Shown: positions 1 to 49,030 of the stretch, piece by piece
Layout of the letters: each line of letters opens with the position of its first letter
Position numbering within the stretch: the first letter of the stretch is position 1
Source: Planctomycetota bacterium
GTDB lineage: Bacteria > Planctomycetota > Planctomycetia > Planctomycetales > Planctomycetaceae
Assembly: GCA_003670925.1 (NCBI GenBank)
Contig: QWQG01000196.1
Span: 1-49,030, forward strand
Length of the DNA: 49,030 bases
Direction: 5' to 3'
Program-made: the position numbers and the translations under genes
The notes under the pieces: model-generated
What the model was told of the DNA's origin: nothing
What the model saw: only the letters and a program-made list of their open reading frames with translations
Database searches by the model: none

Positions 1-93
1 CCATGTGTTCTATTCTGAACGGGTGCCGTTGCGGGTGTTGTCTCAATGAAAACCGCTGCCGAAAAGGATAAAACATCAGTTTTTCAATGACAA

Positions 94-167
<74 letters not shown>

Positions 168-338
168 TTTCTTGTAAACCCTTCCAAAGGCTAGACTTAG
201 CTTACCTGTCTAGTAAATATTCGCGGAAGGTGTGGGCATTTGGAAACTGCTCTGGCATAGATTTCTGAAATGTCGTAGTTTTTGCGTCCATGAGTGCGAT
301 ACATCTGGCATGGAATCCGGTTGGTCAGCAGTTGGAAT

Positions 339-980
339 CACAATGTGCCGGAATCACACTTCGGCAAAACGGTCGCGGGAGTGCTGGTCGTTGATCGCTA
401 CAGTGCGTAGAAGGCGATGCGGCAAGTCAAGCTGGGCCAACTGGTGCTCGCGTTCTGCTGGGCTCATGTGCGGCGTGACTTTGTGCGGGTCGGCAAGGGC
501 TATCCCGAATTGAAAGACTGGGCTCTGGCGTGGCTGCTGCGGATTCGTGAGTTGTACTGCCTCAATCGCGAACGACTGCGGCACGCGCCGGGCACCAGCG
601 AGCGAACTGCTGCCGAATCCACTCTGCGGCAACAAGTGGCCACCATGGCGGCGCAGCGAGATTCCGAGCTGGCAGTCAAAACACTGCGTGAACCGTGCCG
701 TAAAGTTCTGGAAAGTCTGACGGGGCACTGGCACGGATTGACGCTGTTCGTCAACGACCCTCGCATCCCCATGGATAACAACTACGGCGACCGATTGATT
801 TGCGGGCCGGCCGTTGGTCGCAAGAATTACTATGGGAGCGGAGCGGAATGGTCGGGACGCCTAGCGATGATGCTGTTTTCAATCTTCGCGACGCTGACAC
901 TCTGGAAGATCAACCCGCGAAGCTGGCTGAACTGGTATTTCGAAGCGTGTGCGAACTGTGGCGGTAGTCGATCCCTGTGA
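339..980 (+). pseudogene. IS66-family transposase, C-terminal remnant
   Basis: The frame carries IS66 transposase (TnpC) features: a WAHVRRDF segment, then DNN followed by GPAVGRKNYYGSG, then a C-terminal block resembling LFSIFATLTLWKINP and WLNWYFEACA. The same frame continues upstream of the Met at 417 but is broken by a TAG at 408-410, just after VLVVDRYSA where related proteins are expected to have Tyr. The glutamate usually found after DNN (DNNxxER) is Asp here. The N-terminal half of the transposase is missing and the 3' end stops abruptly near 966, where sequence of a methyltransferase gene begins on the other strand. It is therefore a dead, truncated copy. The assignment rests on recalled family motifs. 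Confidence 0.85.
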
Positions 981-1158
981 CCTTATGGCCTAGCCTGGCG
1001 AAGAAAAGAGCGTTCTCGCCCGTGCCGCAACCAGCGTCGAGGATCGAACGCGTGATCTGGTCGGCAACGTCGATCAACGCCTTTTGCGGCTTGCCAATAT
1101 CCCACGGGGCTTGCCCGGCGTAAGCGGACTCAAAAGTGTTGCGGTCGGGGACTGGCAT
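968..1158 (-). pseudogene. SAM-dependent methyltransferase, N-terminal fragment
   Basis: The minus-strand frame begins MPVPDRNTFESAYAG and carries class I SAM-methyltransferase motif I (ILDAGCGTGENALFFA), followed by GHKVTGID. Homology appears to stop right after this, at about 966-970, where the sequence becomes the reverse complement of the IS66 remnant. Only about 63 residues of a protein normally near 200 residues remain. The last 18 residues of the open frame are antisense to the transposase and are not part of the original gene. The likely cause is IS insertion or deletion. The methyl acceptor substrate cannot be told. Confidence 0.8.
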
Positions 1159-1461
1159 GATTGTTCTCCGGGCATCATCTACTGATAGGTCGGGTAGGCC
1201 GCACGGCGCATAATCTGAACCCGATCTGCCGGGCCCCCCGCCTCCTTCTCTCAGTGCTGGCGGCGTAAGAAAATCACGGTCAAGGCCAAGGAAGTGGCGG
1301 TGGGGCGAGTTGATGACGGAGTTGCGGAGCGGGCATACAACGGGATCGCAGGCATAGTTGTCTTGTCAAAAACTTGCTAAAATTAAAGCAACGGCATGAT
1401 AGTTCGCTTTGCGAAACTTTGGATGTCGCCAATTTGGACCCGGAAATCAGGGAGTGCTTTG
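1159..1461. other. intergenic stretch, no gene seen
   Basis: This stretch lies between the start of the methyltransferase fragment and the TIGR03067-type gene. I see no convincing coding frame. An AT-rich patch at about 1365-1390 could be part of a promoter for the gene at 1462, but no clear -35/-10 pair is visible. Confidence 0.4.
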
Positions 1462-1881
1462 ATGCGAGTTTTGCTTTTTGCAATGACAGGGCTTCTTTTC
1501 GCCAGCGTGGTGATTGCCCAAGACGACTCCAAGACTCTTGAAGGCACTTACGCACTGGTCGGGGGCGAAGTAAAAGGCGAAAAAATACCAGAGAGCGTTT
1601 TGAAGGCAAGCTCTAATATAAACAAAGGCAATAAGCACACTGTTCATGTGGGCGATGACACCATCATCGGAACTCACCGGCTGGAATCGACCAAGACTCC
1701 CAAGGAAATCGACTCGACGGACACAGAGGGATCGTTCAAAGGCCAAACATACTTGGGCATTTACAAATTGGAGAACGGTGTCTGGACAGTCTGCTTCGCT
1801 GCACCGGGCAAAGATCGTCCCAAAGAATTCACCACCAAATCCGGCACGGGCGAACTGATGCACGTCTGGAAGAAGAAGTGA
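1462..1881 (+). CDS. secreted TIGR03067-type protein
   Basis: The product is 139 residues. I chose the ATG at 1462 because it gives a clean signal peptide (MRVLLFAMTGLLFASVVIAQ) and follows GGAG. An upstream in-frame start at 1396 would bury that signal. The mature part opens with KTLEGTYALVGGEVKGEKIP and ends with YLGIYKLENGVWTVCFAAPG and a KEFTTKSGTGEL segment. These match my recollection of TIGR03067, a small domain multiplied in planctomycete genomes and usually exported. The molecular function is not known. A hairpin terminator follows directly. This is one of the few intact genes in the decayed accessory region. Confidence 0.82.
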   Translation: MRVLLFAMTGLLFASVVIAQDDSKTLEGTYALVGGEVKGEKIPESVLKASSNINKGNKHTVHVGDDTIIGTHRLESTKTPKEIDSTDTEGSFKGQTYLGIYKLENGVWTVCFAAPGKDRPKEFTTKSGTGELMHVWKKK

Positions 1882-1895
1882 AATGATGAAAGAGA

Positions 1896-1932
1896 TGCCC
1901 TGCTCGGCAGATGGCTGGGCAGGGCGTTTTTC
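1896..1932 (+). terminator. Rho-independent terminator after TIGR03067-type gene
   Basis: A stem of GCCCTGC (1897-1903) with GCAGGGC (1919-1925), loop of 15 bases, is followed by GTTTTTC. It lies 15 bp after the stop codon. Confidence 0.7.
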
Positions 1933-1955
1933 TACTGCGGGCAGTGAGCCTTCTT

Positions 1956-2162
1956 TCACGCTCGTCCCATCGCATTGGCCACCATGTCGGGCCGCACTTC
2001 AAACGGTTCATTGTGAATGGCATTCTCGGCTGAACTAAAAGTTGCCAATGGCAAAGGACTGACAGACAACTTATGCAACAAATCGCAAAAGTTGCCCACT
2101 GGCATCTTGATTCCCGGCACGCCACCCATGCCCGGCAGAAGCTCAAGAAGGGCCTGGAGGAC
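1956..2162 (-). pseudogene. C-terminal remnant of an unrecognised protein
   Basis: One minus-strand frame reads as normal protein for about 65 codons (LELLPGMGGVPGIKMPVG, LHKLSVSPLPLATF, FEVRPDMVANAMGRA) and ends at a TGA at 1956-1958. It has no plausible start: an in-frame TGA lies just upstream at about 2178 and the only Met codons are internal. Composition and hydrophobic spacing look like coding sequence, and a different shadow frame here does not. I do not recognise the family. It is best read as the 3' end of a gene whose 5' part was lost. Confidence 0.4.
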
Positions 2163-2194
2163 TATTTCACAATAACTTCATGGAAAGGTGCTGT

Positions 2195-2557
2195 ATGCCA
2201 ACATTGATCTCCACGCCATGCCGCATTGAAGCGGTGACAAACAAGACGATCTTGATTGACGAGTACATCGGCAAGGTTCGTTCCGGCCACAGTCAGGTCA
2301 GCATAGCGTATTTACAATGTCCCGCTGGCTGGATCGAACCTGGGCAAACGCCAGATTTCGAGGAGTACACTCTTGTACTGAAAGGAGTCCTCCGAATCGC
2401 ATACCAAGATGGAGTTCTCGAAATTCCTGCGGGTCAAGCTGTCATCACGCATCCCGGCGAATGGGTGCAATACAGTACACTCGAAACCGAGGGAGCCGAA
2501 TACGTCGCCGTGTGTCTGCCCGCTTTTTCGATGGACACTGCTCATCGTGATTCTTGA
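2195..2557 (+). CDS. cupin-domain protein
   Basis: This is a small single-domain protein of 120 residues. The middle carries the two short cupin motifs: WIEPGQTPDFEEYTLVLKG, then PAGQAVITHPGEWVQY. A conserved pattern of P-G turns and beta strands fits a double-stranded beta-helix barrel. Histidines and glutamates that could bind a metal are sparse (E in FEEYT, H in ITHPGE), so metal binding is uncertain. I prefer the ATG at 2195, preceded by GGAAAGGTG, over the ATG at 2180; both are in frame. It stands between two gene remnants, so no operon context helps with its substrate. Confidence 0.75.
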   Translation: MPTLISTPCRIEAVTNKTILIDEYIGKVRSGHSQVSIAYLQCPAGWIEPGQTPDFEEYTLVLKGVLRIAYQDGVLEIPAGQAVITHPGEWVQYSTLETEGAEYVAVCLPAFSMDTAHRDS

Positions 2558-2582
2558 AATGTCAACATGGACGTAAACGAGG

Positions 2583-2938
2583 TTATTTGTCTACCGGGTC
2601 GAATGGCAACGACGACTTGTGGACACATAGCCGGAGCTTGCCGTCCGAACAACGACGAAACACGAACGTCTTATCCACCATCACGTCTTCACCCTTACTG
2701 TTCGTTAGGTAGACATTCCCCATCGTGATGGCGAGATCGCCGTGGATTTGAATGCCGTTCTCGGCTGCATGGTATCGTAACGGACCTTAACCCAATGCTT
2801 GAGGGCGAAGCCGGTATCCTCCGGGAACTCCTCATCGCCACCAAGGAAGTACGAGAGAGCGCCCTGCTTGGTGGGACGGAATGAGTTCTTGCCGAAGGCG
2901 AGCGTCGGCTTGAAGAATACCTTGCCTTCCTTGTAGTC
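2583..2938 (-). pseudogene. NTF2-like (SnoaL/DUF4440-type) protein, frameshifted remnant
   Basis: The frame carries KVFFKPTLAFGKNSFRPTKQ, ALSYFLGGDEEFPEDTG and HWVKVRYDTMQ. It then loses sense at about 2765-2772, while the next frame continues with ENGIQIHGDLAITMGNVYLT and VFRRCSDGKLRLCVHKSSLP and ends at a TAA at 2583-2585. Together these resemble secreted NTF2-fold proteins that are often mislabelled phosphoribosyl-AMP cyclohydrolase. The join requires a one-base frameshift, and the N-terminus with its signal peptide is missing. It is fused at its 5' side to a CPXCG-type fragment, so this is a scar and not a working gene. Confidence 0.68.
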
Positions 2939-2971
2939 GCATAAATCGTCGATCGGGGTACTGGCAATCGC

Positions 2972-3073
2972 ACAGTAAACCGGACAGTCTTCCACATCCG
3001 ATTGACTTGAGTCTTCGGTAAGATCAAGTGGTATGACAATCTCTTCACCGCAGGCATCACAGATGTAACTGGC
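2972..3073 (-). pseudogene. CPXCG-motif cysteine-rich protein fragment
   Basis: The fragment reads YICDACGEEIVIPLDL followed by SDVEDCPVYC. It matches the small Cys_rich_CPXG family, in which two Cys pairs (CxxC and CPxC) form a zinc ribbon. Here the second pair reads CPVYC, so the usual spacing is broken and the zinc site is probably lost. The rest of the about 65-residue protein is missing, and the frame runs straight into an NTF2-like fragment. Confidence 0.65.
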
Positions 3074-3178
3074 GTCTTCTTGTGATGTGGATTTGTCGTT
3101 GCTGGAAGAAGCGGCTGCTGATTGTTGCTCGTCATCCAGCCACGATAGTTTTTCGCCTGACGCCAGCGGGTTGCACAC

Positions 3179-3334
3179 CCACAGCATGACTGACAGAGAT
3201 TCTTCGTCGGCAAGGCGGTGATCGCTGCCGACTTCGATGAGCGTTTCAGGCGGAAGTCCGCTATTGTTAATGATTTCCTCAGAGTCGGCGAAAGGGATCA
3301 CGTCGTCTTTGAGTGAGTGCAGGATCACCGAGTT
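3179..3334 (-). pseudogene. alpha/beta-hydrolase C-terminal fragment
   Basis: The fragment reads ILHSLKDDVIPFADSEEII and then GSDHRLADEESL. This is the typical end of an alpha/beta hydrolase, with the acid residue in KDDVIPF and the catalytic histidine in DHRLAD. The nucleophile half is absent: upstream of about 3335 the sequence changes to an hsdS-like tail on the other strand. It is continuous in frame with the CPXCG and NTF2-like fragments, giving an artificial 207-codon open frame. Confidence 0.6.
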
Positions 3335-3353
3335 CGTTGTAAGATTTGTGGAC

Positions 3354-3408
3354 GCTCACCGGCAAAGTCGCCGTCAAAGCCGACGAGCCCGAGGAGATCA
3401 CTCCATGA
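3354..3408 (+). pseudogene. hsdS 3' end, copy 1 (type I restriction specificity subunit)
   Basis: The frame reads LTGKVAVKADEPEEITP then TGA at 3406-3408. HsdS proteins typically end with a motif like LMQDLLTGKVRV, so this looks like the last 17 codons of such a gene. Fifty bases (3354-3403) repeat at 3521-3570 with one mismatch. Upstream of 3352 the similarity to hsdS ends. The identification rests on a short motif. Confidence 0.6.
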
Positions 3409-3434
3409 CTCCTGCGAAAACATGGACTTTCCCC

Positions 3435-3497
3435 CTTTGCGTCTTAGCGTCTTTGCGTGAAAAAGAATGTGTCACGCAAAGACGCTAAGTCGCAAAG
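3435..3497. repeat. 26-bp palindromic repeat, copy 1
   Basis: The left arm at 3435-3460 (CTTTGCGTCTTAGCGTCTTT plus GCGTGA) pairs with the right arm at 3472-3497 with a single mismatch, across an 11-base loop. The arms also contain an internal near-repeat of CTTTGCGT. The same unit recurs, partly eroded, at 3588-3634 and well preserved at 4074-4134. It sits between the two hsdS tails. Confidence 0.92.
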
Positions 3498-3578
3498 AAA
3501 ACCGGGCTCATGCAAGACCTGCTCACCGGCAAAGTCCCCGTCAAAGCCGACGAGCCCGAGGAGATCACTCATGCGTAA
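3495..3578 (+). pseudogene. hsdS 3' end, copy 2 (type I restriction specificity subunit)
   Basis: Starting at the very edge of the palindrome, the frame reads KKTGLMQDLLTGKVPVKADE, then PEEITHA and a TAA at 3576-3578. The LMQDLLTGKV segment is the classic HsdS C-terminus. Only 27 codons remain. No hsdM, hsdR or HsdS target-recognition domain is present in the window, so the restriction system itself is gone or was never here. Confidence 0.68.
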
Positions 3579-3587
3579 TCTTTCCTC

Positions 3588-3634
3588 CTTTGCGTGAAAA
3601 GCAAGTTCTCACGCACAGTCGCAAAGTCGCAAAG
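3588..3634. repeat. palindromic repeat, copy 2 (eroded)
   Basis: The right arm TCACGCACAGTCGCAAAGTC plus GCAAAG (3609-3634) matches the right arm of copy 1 with small changes. The left arm keeps only about CTTTGCGTGA (3588-3597), so about 16 bp were lost. It lies 26 bp before the start of the GxxExxY gene. Confidence 0.8.
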
Positions 3635-3660
3635 TTTTGAATCATTCAGGATAAACTGAG

Positions 3661-4053
3661 ATGACTGAAAATAAAATCGCAAAAATCATCGTGGACGCTG
3701 CTTATCAGATCCATGTCAGACTCGGGCCGGGGTTACTTGAGTCTGTCTATGAAACGGTCCTGGCATATGAACTGAAAAAGCGGGGCCTGAATGTGGTTCG
3801 ACAAGTTCCGGTCCCGGTAATTTACGACGATCTTGACTTCGAAGAAGGTTTTCGAGCAGACCTGATCGTGGAAGACCGTGTCATCATCGAACTCAAATCG
3901 GTGGAAAACATTCTTCCGGTTCATAAGAAGCAATTGCTGACATACCTTCGCCTCAAAGACTGTCGCCTTGGGTTGCTGATCAATTTTGGTGAAGCATTGA
4001 TCAAAGACGGTATTTCCAGAATCGCTAACGGTCTGAAGGATGATTCAAACTGA
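3661..4053 (+). CDS. GxxExxY-family protein (PD-(D/E)XK nuclease-like fold)
   Basis: This 130-residue protein is intact from ATG to TGA. It shows the family signature GLLESVY (Gly24, Glu27, Tyr30) after IVDAAYQIHVRLGPG. A PD-(D/E)XK-like core follows with Asp67 in GFRADLIVED and Glu77-x-Lys79 in VIIELKSVE, then a helical tail (KQLLTYLRLKDCRLGLLINF). The family (TIGR04256, related to PF13366) is common in planctomycetes and other environmental bacteria. A nuclease fold is predicted from the family, but the biological role is not established. Both sides are bordered by copies of the same palindrome, with hsdS tails upstream, which suggests it travels with this repeat or with restriction loci. 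A terminator-like role for the palindromes is possible, but they lack T-runs. Confidence 0.88.
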   Translation: MTENKIAKIIVDAAYQIHVRLGPGLLESVYETVLAYELKKRGLNVVRQVPVPVIYDDLDFEEGFRADLIVEDRVIIELKSVENILPVHKKQLLTYLRLKDCRLGLLINFGEALIKDGISRIANGLKDDSN

Positions 4054-4073
4054 ATGAACTCGTTTGTCGATTC

Positions 4074-4134
4074 CTTTGCGACTTAGCGTCTTTGCGTGAA
4101 AAAATGTCTCACGCAAAGTTGCCAAGACGCAAAG
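4074..4134. repeat. palindromic repeat, copy 3
   Basis: The left arm (4074-4099) is CTTTGCGACTTAGCGTCTTT plus GCGTGA. The right arm (4109-4134) is its inverse with a few mismatches (GTTGCCAAGACG instead of GACGCTAAGTCG). It starts 21 bp after the stop of the GxxExxY gene, so the gene is bracketed by copies 2 and 3. Confidence 0.9.
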
Positions 4135-4254
4135 AAGACATGAAGGCGGTGTATTTGTTGAGTGGCATTCGTTGTTTTGCATTCTTTGTGTTTTAGTCAT
4201 AGAAAAAGCTGCCAGACAGGTTTCCGATGACCAGCAAGTTACCGATCAATCTCA

Positions 4255-4640
4255 ACGCATTACTCCGCCAACGAAGTGCGCCACGGGGAACACAGTTTTT
4301 CATCGGCCAGTACGATGTCTCGCCGAACAGCCATATTTGCAACATGATCCCGCAGAGCGGATTCGGCAGCAGCCCGTTCGGTCGAGCCAGGAACATGACG
4401 CAGGCGTTTGCGATTCCGACCGTACAGCTCACGAATCTGCAACAGCCACGCCAACCACCCGAGCATGCATGCTCTTCCAATATCCAACCTCACGCCGCAG
4501 CTCGATGTTTTCTGCACGCAGTTCCGCGACTTCGTGACGCAATTCCGCCATCAGAGTCCGTCACGACTCCAACTGTTGCTCAACCGGATTCCATTCCAGA
4601 CCTGCGGCACTCATAATGCCGAAAACTAAATCATCCCGGC
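4255..4640 (-). pseudogene. IS66-family transposase, internally deleted remnant
   Basis: Reading the minus strand from about 4640, one frame gives MSAAGLEWNPVEQQLES, a TGA, then LMAELRHEVAELRAENIELR and REVGYWKSMHA. This is the coiled-coil N-terminus typical of IS66 TnpC. It then joins directly to LAWLLQIRELYGRNRKRLRH and ERAAAESALRDHVANMA, which match the internal part of the IS66 remnant at 339-980 (LAWLLRIRELYCLNRERLRH there). The zinc-binding and catalytic middle is deleted, a stop interrupts the N-terminus, and the C-terminus decays after LADEKL. It is a second, differently truncated member of the same IS group. Confidence 0.78.
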
Positions 4641-4666
4641 AATCTCCGCCAATTCAGTTCCAAAAG

Positions 4667-4691
4667 CCCCACGCCTTCGGCGAATGTTTAC
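4667..4691 (-). repeat. candidate IS66 terminal inverted repeat
   Basis: On the minus strand this reads GTAAACATTCGCCGAAGGCG then TGGGG, about 60 bp upstream of the start of the transposase remnant. IS66 ends usually begin GTAA. The opposite end of the element was not found, so the element border is inferred from one side only. Confidence 0.4.
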
Positions 4692-4907
4692 CTGTGGTGG
4701 ATGGCATTTTAAATCTTGGGGGCTGTTCCGCCTGTGCTGCGGAAAGATAAAGCAGATTGTCACCCCATCTCACTTTCCGTGGGACGTCTCTGGTTAATTA
4801 AGCATTTGCCCGACGGAGTAATACCTTGACCGTAAGCGCAGGAATGTCTTTACCACACTGGGATGCAGTCTCGTGCAACCACTCAGAGAAATGAGAAATA
4901 GATTCCA

Positions 4908-5765
4908 ATGATGAACATGAGCAAAGCTGCGAGTCAAAAAATGCAGTGCATGGAAGTCTGGGGCGGTAATAGAGCAACTTGGTCTCAGTTTTCTGTGCCG
5001 GGCCTTGATCTGTGGGTTCACAGCGAGCCATTCCGTGGTAGCGACGGCGGCGGAGATGTGTACTACCTTTCATCCTGCGCATCTGGAAGGATCACGAGGA
5101 TGCTGCTGGCTGACGTCAGCGGTCATGGGGCGTCGGTGTCTCCGGTGGCAGTGGCGTTGCGCGACCTGATGAGGCGAAACATCAATTTTATCAAGCAGAC
5201 CCACCTCGTTGCGTCTTTGAATTCTGAGTTCGAAAGCATTTCGGCAACTGGTTGTTTTGCAACAGCTCTTATCAGCACATTCTTTTCTCCAACCCGAACT
5301 CTCTCGGTCTGCAATGCGGGGCATCCCCTGCCGCTTTTCCGGGATGGACGTACCGGTCGATGGGGCTCTAGTAACGCGGGGACAGATGAAAAATTGAGGA
5401 AAAACATGCCGATCGGGATTGTCGACGACGGTGGATATCATTCGACCAAACTACGATTGAACGTGAACGATCTGGTACTGAGCTACACGGATTCACTTTC
5501 CGAAGCGATTGGTGCAGATGGCAAAATGCTGGGAACTCAGGGAGTGTGTGACATCGTGAACACCTTGAGTTCAACATCGCCTGAGTTACTGATACCAAGC
5601 CTGCTGGACGCGATTCGCAAGTTAAACTCTGGAAACCTGATGAGCGACGATACCACAGTCATGTTGATGCGCGCGAATGGTTCCGGCGTGTCCTTCGTTG
5701 AGAACCTGAAAGCGCCCTTCCGGATCCTCAAAGGCCTCTGGCAAACACGTTTTCGTTCAGCATAG
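4908..5765 (+). CDS. SpoIIE-type PP2C serine/threonine phosphatase
   Basis: The product is 285 residues. The SpoIIE/RsbU phosphatase domain is visible from residue 45 on: GGGD (Asp50), LLADVSGHG (Asp69), SVCNAGHPLPL (around 135), DLVLSYTDSLSEA (around 188-200) and SDDTTVML (Asp247 and Asp248). The acidic residues are those that bind the metal pair in this family, so the enzyme should be active. There is no sensor or membrane segment, only about 40 residues before the catalytic domain. Such proteins usually dephosphorylate an anti-sigma-factor antagonist in partner-switching control, but no STAS or HATPase partner is in the window. It lies between decayed mobile elements and may itself be accessory. 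Starts at 4911 or 4917 are equally possible. Confidence 0.88.
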   Translation: MMNMSKAASQKMQCMEVWGGNRATWSQFSVPGLDLWVHSEPFRGSDGGGDVYYLSSCASGRITRMLLADVSGHGASVSPVAVALRDLMRRNINFIKQTHLVASLNSEFESISATGCFATALISTFFSPTRTLSVCNAGHPLPLFRDGRTGRWGSSNAGTDEKLRKNMPIGIVDDGGYHSTKLRLNVNDLVLSYTDSLSEAIGADGKMLGTQGVCDIVNTLSSTSPELLIPSLLDAIRKLNSGNLMSDDTTVMLMRANGSGVSFVENLKAPFRILKGLWQTRFRSA

Positions 5766-5949
5766 ACGGTGGCGGAGACTGCGGTGCAGGCAAATCGCTG
5801 TTACCAAAGCGCGACAATTCTTCACTTTTTGTCTGCTGCTTGCGATTGTAAACGGCGGCGAGAAACCGTGGTGCTTGGCGGGGAGTGGTGGGCGGTTGCA
5901 TTGTGCATCGCCCAAATGTTCAGGTGTTGACTTCGTGATTCGCTGAAAG

Positions 5950-6125
5950 GCGTAACCGTACTCCACCGCCTCCGTCTCATTGCGCCCGTGGATGGCCGCA
6001 GGAATGCTGAGATTCGGTTGTGCACAAAGTCGATCGATGATGATCGCCAGTCTTTTGGTCAAACGCTTGTCGCCAAGCTTAACTCCAGCCACTTCATCAA
6101 CCAGTGCAGAAAGCGCAGACTCCAT
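5950..6125 (-). pseudogene. IS4/Tn5-type transposase, N-terminal fragment
   Basis: The minus-strand frame from the ATG at 6125 reads MESALSALVDEVAGVKLGDK, RLTKRLAIIIDRLCAQPNLS and IPAAIHGRNETEAVEYGYAF. This is the N-terminal DNA-binding domain of Tn5/IS4-type transposases, with the pattern GDKRLTKRL followed by P-x-x-SIPAA. After about 5950 the frame turns into unrecognised sequence and no DDE catalytic domain follows. The fragment is under 60 residues of an expected 450 or so. Confidence 0.72.
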
Positions 6126-6411
6126 CGAGAAAACTTCCGTGACAAAAAGAACTTGCTGTGATGACAGCAAAATCTTTTTGCCACAGGTTCCAATCATTCG
6201 CAGCTGGCTCAACAAAATCCAGCCCTTCAAAAACGGGCAAAATCTGCCGGTAAAGTCTCAGCTCAAACTTATGTGGCACGATGAGCTGCAATACGTGGAC
6301 GACCAGATTCCGATCCACTTCTGGATCTGTCCGCCGGTGACTTCTTTTTTCAGACCATTTGCGGACGTAATCGAGCACTTCGATTTTGACCTGATTGGCA
6401 TCCTGCTGCCG
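6126..6411 (-). other. unresolved stretch between two transposase remnants
   Basis: An open minus-strand frame crosses here (about 93 codons, starting near 6378). It contains VDRNLVVHVLQLIVPHKFEL and RLYRQILPVFEGLDF, which looks protein-like but matches no family I recognise. It has no ribosome-binding site and sits between two dead transposase pieces, so it is more likely another fragment than a working gene. Confidence 0.3.
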
Positions 6412-6606
6412 TTAGACATTGGCAGAGTTTGGCTTGCGCTCAAAGGCGGCCGCTACGTTCTCAAAAAACACTTTCTGCCAGTTGTAGAAGTTGACGATAC
6501 TCACGCCGTGCTTGTCGCAGACCTGCGAGACCGGTACCTTCTCAATGAGGTGCTCCCGCAAAATCGCAACTTTCTGCTCAGGTGTTAAAATTTTACGTGC
6601 TGACAT
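6412..6606 (-). pseudogene. IS3-type OrfA remnant (HTH transposase N-terminus)
   Basis: The 64-codon frame reads MSARKILTPEQKVAILREHL, then PVSQVCDKHGVSIVNFYNWQ and KVFFENVAAAFERK. This is the helix-turn-helix N-terminus of an IS3/IS911-type OrfA (HTH_Tnp_1). It ends early at a TAG, right after NSANV, where related proteins are expected to continue into a leucine zipper. There is no OrfB. The start ATG at 6606 seems intact, so it may still be expressed as a short DNA-binding peptide, but transposition would be impossible. Confidence 0.7.
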
Positions 6607-7127
6607 CAGGCGATACTCTTTCTGGAATCGCTAAACTCTAGCACACGTTTTCAACCTCGGCTTGAACTTGGGCAAGACAAGGCCTCGGTACCACGCTGGA
6701 CCGGCATGCACCATGCTTCGCGGGCGGATTCGGCAGTTTCGGCCGATGCATTCGGCCAATATCGGAAAGCTGTTTGACACAACACGGTTTTGTCCACTCA
6801 TGATTTCCGGTCAGAAAATTTGGGAAGAGATTAATGATCAGGAAGCTTTCAGAAGTGCGGCAACGTGTGTGTTTAAAGACTTTAATTTGTCGTTCATCGC
6901 CGCCAGCAATGGGTTATCTTGTGGGCGTGGGCGGCGACCAGTCCGATCTCCCTCTAAGACCCGATAGAGCGAAAACCACAGTGTGTGGGCTCCGGGATAT
7001 CTACATTATTCGCTGATCGCAGTGACTCCAGCGAGTTTTGTTGGCAGATCAAGCAGTGTTCTGTCCGTTTTCATTCGGGAGGAATGATGGCTGGCAGAAA
7101 AGCACGGAAGAAATTGAAGGAGCAGCG
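6607..7127. other. intergenic stretch before the porin gene, no gene seen
   Basis: No convincing coding frame, tRNA or strong hairpin was seen. It probably contains the right edge of the accessory region and the porin promoter. Overlapping short open frames here lack ribosome-binding sites and family motifs. Confidence 0.4.
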
Positions 7128-8549
7128 ATGGTTAAGCGAACATGGATGTCAATCCTTAGGGGGATGGCTATTGTCGGCGGGATGACGGCAGCCGACGCGG
7201 CGTTTGCCGCTGAAGGTTGCAGCACTCCTGCTGGCGTGGACTGTAAACAGTGTGAACAGATTTTTGCCGATGCTGGTACGAAGCTGACTTCGCAACTCGC
7301 AGGGATGAGTTGTTGTGACCCAGGCAGTTGTTGTGCTCCAACTTCGGTGTGCGATCCCGACGCCTTGAACACCTGTGGCGATGCCTTGGCTGATGCCTGT
7401 GGCGAAAGCTGTGGCGAAAGTGTCAGTGGAGCATCAGAACGAACACTTGGCCTCTTCGGAGACTGGGGCCACGGCGTGACCGTTGGCGGTTGGACGCAAT
7501 TCGGCTACCAGTCCGGACCTGACGGTGCCTTCACTGGAAACGGGACGTTCAACGACGTCAACTTTGGGCCAGGTGCAGGATTCAGCAACGCCAAAGAATG
7601 GGATAATTTCAACCTGAACCAGCAAGCCTTGTACATCAACAAGGCGGCCGACGGCAGCAATGGCCTTGGTGTCGGTTACCGTGCTGAAATGATCTTTGGC
7701 GTCGACGGTAATGATACTCAGTCATTCGGAAACAACGTCGGACGCTACGACTACGACGCGCAGTGGAATCACGGGATCTACGAATGGGCACTTCCACAGC
7801 TGTACGCAGAAGCCGCCCTCGGAGACCTGTCGGTCAAAATCGGTCACTTCTATACGCCGATTGGCTATGAAGTCGTTCCGTCAAACGGCAACTTTTTCCT
7901 CAGCCGCCAGTTAACATTCAACAACAGTGAACCGTTCACACACACCGGTGCTCTCGGTACGTACAAAGCTGGCGACAGTCTCCAGGTTCTCGGTGGTTGG
8001 GTCGCAGGAATGGACACAGGGTTTGATCGTCTGAACGATAGCAGCGCCTTCTTGGGCGGTTTCATCTACGCGCTTTCAGAATCGACATCATTAACCTACA
8101 TGATGACCGCAGGAAATCTTGGCTGGCGTGGAAACGGATCGATCAATAGCATCGTCCTGACCCACAACTGGTCGGACAAGGTTTCATCCGTGCATCAGTT
8201 TGACGTCCTCGGCTCCGACTTAAATAGCAATTTTGGCGGCAACATTAACACGCAGGGTGCTGGTATCGCCGACAACTCGACGGGACAGATCAACTACCTG
8301 TTCTATACCATCAACGACAAGCTAAAAGCTGGTGTGCGTCAGGAATGGTACAGGGCTGACGGAACGTCTTACAACACGATGACCTACGGCGTGAACATTA
8401 AGCCGATGGATAAGTTGGTCATTCGTCCCGAAATTCGTCAGATGTGGTCGCCAGGCGCTGCTTCGGCTGATGGAACGACTACTGCACCGGGGCACGACGA
8501 TCTATTCAATTCAACAATCTTTGGTATCGACGCGATCATCAGCTACTGA
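7128..8549 (+). CDS. outer-membrane beta-barrel porin with Cys-rich N-terminal segment
   Basis: The product is 473 residues. The ATG at 7128 follows AAGGAG with good spacing and opens a signal peptide ending near AAFAAEG; an in-frame start at 7038 would precede it without purpose. Residues 31-95 contain 11 cysteines (including CKQC, SCCDPGSCC, ACGESC). From about residue 105 the protein is cysteine-free and shows alternating beta-barrel strands (VTVGGWTQFGYQSG, LSVKIGHFYTPIGYE), ending in the aromatic residue Tyr (IISY). The barrel resembles planctomycete outer-membrane porins of the BBP2 type. The role is likely diffusion of small solutes; the substrate is unknown. The cysteine segment could crosslink the barrel to the wall or to itself. 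A strong terminator follows, so the gene is monocistronic and probably highly expressed. Confidence 0.85.
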   Translation: MVKRTWMSILRGMAIVGGMTAADAAFAAEGCSTPAGVDCKQCEQIFADAGTKLTSQLAGMSCCDPGSCCAPTSVCDPDALNTCGDALADACGESCGESVSGASERTLGLFGDWGHGVTVGGWTQFGYQSGPDGAFTGNGTFNDVNFGPGAGFSNAKEWDNFNLNQQALYINKAADGSNGLGVGYRAEMIFGVDGNDTQSFGNNVGRYDYDAQWNHGIYEWALPQLYAEAALGDLSVKIGHFYTPIGYEVVPSNGNFFLSRQLTFNNSEPFTHTGALGTYKAGDSLQVLGGWVAGMDTGFDRLNDSSAFLGGFIYALSESTSLTYMMTAGNLGWRGNGSINSIVLTHNWSDKVSSVHQFDVLGSDLNSNFGGNINTQGAGIADNSTGQINYLFYTINDKLKAGVRQEWYRADGTSYNTMTYGVNIKPMDKLVIRPEIRQMWSPGAASADGTTTAPGHDDLFNSTIFGIDAIISY

Positions 8550-8600
8550 TTTCAGCAGGCTGCTGGCGAGTTACCAAAATTCACAACGTAAAAACCATGA

Positions 8601-8640
8601 CCGCAGCGGAACTTTCTGGTTCCGCTGCGGTTTTCTTTTT
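8601..8640 (+). terminator. Rho-independent terminator after the porin gene
   Basis: A perfect 12-bp stem (CCGCAGCGGAAC at 8601-8612 with GTTCCGCTGCGG at 8619-8630), a 6-base loop, and TTTTCTTTTT. Confidence 0.95.
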
Positions 8641-8814
8641 GCCGAATTGTGTGATCTACCGTCGGTGGATCGAGCCGCGAACGTCCGTGTGGATTAGACT
8701 CCACGCCAAGTTCCGAATTCTTGCGAATCCGGCTACATCAAAGCCGTCACGCGAGGCATCGCTTTCTCGTGTAAGACGTATCTGAGATTTTTTCGGCCAA
8801 GGAGCCTTGTCAAA

Positions 8815-9576
8815 GTGTCGCTCGAAAAAGCTGATGCGCTCGTGATTCGACAGGTAGATTTCAGTGAATCCAGCCGGGTCGTCACGTTCTTTAGCCGTGA
8901 ATTTGGTAAGTTCGCGGCTTTAGCGAAGGGAGCGAAACGGCTGAAAGGGCCTTTTGATGCTGCTCTTGACCTGCTTTCCGCGTGTCGCGTAGTCTTTATC
9001 AAGAAATCTTCCGGCACCCTCAATCTGCTCACGGAAGCGCGCCTCATCAGACGTTTTCAGCCTCAGAATTCTGGGGCTAAAGGTGGTTTGACAAGTCTTT
9101 ATGGCGGCTACTATGTCGCGGAACTATTGAGCGGACTGACGGAAGATTTTGATCCAGCACCGGAAGTCTACGACCTTGCGGTCTCCACGTTGTCGGCCCT
9201 TTCATCCCCTGAAAACCTTTCTTTACCCATCATCATTCACTTCGAAATCTCTCTCCTCCAACTTATTGGTCTGCTTCCTAATCTTTTTGAGTGTTCCGTG
9301 TGCGGTGAGGCCGTGCAAACTGGCAAGCAGTTTGCACATTGGGTCAGCCAAGGTGGTGTGCTCTGTGGAGCGTGCAGGCGTCAAGAATTCGCAGGAGTTT
9401 CCATTTCATCTGGTTCGATAGAAATCCTGCGTCGCCTGACCCAGGAATCTGCCGACACAGTCTGCCACATTGAGTTTACAAAAAAACAGGCACAGGAGTG
9501 TCACCAGTTGGCGGTGTCGGCCATTACCCACGCGCTTGGACGCCGGCCATCGACATTGCGGTACATTCAGATCTGA
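8815..9576 (+). CDS. recO: DNA repair protein RecO
   Basis: RecO (253 residues, family-typical length) loads RecA onto SSB-coated DNA together with RecR in gap repair. The N-terminal OB fold is recognisable (ADALVIRQVDFSESSRVVTF, then FSREFGKFAALAKGAKRLKG), followed by the helical domain (GGYYVAELLSGLTEDFDP) and a zinc site made by CSVCGEAV and LCGACRR. The start is a GTG at 8815 preceded by AAGGAG. It heads a plus-strand run with the envelope lipoprotein genes that follow, though the 39-bp gap plus the uncertain start of the next gene leave operon membership open. Confidence 0.93.
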   Translation: MSLEKADALVIRQVDFSESSRVVTFFSREFGKFAALAKGAKRLKGPFDAALDLLSACRVVFIKKSSGTLNLLTEARLIRRFQPQNSGAKGGLTSLYGGYYVAELLSGLTEDFDPAPEVYDLAVSTLSALSSPENLSLPIIIHFEISLLQLIGLLPNLFECSVCGEAVQTGKQFAHWVSQGGVLCGACRRQEFAGVSISSGSIEILRRLTQESADTVCHIEFTKKQAQECHQLAVSAITHALGRRPSTLRYIQI

Positions 9577-9714
9577 CAACATTGAATTCGACCACGAATC
9601 AGGAATATTTTAATCATGCAGCTTTGCAGGATGCTCGACCGCCGAAAGGAATCGGCTCGTCGAACCCGATCTGACGGTCGGCTCGACGCGCAAGTCGCTG
9701 CGCTTTATGTTGAG

Positions 9715-10989
9715 ATGCGAAGCCAGCTGATTCTTGGTTTACTGTTGGTCTGCCTGTTGTCTGGGTGTTCGGTATTTTCGCGAGATAGCGACTCGGGAAT
9801 GCTGAATATTGCCAAGATGCTCAAACCCGGTTCGATTCGCGGGCCGTTGGAACGTAAACTTTTTGGCGAAGATAATCCGCTGGAAATGGGGCGTCGGTTT
9901 TCTGAACAGGAACGCCTTCAGGTGCAGCAATGCCGGGCAGCCTTTGAGCGTGAAGACTACGATCAAGCGATTAAGCTGAGCAAGAAAGCGGCCAAAAAAT
10001 TTAAAGAAAGTTCCCTCGGCGAAGAAGCTCAATTCTATCTGGCGGAGTCTTATTTCGCACAGGGGGAATATGGCAAGGCCCAGGACGGTTACGATCAGTT
10101 GTTCCAAGATTATACTTCGACGCGTTATGTCGAACCGGCCACGCGGAGATTATTTTCAATCGCCCGCACATGGCTCGAGATCTCAGAACCAATGGCCAAG
10201 AATGAAATTCGTCAGGTGAGCGGTGAGAAGGTCGTGGAAGATAAGACGCCGCCCAAACGTTCGTATGATCCGACTCTGCGTGTCCCCATTCTGCCGAATT
10301 TTCACGACAAGGCTCGTCCTTGGTTCGATACGCAGGGCAACGCGCTCAAATGTCTTAAATCAATCTGGATGAATGATCCGACCGGACCATTAGCGGATGA
10401 CGCATTGATGCTGACGGCGACCCACTATCAACGTAAGCTGAACTTTGTCGAAGCGGATCGCTATTTCGAAATTTTGCGAGATGAATATCCAGACAGCCCG
10501 CATCTCGAAGATGCCTTTGTGCTTGGGGCACATGTGAAACAGATGAGTTATCAAGGGCCGTACTACGAAGGACGCGAACTCAAAGGTGCCCAGAAACTTA
10601 AGGAACAGTCTCTGCATTTGTTCCCCGCATCCCTCGAACGACAGCAACTGCGAACCGATCTGCAGAAGATTTATCTGCAGGAAGCTGAACGGGCATGGTG
10701 TGAAGTAGAATACTACCAGAAAAAACGTAAACCGCGTGCCGTCGCGATTGCCTGCATTCAAGTGCTGAATGAATTCCCCGACACGTCGTACGCGAAAGAC
10801 GCACGCGACGTTTTGAAAACCATTGATCCCAGTGAACTGCAGGGACTTCCGGAAGTCGTAGAGTTCGTTGAATCCATGCCTGCCAATGAACCCCCGCCTG
10901 AATCTCCTGAAAACAGGTCAGGCCCGGTGAAGTCTGTAAGCCATTCAACGGGTGAAGAAGACCTTGGCAGTCGCATGACGCTTCCATAA
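9715..10989 (+). CDS. TPR outer-membrane lipoprotein, BamD (YfiO)-like
   Basis: From the ATG at 9715 the protein has 424 residues and begins with a lipoprotein signal, MRSQLILGLLLVCLLSGC, whose Cys18 would be lipidated. A frame extension up to 9616 would add 33 charged residues ahead of the signal and is less likely, although a better AGGA site lies before 9616. Helical TPR-like units follow (EREDYDQAIKLSKKAAKKF, AQFYLAESYFAQGEYGKA, later ADDALMLTATHYQRKLNF and ALNEFPDT-type ends). The order resembles BamD, which holds the BAM complex for outer-membrane protein insertion, but it is longer (about 245 residues in E. coli) and the match is moderate. The next gene is lptE-like, which supports an outer-membrane biogenesis role. 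Confidence 0.75.
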   Translation: MRSQLILGLLLVCLLSGCSVFSRDSDSGMLNIAKMLKPGSIRGPLERKLFGEDNPLEMGRRFSEQERLQVQQCRAAFEREDYDQAIKLSKKAAKKFKESSLGEEAQFYLAESYFAQGEYGKAQDGYDQLFQDYTSTRYVEPATRRLFSIARTWLEISEPMAKNEIRQVSGEKVVEDKTPPKRSYDPTLRVPILPNFHDKARPWFDTQGNALKCLKSIWMNDPTGPLADDALMLTATHYQRKLNFVEADRYFEILRDEYPDSPHLEDAFVLGAHVKQMSYQGPYYEGRELKGAQKLKEQSLHLFPASLERQQLRTDLQKIYLQEAERAWCEVEYYQKKRKPRAVAIACIQVLNEFPDTSYAKDARDVLKTIDPSELQGLPEVVEFVESMPANEPPPESPENRSGPVKSVSHSTGEEDLGSRMTLP

Positions 10990-11010
10990 AATCAGCCATG
11001 ACGCGGTTCT

Positions 11011-11529
11011 ATGTTTCGTAAAAATCTCAATTGGATGCTTGTCTTCAGCGTCGTTACAATCGCGGGCTGCGGCTATACGCTTGGAACTCAGACACTGCAC
11101 GATGTGCGAACCGTTCACGTCCCTGTCTTTCAGTCTGATTCGCACCGCCGAAATCTAGATTATCTGCTCACCGAAGCCGTGCAACGCGAGATTCGCACGA
11201 GGACATCGTACCGACTTGAAGATGCTGAGACGGCTGACACGATCTTGAAAGGCCGGATCGTCGAAATTCGCAAGTCTGTGCTTAGCGAAAATAGCTACGA
11301 CGACCCCCGTGAATTGCAGTTGATGCTGGGTACGGAAGTGACATGGATTGATCGCCGCAGCGGACAAATTCTGCATCAACAGACTTTTTCCGTTAGCCCA
11401 CAACTTAGCCAGCAGGCCAGCAATGTTAGCTTCGCACCGGAAGTTGGTCATTCACTCGCGACTGCACAGCAGGAAGCCGCTCAACGCCTCGCTTCTCGAA
11501 TCGTAGATGTCTTAGAAGCCCCGTGGTAG
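11011..11529 (+). CDS. lptE: LPS-assembly lipoprotein LptE-like
   Basis: The protein has 172 residues with a lipoprotein signal (MLVFSVVTIAGCGYTLG). The GCGYTLG box right at the lipidated cysteine is characteristic of LptE. The rest fits the two-layer fold: LRTVHVPVF-type strand (VRTVHVPVFQSD), LLTEAVQREIRTRTSYRL, then ILKGRIVEIRKSVLSE and a C-terminal helix. LptE plugs the LptD barrel that places LPS on the cell surface. It follows the BamD-like gene by 21 bp and is very likely co-transcribed. No lptD is in the window. Confidence 0.85.
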   Translation: MFRKNLNWMLVFSVVTIAGCGYTLGTQTLHDVRTVHVPVFQSDSHRRNLDYLLTEAVQREIRTRTSYRLEDAETADTILKGRIVEIRKSVLSENSYDDPRELQLMLGTEVTWIDRRSGQILHQQTFSVSPQLSQQASNVSFAPEVGHSLATAQQEAAQRLASRIVDVLEAPW

Positions 11530-11581
11530 CAGTTTCGTAATTTTGCAGTCCCCGTAGAATCGAATTTCGGAAAATATCGAC

Positions 11582-12211
11582 ATGCCATTTGTGACTCCCG
11601 TCTCATCTGAACAGGCTGCTGACAAAGCGGCTCAGACTTACGAGCGTATCCGCGAGATCTTCGAGGTCTCAGAAATCCCCGAGATTTTTCAGTACATGGC
11701 CAACGTGCCAGCGTTCATGCATGACTTTTTCATGAACTTTCGTAAGTTTGTACTTACGGCCGGCAAGCTGGATGAGAAACGTAAATTACTCATTGCCTGC
11801 GCAGTCGTCGGGCAAGCTGGCAACGCGAAATGGCTCGAATACCTCCAAACATTCGCCGCAGCTCGCAATGTGACAGCCACGGAAGTGACCGAAGCGCTGG
11901 CGGTGGGCGCGACGAATTCAATGTATAACGTGCTCTTCAAATTTCGCGACATTAGCGGCACGGATGTCTTTGATGGGATGGGTATTGGATTGCGAGCTCA
12001 TACGTTTCAGGGAACTTCTCTGGATGACATGACGGTGGAATTGATCAACATTTGCTTGAGCGATATCAACGGCTGCAAACCATGCACTGCTGCACATGTC
12101 CAAAAAGCCCGGCAAGCCAATCTTTCTGATGAAGCGATTTATGAGGCCGTCCAGTGTGCGGCCACAATGGTTGCCGGGACCCAGTATCTGAGATCGATTG
12201 GAATTGCATAG
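11582..12211 (+). CDS. carboxymuconolactone decarboxylase/AhpD-family protein
   Basis: The 209-residue protein is all-helical. Its C-terminal half has the AhpD redox motif CKPC followed by TAAH (Cys165, Cys168, His172), the residues used by alkylhydroperoxidase AhpD in mycobacteria. The N-terminal half (FQYMANVPAFMHDFFMNFRK, LDEKRKLLIACAVVGQAGNA) looks like a second, motif-less copy of the same helical unit, giving the two-repeat layout of some CMD proteins. A peroxide or disulfide-handling role is likely but the substrate is unknown. It lies 52 bp after lptE. Confidence 0.85.
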   Translation: MPFVTPVSSEQAADKAAQTYERIREIFEVSEIPEIFQYMANVPAFMHDFFMNFRKFVLTAGKLDEKRKLLIACAVVGQAGNAKWLEYLQTFAAARNVTATEVTEALAVGATNSMYNVLFKFRDISGTDVFDGMGIGLRAHTFQGTSLDDMTVELINICLSDINGCKPCTAAHVQKARQANLSDEAIYEAVQCAATMVAGTQYLRSIGIA

Positions 12212-12369
12212 CCTGATTCACCCGTGCGAAACCCCGCAATTTTCGATCAAAAGCCTTGATTTTCAGGCTGGAAGCTGCCATCCTTCGCCGCTTGGCTGCT
12301 CCCCGGCGTCCGCAGGGAAGTGAATTTACGCCCATTTTGTCTCAGTTCAGTGTTTTCGGAGTTGTTGAG

Positions 12370-12708
12370 ATGCACATTCGTAAGGGTGACATGGTTGAGG
12401 TCGTTTCTGGTGACGATTCAGGAACACGTGGCCCCGTGATGTCAGTGGATCGCAAGAATGGCAGAGTTGTCATTGAAGGCGTGAATAAGGTTTATAAGCA
12501 CGTTAAACGCGGACATCCGAAAAGCCCACAAGGTGGCCGTTTGCACAAGGAATTGGCAATCGATGCTTCAAACGTGATGCTGATCTGTCCAAAGACCAAT
12601 AAGCCAACTCGCGTTGGCATCAAAGTCAATGCTGACGGCAGCAAAGAGTTGATTGCGAAACGTAGCGGTGTCGCGATTCGCCAAATTGTGCAGACCAAAA
12701 AGAACTGA
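12370..12708 (+). CDS. rplX: 50S ribosomal protein L24
   Basis: The 112-residue product matches L24: MHIRKGDMVEVVSGDDSGTR (KOW motif), VVIEGVNKVYKHVKRGHPKS, LHKELAIDASNVMLICPKT and KPTRVGIKVN. L24 starts assembly of the large subunit by binding 23S rRNA near its 5' end. The ATG at 12370 gives the family-typical N-terminus; the frame runs further up to 12256 without similarity. Its position is odd, because rplX normally lies between rplN and rplE in the spc operon, whereas here it stands alone between an AhpD-like gene and a terminator. It may be the only copy moved away, or a second copy. Confidence 0.95.
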   Translation: MHIRKGDMVEVVSGDDSGTRGPVMSVDRKNGRVVIEGVNKVYKHVKRGHPKSPQGGRLHKELAIDASNVMLICPKTNKPTRVGIKVNADGSKELIAKRSGVAIRQIVQTKKN

Positions 12709-12763
12709 TTGCGGAGTCCGAACTGCCTGCTCAAGGGCCGCGGCTCTTGTCAATAAAATCCAT

Positions 12764-12805
12764 AAAAAACGGGTTGTGAAGGACTTAACCTCACACCCGT
12801 TTTTT
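12764..12805 (+). terminator. Rho-independent terminator after rplX
   Basis: The arm AAAAAACGGGTTGTGA (12764-12779) pairs with TCACACCCGTTTTTT (12791-12805) with one bulged T. The right arm ends in a T-run, and the left arm A-run could make it work in both directions. Confidence 0.9.
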
Positions 12806-13033
12806 CGTGGTACACTCAGTTCCTCGCAGAAACAGAAATTGTTCTGTGGCTGGTAGGCTCAACGACTTGAAAAGTGTGCTGCTCTGGTGGCCAAAAAGGC
12901 GTGCCCTCTGTTGTGTGAATGGCCGGTCGGAGCATCTACGCAAATTCACCACGAAGCGTCATCCCATTTCGACGTCTTGCTATGTTGCGTGGTTTGAGTC
13001 ACCTTCGCAGCAGGCAGTCGGTGGCATCTCGGA

Positions 13034-13621
13034 CTACTTCAGTCGTTCTAGGACGTTGTCGATGAGGTTATAGTGCTTGGCTTCTTCAGCCGACATAAAG
13101 TTGTCGCGGTCAGTGTCGTCTTCAATTTTGTTGAGCGTCTGGCCAGTATGTTTGAGCAGAATGTCATTCATTCTGGCTTTGATGCGAAGTACTTCCTTGG
13201 CATGGATTTCCAATTCGGTTGCTGTGCCTTCCATCCCGGCCAGCGGCTGATGAATCATAATGCGAGCGTTTGGGAGTGCGTTTCGCTTTCCGGGGGTACC
13301 TGCTGTCAGCAGAATGGCCCCCATGCTCGCGGCTTGGCCAATACAGTATGTTGCCACATCGCAACTGATGTATTGCATCGTATCGTAGATCGCCATCCCT
13401 GCGGTGATGGAACCACCGGGACTGTTGATGTACAGATGGATGTCAGCCTTCGGATCATCAAACTGCAGGAAGAGCAGTTGAGCGACGATGCTGTTTGCAA
13501 CGTCATCGTTCACACCACTTCCAAGAATCACGATTCGATCCTTTAGCAAGCGGCTGTAGATATCCATGGCGCGTTCATCGCGACCATTTTTTTCGATAAC
13601 ATAAGGAACAAGTACTGACAT
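13034..13621 (-). CDS. clpP: ATP-dependent Clp protease proteolytic subunit (canonical ClpP)
   Basis: The 195-residue protein has the full ClpP fold: [35 protein letters not shown], the nucleophile Ser99 in GQAASMGA, His124 in IMIHQP and the acid in DDTDRD. It assembles into tetradecameric chambers that degrade proteins fed by ClpX, ClpA or ClpC ATPases. It lies 106 bp downstream of a divergent paralogue on the same strand, and trigger factor lies further upstream. This order (tig-clpP) is common, but clpX is not next in line here. Confidence 0.97.
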
Positions 13622-13727
13622 TTCTGGAATCCAGCAGAGATAAAGAGTTCAGGGTCAGGACAATCAACACATCGCATCCCATGCGACGAAATCTTTGCAA
13701 CTATGCCGCGAGTTATGTGTTGCCGTT

Positions 13728-14339
13728 CTATTTCTTTTTTTCACTCGGCTTTCGGTCAAGAATCTCATCAACCAAGCCGTACGTCTTAGCTTCGTGGGCG
13801 GTGAGATAGTGATCTCGCTGCGTGTCTTTCGCAATCTTCTCAATCGGCTGCTTCGTGTGACTGGCCAAGATTTCATTGAGTAACTGTCGCGCAGCGAGAA
13901 TATCGCGAGCTTGGATTTCAATGTCCGAAACCTGACCGCCTACTTGACCGTACGGCTGATGAATCATAATTTTCGAATGTTTTAACGCGAAGCGTTTTCC
14001 ATCGGCGCCACCTGCCACCAGAATCGCACCACCACTCGCTGATAGTCCGACGCAATACGTCGCGACATCGCATTCAATGAATTGCATGATGTCGTAAATC
14101 GCCAGCGTGGCCGTGACCGAACCGCCCGGCGAGTTGATATACAGATGAATGTCCTGATGCCGGTTCTCGGACTGCAGGAATAACATCTTCATGATGACAA
14201 GATTCGCACTGCCGTCATGAATCGGTCCATCCAGAAAGATAATCCGATTGTCGAGCAGCAGATCGCCCACCGTCATCTGACGCTGGGCGGAATATTCTCG
14301 CGCGGCCATCGGCATATATTCGAATCGCGGGTCCTTCAT
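13728..14339 (-). CDS. clpP: ClpP paralogue (second proteolytic subunit)
   Basis: This 203-residue ClpP homologue keeps the fold ([19 protein letters not shown]) and apparent catalytic residues: Ser102 in GLSASGGA, His127 in IMIHQP and Asp in KDTQRD. Its nucleophile loop reads SASGG where the neighbour and most ClpPs read AASMG, and its N-terminus (MKDPRFEYMPMAAREYSAQR) differs from the usual axial-loop sequence. In several bacteria two ClpPs form mixed rings with altered specificity, so a heteromeric Clp protease with its neighbour is plausible. An AGGA site lies before the ATG. A terminator separates it from tig, so the two clpP genes probably form their own transcript. Confidence 0.95.
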   Translation of the reverse strand: MKDPRFEYMPMAAREYSAQRQMTVGDLLLDNRIIFLDGPIHDGSANLVIMKMLFLQSENRHQDIHLYINSPGGSVTATLAIYDIMQFIECDVATYCVGLSASGGAILVAGGADGKRFALKHSKIMIHQPYGQVGGQVSDIEIQARDILAARQLLNEILASHTKQPIEKIAKDTQRDHYLTAHEAKTYGLVDEILDRKPSEKKK

Positions 14340-14397
14340 TCGCTTGATCCTGCTGTATTCAGTTACGTCGTTGTAAAATTAGTTGGAGCATCTGCCA

Positions 14398-14434
14398 ATA
14401 AAAACAGGCGCCGCGTAATCGTACGCGCGCCTGT
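14398..14434 (-). terminator. Rho-independent terminator after tig
   Basis: The minus-strand hairpin ACAGGCGC/GCGCCTGT (14404-14411 with 14427-14434) extends through GCGTA/TACGC with one bulge and is followed by TTTTTAT. It lies 19 bp beyond the tig stop codon. Confidence 0.9.
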
Positions 14435-14452
14435 CTTGTAATAACAGTCTGT

Positions 14453-15928
14453 TTATGCAGATTCGTCGTCAGCGGAAGCCGTGGCTGAAGAAGAATCATC
14501 AATTAGGCTGGAATTCATGTTACCGCAGATGGCAAAACGCGCAGAAGCCTGATCTTGCTTCTTCTGTCGCTCCCGCGGGACGTCAACAAATGTCGCACGT
14601 TCCAAGATAAAATCGACAGCTTTCCGTTCACGCAGCTGCGCCTGAAGATTCTCAATCATTCCTGATTTTGCCAAACGGGCGCGGATGCGTCGCACCGGTT
14701 CACCACTCTGGAACGACATCGTCAGCATTTCGCGTTCAATATCGGAGTCTTCGCATTCGATCTGCTCAACCGTCGCGATTTTATCAAGCACAAAGTGTTC
14801 TTTGAGCGCCTGTGTCGTTGTCGCTAATGCATCTTGGCGAATCTTGTTTTCGCGAGCCATGATCTGCTCACGCGTAAAGCCAGCCTGAGACATTTCTAGC
14901 ATTTCTCTTCGCAGAGCATTCTCTGTTTGCTGACGAACTAGTGATTCCGGGAGATCCCAATCAGCCGAAGCCATGATCTTGTCTAGAACTTGCCGTCGAG
15001 TTTCTTGGCGTTGCTGATATTCGAACTGGCGCGTCATCGAACTCCGCAACATGTTATGGAACTCTTCTTCGCCCTCAGCACCCAATCTTTCGCAGAACTC
15101 CTTGTCAACCACTGGTCTGCGAGACTGTTGAACTTCCGTTATCTCAAACGTGGCAACTACGATCTCGCCACGCATTTCCACAATCGGTGACTGGAGTGAA
15201 ATCTGAATGTTTGCTGTGCGCGTGTCACCCGCCTTGGCACCAACCATGAGCTTATCAAAATCGTTTACGACGGCGTCCGGGAAGTCCAACTGTGACATCA
15301 CACGGAAGCTCTGCTCCCCGATTTCACGAAAAGTTTTATCGTTGTGCACAAACTTCATATCACAGATGACGTAGTCGCCAGCGGCGGCTGGTTCTTCAAC
15401 GTTGACGCGTTCTGAATAAGAATCAAGAAACTGCTCTTGATATTCGTCCATCTCTTCGACGGTCGGCTCGGCAATGGAGCGATTGATTGCAATGCCCGTG
15501 TAGTCAGGCAGATCGAATTCTGGCCGCACTTCGACTTCAAATTCGTAATGAAAATCGCCAAAGTCTGGAATATCTAGGCTCTCAACATCAATGCGTGGTT
15601 CGTTAATAGGCTCGATTTTGCTCTCATCTGAAAGCTGCTCAAGACTGGCCATCAACACTTTTTGCTTGATATCAGCCGTGATTTCTTTCTTGAAGCGTTT
15701 TTCCAGCAATGCAATGGGCACTTTGCCTACGCGAAAACCTGGAACTTCCGCCTTGAGAGCCAACTCACCGAGCGCTTCGTTACGGATCGTACGAATATCG
15801 GCTTCAGGAACGGTCACGGAAACGTGCTTGCGGCAGGCACCCATTTCCTTGATCTCAACCTTTAATGCCATGCGAGAATCGGTATCTTCGCCTTCGACCA
15901 CTGCTTGGCTCGCTACTTCAGAACTCAT
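14453..15928 (-). CDS. tig: trigger factor, ribosome-bound chaperone
   Basis: The product is 491 residues, longer than the usual 430-450. The N-terminal ribosome-binding signature is VPGFRVGKVP (around residue 62-71). A middle FKBP-like domain follows (around 170-260, starting near GDYVICDMKF), then the helical substrate-cradling domain (LRRSSMTRQFEYQQRQETRR-like stretch, LPESLVRQQTENALRREMLE). The extra length is a charged Ser/Asp-rich tail (DDSSSATASADDESA). AAAGG lies 7 bp before the ATG. It holds nascent chains at the ribosome exit and is often encoded beside clpP, as here. Confidence 0.95.
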   Translation of the reverse strand: MSSEVASQAVVEGEDTDSRMALKVEIKEMGACRKHVSVTVPEADIRTIRNEALGELALKAEVPGFRVGKVPIALLEKRFKKEITADIKQKVLMASLEQLSDESKIEPINEPRIDVESLDIPDFGDFHYEFEVEVRPEFDLPDYTGIAINRSIAEPTVEEMDEYQEQFLDSYSERVNVEEPAAAGDYVICDMKFVHNDKTFREIGEQSFRVMSQLDFPDAVVNDFDKLMVGAKAGDTRTANIQISLQSPIVEMRGEIVVATFEITEVQQSRRPVVDKEFCERLGAEGEEEFHNMLRSSMTRQFEYQQRQETRRQVLDKIMASADWDLPESLVRQQTENALRREMLEMSQAGFTREQIMARENKIRQDALATTTQALKEHFVLDKIATVEQIECEDSDIEREMLTMSFQSGEPVRRIRARLAKSGMIENLQAQLRERKAVDFILERATFVDVPRERQKKQDQASARFAICGNMNSSLIDDSSSATASADDESA

Positions 15929-16040
15929 TCTGCAACCTTTTCAAGATCTTTCAAACTGCCAAACCGGCGCCAACTCTGCCCCAGCGCTTGCTGGCTTCCA
16001 TTTGGCAAGCCACAATATGGACTTCGGGAGGCAACGAAAA

Positions 16041-16113
16041 AGCGGGTGAAGGGACTCGAACCCTCGACAACGACGTTGGCAACGTCGTGCTCTACCAACT
16101 GAGCTACACCCGC
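16041..16113 (-). tRNA. tRNA-Gly(GCC)
   Basis: On the minus strand the acceptor stem pairs GCGGGTG with CACCCGC (16107-16113 with 16042-16048), with discriminator T as is usual for tRNA-Gly. The anticodon stem CGACG/CGTCG closes the loop TTGCCAA, giving anticodon GCC. The T-arm contains GGTTCGAGTCC and no CCA is encoded. It lies 112 bp upstream of tig in the same direction. Confidence 0.96.
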
Positions 16114-16616
16114 AATGCAAATGTTCCCGGTGGGGAACAGGGAGGAATTGTAACGAATCTGTCGTCTGTTTAAGCCGCTTACTAAATCAGTTCGCTCAAA
16201 AATAGCGGTTTCGAGAAGCCTGGCGACGTGCAAAAAACATCTTGGTAGAGGTAAACAGAAAACTGTTGAGTTTTCTAATTTTCCCGGCGAACCTCTTCCG
16301 GCGACGGATTATGTATGTTTTCGGCTGCTCGTCAACAGATCAATCCCCAAATCCCGCCGAAATCCTGTCTCGCACTCTTTCATCATCCGAACTCTACGTG
16401 CACGCCCCACCTTATGAGCTTTGCTGCGTAATTGCTTCTGCTTAAGATTCGGACTCTGCGAAGCCATTTCAGCGTGAATTGCCTACTACGCTGGATTTGT
16501 CTGCGACTGCTGGTTGCGGCAGAGATGGCATTGCACTTGACATTTCAACAGGCGACGACCAATTTTTGTTTGTCGGATTGCATGATCTGGGAACACCCCG
16601 AGATGGCAGTTGAGGT
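16114..16616. other. intergenic stretch, no gene seen
   Basis: Five hundred bases between tRNA-Gly and the esterase stop codon. Short open frames on both strands have unusual composition (rich in Cys, Leu and Arg) and no family motif. The tRNA-Gly promoter should lie at the left end but no clear -35/-10 pair was picked out. Confidence 0.4.
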
Positions 16617-17444
16617 TCAGTCAGCGGATTTTTTTTGTTGACTGATCCATTGGAACAGTTCAGGCGTAGCGTACGTCGCGGACCAGCAGTTGTGTCCGAT
16701 ATGTTCAAGTGACGTGAAGCGAATTTTTGTGCCCCCGGCTTGCTTGATGGCATCAACCATTTCGACCGAACGTTGGAATGGAACGGCGCTGTCCTGATCA
16801 CCATGAAAGACCCAGATTGGTAAAGCCTTGAGTTTTTCGGCGTCACGAGGATCACCGCCACCACAGACCGGCACTACTGACGCAAACCGTTTAGGGTGAT
16901 CTGCCGCCATTTGCCATGAGCCGTACCCCCCCATGCTTAATCCGGTCAGACACATGCTATCTTGGTCGATACTGTGCGTTTGAACGATATGATCGAGCAA
17001 TTCTATAAGTCTCTTCTGTTGGGTTGGCTTGGCCCAAGAATCATCCCCCGGGCATTGCGGTGAAAGTAGGACATAAGGCAATTCATCCCCTCGCGCAGCA
17101 AATTGTGGCGGTCCCCACTTTGCTACGAGGCTCAGAGGTCCGTAGCTTTCGCCGCGTCCGTGCAGAAATAGAATCAATTGCGACTTCTTTGCAGGGTCGT
17201 AATTCTTGGGCAAGTACAGCAAATACGAGATCGACCCTCCGTCACTTGTCGCAAAATTTTGTTCAACCTGCCTTCCCGGACTTGGCTCAGAAGTTTGAGC
17301 AAGACAGGAATTACTCAACGCAAGGGACAAGATCCAAGCAAACGTGATTCCAGAAATGGCTAACTTGATTATCTGTTGGATGGGAGGCACTTTACAGAAT
17401 CGAGATGGAGCAGGGGTTTGCTGAGGATGATGAGTCGAGTTCAT
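16617..17444 (-). CDS. secreted alpha/beta-hydrolase (esterase/phospholipase-like)
   Basis: The 275-residue product has a long n-region followed by a hydrophobic signal (around residues 27-50, ending CLAQT). The fold is that of a PHB-depolymerase/prolyl-oligopeptidase-like esterase: ILFLHGRGE oxyanion region, SPQCPGDDSW, nucleophile Ser170 in GLSMGGYGS, acid Asp218 in GDQDSAVP and His251 in EHIGHNCW. All catalytic residues are present. Such exported enzymes cleave esters of polymers or glycans. It precedes a secreted glycerophosphodiesterase by strand order, with 124 bp between them, so both may serve uptake of carbon or phosphate from lipids or polymers. Confidence 0.88.
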   Translation of the reverse strand: MNSTHHPQQTPAPSRFCKVPPIQQIIKLAISGITFAWILSLALSNSCLAQTSEPSPGRQVEQNFATSDGGSISYLLYLPKNYDPAKKSQLILFLHGRGESYGPLSLVAKWGPPQFAARGDELPYVLLSPQCPGDDSWAKPTQQKRLIELLDHIVQTHSIDQDSMCLTGLSMGGYGSWQMAADHPKRFASVVPVCGGGDPRDAEKLKALPIWVFHGDQDSAVPFQRSVEMVDAIKQAGGTKIRFTSLEHIGHNCWSATYATPELFQWISQQKKSAD

Positions 17445-17568
17445 GCGTGGTCACACTTTCGAAAGGTATTCAGGTGTTGCCGTAAAATGATTTGAAGACA
17501 GACCACCTAAGAAGATTTTGCAAATGCAACGGAAAAATTTTGCGGGTGAGCGGTCTGTGGGAGAAGGT

Positions 17569-18690
17569 TTACTTGTCTGCTTGTGACTTTTCCGGATCAC
17601 GATCATTGAGCAGGCGAAATCGGTTGCCTCCATTGACTTGCTGTTTGCGTGCGATTCGCCATTCCACAACGACATCCGGTTGATCCGCAAAAATGCCGTC
17701 AACGCCGCCGGCCGCCACTAGCCACTCCAGATATTCTGACACCGAACCTGCATACTCTGGTAATGCGTCCGTGCGAAATGTCCAGACATGAACTTGCAAT
17801 GCGTGGGCGTGGGCGTTTTTGACCAGTTCCGTGAGTTGCGGAGTGTCGTCTGCGTTTTTACCGGTGACAACGTGGTTGAGCGGTACGCCAATGCCATCTG
17901 CTACCTCGGCGATGCTTTTGAGTTTCGCAGGATCTGCGGGTTGGTTGAGCAACTGAATGATAAGTAACGGTGTCTTCAATTCCTTGCGTAGACGTCGAAC
18001 TTCCGCTTCGTCGAAACACTGCAGATAAATGTGGTCATCGGCAGAGTCGTATCCGTATTGACTCAGAACTTCCAGAACGGCTTTCGCAAGGTCCAAGCCT
18101 GCGGCACGATGTTCGGCAGGCGACTTCAACTCCGCGTAAACTCCGGCCTCATTTGGACGTGTCTTATTCAGACCCTGAATGAGTTGCAGGTGCTCGGCCA
18201 GCGTGGCGATGCGGAAATTACCGGATTCCAGAGGAAAGCGATTCCCCTTGTCTTTCCAAGGACGTGATGGAGAGCGACGTTCGGTGACGGTGAGTTTTCG
18301 CAATTCATGCAGCGTGAAATCCATAACGTACCAGTGTCCATCCGCACGCTTCCGATCAGGAAAGACCGTTGCCGCGTTGGTCAGGTCATCCAAAATCAGG
18401 TCGTGAAACACGATCGGGATGCTGTCCTTGCTGAGCACCACATCCTGTTCAATGTAATCCGCCTGCATCGCATGCGCCAGGACGACACCTTCGGTTGTAT
18501 GTTCCGGTAAATAGCCTGCCGCCCCGCGATGCCCGATCACGATGGGGGAGTTCTGAGTCTGATCGGATGTCACGATCGCTGCCGGTGCATCATCATTGAT
18601 CTGAGCCATTGCCATCCCTGCCATCATCCTGCCCGAAAGAAGCCACACGATCATCACCAGCCACATTGTCAAATTGGACGCTGGACGCAA
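17569..18690 (-). CDS. glpQ: secreted glycerophosphodiester phosphodiesterase
   Basis: GlpQ-type enzymes split glycerophosphodiesters into glycerol-3-phosphate and an alcohol. The 373-residue protein shows GHRGAAGYLPEHT (His54, Arg55, Glu64), YIEQDVVLSKD (Glu81, Asp83), IVFHDLIL (His96), YAELKSP and, near the end, VDGIFADQPD, all in the order expected for periplasmic GlpQ. A TTG at 18690 is the likely start because GGGAG sits 7 bp ahead; an ATG at 18666 lacks a Shine-Dalgarno site. Both give a signal peptide ending near AMAQ. No glpT transporter or Pho-type box was seen nearby. Confidence 0.92.
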   Translation of the reverse strand: MRPASNLTMWLVMIVWLLSGRMMAGMAMAQINDDAPAAIVTSDQTQNSPIVIGHRGAAGYLPEHTTEGVVLAHAMQADYIEQDVVLSKDSIPIVFHDLILDDLTNAATVFPDRKRADGHWYVMDFTLHELRKLTVTERRSPSRPWKDKGNRFPLESGNFRIATLAEHLQLIQGLNKTRPNEAGVYAELKSPAEHRAAGLDLAKAVLEVLSQYGYDSADDHIYLQCFDEAEVRRLRKELKTPLLIIQLLNQPADPAKLKSIAEVADGIGVPLNHVVTGKNADDTPQLTELVKNAHAHALQVHVWTFRTDALPEYAGSVSEYLEWLVAAGGVDGIFADQPDVVVEWRIARKQQVNGGNRFRLLNDRDPEKSQADK

Positions 18691-19016
18691 CGTGACACTC
18701 CCGACATGATGGATTGATTCTTCACGAATGCTCCATGATGGCAGACGGCGTTCAGGGTTGCAAATCAGCTGACCTGCAGGTGGACTTTTCGCATTGATCT
18801 CAACGCAACGTTACAAGCCGCAGAGTCGGAGTGTCAAATTGTCCGTGAAGACGCTGAAGATGTGCGGTTTCTGTCTCGGAACTGAAACGCGAGGAAGGCT
18901 CGTTGACTTTTGCTGACTTCGCCGCCACCCTGTCCAATCTTCCGGCGGTCGGGCGGAGGTTCGAATTTCGGGCTTTTGGCAACCGCAAGTCTTTTTCGAT
19001 GCGATGCTGATTGTCC
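18691..19016. other. divergent promoter region, no gene seen
   Basis: This stretch separates glpQ (minus strand) from the FAD protein gene (plus strand), so both promoters should lie here. No clear promoter pair or operator repeat was found. Confidence 0.4.
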
Positions 19017-20615
19017 ATGCTGTTTCGAATTACAAATCTGCGAACCCCGGTTGAAATGCCGGAGCAGGCTCTGCCCGCTGAAGTGGCGCGGCGATTGGAA
19101 CTGCCTGCGGATGAACTTTCGACGCTGAAAATCCTGCGAAAAAGTCTCGACGCCCGCAGTCGCCATCGCATGGAATTTGTGTATTCACTCACGCTGTCGC
19201 TTCCAGACTCAGATTCAGCGCCCTTTGCGGACGGCATGGATATCGCGCCATGGTCGCCCCCCGCTTTTGAAGAACCCGAACTTGGGACGCAACCGCTGCC
19301 GTATCGACCAGTCATAGTCGGCTCGGGACCTGCAGGATTGCTGGCTGGTTATTTTTTGGCATTGCACGGCTATCGTCCGCTCATTATCGAACGCGGACAG
19401 GTCGTGCGTGAGCGCGTGCCTGCGATTCGTGATTTCGATTCCGGGGGTGAACACGACAACGAAAATAATTACCTGTTTGGCGAAGGTGGTGCCGGTTGCT
19501 TCAGTGACGGCAAACTGACGTGTCGGATTTCAGGACCGGATGCAGATTGGGTGCTGCAGAGTTTTGTGGACTGTGGTGGTCGTCCGTCACTTGTTTATGA
19601 AAATCGTCCGCATCTTGGCAGCAATAAGCTGCCTTTAATTTGTCGTAATTTTCGCCGCAAAATTGAAGCTCTCGGCGGTGAGTATAAGTTTGGCTGTCGT
19701 CTGGAAGGTCTAAGATTTCAAAATGGCTTGTTACAGGGATTGGAAACGTCATCCGGCTTCATTGAAGCGTCTGTCTGTTTGCTGGCGATCGGGCACAGCG
19801 CGCGAGATACGTACGAGATGCTACTCAAGACCGGATTGCCTCTGAAGCAGAAAGCGTTTCAACTTGGACTCAGGATTGAGCAGCCCCAAGAAACTGTCAA
19901 CCAGCGAAAATACGGGCGCGATGCCGATTATCTGACGTTGCTCGGTGCGGCTGATTATTCACTCATCGCTAAAGGCCAGAAGGACTTGTTCAGTTTCTGC
20001 ATGTGTGCCGGTGGCATCATGATTCCTAGTGTGTCTGAACCCAACATGTACTGCTCGAACGGCATGAGCAATTCACGACATGACACGCCATTTGCAAATA
20101 GCGGCTTAGTGGTCACCTTAGAACCGCATGAATTTGGCAGCAGTCATCCATTGGCCGGCATGTATGTCCAGCGGCAGTATGAATCGCTCGCCTTTCAAAT
20201 AACGGGCGGCAACTATCAAGCTCCCGTGCAACGCGCGCAAGATTTTCTTGCAGATCGAACACCGTCTCCGAATGAGCAGCTTCCATCGTCATACGAACGC
20301 GGCACACGCGCGAGGAATCTGGCAGCCGTGTTGCCGCCTTCGATCCTCAAAGCGATAAAATCCGGTCTGCCGATCCTCGATACTCAATGGCGTGGAGAGT
20401 TTCTGCAGGATGCCGTGCTGATCGGACCGGAAATGCGCGGCAGTTCGCCTGTTCGCATCGAGCGTGACCCAGCGACATTTGAAATTCCAGCCTTGCCTGG
20501 GGTCTATCCTGTCGGCGAAGGCGCCGGCTACGCGGGCGGCATTGTGACGGCCGCCGTCGATGGCCTGCGTGCGGCGCGGAAAATCATCACCAAGCACCGC
20601 GCCCCGGACGCTTAG
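19017..20615 (+). CDS. COG2509-type FAD-dependent dehydrogenase
   Basis: The 532-residue protein has about 95 N-terminal residues of a small alpha/beta domain (LKILRKSLDARSRHRMEFVY), then an FAD-binding Rossmann motif GSGPAGL at residues 102-108. It continues with GGEHDNENNYLFGEGGAGCF, SDGKLTCRI and a C-terminal GEGAGYAGGIVTAAVDGL that closes on the flavin. This order fits the family of uncharacterised FAD-dependent dehydrogenases (COG2509). The reaction is unknown; redox chemistry on a bulky substrate is inferred. The ATG at 19017 was chosen over a TTG two codons earlier. Its stop lies 3 bp from the stop of the convergent giant gene, with no room for a terminator. Confidence 0.85.
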   Translation: MLFRITNLRTPVEMPEQALPAEVARRLELPADELSTLKILRKSLDARSRHRMEFVYSLTLSLPDSDSAPFADGMDIAPWSPPAFEEPELGTQPLPYRPVIVGSGPAGLLAGYFLALHGYRPLIIERGQVVRERVPAIRDFDSGGEHDNENNYLFGEGGAGCFSDGKLTCRISGPDADWVLQSFVDCGGRPSLVYENRPHLGSNKLPLICRNFRRKIEALGGEYKFGCRLEGLRFQNGLLQGLETSSGFIEASVCLLAIGHSARDTYEMLLKTGLPLKQKAFQLGLRIEQPQETVNQRKYGRDADYLTLLGAADYSLIAKGQKDLFSFCMCAGGIMIPSVSEPNMYCSNGMSNSRHDTPFANSGLVVTLEPHEFGSSHPLAGMYVQRQYESLAFQITGGNYQAPVQRAQDFLADRTPSPNEQLPSSYERGTRARNLAAVLPPSILKAIKSGLPILDTQWRGEFLQDAVLIGPEMRGSSPVRIERDPATFEIPALPGVYPVGEGAGYAGGIVTAAVDGLRAARKIITKHRAPDA

Positions 20616-20618
20616 CCG

Positions 20619-23600
20619 TTACTCCACAACGATCACGCCGTTCATGACCATCCAGTGTCCCGGAAAGGTGCATAGGAACGGATACCGGCCCGGCTGGCTG
20701 GGCGCTTGGAAATAGATGGTTTGTTTTTCACCCGGTGGCACAATATCGGTGTGAGCGATGACCTTGTCTGACTCGGGAATGTACTGACGCGCAAAAGCTT
20801 CCGGATTGGCGATCAGCTGATTGCCGAGCTCACCCACGATTTGCAATGAACCTGGCTCGACAAGAACCCAGTTGTGCGGCACGACGTCGGGATTAGAAAG
20901 CGTAAAGGCGAGCGCCTCACCCGCTTTAACCGCGAATTCTTTTGTGGCGTACGATAGATTCTTGGCGGTCTCGATTTCAATTTGACGCGCGCCTTTGATC
21001 TTCTGTTGCCATGGATTGGGAATTTGCACCGCGTTCAGGGCCAGATCCGTGAGCAGTGGATGGGCAGCAATAATTTTCTCACGCGGTATGTAGCCCGGAA
21101 ATTCCGCAAAAGGTTTGTCAAGTTTGTGAACGGTCACGAACAAATCATGACCGAAACCCGCAGGCGAACACGTGAATGTATCGTCGTCGTTGACATGCAG
21201 TCGCAGATGCAGTTGATTGACAGGTTGCAGTTCAGGAATTTCAAGAAACAGCGAACGCCCGTCCGAAAGGACATGAGCCGATTGGATTGCCAACGAATCA
21301 TGGCCTGGAATCCCCGGATGCGTGGTGGAGTACTCAAGCGAACCGTAGGCGCCGCTGTAACGATAGTTCCAGCACTGCGCGAACTGGCGATGCGCGTCGG
21401 CGGCAATGGTAGCGTCAATTGGTTCAGCAAATGTGACTCGAATTCCGTTTTCGTACGTATGAAATCCGACCGGGATCTGAACCGGATCACCCGTGTAACG
21501 CACCCGCTGAAAACAGCCATCGTCCGGTGTGTAAGAGCCCCAGCCAGACATGCCAGACACATACAACTGACCGTCCTTAGAATTAAAGCGGCCGCGATGG
21601 GAGCCGGATAAAAAGTCGCCCGACATCGGGACGACGGCCCCCTGAAGCTGGCCGGCAACTTCGTCGCGCAACACGACAAGCCAAGATCCCGCGCCGAATG
21701 AAAAATGCAGTAATTGCCCTTCGAGCGGTCCAAACGCATGGCTCTCGACGTAAGCCTGTCCACCAGCCGAGTTGTCGAGTCCTCGTGGCAAATAGATGAA
21801 TGGCACCTCAGGCGGCTGGCCTTTTTGCGGACCACGGTACCCAAAATGCGGTGGATCGAACGGTAATTGTGTCCTTGCGTTTCGCACGGCGTGCACCATG
21901 GACGCAGGTGTCCACTCGCCTTCCGAAACCGGCAGCGTCACTGTTCCATCGGGCAGAATTCCCAGTCCGTCGGGATTTCGAAATCCGGTGGCAATGACAT
22001 CGGCCGTTTGACCGTCGGCCGAAATGCGAACTAAACCCTGATTTCCTGAAGCCGTGTAGAAGTTTCCAGCCTCGTCTCGCTGCAGCCCGCAGATATAGTC
22101 GTGTCCAGCAGGGGACGTGACAAAAGCATTGCTGAAACATTCGTAGAAGTCCGCTTCACCGTCATCGTTGAGGTCGGTAAGCCGTGTTAATTGATCTCGA
22201 CACTGCACGTAGATATTTCCTTCGGCGACAACTAGCCCCAAAGCATGGTGCAGGCCTGATGCAAATCGCCGCCAGCGAGCGACGCCCGGCTTGTCGATTC
22301 CAGAGTCCAGACCGGTGACATGCCACACGTCGCCCTGCATGGTGCAAACCAAAGCACTGCCGTCCGGAAGGAAATCATGATCGCCACAGAACATCGGAAT
22401 CTTCCACGGATTGTCGTACGGCAATTCGATTGTGTCCACGGCATATGGACGACCGTGTCCAAGTACGATTTTTGTCTCCAGAACCTGCGGCCATTGCCCT
22501 GGCCCGCCTGTCGCCATTTTGCGCAGCGGATGCTGATCCGCCGGCGCAACCTCACGCACGAATTTACCAGCTTCGACCCACGGTGAGTCAAGATACTCGA
22601 CATCCCCAATCCGATAGGCGAAGACGACTCGATTGCCGTAGCGATAGAAGCCATGATATTTGAAAGCCTTGTCAGGGGGAGTTTGGGTGGGAATGGGCAC
22701 CAACTGCCCCTCCATTTGCAGTGGGCTGACGAATCCATGACGCACGGATTCAAAGCCCACAAAACCACCTGACCAGACAGCGTCATACGTCAATGTGTCT
22801 GGATTGAAGCAGGCCGATAATTCACGATGCTCGCCAAGTTGCAGGCATACCCCCCGCGCCACCGTGGCCCCGCCAGCTTGAAAAACTCCAGACTGGACGG
22901 AACCGAGTTGTGTCTCGTTCCATCTGGCATCTGCCCAGACTGCTTCGTTTTGATTGCCCCAGTGTCCTTGCTTGCCGCCGTCCAGCCCCGGGAATTGACT
23001 CAGCAGCATGGGGATGTGCGGCTGTTGTCGGAAGAAGTCGGCTTGCTTGGTGTAGAAATCATACAGGCGATCGCGCGTCACAGGATGAGTGGCGTTCGCC
23101 CAGTGATTCGGTGCGAGCGGCTCCTTCGTGAACGGAAATTCCGCTGGGCCGTGCATCTGACGATGAGCAATGACGTCCTGCAGCTCTGCGGAAAGTGGTT
23201 TACCTTCGGGCCCAAGTTCGCTCAGGAATCGAATTAAGTCCAGTTGTTGTGGACGCGACATGGCTGCCGTCAAGCCAGCTGGCATCACAGTGCTGCCAGC
23301 GATTTCCTCTTCGATGTCGGCTCGTGCAATTGTCGTCAGATTGTTCGTCGCAGGATCGCGCAACGTGACTTGGCTTTCGTCCGAACTGTGTTTGTACCCG
23401 GTGAATACCTTGCCTTCGACAGTCAGAATCTGAAAGTTGATGAATTCAGGTTTAACGTCGCGTTTTGGCCATAGCACAGACTCCACAATGTGCCCCTGTT
23501 TGCGATCTTTAGCGACCGCCGACAAATCAGGGCCAAGAGTGCCTCCATGAGGTCCTATCTTGTGGCACGAAATGCAGGCCACTTTGACATCTGCGAAGAT

Positions 23601-25160
23601 CGCAGCTCCGCGAATCGCATTTCCATGGTCATTTGCTTCAGCGACAAGTTGCGTGACGAGATCGGCGTCATAGGGGATCTCCGGCATGATTCGACTCTGC
23701 GAATTCGACTGCGTTGGAGCACCGGTCGTGCCCGCCGCATTTTTTTCATCGGAGGTCCAAAACCCGACTGAGGAATCATCCCGCGATGCCACAATGACTG
23801 GTTCAGCAGGGATGTCTCTCGCACCGCTAGAAATGCGAACCCAGTCGATCTGACCGGCACATCCGAAATCGCCTTCGACGAGCCTGGCAATTGCCAATGC
23901 TCCTGGGACTCGCGACCCTCCGTCGAGACCAGTGATAGCCTGATCGGCCACCTGTTTACTGTCCACATACAACCTCACTCGAGTCGGTTCGTAGATCATC
24001 GACAGGGTATGCGTTTTTCCGTCGCAGATCATGGCCTCACTACGAACATGATCCGGCTGCTTGCCAGGAAAATAGGCGGTAAGCAGACCGCTGCCAGCCA
24101 TGGAAAACAGCTCCCAGTGTGCAGCTGATTGTTTCGTGTCACTCGCTACTAAAATGTTGTACTGATCGTGGTGCTGAATTGTGGCTCGAACTTCCACAGT
24201 GAGCGGCGGATGACGATACGCGTCGGCGCCCGGATAGACGCGGCCTGAAACACTCGCCGTGTCTGGATCGGGGGCCGCTGGTGGCTTCGGACCGCCACTG
24301 CCGGGCTTCTCGATTTCCTTGCGAACCCATTCCAACCCGTCCCGGTTTTCCAACAGCGATTCACGGGCATCCAGATGTTCACGATGATCAAGAATCCCGA
24401 TCGGCCCGTTGTAACCGCTTTCCACAACGATGCGAATCATTTCAAACTCATGCGTTCCTTTGCCGATCCCGAGGATTTTTGGCTGCTCCAGTTCGTTCAT
24501 CCCATTCAGATTTAGACAGTGTAGGTACGGCTTCATCAGCGTGAAAGATTCCACCCAGTCAGTCAGGTGCCCATGCCCGTGATGGAAGTTGTACACGATG
24601 CCAACGTGCTCCAGTCCGAGTTCATGTAGGCGTTTACTGACCGCTACTAAATTCTGCGGTTCACCGCTCCAGCCACCGTGGTTATAAAGCCCGAGCTTAC
24701 ATCCCATCGCCTTCGTACGCTTCGCGAGTGGCAACATCTGGGCAACTGCCGTTTCAACTTTCGCTTCCTCCGTCTCTCCAGCAGGCTGACTCATCATCTG
24801 CCAGATCTGCGGATGCAGGTCGTGCTTTTCAAACAGTTTGAAAGCTTCTTCGTGAGCACTCCAGAAAGCAAAGTATTCGATGCCGTGCTTTTTGTACTCC
24901 AAGATTTCCTGTTCAAACGTCGGCACATGTTCTTCGCGCCAGTCGTACGCACACCGCATGATGCCCAATTCTTTGAGCATCGTGGCGCGCTCAGCCGGCC
25001 CGCGTTTCGCGGCATCAAATGGCACAATGCACCAAGCGACTAGGTTTTCCCGACGCAGCACGTCAGCCTTCTCGCTGGCCCAAGCTGGCACTGCCAGACA
25101 AGCACAAAACGATGCAACAACGAGTATCAAGTTGAGGGAATGTGAAGTTGTTTTGGGCAT
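20619..25160 (-). CDS. giant secreted multidomain heme/copper protein (TIM barrel, LamG, cytochrome c, beta-propeller, blue copper)
   Basis: The product is 1,513 residues from the ATG at 25160, which opens a signal peptide (LNLILVVASFCACLAVPAWA). Parts in order: a sugar-isomerase-like TIM barrel (about 30-285; YNFHHGHGHLTDWVESF, GPIGILDHREHL); a LamG-like lectin fold (about 310-460); a cytochrome c domain with one heme site CISCH near residue 527 and EIAGSTVMPAGL as distal region; a DUF6797-like block (about 650-860); a PQQ/NHL-type beta-propeller (about 870-1180; TGFRNPDGLGILPDG); a linker domain; and a C-terminal plastocyanin/azurin-like domain with PHNWV and LCTFPGHWMVM supplying His, Cys, His, Met copper ligands. 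Such parts occur in planctomycete PVC-type heme proteins. The layout suggests periplasmic sugar oxidation feeding electrons through heme to copper. The isomerase part seems an unusual addition. Confidence 0.87.
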   Translation of the reverse strand: MPKTTSHSLNLILVVASFCACLAVPAWASEKADVLRRENLVAWCIVPFDAAKRGPAERATMLKELGIMRCAYDWREEHVPTFEQEILEYKKHGIEYFAFWSAHEEAFKLFEKHDLHPQIWQMMSQPAGETEEAKVETAVAQMLPLAKRTKAMGCKLGLYNHGGWSGEPQNLVAVSKRLHELGLEHVGIVYNFHHGHGHLTDWVESFTLMKPYLHCLNLNGMNELEQPKILGIGKGTHEFEMIRIVVESGYNGPIGILDHREHLDARESLLENRDGLEWVRKEIEKPGSGGPKPPAAPDPDTASVSGRVYPGADAYRHPPLTVEVRATIQHHDQYNILVASDTKQSAAHWELFSMAGSGLLTAYFPGKQPDHVRSEAMICDGKTHTLSMIYEPTRVRLYVDSKQVADQAITGLDGGSRVPGALAIARLVEGDFGCAGQIDWVRISSGARDIPAEPVIVASRDDSSVGFWTSDEKNAAGTTGAPTQSNSQSRIMPEIPYDADLVTQLVAEANDHGNAIRGAAIFADVKVACISCHKIGPHGGTLGPDLSAVAKDRKQGHIVESVLWPKRDVKPEFINFQILTVEGKVFTGYKHSSDESQVTLRDPATNNLTTIARADIEEEIAGSTVMPAGLTAAMSRPQQLDLIRFLSELGPEGKPLSAELQDVIAHRQMHGPAEFPFTKEPLAPNHWANATHPVTRDRLYDFYTKQADFFRQQPHIPMLLSQFPGLDGGKQGHWGNQNEAVWADARWNETQLGSVQSGVFQAGGATVARGVCLQLGEHRELSACFNPDTLTYDAVWSGGFVGFESVRHGFVSPLQMEGQLVPIPTQTPPDKAFKYHGFYRYGNRVVFAYRIGDVEYLDSPWVEAGKFVREVAPADQHPLRKMATGGPGQWPQVLETKIVLGHGRPYAVDTIELPYDNPWKIPMFCGDHDFLPDGSALVCTMQGDVWHVTGLDSGIDKPGVARWRRFASGLHHALGLVVAEGNIYVQCRDQLTRLTDLNDDGEADFYECFSNAFVTSPAGHDYICGLQRDEAGNFYTASGNQGLVRISADGQTADVIATGFRNPDGLGILPDGTVTLPVSEGEWTPASMVHAVRNARTQLPFDPPHFGYRGPQKGQPPEVPFIYLPRGLDNSAGGQAYVESHAFGPLEGQLLHFSFGAGSWLVVLRDEVAGQLQGAVVPMSGDFLSGSHRGRFNSKDGQLYVSGMSGWGSYTPDDGCFQRVRYTGDPVQIPVGFHTYENGIRVTFAEPIDATIAADAHRQFAQCWNYRYSGAYGSLEYSTTHPGIPGHDSLAIQSAHVLSDGRSLFLEIPELQPVNQLHLRLHVNDDDTFTCSPAGFGHDLFVTVHKLDKPFAEFPGYIPREKIIAAHPLLTDLALNAVQIPNPWQQKIKGARQIEIETAKNLSYATKEFAVKAGEALAFTLSNPDVVPHNWVLVEPGSLQIVGELGNQLIANPEAFARQYIPESDKVIAHTDIVPPGEKQTIYFQAPSQPGRYPFLCTFPGHWMVMNGVIVVE

Positions 25161-25575
25161 AGGATCACATGCGTTGCAGAAAGAATGAATTGGGATCAAC
25201 AATCATCAGCCCACTCGCTGATGTGGCAAATCGAGTGAAGTGCCTAATGCTGAATGTGAGGACACGTTTTATAGCGACGTTGGTTCGTGCAAGTTCAGAT
25301 TCAAAACGACAGACATCATAATCACAAACTCCTAATCTTCTTTCGACACGAGTCACAAACAATGCCGGATTGTGGTAACTCGAAGCAAGCGTTGCAGTGA
25401 AAACCTCGCTGTCTCCATGAAATTTCGGAGGGCCACGAGACTAAGCTCCTGAGACGACTTCACGCCACCGGCAGCATTCTGTATTCTTCCTGCTCTGTTT
25501 ACTAATGAAACCCCTCGTTTCAACGGGAAGTTTTTGACTCCCTGCTGAGAAAACCCGCTGACAAAGGCTCTCCTC
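25161..25575. other. divergent promoter region, no gene seen
   Basis: This stretch lies between the start codons of the giant protein and the amidohydrolase. It is relatively AT-rich around 25,260-25,340. A 65-codon minus-strand frame crosses it but has no recognisable motif and runs into the start of the giant gene. Confidence 0.4.
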
Positions 25576-26868
25576 ATGCGAAGCGCCACTGACGCAACGT
25601 TGATTCACAACGGCCAGGTCATTGATGGAACTGGAGCCCCTGCGATCCCTGACGGCTGTGTGCTGATTGAATCCGGCATTATTCGTTATGTTGGGCCGCT
25701 GCGGACTGTGCCGCCAGGATCGGAATCAGCGGTACGGTTAAATGCGAATGGGGGCACGATTATGCCGGGGCTTGTGGAAGCGCATTTTCACGCGACATAC
25801 TTTAATGTTGCCGCCTTGGAAGATCTGGATATTAAATACCCAGTGGAATATGTCACCCTGTTGGCGGCCTGCAACGCCCGATTGGTGCTGGAATGCGGAT
25901 ACACGTCGGCCCGCAGCGGAGGCAGTCTGTTCAATATTGATGTGTGGCTAAAAAAAGCGATCGAAAATGACCTCGTGATCGGGCCTCGGCTGGCGACAAG
26001 TGGACGTGAGATTTGTGGTGCCGGTGGGCTGATGGACTGGAATCCTGAGTTCCGCAAGATCGGCATGGAAGGATTGATTTTGCTTGTCAACGGAGCTGAC
26101 GAAGCGCGCAAGGCCGTCCGGAAACTCGTCAAAGACGGCGTGGAATGGGTCAAGACATATCCTACCGGCGACGCAGCCGCAGCCGACTCCAATGATCATC
26201 ATACGCTGTGCATGACGTTTGAAGAAATGCACGCGGTCGTCCAGACCGCGCACAATCATGGCATGAAAGTCACGGGGCATTGCCGTGCTACAGCGGGCAT
26301 CAAAAACGCGCTCTTAGCGGGCTACGACGCGATCGAACACGGCACGTTTATGGATGACGAAACGCTCGAACTGCTGCTGAAACGAAATGTGCCAGTCGTG
26401 CCGGCATTGTATTTTGAGATGATGAGTATTGAACGTGGCCCTGAATTCGGCATGTCGCAAGCTGTGATCGATGGGCACCAAGAAACGCTGGATGGCGGTG
26501 CGGAAAGTGCGCGACGCATTCTGGCGGCAGGTGGAAGACTCGGGATGGGCGGCGATTACGGGTTCGCTTGGAATCCGCACGGTGACTATGCCAAAGAGTT
26601 ATCCTTCTTCGTGAACTATGTCGGTTTGAAACCACTGGACGTCATCAAGTGTGCGACTCAAACCGGCGCCGAAATTTTGGGACGCGAGCATGAGCTAGGA
26701 ACACTGGCTGTCGGAAAACTGGGCGACGTGCTGGTCGTGGACGGCGATGTTTTGGCCGATATCTCGATTCTGCAGGACCGGAAACGACTCATCGCTGTCC
26801 TGCAATCCGGCATCGTCAAAAGCCGCTGCGGCGTTAGTTGCTTGAGCGGTGACGCAGTCGTCAGTTGA
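25576..26868 (+). CDS. metal-dependent amidohydrolase (imidazolonepropionase-like)
   Basis: The 430-residue protein is an amidohydrolase-superfamily enzyme with the small beta-sandwich (LIHNGQVIDGTGAPAIPDGC) around a TIM barrel. Metal ligands are visible: His70 and His72 in EAHFHAT, Lys193 in VKTYPTG, His235 in VTGHCRA, His255 in AIEHGTF and Asp327 in GGDYGF. The C-terminus has the usual LGTLAVGKLGDVLVVDGDVL segment. There is no signal peptide, so it is cytoplasmic. Related enzymes hydrolyse cyclic amides, dipeptides or aryl amides; the substrate cannot be read from sequence. AAAGG precedes the ATG. It is convergent with argS. Confidence 0.9.
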   Translation: MRSATDATLIHNGQVIDGTGAPAIPDGCVLIESGIIRYVGPLRTVPPGSESAVRLNANGGTIMPGLVEAHFHATYFNVAALEDLDIKYPVEYVTLLAACNARLVLECGYTSARSGGSLFNIDVWLKKAIENDLVIGPRLATSGREICGAGGLMDWNPEFRKIGMEGLILLVNGADEARKAVRKLVKDGVEWVKTYPTGDAAAADSNDHHTLCMTFEEMHAVVQTAHNHGMKVTGHCRATAGIKNALLAGYDAIEHGTFMDDETLELLLKRNVPVVPALYFEMMSIERGPEFGMSQAVIDGHQETLDGGAESARRILAAGGRLGMGGDYGFAWNPHGDYAKELSFFVNYVGLKPLDVIKCATQTGAEILGREHELGTLAVGKLGDVLVVDGDVLADISILQDRKRLIAVLQSGIVKSRCGVSCLSGDAVVS

Positions 26869-26901
26869 GCGGTCAAGAGCCCATGATTGCGATTCCTGCA
26901 C

Positions 26902-26921
26902 CTTGGACATTCATGTCCAAG
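26902..26921. terminator. hairpin between convergent amidohydrolase and argS genes
   Basis: CTTGGACATTCATGTCCAAG forms an 8-bp stem with a 4-base loop. It lacks a T-run on either side, so termination is only inferred from its place between two convergent genes. Confidence 0.4.
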
Positions 26922-26930
26922 ATGCAGCTA

Positions 26931-28886
26931 CTACATCACCTCGGCCACCTGAATCCCAAGCAGCGCCAAGCCGGTACGTAATGCACGAGCCATGAGATCG
27001 CACAGAATCAGGCGACTGTGACGCAATTCTTTTGATTCGGCATCCTGAACGGAACAACGATCGTAAAACTTGCTGAATGCGTCGGCCGTTTCAAACAACC
27101 AGCTTGTCAGTACGTGCGGACGGTAGTCTTGCAGCAATCCGTCAATCGAAGTCTCAAACATCAGCAATTGCAGCGCAAGACGCCGTTCTTCAGGAGTCAT
27201 CAGCAGGATCGTCGAACCGCCTGATGTCAATGTATTGCGCTCGATATCCAGCTTGCGGAAGATGCCACAGATGCGCGCGTATGCGTACTGCATGTAGGTC
27301 GCCGTATCACCGGTTGTTGCCAGCATTTTGTCCCAGTCGAAAATATAATCGCTGTCACGACTATGATGCAGGTCGGCATATTTGATGCCCCCAATCCCCA
27401 CGATCTCAGCCACCGTTGCACGTTCGTCGGACGACAGCATTGGCATTTCGCGGCGGTCGTCATTCTCATCGACGATCCTGCGCGCCCTTGAGAGTGCTTC
27501 GTCAATCAGGCTTTCAAGGCCGACGGTGTCACCCGATCGAGTCTTGTACGGCTTACCGTCTTTCCCCATCACCGTGCCGAAAGCAACATGCTGGAACCTC
27601 GCGTTGGTCATGCCCCACAATGTGGCGGTAGCGAACAACTGCTGAAAATGTTCAGACTGTCGCTTGTCCACAACGTACAGGATTTCAGCGGCTTTAAGCG
27701 TGTCGCAGCGATATTGGATCGTTGCCAGATCCGTCGTCGCATAAGTGAACGCGCCGTCGGTTTTCTGCACGATAAAAGGAGCGGCGTTACCTTCGATAAA
27801 GACGCAGGTAGCGCCGGCGCTTTCACGGGCCAGAGATTTTATTTTCAGGCTCGCCACGACATCGGCAAGCATCGGATTGTAATAACTTTCACCCAACTCC
27901 AAATCAAACTCGATCCCCAGCCGCTGATAAATTCGGTTCAATGCCTCAAGACACTCAGGCAGAAATTCGTTCCACAGGCGATTGTTTTCGGCGTCACCAG
28001 CGTGTAGTTTCACGGTTTCATCGCGTGCCAAACGAGCGATACCCGGATGCGACTGCGACAATTTTAGCAGGACAGGATTTGATTCAACGGACGAAATTGT
28101 CTCGCCGGCAGTTTTGACCGCGTCGTGGGCAGCAGCCAGTTGCTTGCGCACTGCACCAAGTTGCTTCTTGGCTTTTTCGTCTGTCCCCGTCGCAACCTCT
28201 TGCTCGGTCAATTGAGTTCTTAGAGTCGCGGCAGTCTCTTCCAACCCCGGAAGTTTCGTGACGGTATTCTGGTAGTCCGAAAGCGTATTGACCAGTTTGT
28301 AAAGGCGCGCAAGTTCACCGACAGAGTTATCTGCAAATGCCGCATCGTCACGGAGATGGCGGTAGCCGTAGATGATCATTCCGAACTGAGTGCCCCAGTC
28401 GCCGATGTGATTGTCACCGGTGACATGGTGTCCTGCAAAGCGCAGCGTTTTGCAGATCGCATCGCCAATCACGGTACTGCGAAGGTGCCCGACATGCATC
28501 GGCTTTGCCACGTTCGGCCCGGAAAAATCCACCACCACGTTTCGCGGGGCGGAGACCGGAAGAACACCCAGTCGATCGTCACCGGCAGTTTGAGAAATAC
28601 GTCTGGCAATGAATTCGTCCCGCAAGCGAAGATTGATGAAGCCCGGTCCGGCGATTTCAGCAGGTTCGCAGAGATCTGAGATCTGCAGACGATCGATTGC
28701 CATTTGAGCAATCTCACGCGGCGGTTTTCCCAACTGCTTTGCAAGCGGCATCGCAAAGTTCGCCTGGAAGTCACCGAACTTTGCATCCTGAGCCGGTCGG
28801 ATCATTTCCAGAAGCGGGGCAACATCGGTGACCATGCCAGACAACGCAGTGGCGAATCGGTCGCGGACAGTATTGAGCAGATTCAT
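26931..28886 (-). CDS. argS: arginyl-tRNA synthetase
   Basis: The 651-residue protein charges tRNA-Arg. It has the N-terminal Add1 domain (DAKFGDFQANFAMPLAKQLG), the class I HIGH-type motif HVGH at 131-134 within NVAKPMHVGHLRS, a long helical insertion (around 200-270), the MGKDGKPYKTRSGDTVGL region that replaces KMSKS, and the anticodon-binding helical C-terminus (YAYARICGIFRKLD). It is about 70 residues longer than E. coli ArgS (577), mostly from the charged helical insertion. A short unknown gene lies 69 bp upstream on the same strand. The window also carries a tRNA-Arg(TCT). Confidence 0.95.
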   Translation of the reverse strand: MNLLNTVRDRFATALSGMVTDVAPLLEMIRPAQDAKFGDFQANFAMPLAKQLGKPPREIAQMAIDRLQISDLCEPAEIAGPGFINLRLRDEFIARRISQTAGDDRLGVLPVSAPRNVVVDFSGPNVAKPMHVGHLRSTVIGDAICKTLRFAGHHVTGDNHIGDWGTQFGMIIYGYRHLRDDAAFADNSVGELARLYKLVNTLSDYQNTVTKLPGLEETAATLRTQLTEQEVATGTDEKAKKQLGAVRKQLAAAHDAVKTAGETISSVESNPVLLKLSQSHPGIARLARDETVKLHAGDAENNRLWNEFLPECLEALNRIYQRLGIEFDLELGESYYNPMLADVVASLKIKSLARESAGATCVFIEGNAAPFIVQKTDGAFTYATTDLATIQYRCDTLKAAEILYVVDKRQSEHFQQLFATATLWGMTNARFQHVAFGTVMGKDGKPYKTRSGDTVGLESLIDEALSRARRIVDENDDRREMPMLSSDERATVAEIVGIGGIKYADLHHSRDSDYIFDWDKMLATTGDTATYMQYAYARICGIFRKLDIERNTLTSGGSTILLMTPEERRLALQLLMFETSIDGLLQDYRPHVLTSWLFETADAFSKFYDRCSVQDAESKELRHSRLILCDLMARALRTGLALLGIQVAEVM

Positions 28887-28955
28887 TTCAGGCGGCAGTC
28901 GTCAGTTGGCAACTAGGAGATTTCAAATTTGAGATTTGAGATTTTCGAACAAACG

Positions 28956-29279
28956 TTACCAGCCGATGGACATGTTGGCTTCGATAATTTTCTGAGCGTC
29001 CGTCAGATCGACACCGGTGTCCAGCATGTACAGACGGATGGCGTGCAGTTTGTCACCCGATGCCCGTGCGAGGCAGTCACGGGCAACGTCGCAGGGGCGG
29101 ATTTTGCCTTCTAGGCCAAGCAATCGCTTGGAAATTACCCATATGTCTCGTGGCCGTTTGGTAATCCGCAGGACACGTTCTTCCGGGTAGTATTTTTGAG
29201 CCATATGCTCAGCTTGTTCAAGGCTACTCGCCCAGCCAATCATAATATGGGCTTCGGTCTCAATTTCATAAAGGGGCAT
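28956..29279 (-). CDS. unrecognised 107-residue protein upstream of argS
   Basis: I do not recognise the family. The protein is compact and of mixed alpha/beta character: EIETEAHIMIGWASSLEQAE, then KYYPEERVLRITKRPRDIWV and a C-terminal helix with DLTDAQKIIEANMSIGW. It has one or two Cys, no signal peptide and no membrane segment, so it is likely cytoplasmic. The third-position base use and the clean ATG with CGGGA upstream support a real gene. Being 69 bp ahead of argS and co-oriented suggests a shared transcript. Confidence 0.68.
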   Translation of the reverse strand: MPLYEIETEAHIMIGWASSLEQAEHMAQKYYPEERVLRITKRPRDIWVISKRLLGLEGKIRPCDVARDCLARASGDKLHAIRLYMLDTGVDLTDAQKIIEANMSIGW

Positions 29280-29440
29280 CGTGCAGTCCCGAGTGCGTGA
29301 TGGAAATGGTCGCCAACCCTAGAAGAATAACAAACGCCATCGAATTTTCGAAGGGTGCCGCATTTTGAAGACGTTCGGCCCGTTTGCAAACCCACGCCCC
29401 ATCGCGGCTAACGACAGCCAAACTCTCGCAGGAGCAGGCC

Positions 29441-29911
29441 TCAGCCAATTTCCGCAAGTTCGTGCACTGCTTGCCACTCGTCGGCCGTGACGGGTTGGAT
29501 GGAGAGGCGCGTGCCTTTCTGCATGAGCATCATCTGTGACGTGACGGGATGCTCCGCCAGCATCGTGCGCGTGACGGGTCGTTTGAAGATCCGCACCAGT
29601 TGAATGTCTACCATGTACCAGATAGGTTTTGCGGACGAAGCGGCCTCATCGAAGTATTTGTGTTCCGGCTGCATGGCGAAATGATCTGGATAGCCGGACT
29701 TGACAACTTCAGCCGTCCCTGTGATCGCGAGTGGATCTGTGTTGCTGTGATAGAAGCACACACCATCACCGCGCTGGATATCATCGCGCAACATGTTGCG
29801 CGCTTGATAATTGCGGACCCCTTCCCATGATGTCTTTTTCCCCTTGCTGGCAGCAAGATTTTGAATCGAAAAAGTATCGGGCTCAGATTTGAACAGCCAG
29901 AAGCGTTGCAT
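29441..29911 (-). CDS. EVE-domain protein
   Basis: The 156-residue protein is a stand-alone EVE domain (PUA-like fold): FWLFKSEPDTFSIQNL, TSWEGVRNYQARNMLRDDI, GDGVCFYHSNTDPLAITGTA and a C-terminal PVTADEWQAVHELAE. The family reads modified bases in nucleic acids; bacterial and human (THYN1) members share the SEPxxYS and EGVRNYQAR motifs. The exact ligand is unknown. It begins 3 bp after the stop of the membrane-anchored protein upstream, so the two are almost certainly co-transcribed. Confidence 0.93.
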   Translation of the reverse strand: MQRFWLFKSEPDTFSIQNLAASKGKKTSWEGVRNYQARNMLRDDIQRGDGVCFYHSNTDPLAITGTAEVVKSGYPDHFAMQPEHKYFDEAASSAKPIWYMVDIQLVRIFKRPVTRTMLAEHPVTSQMMLMQKGTRLSIQPVTADEWQAVHELAEIG

Positions 29912-29914
29912 GCG

Positions 29915-30442
29915 TTATTTATTGCTCGACAGAATCTGGAGTTGGTCACGTCGTTCAAAAAGTTGATTTAGGCGTTCTGTAGAATACAACTGGACAACTT
30001 TTTTCTTATACCGCACGCGTCCAGATTCGTCGCTGTCTAGATGCTGTGAGACTTCAACGCCAAAGCGTTTAAAGATCCGCTCTTTCTTGCCTGTCGTACC
30101 TAGCTCCTGATCTTCAAACGCGTAAAGCGCTGCGAATGTCTCCGGATCAACACCGCGACCTTCCTCTAGATCGCGTTGAACATTAATCCCTCCGACGGAG
30201 ACGGAAAAATAGTTTACATCGGATGTGGAAGAAGTGCTTAGCCCCAAGGCGATCAGCATGTCGTTCAGATCCATTACGGTCTTTCGCGTTTTTGCATATG
30301 CCGTGATCGCGTCACTCGGAAGAATGCCGGATTCGTCTTGTTCCGCATTCAACATTGACGGCAAAGCCGAGTCCAAGTGACCGCAGACAAAACCCGCGGC
30401 AAATAACACAAGTCCACTCACAACGACAGCAACGCGACCCAT
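29915..30442 (-). CDS. unrecognised membrane-anchored protein
   Basis: From the ATG at 30442 (AGGA 9 bp upstream) the protein has 175 residues. It starts with one hydrophobic helix (MGRVAVVVSGLVLFAAGFVC) that would anchor it in the membrane with the rest outside the cytoplasm. The exported part is polar and helical, with AYAKTRKTVMDLNDMLIALG near residue 50 and a C-terminal stretch LYSTERLNQLFERRDQLQIL. I do not recognise the family. A frame extension to 30532 would add 30 residues with no signal logic. It leads a possible operon with the EVE-domain gene. Confidence 0.7.
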   Translation of the reverse strand: MGRVAVVVSGLVLFAAGFVCGHLDSALPSMLNAEQDESGILPSDAITAYAKTRKTVMDLNDMLIALGLSTSSTSDVNYFSVSVGGINVQRDLEEGRGVDPETFAALYAFEDQELGTTGKKERIFKRFGVEVSQHLDSDESGRVRYKKKVVQLYSTERLNQLFERRDQLQILSSNK

Positions 30443-30726
30443 GGTCAGTAATCCTGTACAGAATGACGTGTGGAACTTTGCCGAACGCAGCTGCGGAAGC
30501 ACACTCAACCACAGATGGGGAACCGCAGTCATTCAATATCCCCACGACTCGGCCAAATCAAAATAAGCGACAAGCCAAGTTGTCGCAAGTGCCCATGAGC
30601 GTTGGGTTCAAATTCGGCGCCTCTTTTTATCCGATTGTAAGGCGTCCTGCGATAATAATTGAGCTCCGACAAGCCATGCTCAGCGGAATGGGACAAGGAT
30701 TATGCTTTCCGAGTCTCCGTCCGGCA

Positions 30727-30936
30727 CTAGGCGGCTCGGCGGTCTTTGTGCTGAGTCTGATTCTGCAGATTCTGAAGTGGCAGCCGCTGATTTCGCAACG
30801 TTTGGGCTGGATTCTGCTCACGCCCGGCAGGACCAAAACGAAAACTCAATCCCGCGATCATCCCACACACCGCCAAGGCACCAAAGCAGCAAATAACAGC
30901 CATCTGGTCGTCTGAAAACATGCCTGAAACATCCAT
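30727..30936 (-). CDS. small single-span membrane protein
   Basis: This 69-residue open frame starts MDVSGMFSDDQMAVICCFGA and continues with LAVCGMIAGLSFRFG, giving one transmembrane helix, followed by a polar Gln/Asn/Arg-rich tail. A good GAGGAA site lies about 7 bp ahead of the ATG at 30936. The short acidic head followed by one helix is typical of small planctomycete membrane peptides. No family is recognised, and the polar tail overlaps a plus-strand frame, so it may be a chance ORF. Confidence 0.45.
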   Translation of the reverse strand: MDVSGMFSDDQMAVICCFGALAVCGMIAGLSFRFGPAGREQNPAQTLRNQRLPLQNLQNQTQHKDRRAA

Positions 30937-31440
30937 CTCAAATTCCTCACTGGAAATTAATCACTCATTTGACGCATGCATACTTGTGGACTTTTCCCCG
31001 GTTCAGTTTCTCTAAGCGAAAACTAACCGGCAAATCCTGCACATCCAGGTATTCGACGCAGGACCGCACGCGGCTTCAGGCAGCGTTTCAGCTTGAGGTA
31101 TTCTTCTCAGAGCCGAACAACGGCCTGAGCAGATTTTCTGCATCGGAAGTCTGGGTAGATCAGCAATTCCATGCGGGGCAGGCAAACATTACGGCGCGAT
31201 TTTTTTTGCCCCAGCGTTTCAAACACAACTACTACCCCTGCTCTGACGATGACAACCGTCAGGGGACGTCTGATTGGGCAATGCCGTGAAAGATTCTTGG
31301 TTGCCCGTGTTGTAGGGTGTGACCTAGGCAGAATGGGAACGCCCGCTGCTGTACACGGCATGGACAGTGGCAAAGCGGGATCGATTAGTGCCCAGACATT
31401 TCACTTTGGAAACATGCAGAATTTAAATGAAGGTGGAGGC
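30937..31440. other. long upstream region of the TPR lipoprotein gene
   Basis: Five hundred bases without a convincing gene. An in-frame extension of the TPR gene reaches 31171 but codes for no signal or motif before the ATG at 31441. The promoter of the TPR gene must lie here. Confidence 0.4.
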
Positions 31441-34400
31441 ATGCTCGTCACAATTTACAGTCCGCCAAGGACGCGTTTGGCCCCAGTCGCAGCATGGATT
31501 ATCGTTTTCAGCGCAATGCTCGCAGTGCTCGGCTGCGGTGATCAAAAACAACAGGCGGATCAACTGGTGCGTGCTGCAATGACGCACACGAAAGCCGATC
31601 GCCAAGTAGATGCAGTGCAGTCCTTGGGCAGAGCAATCGCTTTGGACCCTAGTCTTGCCGAAGCATTTTATTTGCGAGGCGCCTGTTTCACGAAGATGCA
31701 ACAGCCACAAAAAGCTATGGAAGATCTCTCAGCCGCAACGCGATTGAAACCCAATTGGGACGAAGCGTGGTGCGCACTTGGTATCGCGCAGATCACGTCC
31801 CATGAAGCGGCGCTCGGAGTCGCATCGCTGTCAAAAGCACTTCAACTCAATTCACAGTTGCAGCCGGCGTTGGAAGCTCGCGCTCGAGGCTACCGCGAAC
31901 TGCATCGCACGGAAGATGAATTTCGCGACATTGAAGAGCTGCTAAAACTTAATGCCACTCACAGCGAAGCATTGCTCCGGCGTGGCACGCTGCTTTCAGG
32001 ATCGAATTCAGCACAGGCAATTGAAGATCTCAGCAACGTTATTCGCCGCGACCGCAGCAACTCGTTGGCGTGGATGCAGCGGGGCCTGTGTTATCACCGC
32101 AGCGGCGATTCGGATCGGGCGATGGCGGACCTTAACATTGCCTGTCGTCTGCGAGCCAACGATTTTCACCCGTGGCTTGAGCGGGGACGGATTCTGCGAA
32201 TCCTAAAGCGGTCAGACGATGCCATCAGTGACTTGTCAAAAGCGGCCGAACTCGCCCCTAACGATTTCGCCACGCGACTGGAACTAGGGCGTAGCTACCT
32301 CGAGAGTGCTAACCTCGCTGCAGCGGTAGCGAATCTTCTGGAAGCCGAGCGTCTCTCGCCGCGCGACGGTGATCTTCGCATAGCATTTGCGCAGGCGGAA
32401 CTTGTGCAAGGTAACAAGGCTGCCGCTCTCGAACGTCTGCAAAGTCTGCTAGCGGATGAGCAATCTTTGGTGTCATCACAGGCTACAGCGATCCGGATCA
32501 GTCTTGCGGAACTGTTGCTAGAGTCCAATAACATTGACGAAGCGATGTCACACGTCGAGCAAGTGCTCGAGTTGACGCCCACTCACACTGACGCACTGCA
32601 GATTCGCGTTGCATTGCTCGTAAAGTCGAATCGTCGCGAAGAAGCTATCGAAGACTATACGCAACTCATTTCCTCCAGTGCTGCCCTGCAACCGGATGCT
32701 GTGACGCAATATTTTTTAGAGCGAGGTCGACTGCATCTGGAGGGGCACGCGTGGTCCGCAGCTGCGGAAGATCTTTCGAAATATCTGGCCGTCTATCCCG
32801 ACGATGTAGACACACTGACTCTGCGCGCCCAAGCTTTTCTGGCGCAGCATGATGCAGGCCACGCTATCACTGATCTGACATTGGCGATACTCCATAAACC
32901 CACCGCTGAATTGTATGCGTTGCGTGGAGATGCTTTCGAACAATTCCATGAACCGACTGCAGCACTGGCTGATTTGCAGAAGGCAATAAGCCTTGAGTCT
33001 GACGATCAGGCTTTGCATCAAAAGCTAGCTGAACGACTTTTCCAAGACCGTCAGTTCGCCAAGTCGGCAATGACGCTTGATCTCTTGGCTGCATTAAATG
33101 CAGGTAAATTGTCGGCAACCCAACACCTTCTTCGAGGACGAGCTCACCTTGCCGACGGAAACTTAGGTGGCGCGGATGAAGATGCTTGTGCGTTGGCAGC
33201 AGAGGCATCAGATTCTGTGACGCAGGCAGATGTCATCCTGCTGCAGGCGATGATTGCCCTCGGCCGTCACGACGATCTCGAAGCCCTGCGGCTGGTTAAA
33301 AACATGCCGGAAGAAACGTTGCCGCCAGATGCACTGTTGATGTACGGGCAGACCCTGGCAAGACAGAATCACACGGACGAAGCGATTCGCATCTTTTCAA
33401 ATCTGTTGAATTCTGATCCATTCAACACGGCAGCGTTGCTTGCCCGGGCGACCGTGTCTAACAACACCTCTGACTGGCAAGCCGCAACTGCCGATGCCAG
33501 TGCTGTTTTGCGCGTGATCCCTGATGATCCAAGGGCGCTGCAGATCAAGAGCAATAGTCTCTTCCAAAATGAGCGATTCAGCGAAGCGTTGGAGACACTG
33601 GATCACCCAGCTTTGTTAAGTCGCGACACCAACGATTCTCGCTGGATGCGCATTCAATGCTGTACCGAACTCAAGTTGACGTTTCGGGAGTTGGAAGAAC
33701 TGAATGCGTTACTGGGAATCGAACCGACCCACCACGCAGCTCGGATGTTGCGTGCGGGCCTGTTAGAAACCATGGGCCGCTTCGATGATGCAATTGCGGA
33801 TCTCAGCGTGGTGCTCCAGCAAAACCCTGCGACTCTGGCTGTGATCACCCGCCGCGGGTTATTGAATCAGCGACTTGGTAATGCGTTAGCGGCGGATGTT
33901 GATTTCACGAAAGCAATTGAGTTGTCTCCACACGATGGGGAACTCTACTATCGTCGCGGCATTGCGCGGCATCAGCTTGGCAAAAGCGACGATGCTCTCC
34001 ATGATCTTGAAAAAACAATTGAGCTGAACTCACACCTTGCTGATGCTTGGTATGTGATCGGCAATCTCGAAGCCGGTCGCGGTCAGCTTGAAGTGGCGAT
34101 GGCGGCGTACGCAAAGGCGGTTGAGATTAAACCGGGGCACGCCGCGGCATGGTACAATCGGGGAAACCTGTTGTTTAATCAGTCAAAACTGCATCAGGCT
34201 GTTGACTGCTGGACGATCGCCATCACACTGCAGCCGGATCTTTTTCGAGCCTATAACAATCGCGCGGCGGCCTATGATCGCATGGGTCAAGACACAGAGG
34301 CTGTGGCTGACTACGAAAAAACACTCGAGTTAAATCCCAATTTCATGCGCGCATGGGACAATCTTGCATGGCTGCTGGCAACCAGCGCCAACGTGAAAGT

Positions 34401-34659
34401 TCGCGATCCACAACGAGCCGTCAAGCTCGCCACACAAGCGTGCGAATTGTCCGAGTTTAAAGACTGGGCTTGTCTCAATACGCTCGCCGGATGCTGTGCC
34501 GAAAATCAAGAATTTGACGCCGCCGTGAAATGGGCCAAACAAACACGCGCCATCGCTCCCGAAGCCAATCATCAGGAACTCGACCAGCTTGTGGCTGCAT
34601 ATGAAGCTAGTTTGACGGCCATTCGCGTCACCGGAAAGCCGCATGAGGGCGTTCGTTGA
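31441..34659 (+). CDS. giant TPR-repeat lipoprotein
   Basis: The 1,072-residue protein starts at the ATG at 31441, preceded by GGTGGAGG. A lipoprotein signal ends at LAVLGCGD, so Cys would be lipidated. The rest is almost entirely 34-residue tetratricopeptide repeats, about two dozen or more, with typical pairs such as DAVQSLGRAIALDPSLAEAF, YLRGACF and AYAKAVEIKPGHAAAWYNRG. The last repeats (from about 920) are the most regular. The final 70 residues (DNLAWLLATSANVKVRDPQR) form the AWLLAT cap common in planctomycete TPR proteins. It should be a periplasmic scaffold on a membrane surface; partners are unknown. It stands alone. Confidence 0.9.
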   Translation: MLVTIYSPPRTRLAPVAAWIIVFSAMLAVLGCGDQKQQADQLVRAAMTHTKADRQVDAVQSLGRAIALDPSLAEAFYLRGACFTKMQQPQKAMEDLSAATRLKPNWDEAWCALGIAQITSHEAALGVASLSKALQLNSQLQPALEARARGYRELHRTEDEFRDIEELLKLNATHSEALLRRGTLLSGSNSAQAIEDLSNVIRRDRSNSLAWMQRGLCYHRSGDSDRAMADLNIACRLRANDFHPWLERGRILRILKRSDDAISDLSKAAELAPNDFATRLELGRSYLESANLAAAVANLLEAERLSPRDGDLRIAFAQAELVQGNKAAALERLQSLLADEQSLVSSQATAIRISLAELLLESNNIDEAMSHVEQVLELTPTHTDALQIRVALLVKSNRREEAIEDYTQLISSSAALQPDAVTQYFLERGRLHLEGHAWSAAAEDLSKYLAVYPDDVDTLTLRAQAFLAQHDAGHAITDLTLAILHKPTAELYALRGDAFEQFHEPTAALADLQKAISLESDDQALHQKLAERLFQDRQFAKSAMTLDLLAALNAGKLSATQHLLRGRAHLADGNLGGADEDACALAAEASDSVTQADVILLQAMIALGRHDDLEALRLVKNMPEETLPPDALLMYGQTLARQNHTDEAIRIFSNLLNSDPFNTAALLARATVSNNTSDWQAATADASAVLRVIPDDPRALQIKSNSLFQNERFSEALETLDHPALLSRDTNDSRWMRIQCCTELKLTFRELEELNALLGIEPTHHAARMLRAGLLETMGRFDDAIADLSVVLQQNPATLAVITRRGLLNQRLGNALAADVDFTKAIELSPHDGELYYRRGIARHQLGKSDDALHDLEKTIELNSHLADAWYVIGNLEAGRGQLEVAMAAYAKAVEIKPGHAAAWYNRGNLLFNQSKLHQAVDCWTIAITLQPDLFRAYNNRAAAYDRMGQDTEAVADYEKTLELNPNFMRAWDNLAWLLATSANVKVRDPQRAVKLATQACELSEFKDWACLNTLAGCCAENQEFDAAVKWAKQTRAIAPEANHQELDQLVAAYEASLTAIRVTGKPHEGVR

Positions 34660-34694
34660 CGAGCCTTGAATTCCGCTGAATATTTGCCATACGA

Positions 34695-36104
34695 CTATTG
34701 GGGATTTAGGTCGATGCACACCATCCACTTTTCGCTGCGGAGGAAAAGTTTGCCGCCCGAGAGGACAGGGGCAGCCCACGCAGGATAATCGATTTCATTC
34801 AATGAAAAACGTCCATGTTCGACAAACTTCTCCTTGTCGACATCCACGACAGAAATTGTGCCACGTTCGCCCAGTACGATGAATCGCGAACCGACTTGGA
34901 TCAGCGATCCACGTCCAAAATAAGGATAAGGAATCTCTTTGCCGGTATTCGCATCAATAATGTGGCCTGTCGTGCGGTCGCGACTCAAGTTTTTTAGATC
35001 ACCTTCGTATCCGATTGTCTTCCACAGTAGCTTACCTGTCTCCGCGTTAATGCAGCGAAGTTCGCCTTCGTTTTCGTGACGGCCGCTGAATCCATAAATG
35101 CAACCATCGACATAAATCGGCGTGGACCAGTGCGCCAGCATACTTGTCCGATCGCGCCAAACTTCGCGGTATTGCTTACCATCTTTGTCAACTTCCAGCA
35201 TTGCCGATCCCAATTGATAGGCCACTGAAACAAAGACGCGGTTGTCTATCACTAATGGTCGGGCAGCGTTGACAGATTCATGCACTTTCGCCCGAAACCA
35301 GTAGTGGAAATTTTCGGCGCCGGTGCGCGGGTTAAGCGACACAAGACCCTGACGCATCAGACATAGCAGATGTTTCTCCCCATGAATCTCAGCCATGATC
35401 GGTGACGAATAGCTGACCAACATATCGTCATCCGTCCACTCGTGCGGTTTTCCTTTTTGATCCGTTTCGACACCATCCCATGTGTCCTTTCCCACGGCTT
35501 GCCACAGGATCTCACCGGTCTTCACGTCGAAAGCGACCACTCCAGAATTCGGCTGACCGCCAACGAGTACAATGAGTCGATCATCGTCAAGAATAGGCGA
35601 ACATCCGATTCCGAAGAAAGCTTCCGGAAGTGTGAATTCTTTCCGAAGTTCTTTTTTCCACAGGAGCTTGCCGTCAGTCATTGACGTGCAGGCCAACATT
35701 CCCTCGGCCCCCAGTGTCAAGCAGCGTTCTTGCGTCAGCACGGGAGAGCAGCGAGGCCCGTTATTGTAGCCATAAGGATCCTCATATGCTGTCGGGTAAG
35801 CGTGGGCCCAAATTTCCTTGCCCGTTTCAACGTTGCGGCACGACACGATTTCACGGTTTTCTTCACGATGATGAATTACCACGCGATCACCCAATACCGA
35901 CGGCGCACTGTAGCCTGTGCCGATGGATTCTTTCCAGAGCACGGGAGGGGGCGTGGCGGTCCAGTCCAGCTTTAACTGAGTTTCACCAGAGACGCCGGTA
36001 TGCCGCGGGCCAAGGAATGTTGGCCAGTCTTCTGCCAGCAAGTTTACCGGCACCGATGTTAGCCAGAATGTGAAACCTAAGATTTGTAGGGCGATCTTAT
36101 TCAC
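34695..36104 (-). CDS. secreted PQQ-binding-like beta-propeller protein
   Basis: The 469-residue protein has a signal peptide (IALQILGFTFWLTSVPVNLL then AEDWPTFLGPRHTGVS). The opening DWPxFLGPxxTGVS and the repeated blades (NVETGKEIWAHAYP, DGKLLWKKELRK, DVKTGEILWQAVG, NAETGKLLWKTIG) are those of planctomycete outer-membrane-assembly-like PQQ beta-propellers. Such proteins may bind PQQ or only serve as scaffolds; no dehydrogenase catalytic residues could be assigned. The start is a GTG at 36104 with CGGAG 8 bp ahead. It begins 13 bp after the stop of the DUF1549/DUF1553 gene and is very likely co-transcribed with it. Confidence 0.9.
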   Translation of the reverse strand: MNKIALQILGFTFWLTSVPVNLLAEDWPTFLGPRHTGVSGETQLKLDWTATPPPVLWKESIGTGYSAPSVLGDRVVIHHREENREIVSCRNVETGKEIWAHAYPTAYEDPYGYNNGPRCSPVLTQERCLTLGAEGMLACTSMTDGKLLWKKELRKEFTLPEAFFGIGCSPILDDDRLIVLVGGQPNSGVVAFDVKTGEILWQAVGKDTWDGVETDQKGKPHEWTDDDMLVSYSSPIMAEIHGEKHLLCLMRQGLVSLNPRTGAENFHYWFRAKVHESVNAARPLVIDNRVFVSVAYQLGSAMLEVDKDGKQYREVWRDRTSMLAHWSTPIYVDGCIYGFSGRHENEGELRCINAETGKLLWKTIGYEGDLKNLSRDRTTGHIIDANTGKEIPYPYFGRGSLIQVGSRFIVLGERGTISVVDVDKEKFVEHGRFSLNEIDYPAWAAPVLSGGKLFLRSEKWMVCIDLNPQ

Positions 36105-36117
36105 GCGGAAACTCCGA

Positions 36118-39100
36118 TTAACGAATGGTTACGAAATCATTGTGATTGATCAGCGCGTGAATCAGCATGGTGCGCGACTTTGACACTGCGTCATCTGATT
36201 CAGGGGCGGTGGTCAGGCTGCGAAATTCATGCATCGCGGCGACTGAGGCAGCGACCTCCTGTGCATTCGCGTCCACTGCTAGTACTGTTTGAAATGCAGC
36301 TTGTACGAAAGTGGCATCGGTATCAATCTGCGGCAGTGCAGACACCAGCGTGGCGATCTTCACGGCGAGCACGCTAGCCAATTCGCTGTTTTCTAACGCC
36401 AATGCCTGTTGCGGGACAATACTGTCCACGCGGCGATAGCACTCGAGCACGCTGGCATCGTCAAACATCGACAGAAATTTCTGATGCTCATTGTTTGAGT
36501 GCACATAATACAAACTCCTCCGCCGCGATGTGTCGTCGTTCACCGGAATCGAAGGGCCACCGAGCGTTAAATCTAATTCACCGCCGAGATGCAGTAAACC
36601 ATCCCGCACAAGTTGGGCTTCCATGCGAATGGGATTGGCCCGCCAAAACCAGCGATTGCCGCTGTCGTGTTGGGAATTCACGTCAGCGGCGGCGTATCGA
36701 CTGGACGTCATGCGATAGGTGTTGGACGTCAAAATTAGGTGATGGATGTGCTTCATGCTCCAGCCACTCTCGATAAGTTCCACCGCGAGCCAGTCGAGCA
36801 GTTCGGGATGCGTCGGCGGCATCCCTTTGCGGCCGAAGTCAAACACTGTGGGGACGAGTGGCGTGCCGAAATGCCTAGCCCAGATATGATTCACGGCGAC
36901 TCGCGCTGTAAGCGGATTGTCACGATGTGTCATCCACTCCGCCAACGCAGTTCGACGGCCCGTGCTGGTTTTGGGGAACGGTTTGCGGCGGGACTCTTCT
37001 GTCTCAAGATTGGACTCCAGTGTCTTCAGGGAACCCGTCAGCGATACGTAGGTATTTCCCGGGACGTCCAGAGCCCCGCGCGAGACTTCGAGGGACTTCT
37101 GGGCAGCTGCGAGTTTGTCGGCTGCCTCCGCCCGTTTTTCGACATTCGCCTGCAGGCAATCGAGCTCAGCCCTGAGCACATTTTCAGCCGCGGCGGCAGC
37201 AGCAACTATCCGTTCGGCCTTCGCTGCTGCTGCCACAAGACTGTGCGATTCCGGAGCATCGGGATTCTCCGCGAGCGCTCGATCTGCCGCGGATCGCGCT
37301 TGGATCGACGGCGGTTCTGCCTGCAGTTTGTTGAGGGTAGTTTCCGCAATTTGAACAACCAAAGTCGCCTGATCGACGGGCAATATGTGGTCAGCAGTTG
37401 GCCCCGAAACGGCTTCACGCAAATTCACAGACTCTGGCAATGAAGTGAGCGTAAACGAGACAAACGTCGCTTGGGCGTCGAATGTGATCAGATCGAGCCG
37501 CCCAACTCGTCGCGCAAACGGCAACCGATACGCGATCGAATGCATGCCGTCGACGACCATATTCACCAACGTGCCACGTACCCGAATTAGCAGTTCGTGC
37601 GACGTATTTAGACTGACCATGCGACTTTCTGCCGCTTCAGACGGATACATCTGCACGCCCTCTTGCAGGAATGAAACTTGAGCTTTTGGGCCGTCCACGA
37701 ACGCACTTAAATACGTCATCACTTCATGGGTATCGTCAGCTACATCAAATGCAATCCCGACGGACTTCCAAACATCGCCTCCGGTTGGAACGTATTTTAA
37801 CGTGGCCTGAAAATCTTGTGGTGGCAGGTGCACGAGCCGCAAAGTCGCTCGCGTCGCACCTGCCTGCGACTGCAGAAGTTTGCCATCGGCATAATTCCAT
37901 GTCCCACTTCGCTGTTCCCAGTGTTCAGGACGCGCGACTGAAAAGTCGTCAGACACTACGACGGTGGCTTCATTCGAATTACCGGCAGCTCCTAGTTGTG
38001 CCGGCACACTGTTCAGGACTGCTCGCGCCGCAGCAAGTTTCTCTTTGGCAGCGATGAGTGTCAAACGGGCATTTTCAATCTGACGCTCTGCGGCCTGCAA
38101 ATAAGCGTCGATGACACCTTGCCGCAACCCTGGATTCCAAGCCTCCGCCGGCAACACTAATGGTGCAATTGAGAAATCACCACACGCCAGAAACTGGGGA
38201 ATCGCAGGGTGCATGACGCGTGCTGGATCCGGATTGCGATCGTCGCCGCGAATGTGCAGGTATGTCGGAGTGTCGAGATTGCAATCGAAGGCGCGGGGCA
38301 GACCATCTTTTTCGAAATCGAGTTCACTCCCCATGATGTCGGTACGAACCTGATACGGCTCAAAGAAGGCACGCATCTGATAATAGTCTACATGCGAAAT
38401 GGGATCATATTTGTGGTCGTGGCACTTCGCACAGTTGAAGGTCAGCCCCAAGAGGGCTTTGCATGTGTGCTGAACCGTCTCATCCATCCAACTCGTCCGG
38501 TTAAACTTGAAATACTGACGCGCCAGAAATCCCGATGCTCGCAGTCGGTCAGGGTCATTCGGATACAACTCATCGGCTGCCAGCATTTCGCGGACCATTT
38601 GGTCGTAGGCTTTGTCGCTGTTGAGCGATTCAACGATCCAGTCGCGCCAATGCCAGATATGTTTTTGCGAATTCCGAACTTCAGCACCAAGTCCCCACCA
38701 GTCGCTATACCGCCAAATGTCCATCCAATGACGTCCCCAACGTTCACCATATTGGGGACTTGCCAGCAGTCTCCTAACCACACGCGTGGATGCGTCCGGA
38801 GACGCGTCATCCAAGAACGCAGACTGTTCGGCAAGTGTCGGCGGTAGCCCGCTCAGATCGAATGAAACTCGCCGCAGCCAGATTCGTTTCCCGGCGACAG
38901 GTTGTGGGGTTAGTCCATGCTGCTCATGCGACGCTGAGATAAAAGCGTCGATGGGATTGGCGTTCCATCCGGCATTCATGACGTTGGGAACTTCACTTCG
39001 GATCGGAGGTCTGAACGCCCAATGATCCCGAGGATCTGCTTCCTGTGGTTCGTCCGCTGGAGCGTTTGCGCCTGCGTTGATCCAGCGGCGGATGGCATCG

Positions 39101-39405
39101 ATCTCATGAGGTTTAAGTGCTTCTCCTTCCGGTGGCATCCGTGCAGCCAAATCTTGCGCGGAGATTCGTTTGAATAAATTGCTTGCTGCAGCATTTCCAG
39201 GCACAATCGCCGGCCCGCCGTCACCTCCGCCGATTGCCGCCGCCGCGGTATCAATCCGAAGACCGCTTTCCTGTTTCAACGCCCCGTGACATGCGAAACA
39301 GCGTTCTTGGAAAACGTGCCGCACCTGCGTCCGATAATCCACAGCGTCATCAGCCAGTACGAAGCTGGTGATGAGCATCATAAAATAGTGAATCAAGAAC
39401 GTCAT
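36118..39405 (-). CDS. PSCyt1/DUF1549/DUF1553 planctomycete cytochrome protein
   Basis: The 1,095-residue secreted protein has a short signal (MMLITSFVLA). Next come a PSCyt1 cytochrome domain with CFACH near residue 38 and RMPPEGEALKPHEIDAIRRW, then DUF1549 (about 150-360; GERWGRHWMDIWRYSD, and a second heme-type motif CAKCHDHKYDP near 325). A middle LamG-like insertion follows (about 460-660; FQATLKYVPTGGDVWKSVGI), then a long Ala/Glu coiled coil (about 690-780) and DUF1553 (about 800-1,095; TRRTALAEW-type start RRTALAEWMTHRDNPLTARV). The family is multiplied in planctomycetes, thought to act in breakdown of complex sugars, but is experimentally open. It usually pairs with a DUF1501 gene; here the partner is a PQQ-like propeller. 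ATG 39405 was chosen; a GTG lies one codon earlier. Confidence 0.92.
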   Translation of the reverse strand: MTFLIHYFMMLITSFVLADDAVDYRTQVRHVFQERCFACHGALKQESGLRIDTAAAAIGGGDGGPAIVPGNAAASNLFKRISAQDLAARMPPEGEALKPHEIDAIRRWINAGANAPADEPQEADPRDHWAFRPPIRSEVPNVMNAGWNANPIDAFISASHEQHGLTPQPVAGKRIWLRRVSFDLSGLPPTLAEQSAFLDDASPDASTRVVRRLLASPQYGERWGRHWMDIWRYSDWWGLGAEVRNSQKHIWHWRDWIVESLNSDKAYDQMVREMLAADELYPNDPDRLRASGFLARQYFKFNRTSWMDETVQHTCKALLGLTFNCAKCHDHKYDPISHVDYYQMRAFFEPYQVRTDIMGSELDFEKDGLPRAFDCNLDTPTYLHIRGDDRNPDPARVMHPAIPQFLACGDFSIAPLVLPAEAWNPGLRQGVIDAYLQAAERQIENARLTLIAAKEKLAAARAVLNSVPAQLGAAGNSNEATVVVSDDFSVARPEHWEQRSGTWNYADGKLLQSQAGATRATLRLVHLPPQDFQATLKYVPTGGDVWKSVGIAFDVADDTHEVMTYLSAFVDGPKAQVSFLQEGVQMYPSEAAESRMVSLNTSHELLIRVRGTLVNMVVDGMHSIAYRLPFARRVGRLDLITFDAQATFVSFTLTSLPESVNLREAVSGPTADHILPVDQATLVVQIAETTLNKLQAEPPSIQARSAADRALAENPDAPESHSLVAAAAKAERIVAAAAAAENVLRAELDCLQANVEKRAEAADKLAAAQKSLEVSRGALDVPGNTYVSLTGSLKTLESNLETEESRRKPFPKTSTGRRTALAEWMTHRDNPLTARVAVNHIWARHFGTPLVPTVFDFGRKGMPPTHPELLDWLAVELIESGWSMKHIHHLILTSNTYRMTSSRYAAADVNSQHDSGNRWFWRANPIRMEAQLVRDGLLHLGGELDLTLGGPSIPVNDDTSRRRSLYYVHSNNEHQKFLSMFDDASVLECYRRVDSIVPQQALALENSELASVLAVKIATLVSALPQIDTDATFVQAAFQTVLAVDANAQEVAASVAAMHEFRSLTTAPESDDAVSKSRTMLIHALINHNDFVTIR

Positions 39406-39642
39406 CACGGACCCGAATTTGGCGAGCGGTGCTGGTTAACCATCGGTACGATGAATGATGCGTCTAAAGCGCACCACGCACGTCACGAGGCAAGGGGGGG
39501 CGATAAAGATGGCAGGGGGGAAATGCCGAATTCCAACGCACTGAGATTCGGCAACAGAAGGATCAGTGATTCCATATTTCAATGCTGGGAGATTGATTGT
39601 TCGTGTGGCACGGCGTGGGACGCGTCACATCGTACACCATTG

Positions 39643-40371
39643 CTAGCGGAATTTCTGCATTCGATAGCCATCTTTTTCTGATACAATCTCAATCATGACG
39701 TCGTGCAGCTTAGAGGACAATCGGACGCGATGACGATCAAGATTGGTCGCCTTTACCGTGCGATCAATGTCCAAAAACGCATCAATACTCAAGTGATGTT
39801 TGGAAGTCCGAAAGAAGGCCAGAAACATCGGAATATTGGTTGTACCCCGTAATTTCAAGCTGCCATCCTGATCTGTTTTAACGAGTAATTCATCGTCCGC
39901 CACATCGATCGTGGTCTTCAATATTTCACTGCGGTTGCCTTCGCCGCAACGCAGTCGCTCCTGTTTATCCACCCAGCGTTGAGTCACCTCAATCGCTTGC
40001 GTTACGGAACTCAGATCGGGCAGTGTGACGAACGTCGTGGCACATGCTGTTGCAGCGTCCTCTGCCGCCGCTGCCGAGCCTAGTTGGCTCAGCGATTCAA
40101 GCACGGGATCCAAGAGTTCGGGAGTGAGCTTCGATGCTTTCAGCAGGATGGCATACTTCGTGAGTGCTTGATGCAGTGGGATCAGGCGTTCAAGTGCTTC
40201 AGGAACGAAGGATGCAGCCATGTCTCGCGCACCGCTCACCCGAGCGTTAGCAGCTATGGCTTCGTTGCTATTCTGCTTTAGCCAATCGAAAGTCACGCGG
40301 AGATCTCCTACCAGCAACACGGGATTGTCCCGCCATTGGATCGCAAGTTCGAAGGCTGCATCTCGTTTCAT
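39643..40371 (-). CDS. unrecognised 242-residue protein
   Basis: I do not recognise the family. The first 150 residues are helical and Ala-rich (AAFELAIQWRDNPVLLVGDL, LIPLHQALTKYAILLKASKL), followed by a more beta-rich part (TTIDVADDELLVKTDQDGSL, HHLSIDAFLDIDRTVKATNL) ending in DVMIEIVSEKDGYRMQKF. There is no signal peptide or membrane helix. The ATG at 40371 was chosen; another Met 12 codons upstream (40407) is possible. It lies 50 bp downstream of thrS on the same strand and may ride on its transcript. A regulatory or binding role cannot be claimed. Confidence 0.65.
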   Translation of the reverse strand: MKRDAAFELAIQWRDNPVLLVGDLRVTFDWLKQNSNEAIAANARVSGARDMAASFVPEALERLIPLHQALTKYAILLKASKLTPELLDPVLESLSQLGSAAAAEDAATACATTFVTLPDLSSVTQAIEVTQRWVDKQERLRCGEGNRSEILKTTIDVADDELLVKTDQDGSLKLRGTTNIPMFLAFFRTSKHHLSIDAFLDIDRTVKATNLDRHRVRLSSKLHDVMIEIVSEKDGYRMQKFR

Positions 40372-40421
40372 GTGGTCCCAACGTCTGATAAAGTGAATAA
40401 TCAGCAAATGAAAAGTGGAAA

Positions 40422-42623
<2,202 letters not shown>

Positions 42624-42999
42624 GAGTTATTCTTGTCGACCCTAAAAACCTGCCCGTTCAAATCACGGCTGCTACGAGAAGTCGCGCGAACAAGCAGAAA
42701 CACAATTAGGTGGTGTTTTATCGGCTGGAGCCTCGCACTTCAAACTGCAATGATTTCTCCATGTCGCGGATCGTCAGAAGTCCGTCTCGCCTCCGGGACT
42801 TCGCCTGCCGTTAGCTGGTGTCGGGTCTGCAAAAACTCGCCCAAATCGCGGAAAACGTTGAGTTTTCACGGCAGAGTGTTGCTTTGACAAGCAGTGTTCA
42901 TTTATGGTGCGGACACCAATTTTGGCTGTTAATCTCATTCCGCTCCTGCGGAATGATTTTCAACAAGGTTATGTTCCTTTCAAAAGCGAGATTGAATTT
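42624..42999. promoter_or_regulatory. divergent thrS/ahcY leader region with a hairpin
   Basis: This region separates thrS (minus) from ahcY (plus). A perfect hairpin, CATTCCGCTCCTGCGGAATG (42936-42955, 8-bp stem, TCCT loop), lies 44 bp before the ahcY start and has no T-run, so it is more like a leader structure than a terminator. On the minus strand, ahead of thrS, GAAGTCC and GGACTTC around a 12-base loop (about 42778-42803) form another stem. No SAH riboswitch or T-box pattern was recognised. Confidence 0.4.
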
Positions 43000-44328
43000 A
43001 TGACTACGGTGTCCGCGCTTCCTTACAAGGTTGCAAATTTAGAATTGGCTGAGTTGGGGCGTAAAGAAATTGAAATTGCCGAAATCGAGATGCCGGGGCT
43101 GATGGCCCTCCGCGAAAAATATGGCAAAGCACAGCCGCTCAAAGGGGCCCGAATTGCTGGGTGCCTGCACATGACGATTCAGACTGCTGTGCTCATCGAG
43201 ACGCTCACGGCGCTCGGGGCGGAAGTGCAATGGTCCAGCTGCAACATCTTTTCGACACAAGATCACGCGGCAGCCGCGATCGCGGTCACTGGCGTTCCCG
43301 TGTACGCATGGAAGGGTATGACTGCTGAAGAATTCGATTGGTGCATCGAACAGACTGTCTTCTTCCCAGACGGCGAACCGCTCAATATGATTCTGGACGA
43401 TGGCGGTGACCTGACAGTGATGGTCCACGACAAGTTTCCAGAACTGCTAAAAGGCATCAAAGGTCTTTCCGAGGAGACAACGACTGGCGTGCACCGCCTG
43501 CATCAAATGCACGCGGCCGGCAAACTGGCCGTGCCGGCAATCAACGTGAACGATTCTGTCACGAAGAGCAAGTTCGACAATCTCTACGGATGTCGCGAGT
43601 CATTGGCAGATGGGATTAAGCGTGCCACCGACGTCATGATGGCGGGGAAAATTGTGGTGATCTGTGGCTACGGCGACGTAGGAAAGGGGTGTGCTGATGC
43701 GATGGATGGGCTCGGTGCTCGGGTGATCGTCACGGAAATCGACCCGATCTGTGCGTTGCAAGCCTGCATGGAAGGCTTTCAAGTCACCACGATGGAAGAA
43801 GCAGCTCCTCAGGGAGACATCTTCGTAACGACAACCGGGAACGTCGGTGTAATTCGTGGCGAGCACATGGATAAGATGAAGCATCAAGCCATTGTGTGCA
43901 ACATCGGTCACTTCGACTCCGAGATTCAAATTGCATATTTGAATAGCCACGAAGACATTCAGAAAGTTCGCATTAAGACTCCGGCTGACGAGGGTGGCCC
44001 GGTTGATAAGTATGTGTATGGCAATGGCAAGGCAATCATTGTGCTAGCTGAAGGTCGCTTGGTAAATCTCGGCTGTGCGACTGGGCATCCATCTTTCGTC
44101 ATGAGCAATAGTTTTACGAATCAGGTCATGGCCCAGTTGGCGCTGTGGGATGATGCCAGCAATTATGAAGTCGGCGTGCATCTGCTGCCAAAAGAATTAG
44201 ACGAAGAAGTGGCTCGTCTGCATCTGGGAAAACTCGGTGCAAAGCTGGAAACGCTCACTGCCGAGCAGGCGGCCTACATCAACGTGCCTGTCAGCGGCCC
44301 TTATAAGCCCGAACATTACCGCTACTAA
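43000..44328 (+). CDS. ahcY: adenosylhomocysteinase (S-adenosyl-L-homocysteine hydrolase)
   Basis: The enzyme splits S-adenosylhomocysteine into adenosine and homocysteine, clearing the inhibitor left by methyltransferases. The 442-residue product shows [37 protein letters not shown], the substrate loop [14 protein letters not shown], the NAD-binding [14 protein letters not shown] and the C-terminal [10 protein letters not shown] that reaches into a neighbouring subunit. The ATG at 43000 gives the family start ([20 protein letters not shown]); the frame extends up to 42904 without similarity. A strong terminator follows. It is divergent from thrS and convergent with phoB. Confidence 0.97.
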
Positions 44329-44378
44329 ACCCAAGTCTGAAAGTTAGCAGGAATTCGCCTGTGCAGATTAAAATTTTC

Positions 44379-44417
44379 AGCCCCCGGCGAACGACAAGTC
44401 GCCGGGGGCTTTTTTTG
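44379..44417 (+). terminator. Rho-independent terminator after ahcY
   Basis: A perfect 12-bp GC-rich stem (AGCCCCCGGCGA at 44379-44390 with TCGCCGGGGGCT at 44399-44410), 8-base loop, then a run of seven Ts. It lies 50 bp past the ahcY stop and could also block phoB transcripts from the other side. Confidence 0.97.
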
Positions 44418-44465
44418 GGGCAAGTCAATTCGGAATTTCGACGGATGGAAAGCTTAGGCGGCTTT

Positions 44466-45149
44466 CTATTTCCTCGAAAAACGGTAACCGACGCCTCGCA
44501 CCGTTTCGATAAGGTCGGTGGTGTCGCCCAGTTTTTTGCGAAGGGCGCGGACGTGCACGTCGATTGTGCGTTCAAGGGAATTTGCGTCTTCACCGCGCGA
44601 TGTTTCTAGCAGCTCATTTCGCGAAAATGGCCGGCCTGGCTGCGACATCATCGTCCACAACATCCGAAATTCCGTGGGTGTGAGTTCCAGTTCAATCCCG
44701 TTGTATTTGACCGCATGATTCGTGCGGTCAATTTCAATGCCGTGCAGTTGGAGCACATTCTTCCCGGTATCGACAGTGTCAGATCGCCGCAGTAGGGCTT
44801 TAATGCGGTGCATGAGCGGCTGCACACGAAACGGTTTCGTCACGTAATCGTCGGCGCCCATATTAAAGCCGACGATCTCGTCAGTCTCGCCGCTCCGCGC
44901 GGTGAGCATCATCACGGGGATCGCTTTGGTACGTGCGTCGGATTTCAGAAGTCGGCAGATTTGCAGTCCGTCAATTCCCGGGAGCATCAGATCCAGCAGA
45001 CAAAGGTCGGGAATCAATGTCTGCGCTTTCAGCAATCCATCACGCCCATCCCGCTCCCAATGCACATCGAAACCCTCCTTCTGCAGGTTGTAGACAATCA
45101 CGTCAGCAATGGACTGTTCGTCTTCAATCACAAGAATGTTGGGTTGCAT
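44466..45149 (-). CDS. phoB: PhoB-type response regulator
   Basis: The 227-residue protein has a receiver domain (acidic Glu9/Asp10, phospho-acceptor Asp53 in CLLDLMLPGIDG, Thr83, Lys105 in DDYVTKPF) and a winged-helix OmpR/PhoB output domain (ELTPTEFRMLWTMMSQPGRP, RTIDVHVRALRKKLGD, IETVRGVGYRFSRK). Its place directly after phoU and the pst genes marks it as the phosphate regulator. The sensor kinase PhoR is not in the window. It starts 23 bp after the phoU stop and is the last gene of the cluster. Confidence 0.93.
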   Translation of the reverse strand: MQPNILVIEDEQSIADVIVYNLQKEGFDVHWERDGRDGLLKAQTLIPDLCLLDLMLPGIDGLQICRLLKSDARTKAIPVMMLTARSGETDEIVGFNMGADDYVTKPFRVQPLMHRIKALLRRSDTVDTGKNVLQLHGIEIDRTNHAVKYNGIELELTPTEFRMLWTMMSQPGRPFSRNELLETSRGEDANSLERTIDVHVRALRKKLGDTTDLIETVRGVGYRFSRK

Positions 45150-45172
45150 GGAAGTCTATCTGCTTATGAAAT

Positions 45173-45835
45173 TTAGCGATGCAGCCGAGGATGCCGGATA
45201 ATGGCAGCCTCAACCAAGTACACGACATCTTCGGCGATATTCGTGGCGTGGTCGGCAACTCGTTCCACATGACGAATCACGGAAAACAAGTGCAGACTCG
45301 GCTCTACAAGTTCCGGTTGCCGTTTCATCACGGTGACCACCTCTTCGATCAATTCACGGTTCAACTTATCCACGAGTTCGTCACGCTTGCAGATCAGACG
45401 TGCGGCCACCGAATTTTCTTCAACAAACGCATCAATGCTGTCATGCAACATGCTCAGCGCTTCTTCCGTCATCTGACTCAAACGGCTAGGCATGGTAAAT
45501 TCGCCATGTTCCGCAATTCCGGCTGATCTTTCAGCGATACTCACTGCAAGGTCAGCAACTCGTTCTAATTCTGCGGCAATTTTCATCACCACAGCCACGC
45601 GACGAAGGTCATTCGCTACCGGATGATAGAGCGCCAGAATTTTCAGGCACTCTTCTTCGATCCGAATATCCCATCGATCCACTTCGCCGTCGCGCAGTGA
45701 AACTTCTTGGGCCAGTTCGCTGCGGCCATGGTTTAGACCATCGACAGCGTCATGAATCAGTTCTTCAACGGTTGAACACATCGACAGAATGTCTCGATGC
45801 AGGTATTCCATTTCGTTGACAAAGTGAATGGTCAT
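45173..45835 (-). CDS. phoU: phosphate-uptake regulator PhoU
   Basis: The 220-residue all-helical protein consists of two PhoU repeats. The paired metal-binding-type motifs are visible: ECLKILALYHPVANDLRRVA followed by KIAAELERVADLAVSIAE in the first, and LFSVIRHVERVADHATNIAE in the second. PhoU holds PhoR inactive when the Pst transporter is saturated. It sits between pstB (167 bp upstream) and phoB (23 bp downstream). An 11-bp repeat in the pstB-phoU gap may give phoU-phoB its own Pho-responsive promoter. Confidence 0.95.
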   Translation of the reverse strand: MTIHFVNEMEYLHRDILSMCSTVEELIHDAVDGLNHGRSELAQEVSLRDGEVDRWDIRIEEECLKILALYHPVANDLRRVAVVMKIAAELERVADLAVSIAERSAGIAEHGEFTMPSRLSQMTEEALSMLHDSIDAFVEENSVAARLICKRDELVDKLNRELIEEVVTVMKRQPELVEPSLHLFSVIRHVERVADHATNIAEDVVYLVEAAIIRHPRLHR

Positions 45836-45913
45836 ACGCCACAGATCCTAGGGGTTTTGCGTACAGCCATTGACCTCGTCGTTGGGCTTCGCATTGTGAA
45901 GATGGTTATTAAT

Positions 45914-45973
45914 AAATTGTTAAGGCAGTGACCAACTCTCGGAGCTAATCGTGAATTTTCGCAAATTGTTAAG
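45914..45973 (-). promoter_or_regulatory. candidate Pho operator repeats before phoU
   Basis: On the minus strand CTTAACAATTT occurs twice (45914-45924 and 45963-45973). After the copy nearer phoU the sequence continues TTAACA-N5-TTAATA and then TTCACA, a spacing of 11-12 bp like the tandem half-sites bound by PhoB/PhoP-type regulators. The match is by eye to half-sites known from other phyla, so binding by the encoded PhoB is inferred. Confidence 0.4.
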
Positions 45974-46002
45974 ATAGCCTTTGCGGGATGCCAGATCTCC
46001 CG

Positions 46003-46830
46003 TCAGCCGAAGCGACCTGTGATGTAATCTTCAGTCTTTTTCTCTGAAGGTCCGGTAAAGATCTTCATGGTAGGCCCGGTTTCCACGAGCACTCCTTTAT
46101 AGAAGAATGCTGTTTGGTGGCTGACGCGCGACGCCTGCTGCATATTGTGGGTCACGATCACAATTGTATAGTTGGCGCACAGTTCTCCGATCAGATTTTC
46201 GATGCGGTCAGTGCTCGCGGGGTCCAAGGCAGACGCCGGTTCATCCATCAGAATGATGCGGGGATTGGTTGCTAACGTGCGGGCGATACAAAGTCGCTGC
46301 TGCTGACCACCAGACAATGCCATGGCGGACTTTGTGAGTCGATCTTTCACTTCATCCCATAATGCCGCTTTTTTTAGACAAGACTCCACTAAATCCGCAA
46401 GGACGGACCGATTTGTTTCTCCTGCCACACGCGGCCCGTAGGCGACGTTATCAAAAATTGATTTTGGAAATGGGGTCGATTTTTGAAATACCATGCCAAC
46501 ATGTTTCCGCAGCAGCACCACATCGACGGCCGGGTCCATAATGTTTTGGCCTTCGACCAAGATTTGACCCACGCAGCGGGAACCTTCGATCAGGTCGTTC
46601 ATCCGGTTGAGCGTCCGCAGAAAAGTACTTTTCCCGCAGCCGGAAGGGCCAATCAACGCGGTCACAGATCGCTCGGGAACGGTCAGGGACACATTAAACA
46701 GGACCTGATGTTCACTATAATAGAAATCGAGGCCGTTGACTTGGATCGCCGCTGGATGGGCCGACATATCGAGGTTGCGATCGACACCTGCGACGGAAGG
46801 CGGGACAGAACTGGAGGTAATGGCTGGCAT
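46003..46830 (-). CDS. pstB: phosphate ABC transporter, ATP-binding protein PstB
   Basis: The 275-residue ATPase drives high-affinity phosphate import. It has Walker [10 protein letters not shown] (61-69), the Pst-typical [20 protein letters not shown], signature LSGGQQQR, Walker B IILMDEP and the His of IVIVTHNM. About 25 extra residues precede the ABC domain. It begins 56 bp after pstA. Confidence 0.97.
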
Positions 46831-46886
46831 GTTGAATTCGGTCCGATATGCTCAAGTGTTTCCTAAGACGCGTGGTGGATCTGCGT

Positions 46887-47957
46887 TCACCATTTTAATC
46901 GTCTGCTCGCATAATGCCGCACCACCATGGCGACTGCATTGACTGACAGCAGGACGAGCATCAGCACGATGATTCCGGAGGCCGCCACAGCCGTGAATCG
47001 ATCTTGAGGATCAGGCCGCTTCGACCAGTCATAAATTTCAATCGGCATGGCGGTGAACTGGTCAAGCGGAGCATGCAGCACCTGCAGCGGTCGCGTGATC
47101 AGTTTAACAGGCGAATCAATGTTGCCGGGGACCATGGTTGTGATCGTCAAAGCGCCCAGCATAATTAGCGGCGCTGCCTCACCAATCGCGCGCGATGTCG
47201 ATAAGATCACGCCTGTGGAAATCCCCGGAAGCGCGGCAGGAATCACCTGGCGCCAGATCGTCTGCCAACGTGTCGCGCCCAGCGCTAGCGAAGCCACTCG
47301 GATGGAACTGGGGACCGATCGCAGAGCTTCCTGCGCTGCAGAAATCACAGTAGGCAGCACGACAAGTGTGAGTGTCAGAGCTCCCACAAGGATGTTGTCT
47401 TCATAAATCGGCAATTTTAACAATCGGAGGCGAAACAGGCCAAGAATGTTGAAGGCATGCTGCCCGTCAAACCAAACTTTCAAGACAGCAGCCAAACTTC
47501 GAAACACGGTATACCCAAGAATGCCATAGACGATCGAAGGCACGCCGGCGAGGTTGGAAATATTTGTCTTGATCACGCGTACAAAAAAACTGTCCTTGGC
47601 AATCTCCTCGAGGTAAATCGCCGAGCCAACTCCGACCGGTACTGAAAACAACGCCGTAAAGAGGATTAGCCAGAATGAACCCCACAATCCGGCTAACATC
47701 CCAGCCTTGATCGGGTTTGATGAATTTGGATTGTACACAAAGTCGAACGCCAGACGACCGACGCTGCTCCAGATGATTGCGGCAAGGAGCACGATCAGCA
47801 CCGCCAATGCGGCGTAGGTCACGAAGCGACAGGTCCATGAAAAAACACGGGAAAGGAACAACCGGCGACGAATTGAGCCGTCAGTTCCGGAAATGAAACT
47901 CACTGGAGCAGACTGTTGGCCCGCAACTCTTGGCGTTCCGGATCCTCGGGTGCTCAT
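46887..47957 (-). CDS. pstA: phosphate ABC transporter, permease PstA
   Basis: The 356-residue permease has a polar N-terminal tail of about 45 residues and six predicted membrane helices (first about 50-75, YAALAVLIVLLAAIIW). The EAA-type loop is SIRVASLALGATRWQTIWRQ and the family segment GAAIYLEEIAK-like VGSAIYLEEIAKDSFF is present. It forms the membrane channel with PstC. Its ATG overlaps the pstC stop by 4 bp, typical of translational coupling. Confidence 0.95.
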   Translation of the reverse strand: MSTRGSGTPRVAGQQSAPVSFISGTDGSIRRRLFLSRVFSWTCRFVTYAALAVLIVLLAAIIWSSVGRLAFDFVYNPNSSNPIKAGMLAGLWGSFWLILFTALFSVPVGVGSAIYLEEIAKDSFFVRVIKTNISNLAGVPSIVYGILGYTVFRSLAAVLKVWFDGQHAFNILGLFRLRLLKLPIYEDNILVGALTLTLVVLPTVISAAQEALRSVPSSIRVASLALGATRWQTIWRQVIPAALPGISTGVILSTSRAIGEAAPLIMLGALTITTMVPGNIDSPVKLITRPLQVLHAPLDQFTAMPIEIYDWSKRPDPQDRFTAVAASGIIVLMLVLLSVNAVAMVVRHYASRRLKW

Positions 47958-48910
47958 TGATAGACCTCCCGGTAGCGCCGCAGGACCCAGCCAGAGATCA
48001 CGTTGATCGTCAATGTGATGGCAAACAAGGCAATCCCGACAGCGTAGATGCTCATGCGACTAATCGAATCCGCCGCACTGTCGCCGGTACTGGCGTGAAC
48101 CATGAAACCAGTCATGGTTTGTGCTCCCTGAAGTGGATTGAGGGTCGCGATTGCCTGTTGCCCCCCCGCAATCGTGACGGCCATCGTTTCGCCGATCGCT
48201 CTCGAAAACGCCAGCAGGAATGCTGCCAGAATACCCGATAACGCTGCCGGAACAACAATCCGAACCGAGACATCAAAACGCGTACTTCCCAAAGCAAAAG
48301 CCGCTTCCCGGAGACTCCGTGGAACAGATCGAATCACGTCTTCGCTCAGCGATGCGATTAACGGTGTGACCATGATGCCCACCACAATTCCGGCGCTCAG
48401 CGTATTGAAGATCTGGAGGTCTATTCCCACCAGACTAAACATGGGCTTCAGAATCCATGGTGTGATGAATTTTAACGCAAAAAATCCGAAAACTACGGAC
48501 GGAATGCCAGCTAGGATTTCTAGGATTGGTTTCAGAAACTCTCGTTCTCGAGGGCCTGCGTACTCACTCATGTAAATCGCTGCTCCCAGCCCTGCGGGAA
48601 CGCTCACCAGTGACGCAATTCCAGCGACCATCATTGTTCCGCAGAGCAGTGGTATGATCCCGAATCGACCATACTGACCATCCACCGGCTTCCAATGCGT
48701 TCCCGTCACAAACTCCCAAAATGACACGCGTTCAAAAAACGCCGTCTTCGCACCAGGGGCGTACACGGCGTTCGTTAACAACACCAAAATAATGGCAGCC
48801 GTTGTTAGCACGGACAGGGCCGCGCAGAGGAACAGCGCGGCCTGAATCAGTTTCTCGTAACGCCGAGAAATCCGACGAATGGCCCATGCAGGTAATTTGG
48901 CTTGCGTCAT
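47954..48910 (-). CDS. pstC: phosphate ABC transporter, permease PstC
   Basis: The 318-residue permease starts at the ATG at 48910, 10 bp after the pstS stop; an earlier in-frame start would overlap pstS. It has six helices, beginning with LFLCAALSVLTTAAIILVLL, and a periplasmic loop with FFERVSFWEFVTGTHWKP. GLGAAIYMSEYAGPREREF and the EAA loop SLREAAFALGSTRFDVSVRI are conserved PstC features. Confidence 0.95.
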   Translation of the reverse strand: MTQAKLPAWAIRRISRRYEKLIQAALFLCAALSVLTTAAIILVLLTNAVYAPGAKTAFFERVSFWEFVTGTHWKPVDGQYGRFGIIPLLCGTMMVAGIASLVSVPAGLGAAIYMSEYAGPREREFLKPILEILAGIPSVVFGFFALKFITPWILKPMFSLVGIDLQIFNTLSAGIVVGIMVTPLIASLSEDVIRSVPRSLREAAFALGSTRFDVSVRIVVPAALSGILAAFLLAFSRAIGETMAVTIAGGQQAIATLNPLQGAQTMTGFMVHASTGDSAADSISRMSIYAVGIALFAITLTINVISGWVLRRYREVYQ

Positions 48911-48920
48911 GAAGTATTTG

Positions 48921-49030
48921 TTACTGGATCGCGGCTTCGAAAGCCTCACGGTTGGCCTTCAATTGTTCGTCGCTGACGTCAACATAGCCGACGGCACTCA
49001 CCTGTTTCTGACCTTCGTTCACAAAGAACC
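48921..49030 (-). CDS. pstS: phosphate-binding protein PstS, C-terminal end (partial)
   Basis: Only the last 36 codons are inside the window. The frame reads FFVNEGQKQVSAVGYVDVSD then EQLKANREAFEAAIQ and a TAA at 48921-48923. The pattern FxVNEGQ...VGYVxL is the usual end of PstS, and its position just ahead of pstC supports this. The protein would be the periplasmic phosphate receptor. Confidence 0.85.
   Translation of the reverse strand, partial: FFVNEGQKQVSAVGYVDVSDEQLKANREAFEAAIQ

Follow-up and report, generated by a model that had tools for sequence, protein, structure and literature searches.

Can one exported protein bind a sugar, oxidise it and pass the electrons through a heme to a copper site? 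This question is raised by a long reading frame in a stretch of 49,030 nucleotides from a Planctomycetota bacterium (referred to here, at its full length, as the window). A preliminary description had read the frame as a fusion of a sugar-isomerase barrel, a LamG domain, a cytochrome c, a β-propeller and a blue copper domain, forming a self-contained chain for such a reaction. We analyzed the frame, its relatives and the predicted structures of its domains with respect to this proposal.

The reading frame and its domains

The coding frame runs on the minus strand from 25160 to 20619 without an internal stop and encodes a single protein of 1,513 residues, the length given in the preliminary description, which named no strand. 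The plus strand over the same stretch (20619–25160) contains many stops. With an alternative TTG start at 25202 the protein would be 14 residues longer (1527 aa). As judged from its sequence, which begins with a putative signal peptide, the product is an exported, single large polypeptide. The frame is located between opposite-strand genes on both sides, one for an FAD-dependent protein (19011–20615, plus strand) and one for an amidohydrolase (25576–26868, plus strand), whose families are unrelated to it. No sugar context was found among the genes adjoining the frame within the window. It had been considered that the isomerase and heme parts might be two genes split by a sequencing error. This is excluded because the frame is unbroken and 31 other frames share the same domain order; a split gene or frameshift was therefore rejected.

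Several further features of the window were observed. A planctomycete cytochrome protein of the PSCyt1-PSCyt2-PSD1 type (1,096 aa, 36118–39408, minus strand) is directly followed by a gene for a PQQ_2/BamB-like propeller protein (34695–36104, minus strand), possibly a second cytochrome-propeller pair. An IS66 transposase fragment (417–980, plus strand) and a PD-(D/E)XK_3 protein (3661–4053, plus strand) are located near the left end of the window. The region 44466–48949 (minus strand) reads as a phosphate-regulon-like run of a response regulator and PhoU-, PstB-, PstA- and PstC-like genes.

Table 1. Features of the coding frame, with positions in the window.
Feature	Residues	Positions	Strand	Basis
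Whole coding frame, 1,513 aa plus stop		20619..25160	-	Translation
Signal peptide (…AWA/S)	1-29	25074..25160	-	By eye from sequence
Xylose-isomerase-like TIM barrel (AP_endonuc_2)	~35-290	24291..25058	-	Profile and structural matches
LamG (Laminin_G_3, concanavalin-like), optional in family	~305-455	23796..24248	-	Pfam
c-type heme domain TIGR02603; C529-x-x-C532-H533, distal M626	~505-650	23211..23648	-	NCBIfam, alignment
DUF6797	783-858	22587..22814	-	Pfam
Six-bladed β-propeller; invariant H1020, R1061-N1062, E1080	~905-1224	21489..22448	-	Structural matches, alignment
Azurin/auracyanin-type cupredoxin; H1429, C1497, H1502, M1506	1394-1513	20622..20981	-	Pfam, structural matches

The domains are listed in Table 1. 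Matches above the Pfam cut-offs were obtained for Laminin_G_3 at residues 320–448 (29.7 bits, cut-off 27.6), DUF6797 at 783–858 (50.8 bits, cut-off 24.9) and Copper-bind (PF00127) at 1395–1513 (48.4 bits, cut-off 21.2), and above the NCBIfam cut-off for the TIGR02603 heme domain at 513–647 (70.6 bits, cut-off 68.15). The match of the barrel to AP_endonuc_2 (PF01261, residues 126–281) reaches 22.4 bits and is under the Pfam cut-off of 31.1; the relatives L217, L219, L220 and L223 pass the gathering score for this family. For the propeller, the TIGR02604/DUF7133 match is below the cut-offs, TIGR02604 at 966–1046 with 27.0 bits being far under its value of 122.2. The azurin equivalog TIGR02695 is not reached either (52.1 bits, cut-off 105.1).

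AlphaFold models were calculated for residues 26–490 (alignment of 27 relatives, mean pLDDT 89.8, pTM 0.62) and residues 495–1513 (alignment of 35 relatives, mean pLDDT 84.9, pTM 0.80). The barrel model matched sugar isomerases and epimerases with Z-scores of 19 to 19.8 over 230–255 residues. The models of the propeller and the azurin domain matched six-bladed propellers and auracyanin/azurin, respectively, with Z-scores of ~16–20. The DUF6797 part returned hardly any hits in the structure search, and a PQQ-bound complex was absent among the matches listed. All five parts named in the preliminary description are present, and DUF6797 is a sixth one that it had overlooked.

The ligands of the heme and of the copper ion are invariant in an alignment of 101 rows. 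C529, C532 and H533 of the heme motif were found in 97/97 rows with a letter at these positions and the distal M626 in 99/99. On the copper side, H1429 is present in 101/101 rows and C1497, H1502 and M1506 in 100/100, so that both the heme and the His, Cys, His and Met of the copper site are in place as initially described. The domain matches and the ligand conservation are far beyond chance. A published azurin census contains, in its accessible text, one planctomycete match, which was ascribed to contamination or wrong annotation (PMC8779525). The azurin-like domains observed here keep the four ligands, are located at the C-terminus of large planctomycete proteins and do not reach the cut-off of the azurin equivalog.

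A homologue of the heme domain is found in the C-terminal domain of Kustd1711 (PDB-entry 7zs0, E 5e-10), where M626 pairs with the distal M292. Azurin-type copper has a potential near that of the Kustd1711-type heme. For the hemes of Kustd1711 with Ca2+ by the heme, the accessible text of PMC11791136 gives potentials of about +350 to +355 mV. A Kustd1711-type heme and an azurin-type copper could thus exchange electrons easily. Since the sequence does not fix the direction of flow, electrons might also run from the heme and the azurin domain into the propeller and there drive a reduction or a peroxidatic reaction. The closeness in potential of such a heme (~+350 mV) and azurin-type copper would permit this, but no reductase-type active site was recognised, and the sugar-type context of the Spirosoma and Rufibacter loci described below suits oxidation better. 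We regard reverse flow as very unlikely.

Distribution of the family and exchange of its modules

The N-terminal isomerase part had been considered unusual. A survey of 150 genomes of the same taxonomic family, however, yielded a match to the window protein (E up to 1e-150) in 46 of them. When species genomes were scanned, relatives were found to be encoded in 212 stretches, the best 80 of which were kept. The comparison set, a sample chosen by similarity, comprises 101 distinct frames including the window's own; seven of the 101 are left-cut by a contig end. The order barrel, LamG and heme-to-copper core is found in 32 of these frames (window's own included), barrel and core without LamG in 29 and the core alone in 40, with 61 frames carrying the barrel. 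The window protein belongs to a common planctomycete family; neither the barrel nor the domain order is rare, and a rare architecture was rejected. The fusion also occurs in the isolates Stieleria tagensis (L052) and Rhodopirellula maiorica SM1 (L053).

Individual members of the set deserve a remark. The nearest named relative (L050, 86% identical) is from a MAG that bears the label Candidatus Kuenenia stuttgartiensis; this label is probably wrong, because a genome with the same match is assigned to the genus of the window. In L042 (G107, contig C334) the barrel is split over two frames of 157 and 1,415 aa, which suggests that this copy contains a frameshift or was wrongly assembled. A start-cut frame of 628 aa in the window's own genome (L004/L015; G000, contig C177) contains an azurin-like domain followed by a heme domain, i.e. 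the reverse order; this azurin-like domain is 40% identical.

In five of the 40 core-only frames (L046, L067, L068, L076 and L123) the core is immediately preceded, on the same strand, by a barrel in a frame of its own. Fusion and fission therefore both occur. These five relatives might be taken as a hint that the window protein is an artefact, with two genes wrongly joined in assembly or annotation, but its frame is unbroken and barrel and core are fused in 60 other distinct frames, isolates included. The chance of such an artefact is practically negligible.

A quick, unrooted tree of 92 rows (the seven left-cut rows, L042 and L046 were dropped) requires at least 24 changes of architecture, compared to 45.8 in shuffles. 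Modules were therefore gained or lost many times. Distances of the barrel and of the core correlate with r = 0.57 (57 rows, 0 of 2,000 permutations as high, species tree ignored), and those of the azurin domain and the core with r = 0.67 (species tree likewise ignored), as expected for jointly inherited parts. A barrel match was present in 41 of the 46 genomes with the protein and in 36 of the 104 without it (kinship ignored), mostly because the barrel counted is the fused gene itself. For genomes with an unfused core, a barrel was found by hand in 9/14 when G137, whose core is cut by a contig end, was left out, and in 10/15 when it was counted (p = 0.023, kinship ignored). Twenty of 294 genomes of the phylum contain a barrel; it is present in 13 of the 14 genomes in which the core match reaches the azurin end or is cut by the contig (by hand). 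No core frame was found beside the stand-alone barrels in 12 loci of 6–13.5 kb, which weakens the idea of a strict partnership. A conserved gene neighbourhood was rejected: the recurrent neighbours across the named loci belong, by eye, to large planctomycete families (cytochrome/PSD-type and tat-type) and occur at scattered distances, some only 4 bases away.

We compared the order of modules in nine further stretches, taken from a search for other barrel-bearing frames in the taxonomic family. L217, L218 and L219 (1,954, 2,071 and 1,926 aa) comprise barrel, LamG and DUF6797-propeller followed by five CxxCH motifs; no match to the azurin ligand region was obtained in them (Pfam was run on L217 and L219). 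In L222 (3455–10183) a ThuA domain occupies the slot of the barrel and is followed by LamG, DUF6797, propeller, PA14 and five CxxCH, and L225 consists of DUF6797, propeller and five CxxCH. In L220, barrel and LamG are joined to a stretch resembling TIGR02604 (66.5 bits, under the cut-off) and, at the C-terminus, to a TIGR02603 heme that passes its cut-off; L221 is like L220 by BLAST, and L223 contains barrel and LamG alone. Modules are thus swapped around the DUF6797-propeller. The His, Arg, Asn and Glu of the propeller are kept in all five frames with five CxxCH, and the pocket residues of the barrel do not differ between the seven barrel frames compared among these relatives, apart from position 258, which is variable. 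Constant barrel and propeller residues together with differing tails indicate that the substrate-side part stays and the electron part changes.

Beyond the planctomycetes, the propeller-azurin part was found on a Rufibacter plasmid, with glycoside hydrolase genes next to it. On a Spirosoma plasmid the barrel is found in a SusC/SusD locus together with Gfo/Idh/MocA and ThuA genes. Barrels also exist as exported proteins of their own, and one is part of a Bacteroidota polysaccharide locus.

The barrel and its pocket

The profile of the barrel matched one built from 14 AP_endonuc_2 proteins that the window's genome encodes (hhalign 98.1%, E 8.8e-14). Together with the fold (Z up to 19.8) this bears out the sugar-enzyme-type barrel of the preliminary description. 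Its metal site differs from that of the family. Metal-dependent sugar isomerases and epimerases of the D-tagatose 3-epimerase type bind their metal by E, D, H and E on strands 5 to 8. At these positions the window barrel has Y159, N191, N217 and L257 (hhalign). The 14 canonical proteins from the window's genome, which served as a control, have E in 13/14, D in 14/14, H in 12/14 and E in 14/14. Y159, N191 and N217 are each present in 64/64 barrel rows, and position 257 is Leu in 50 and Ile in 14 of the 64. The pairing on strand 7 depends on the aligner: a HMMER alignment to 3wqo shifts the register, and the His then pairs with column 214, which is Leu in 33/64 and His in 12/64 rows, and His in the window protein.

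The remainder of the pocket is kept as well. N160, H161, H193, H194, H196, N219 and H259 are found in 64/64 barrel rows, as are the tryptophans W43, W100, W120 and W164. In 17 barrels that are separate from or adjacent to a core, Y159, N191 and N217 are present in 17/17 and position 257 is Leu or Ile in 17/17; H161 and H194 are present in 16/17 and H259 in 14/17, with exceptions in L199, L196, L197 and the Spirosoma protein L201. With the metal ligands replaced and the rest of the pocket nearly invariant, the barrel is not an ordinary isomerase. A metal-dependent isomerase was rejected, and the label "sugar-isomerase" cannot be retained as a function.

A Foldseek search with the barrel placed YcjR (6wn6), a 3-keto-D-glucoside 4-epimerase, second among many near-tied matches. 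The same E/D/H/E ligand positions are described for the 3-keto-glycoside eliminase AtOGE in the accessible text of PMC10628242, according to which His134, two residues past the strand-5 ligand, is catalytic, the H134A variant lost all activity and Mn2+ is required. H161 is located two residues past Y159 and thus has the same spacing (compared by position only).

The barrel could be a pseudoenzyme, which has lost its metal and serves only for carbohydrate binding or partner docking beside LamG. The replacement of all four canonical ligands is in line with this reading, the barrel is absent from 40/101 relatives with an intact core, and W43, W100, W120 and W164 would suit sugar stacking. For a binding module, however, the polar pocket is unusually constant (10 residues in 64/64 rows), the barrel exists as separate exported proteins without a nearby core (12 loci), and the spacing of H161 equals that of the essential His134 in the accessible description of AtOGE (PMC10628242; by position only). 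We consider a pseudoenzyme rather doubtful, yet a serious contender. The barrel is a member of an isomerase-fold family whose metal site was swapped for an equally conserved non-metal pocket, which points to an unknown sugar chemistry.

The propeller, the proposed function and known systems

The best structural matches of the propeller include the aldose/glucose dehydrogenases 2ism, 3a9g, 7cgz and 3das (Z 18–19), and the GSDH-type structures 2ism, 3a9g, 7cgz, 3das, 7cdy and 2g8s gave Z-scores of 17–19. These matches are tied with designed Pizza proteins and NHL domains, and SMP30-type lactonases are close. The presence of a β-propeller, as initially described, is thereby supported, and it is of the six-bladed type (Z ~16–20). 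A comparison with five GSDH domains of the same genome (L185 left out) gave a weak hhalign match (E 0.0025, probability 11.7), which pairs H1020 with the histidine of an HNGG motif and TGFRNP with YGFRN. The Arg-Asn pair is present in all six GSDH proteins of this genome (by eye). In the family alignment, H1020, R1061, N1062 and E1080 are found in 101/101 rows. In sGDH, the catalytic His and the Arg-Asn at PQQ are H144, R228 and N229. The propeller resembles soluble PQQ sugar dehydrogenases in its modeled fold and, as far as the weak alignment goes, in a His/Arg-Asn pattern.

The GSDH model (PF07995) gave no match in the window protein at E up to 1 and is not among the families listed for 35 relatives; it has eight matches elsewhere in the same genome. 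A search for pqqC was positive in 1 of the 150 genomes of the family; the gene was found neither in the window's genome nor in the 46 genomes that encode the protein. With pqqC missing, the protein would depend on imported PQQ or on a different cofactor. PQQ import is reported to be widespread in Gram-negative bacteria (PMC12124388).

Alternatively, the propeller could be a hydrolase, a lactonase or a structural hub, with heme and copper taking part in electron transfer or sensing unrelated to the sugar part. NHL and SMP30/gluconolactonase matches tie with those of the sugar dehydrogenases, and pqqC is missing. In addition, Lac161_ORF7, a heme-bearing TIGR02604/TIGR02603 relative, was reported as a β-galactosidase, i.e. 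with lactose hydrolysis and not oxidation in the accessible text of PMC5342196, which keeps a hydrolytic function open. On the other hand, the propeller is fused to different, complete electron-transfer modules (mono-heme plus azurin, or five CxxCH), which argues that the electrons arise in the shared part. A propeller outside redox catalysis is in our view unlikely.

From the unbroken frame, its domains, the conserved ligands, the replaced metal ligands and the swapped modules we infer the following function, which we favor tentatively and at somewhat less than an even chance: the protein would be an exported carbohydrate oxidiser. LamG (when present) and the barrel would hold the carbohydrate, and the six-bladed propeller would remove electrons from it, possibly with PQQ or another cofactor. 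The high-potential c-heme and the azurin domain would then pass these electrons out towards the respiratory chain. The barrel, an isomerase-fold partner without the usual metal but with an acid-base-capable, His- and Trp-rich pocket, could either present the sugar or reshape the oxidised product. The invariant heme and copper ligands, the GSDH-like propeller matches, the module exchange, the Rufibacter and Spirosoma loci and a pocket that is invariant whether fused or separate all speak for carbohydrate oxidation. Against it stand the fold ties of the propeller, the weak hhalign match to GSDH, the unmatched PF07995, the missing pqqC, the lack of sugar context among the window neighbours and the reported hydrolysis by Lac161_ORF7.

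A more specific version of carbohydrate oxidation can be formulated. The propeller might produce a keto-sugar from a glycoside, which the metal-less barrel would cleave or epimerise with H161 as an acid-base replacing the Mn2+/His pair of the 3-keto-glycoside eliminases; heme and copper (five hemes in relatives) would remove the electrons. ThuA proteins are tied to 3-keto-sugar metabolism. A keto-sugar chemistry of this kind agrees with the ThuA domain in the slot of the barrel of one relative and with the Spirosoma locus, where genes for the barrel, Gfo/Idh/MocA and ThuA occur together. We consider this version improbable as it stands. If true, the oxidise-then-cleave/epimerise route would match the NAD-linked 3-keto pathways of the cytoplasm, but would run in the periplasm and be coupled to respiration.

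Exported cytochrome fusions whose use is unknown are numerous in planctomycetes. If one and the same sugar-type part is connected to exchangeable electron outlets, either heme plus azurin or a tail of five CxxCH motifs, these cytochromes would be tied to carbohydrate oxidation, an idea that is directly testable. No description of the architecture was found in a literature search that covered subscription papers thinly. Each of the modules is known, and it is their combination and the metal-less barrel that are undescribed in the searchable literature.

A comparison with known systems is therefore made module by module. The combination of a cytochrome with LamG (pfam13385) in one exported protein is shared with the PSCyt1-3 proteins with PSD1-5, but no PSCyt or PSD domain was found in the window protein (Pfam). 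For PSCyt proteins of Verrucomicrobia with carbohydrate-binding modules including pfam13385, the accessible text of PMC5615132 calls the function unknown and proposes a role in carbohydrate use. The PVC-type heme-binding CxxCH proteins (TIGR02604 with TIGR02603) likewise contain an exported, dehydrogenase-like propeller and the same heme domain. In the window protein, however, the heme is N-terminal to the propeller with DUF6797 between them, the azurin domain comes after the propeller and TIGR02604 is below its cut-off. The heme of L220, unlike that of the window protein, is C-terminal, behind HEAT-like repeats.

With the soluble PQQ aldose/glucose dehydrogenases (GSDH, PF07995) the protein shares the six-bladed propeller, and a weak profile match aligns its His and Arg-Asn with theirs, but its propeller is not recognised by the GSDH model and the genome is without pqqC. 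The barrel corresponds in fold and profile to D-tagatose 3-epimerase and xylose-isomerase-like barrels (PF01261; UlaE, IolI, YcjR). It differs from them by Y/N/N/L in place of the E/D/H/E ligands and by a score below the Pfam cut-off. The diheme cytochrome Kustd1711 of Kuenenia (7zs0) has the same heme domain with the inserted strands and the distal Met; as described in the accessible text of PMC11791136, it consists of two such hemes without propeller, barrel or copper. The copper part, finally, is similar to azurin and auracyanin in its type-1 set of H, C, H and M, in the azurin-like C-TFPG-H-xxx-M spacing and in its fold (Z 18.8 to auracyanin A). In contrast to these proteins it scores below the azurin equivalog cut-off and is not a free protein, but the C-terminal domain of a much larger one.
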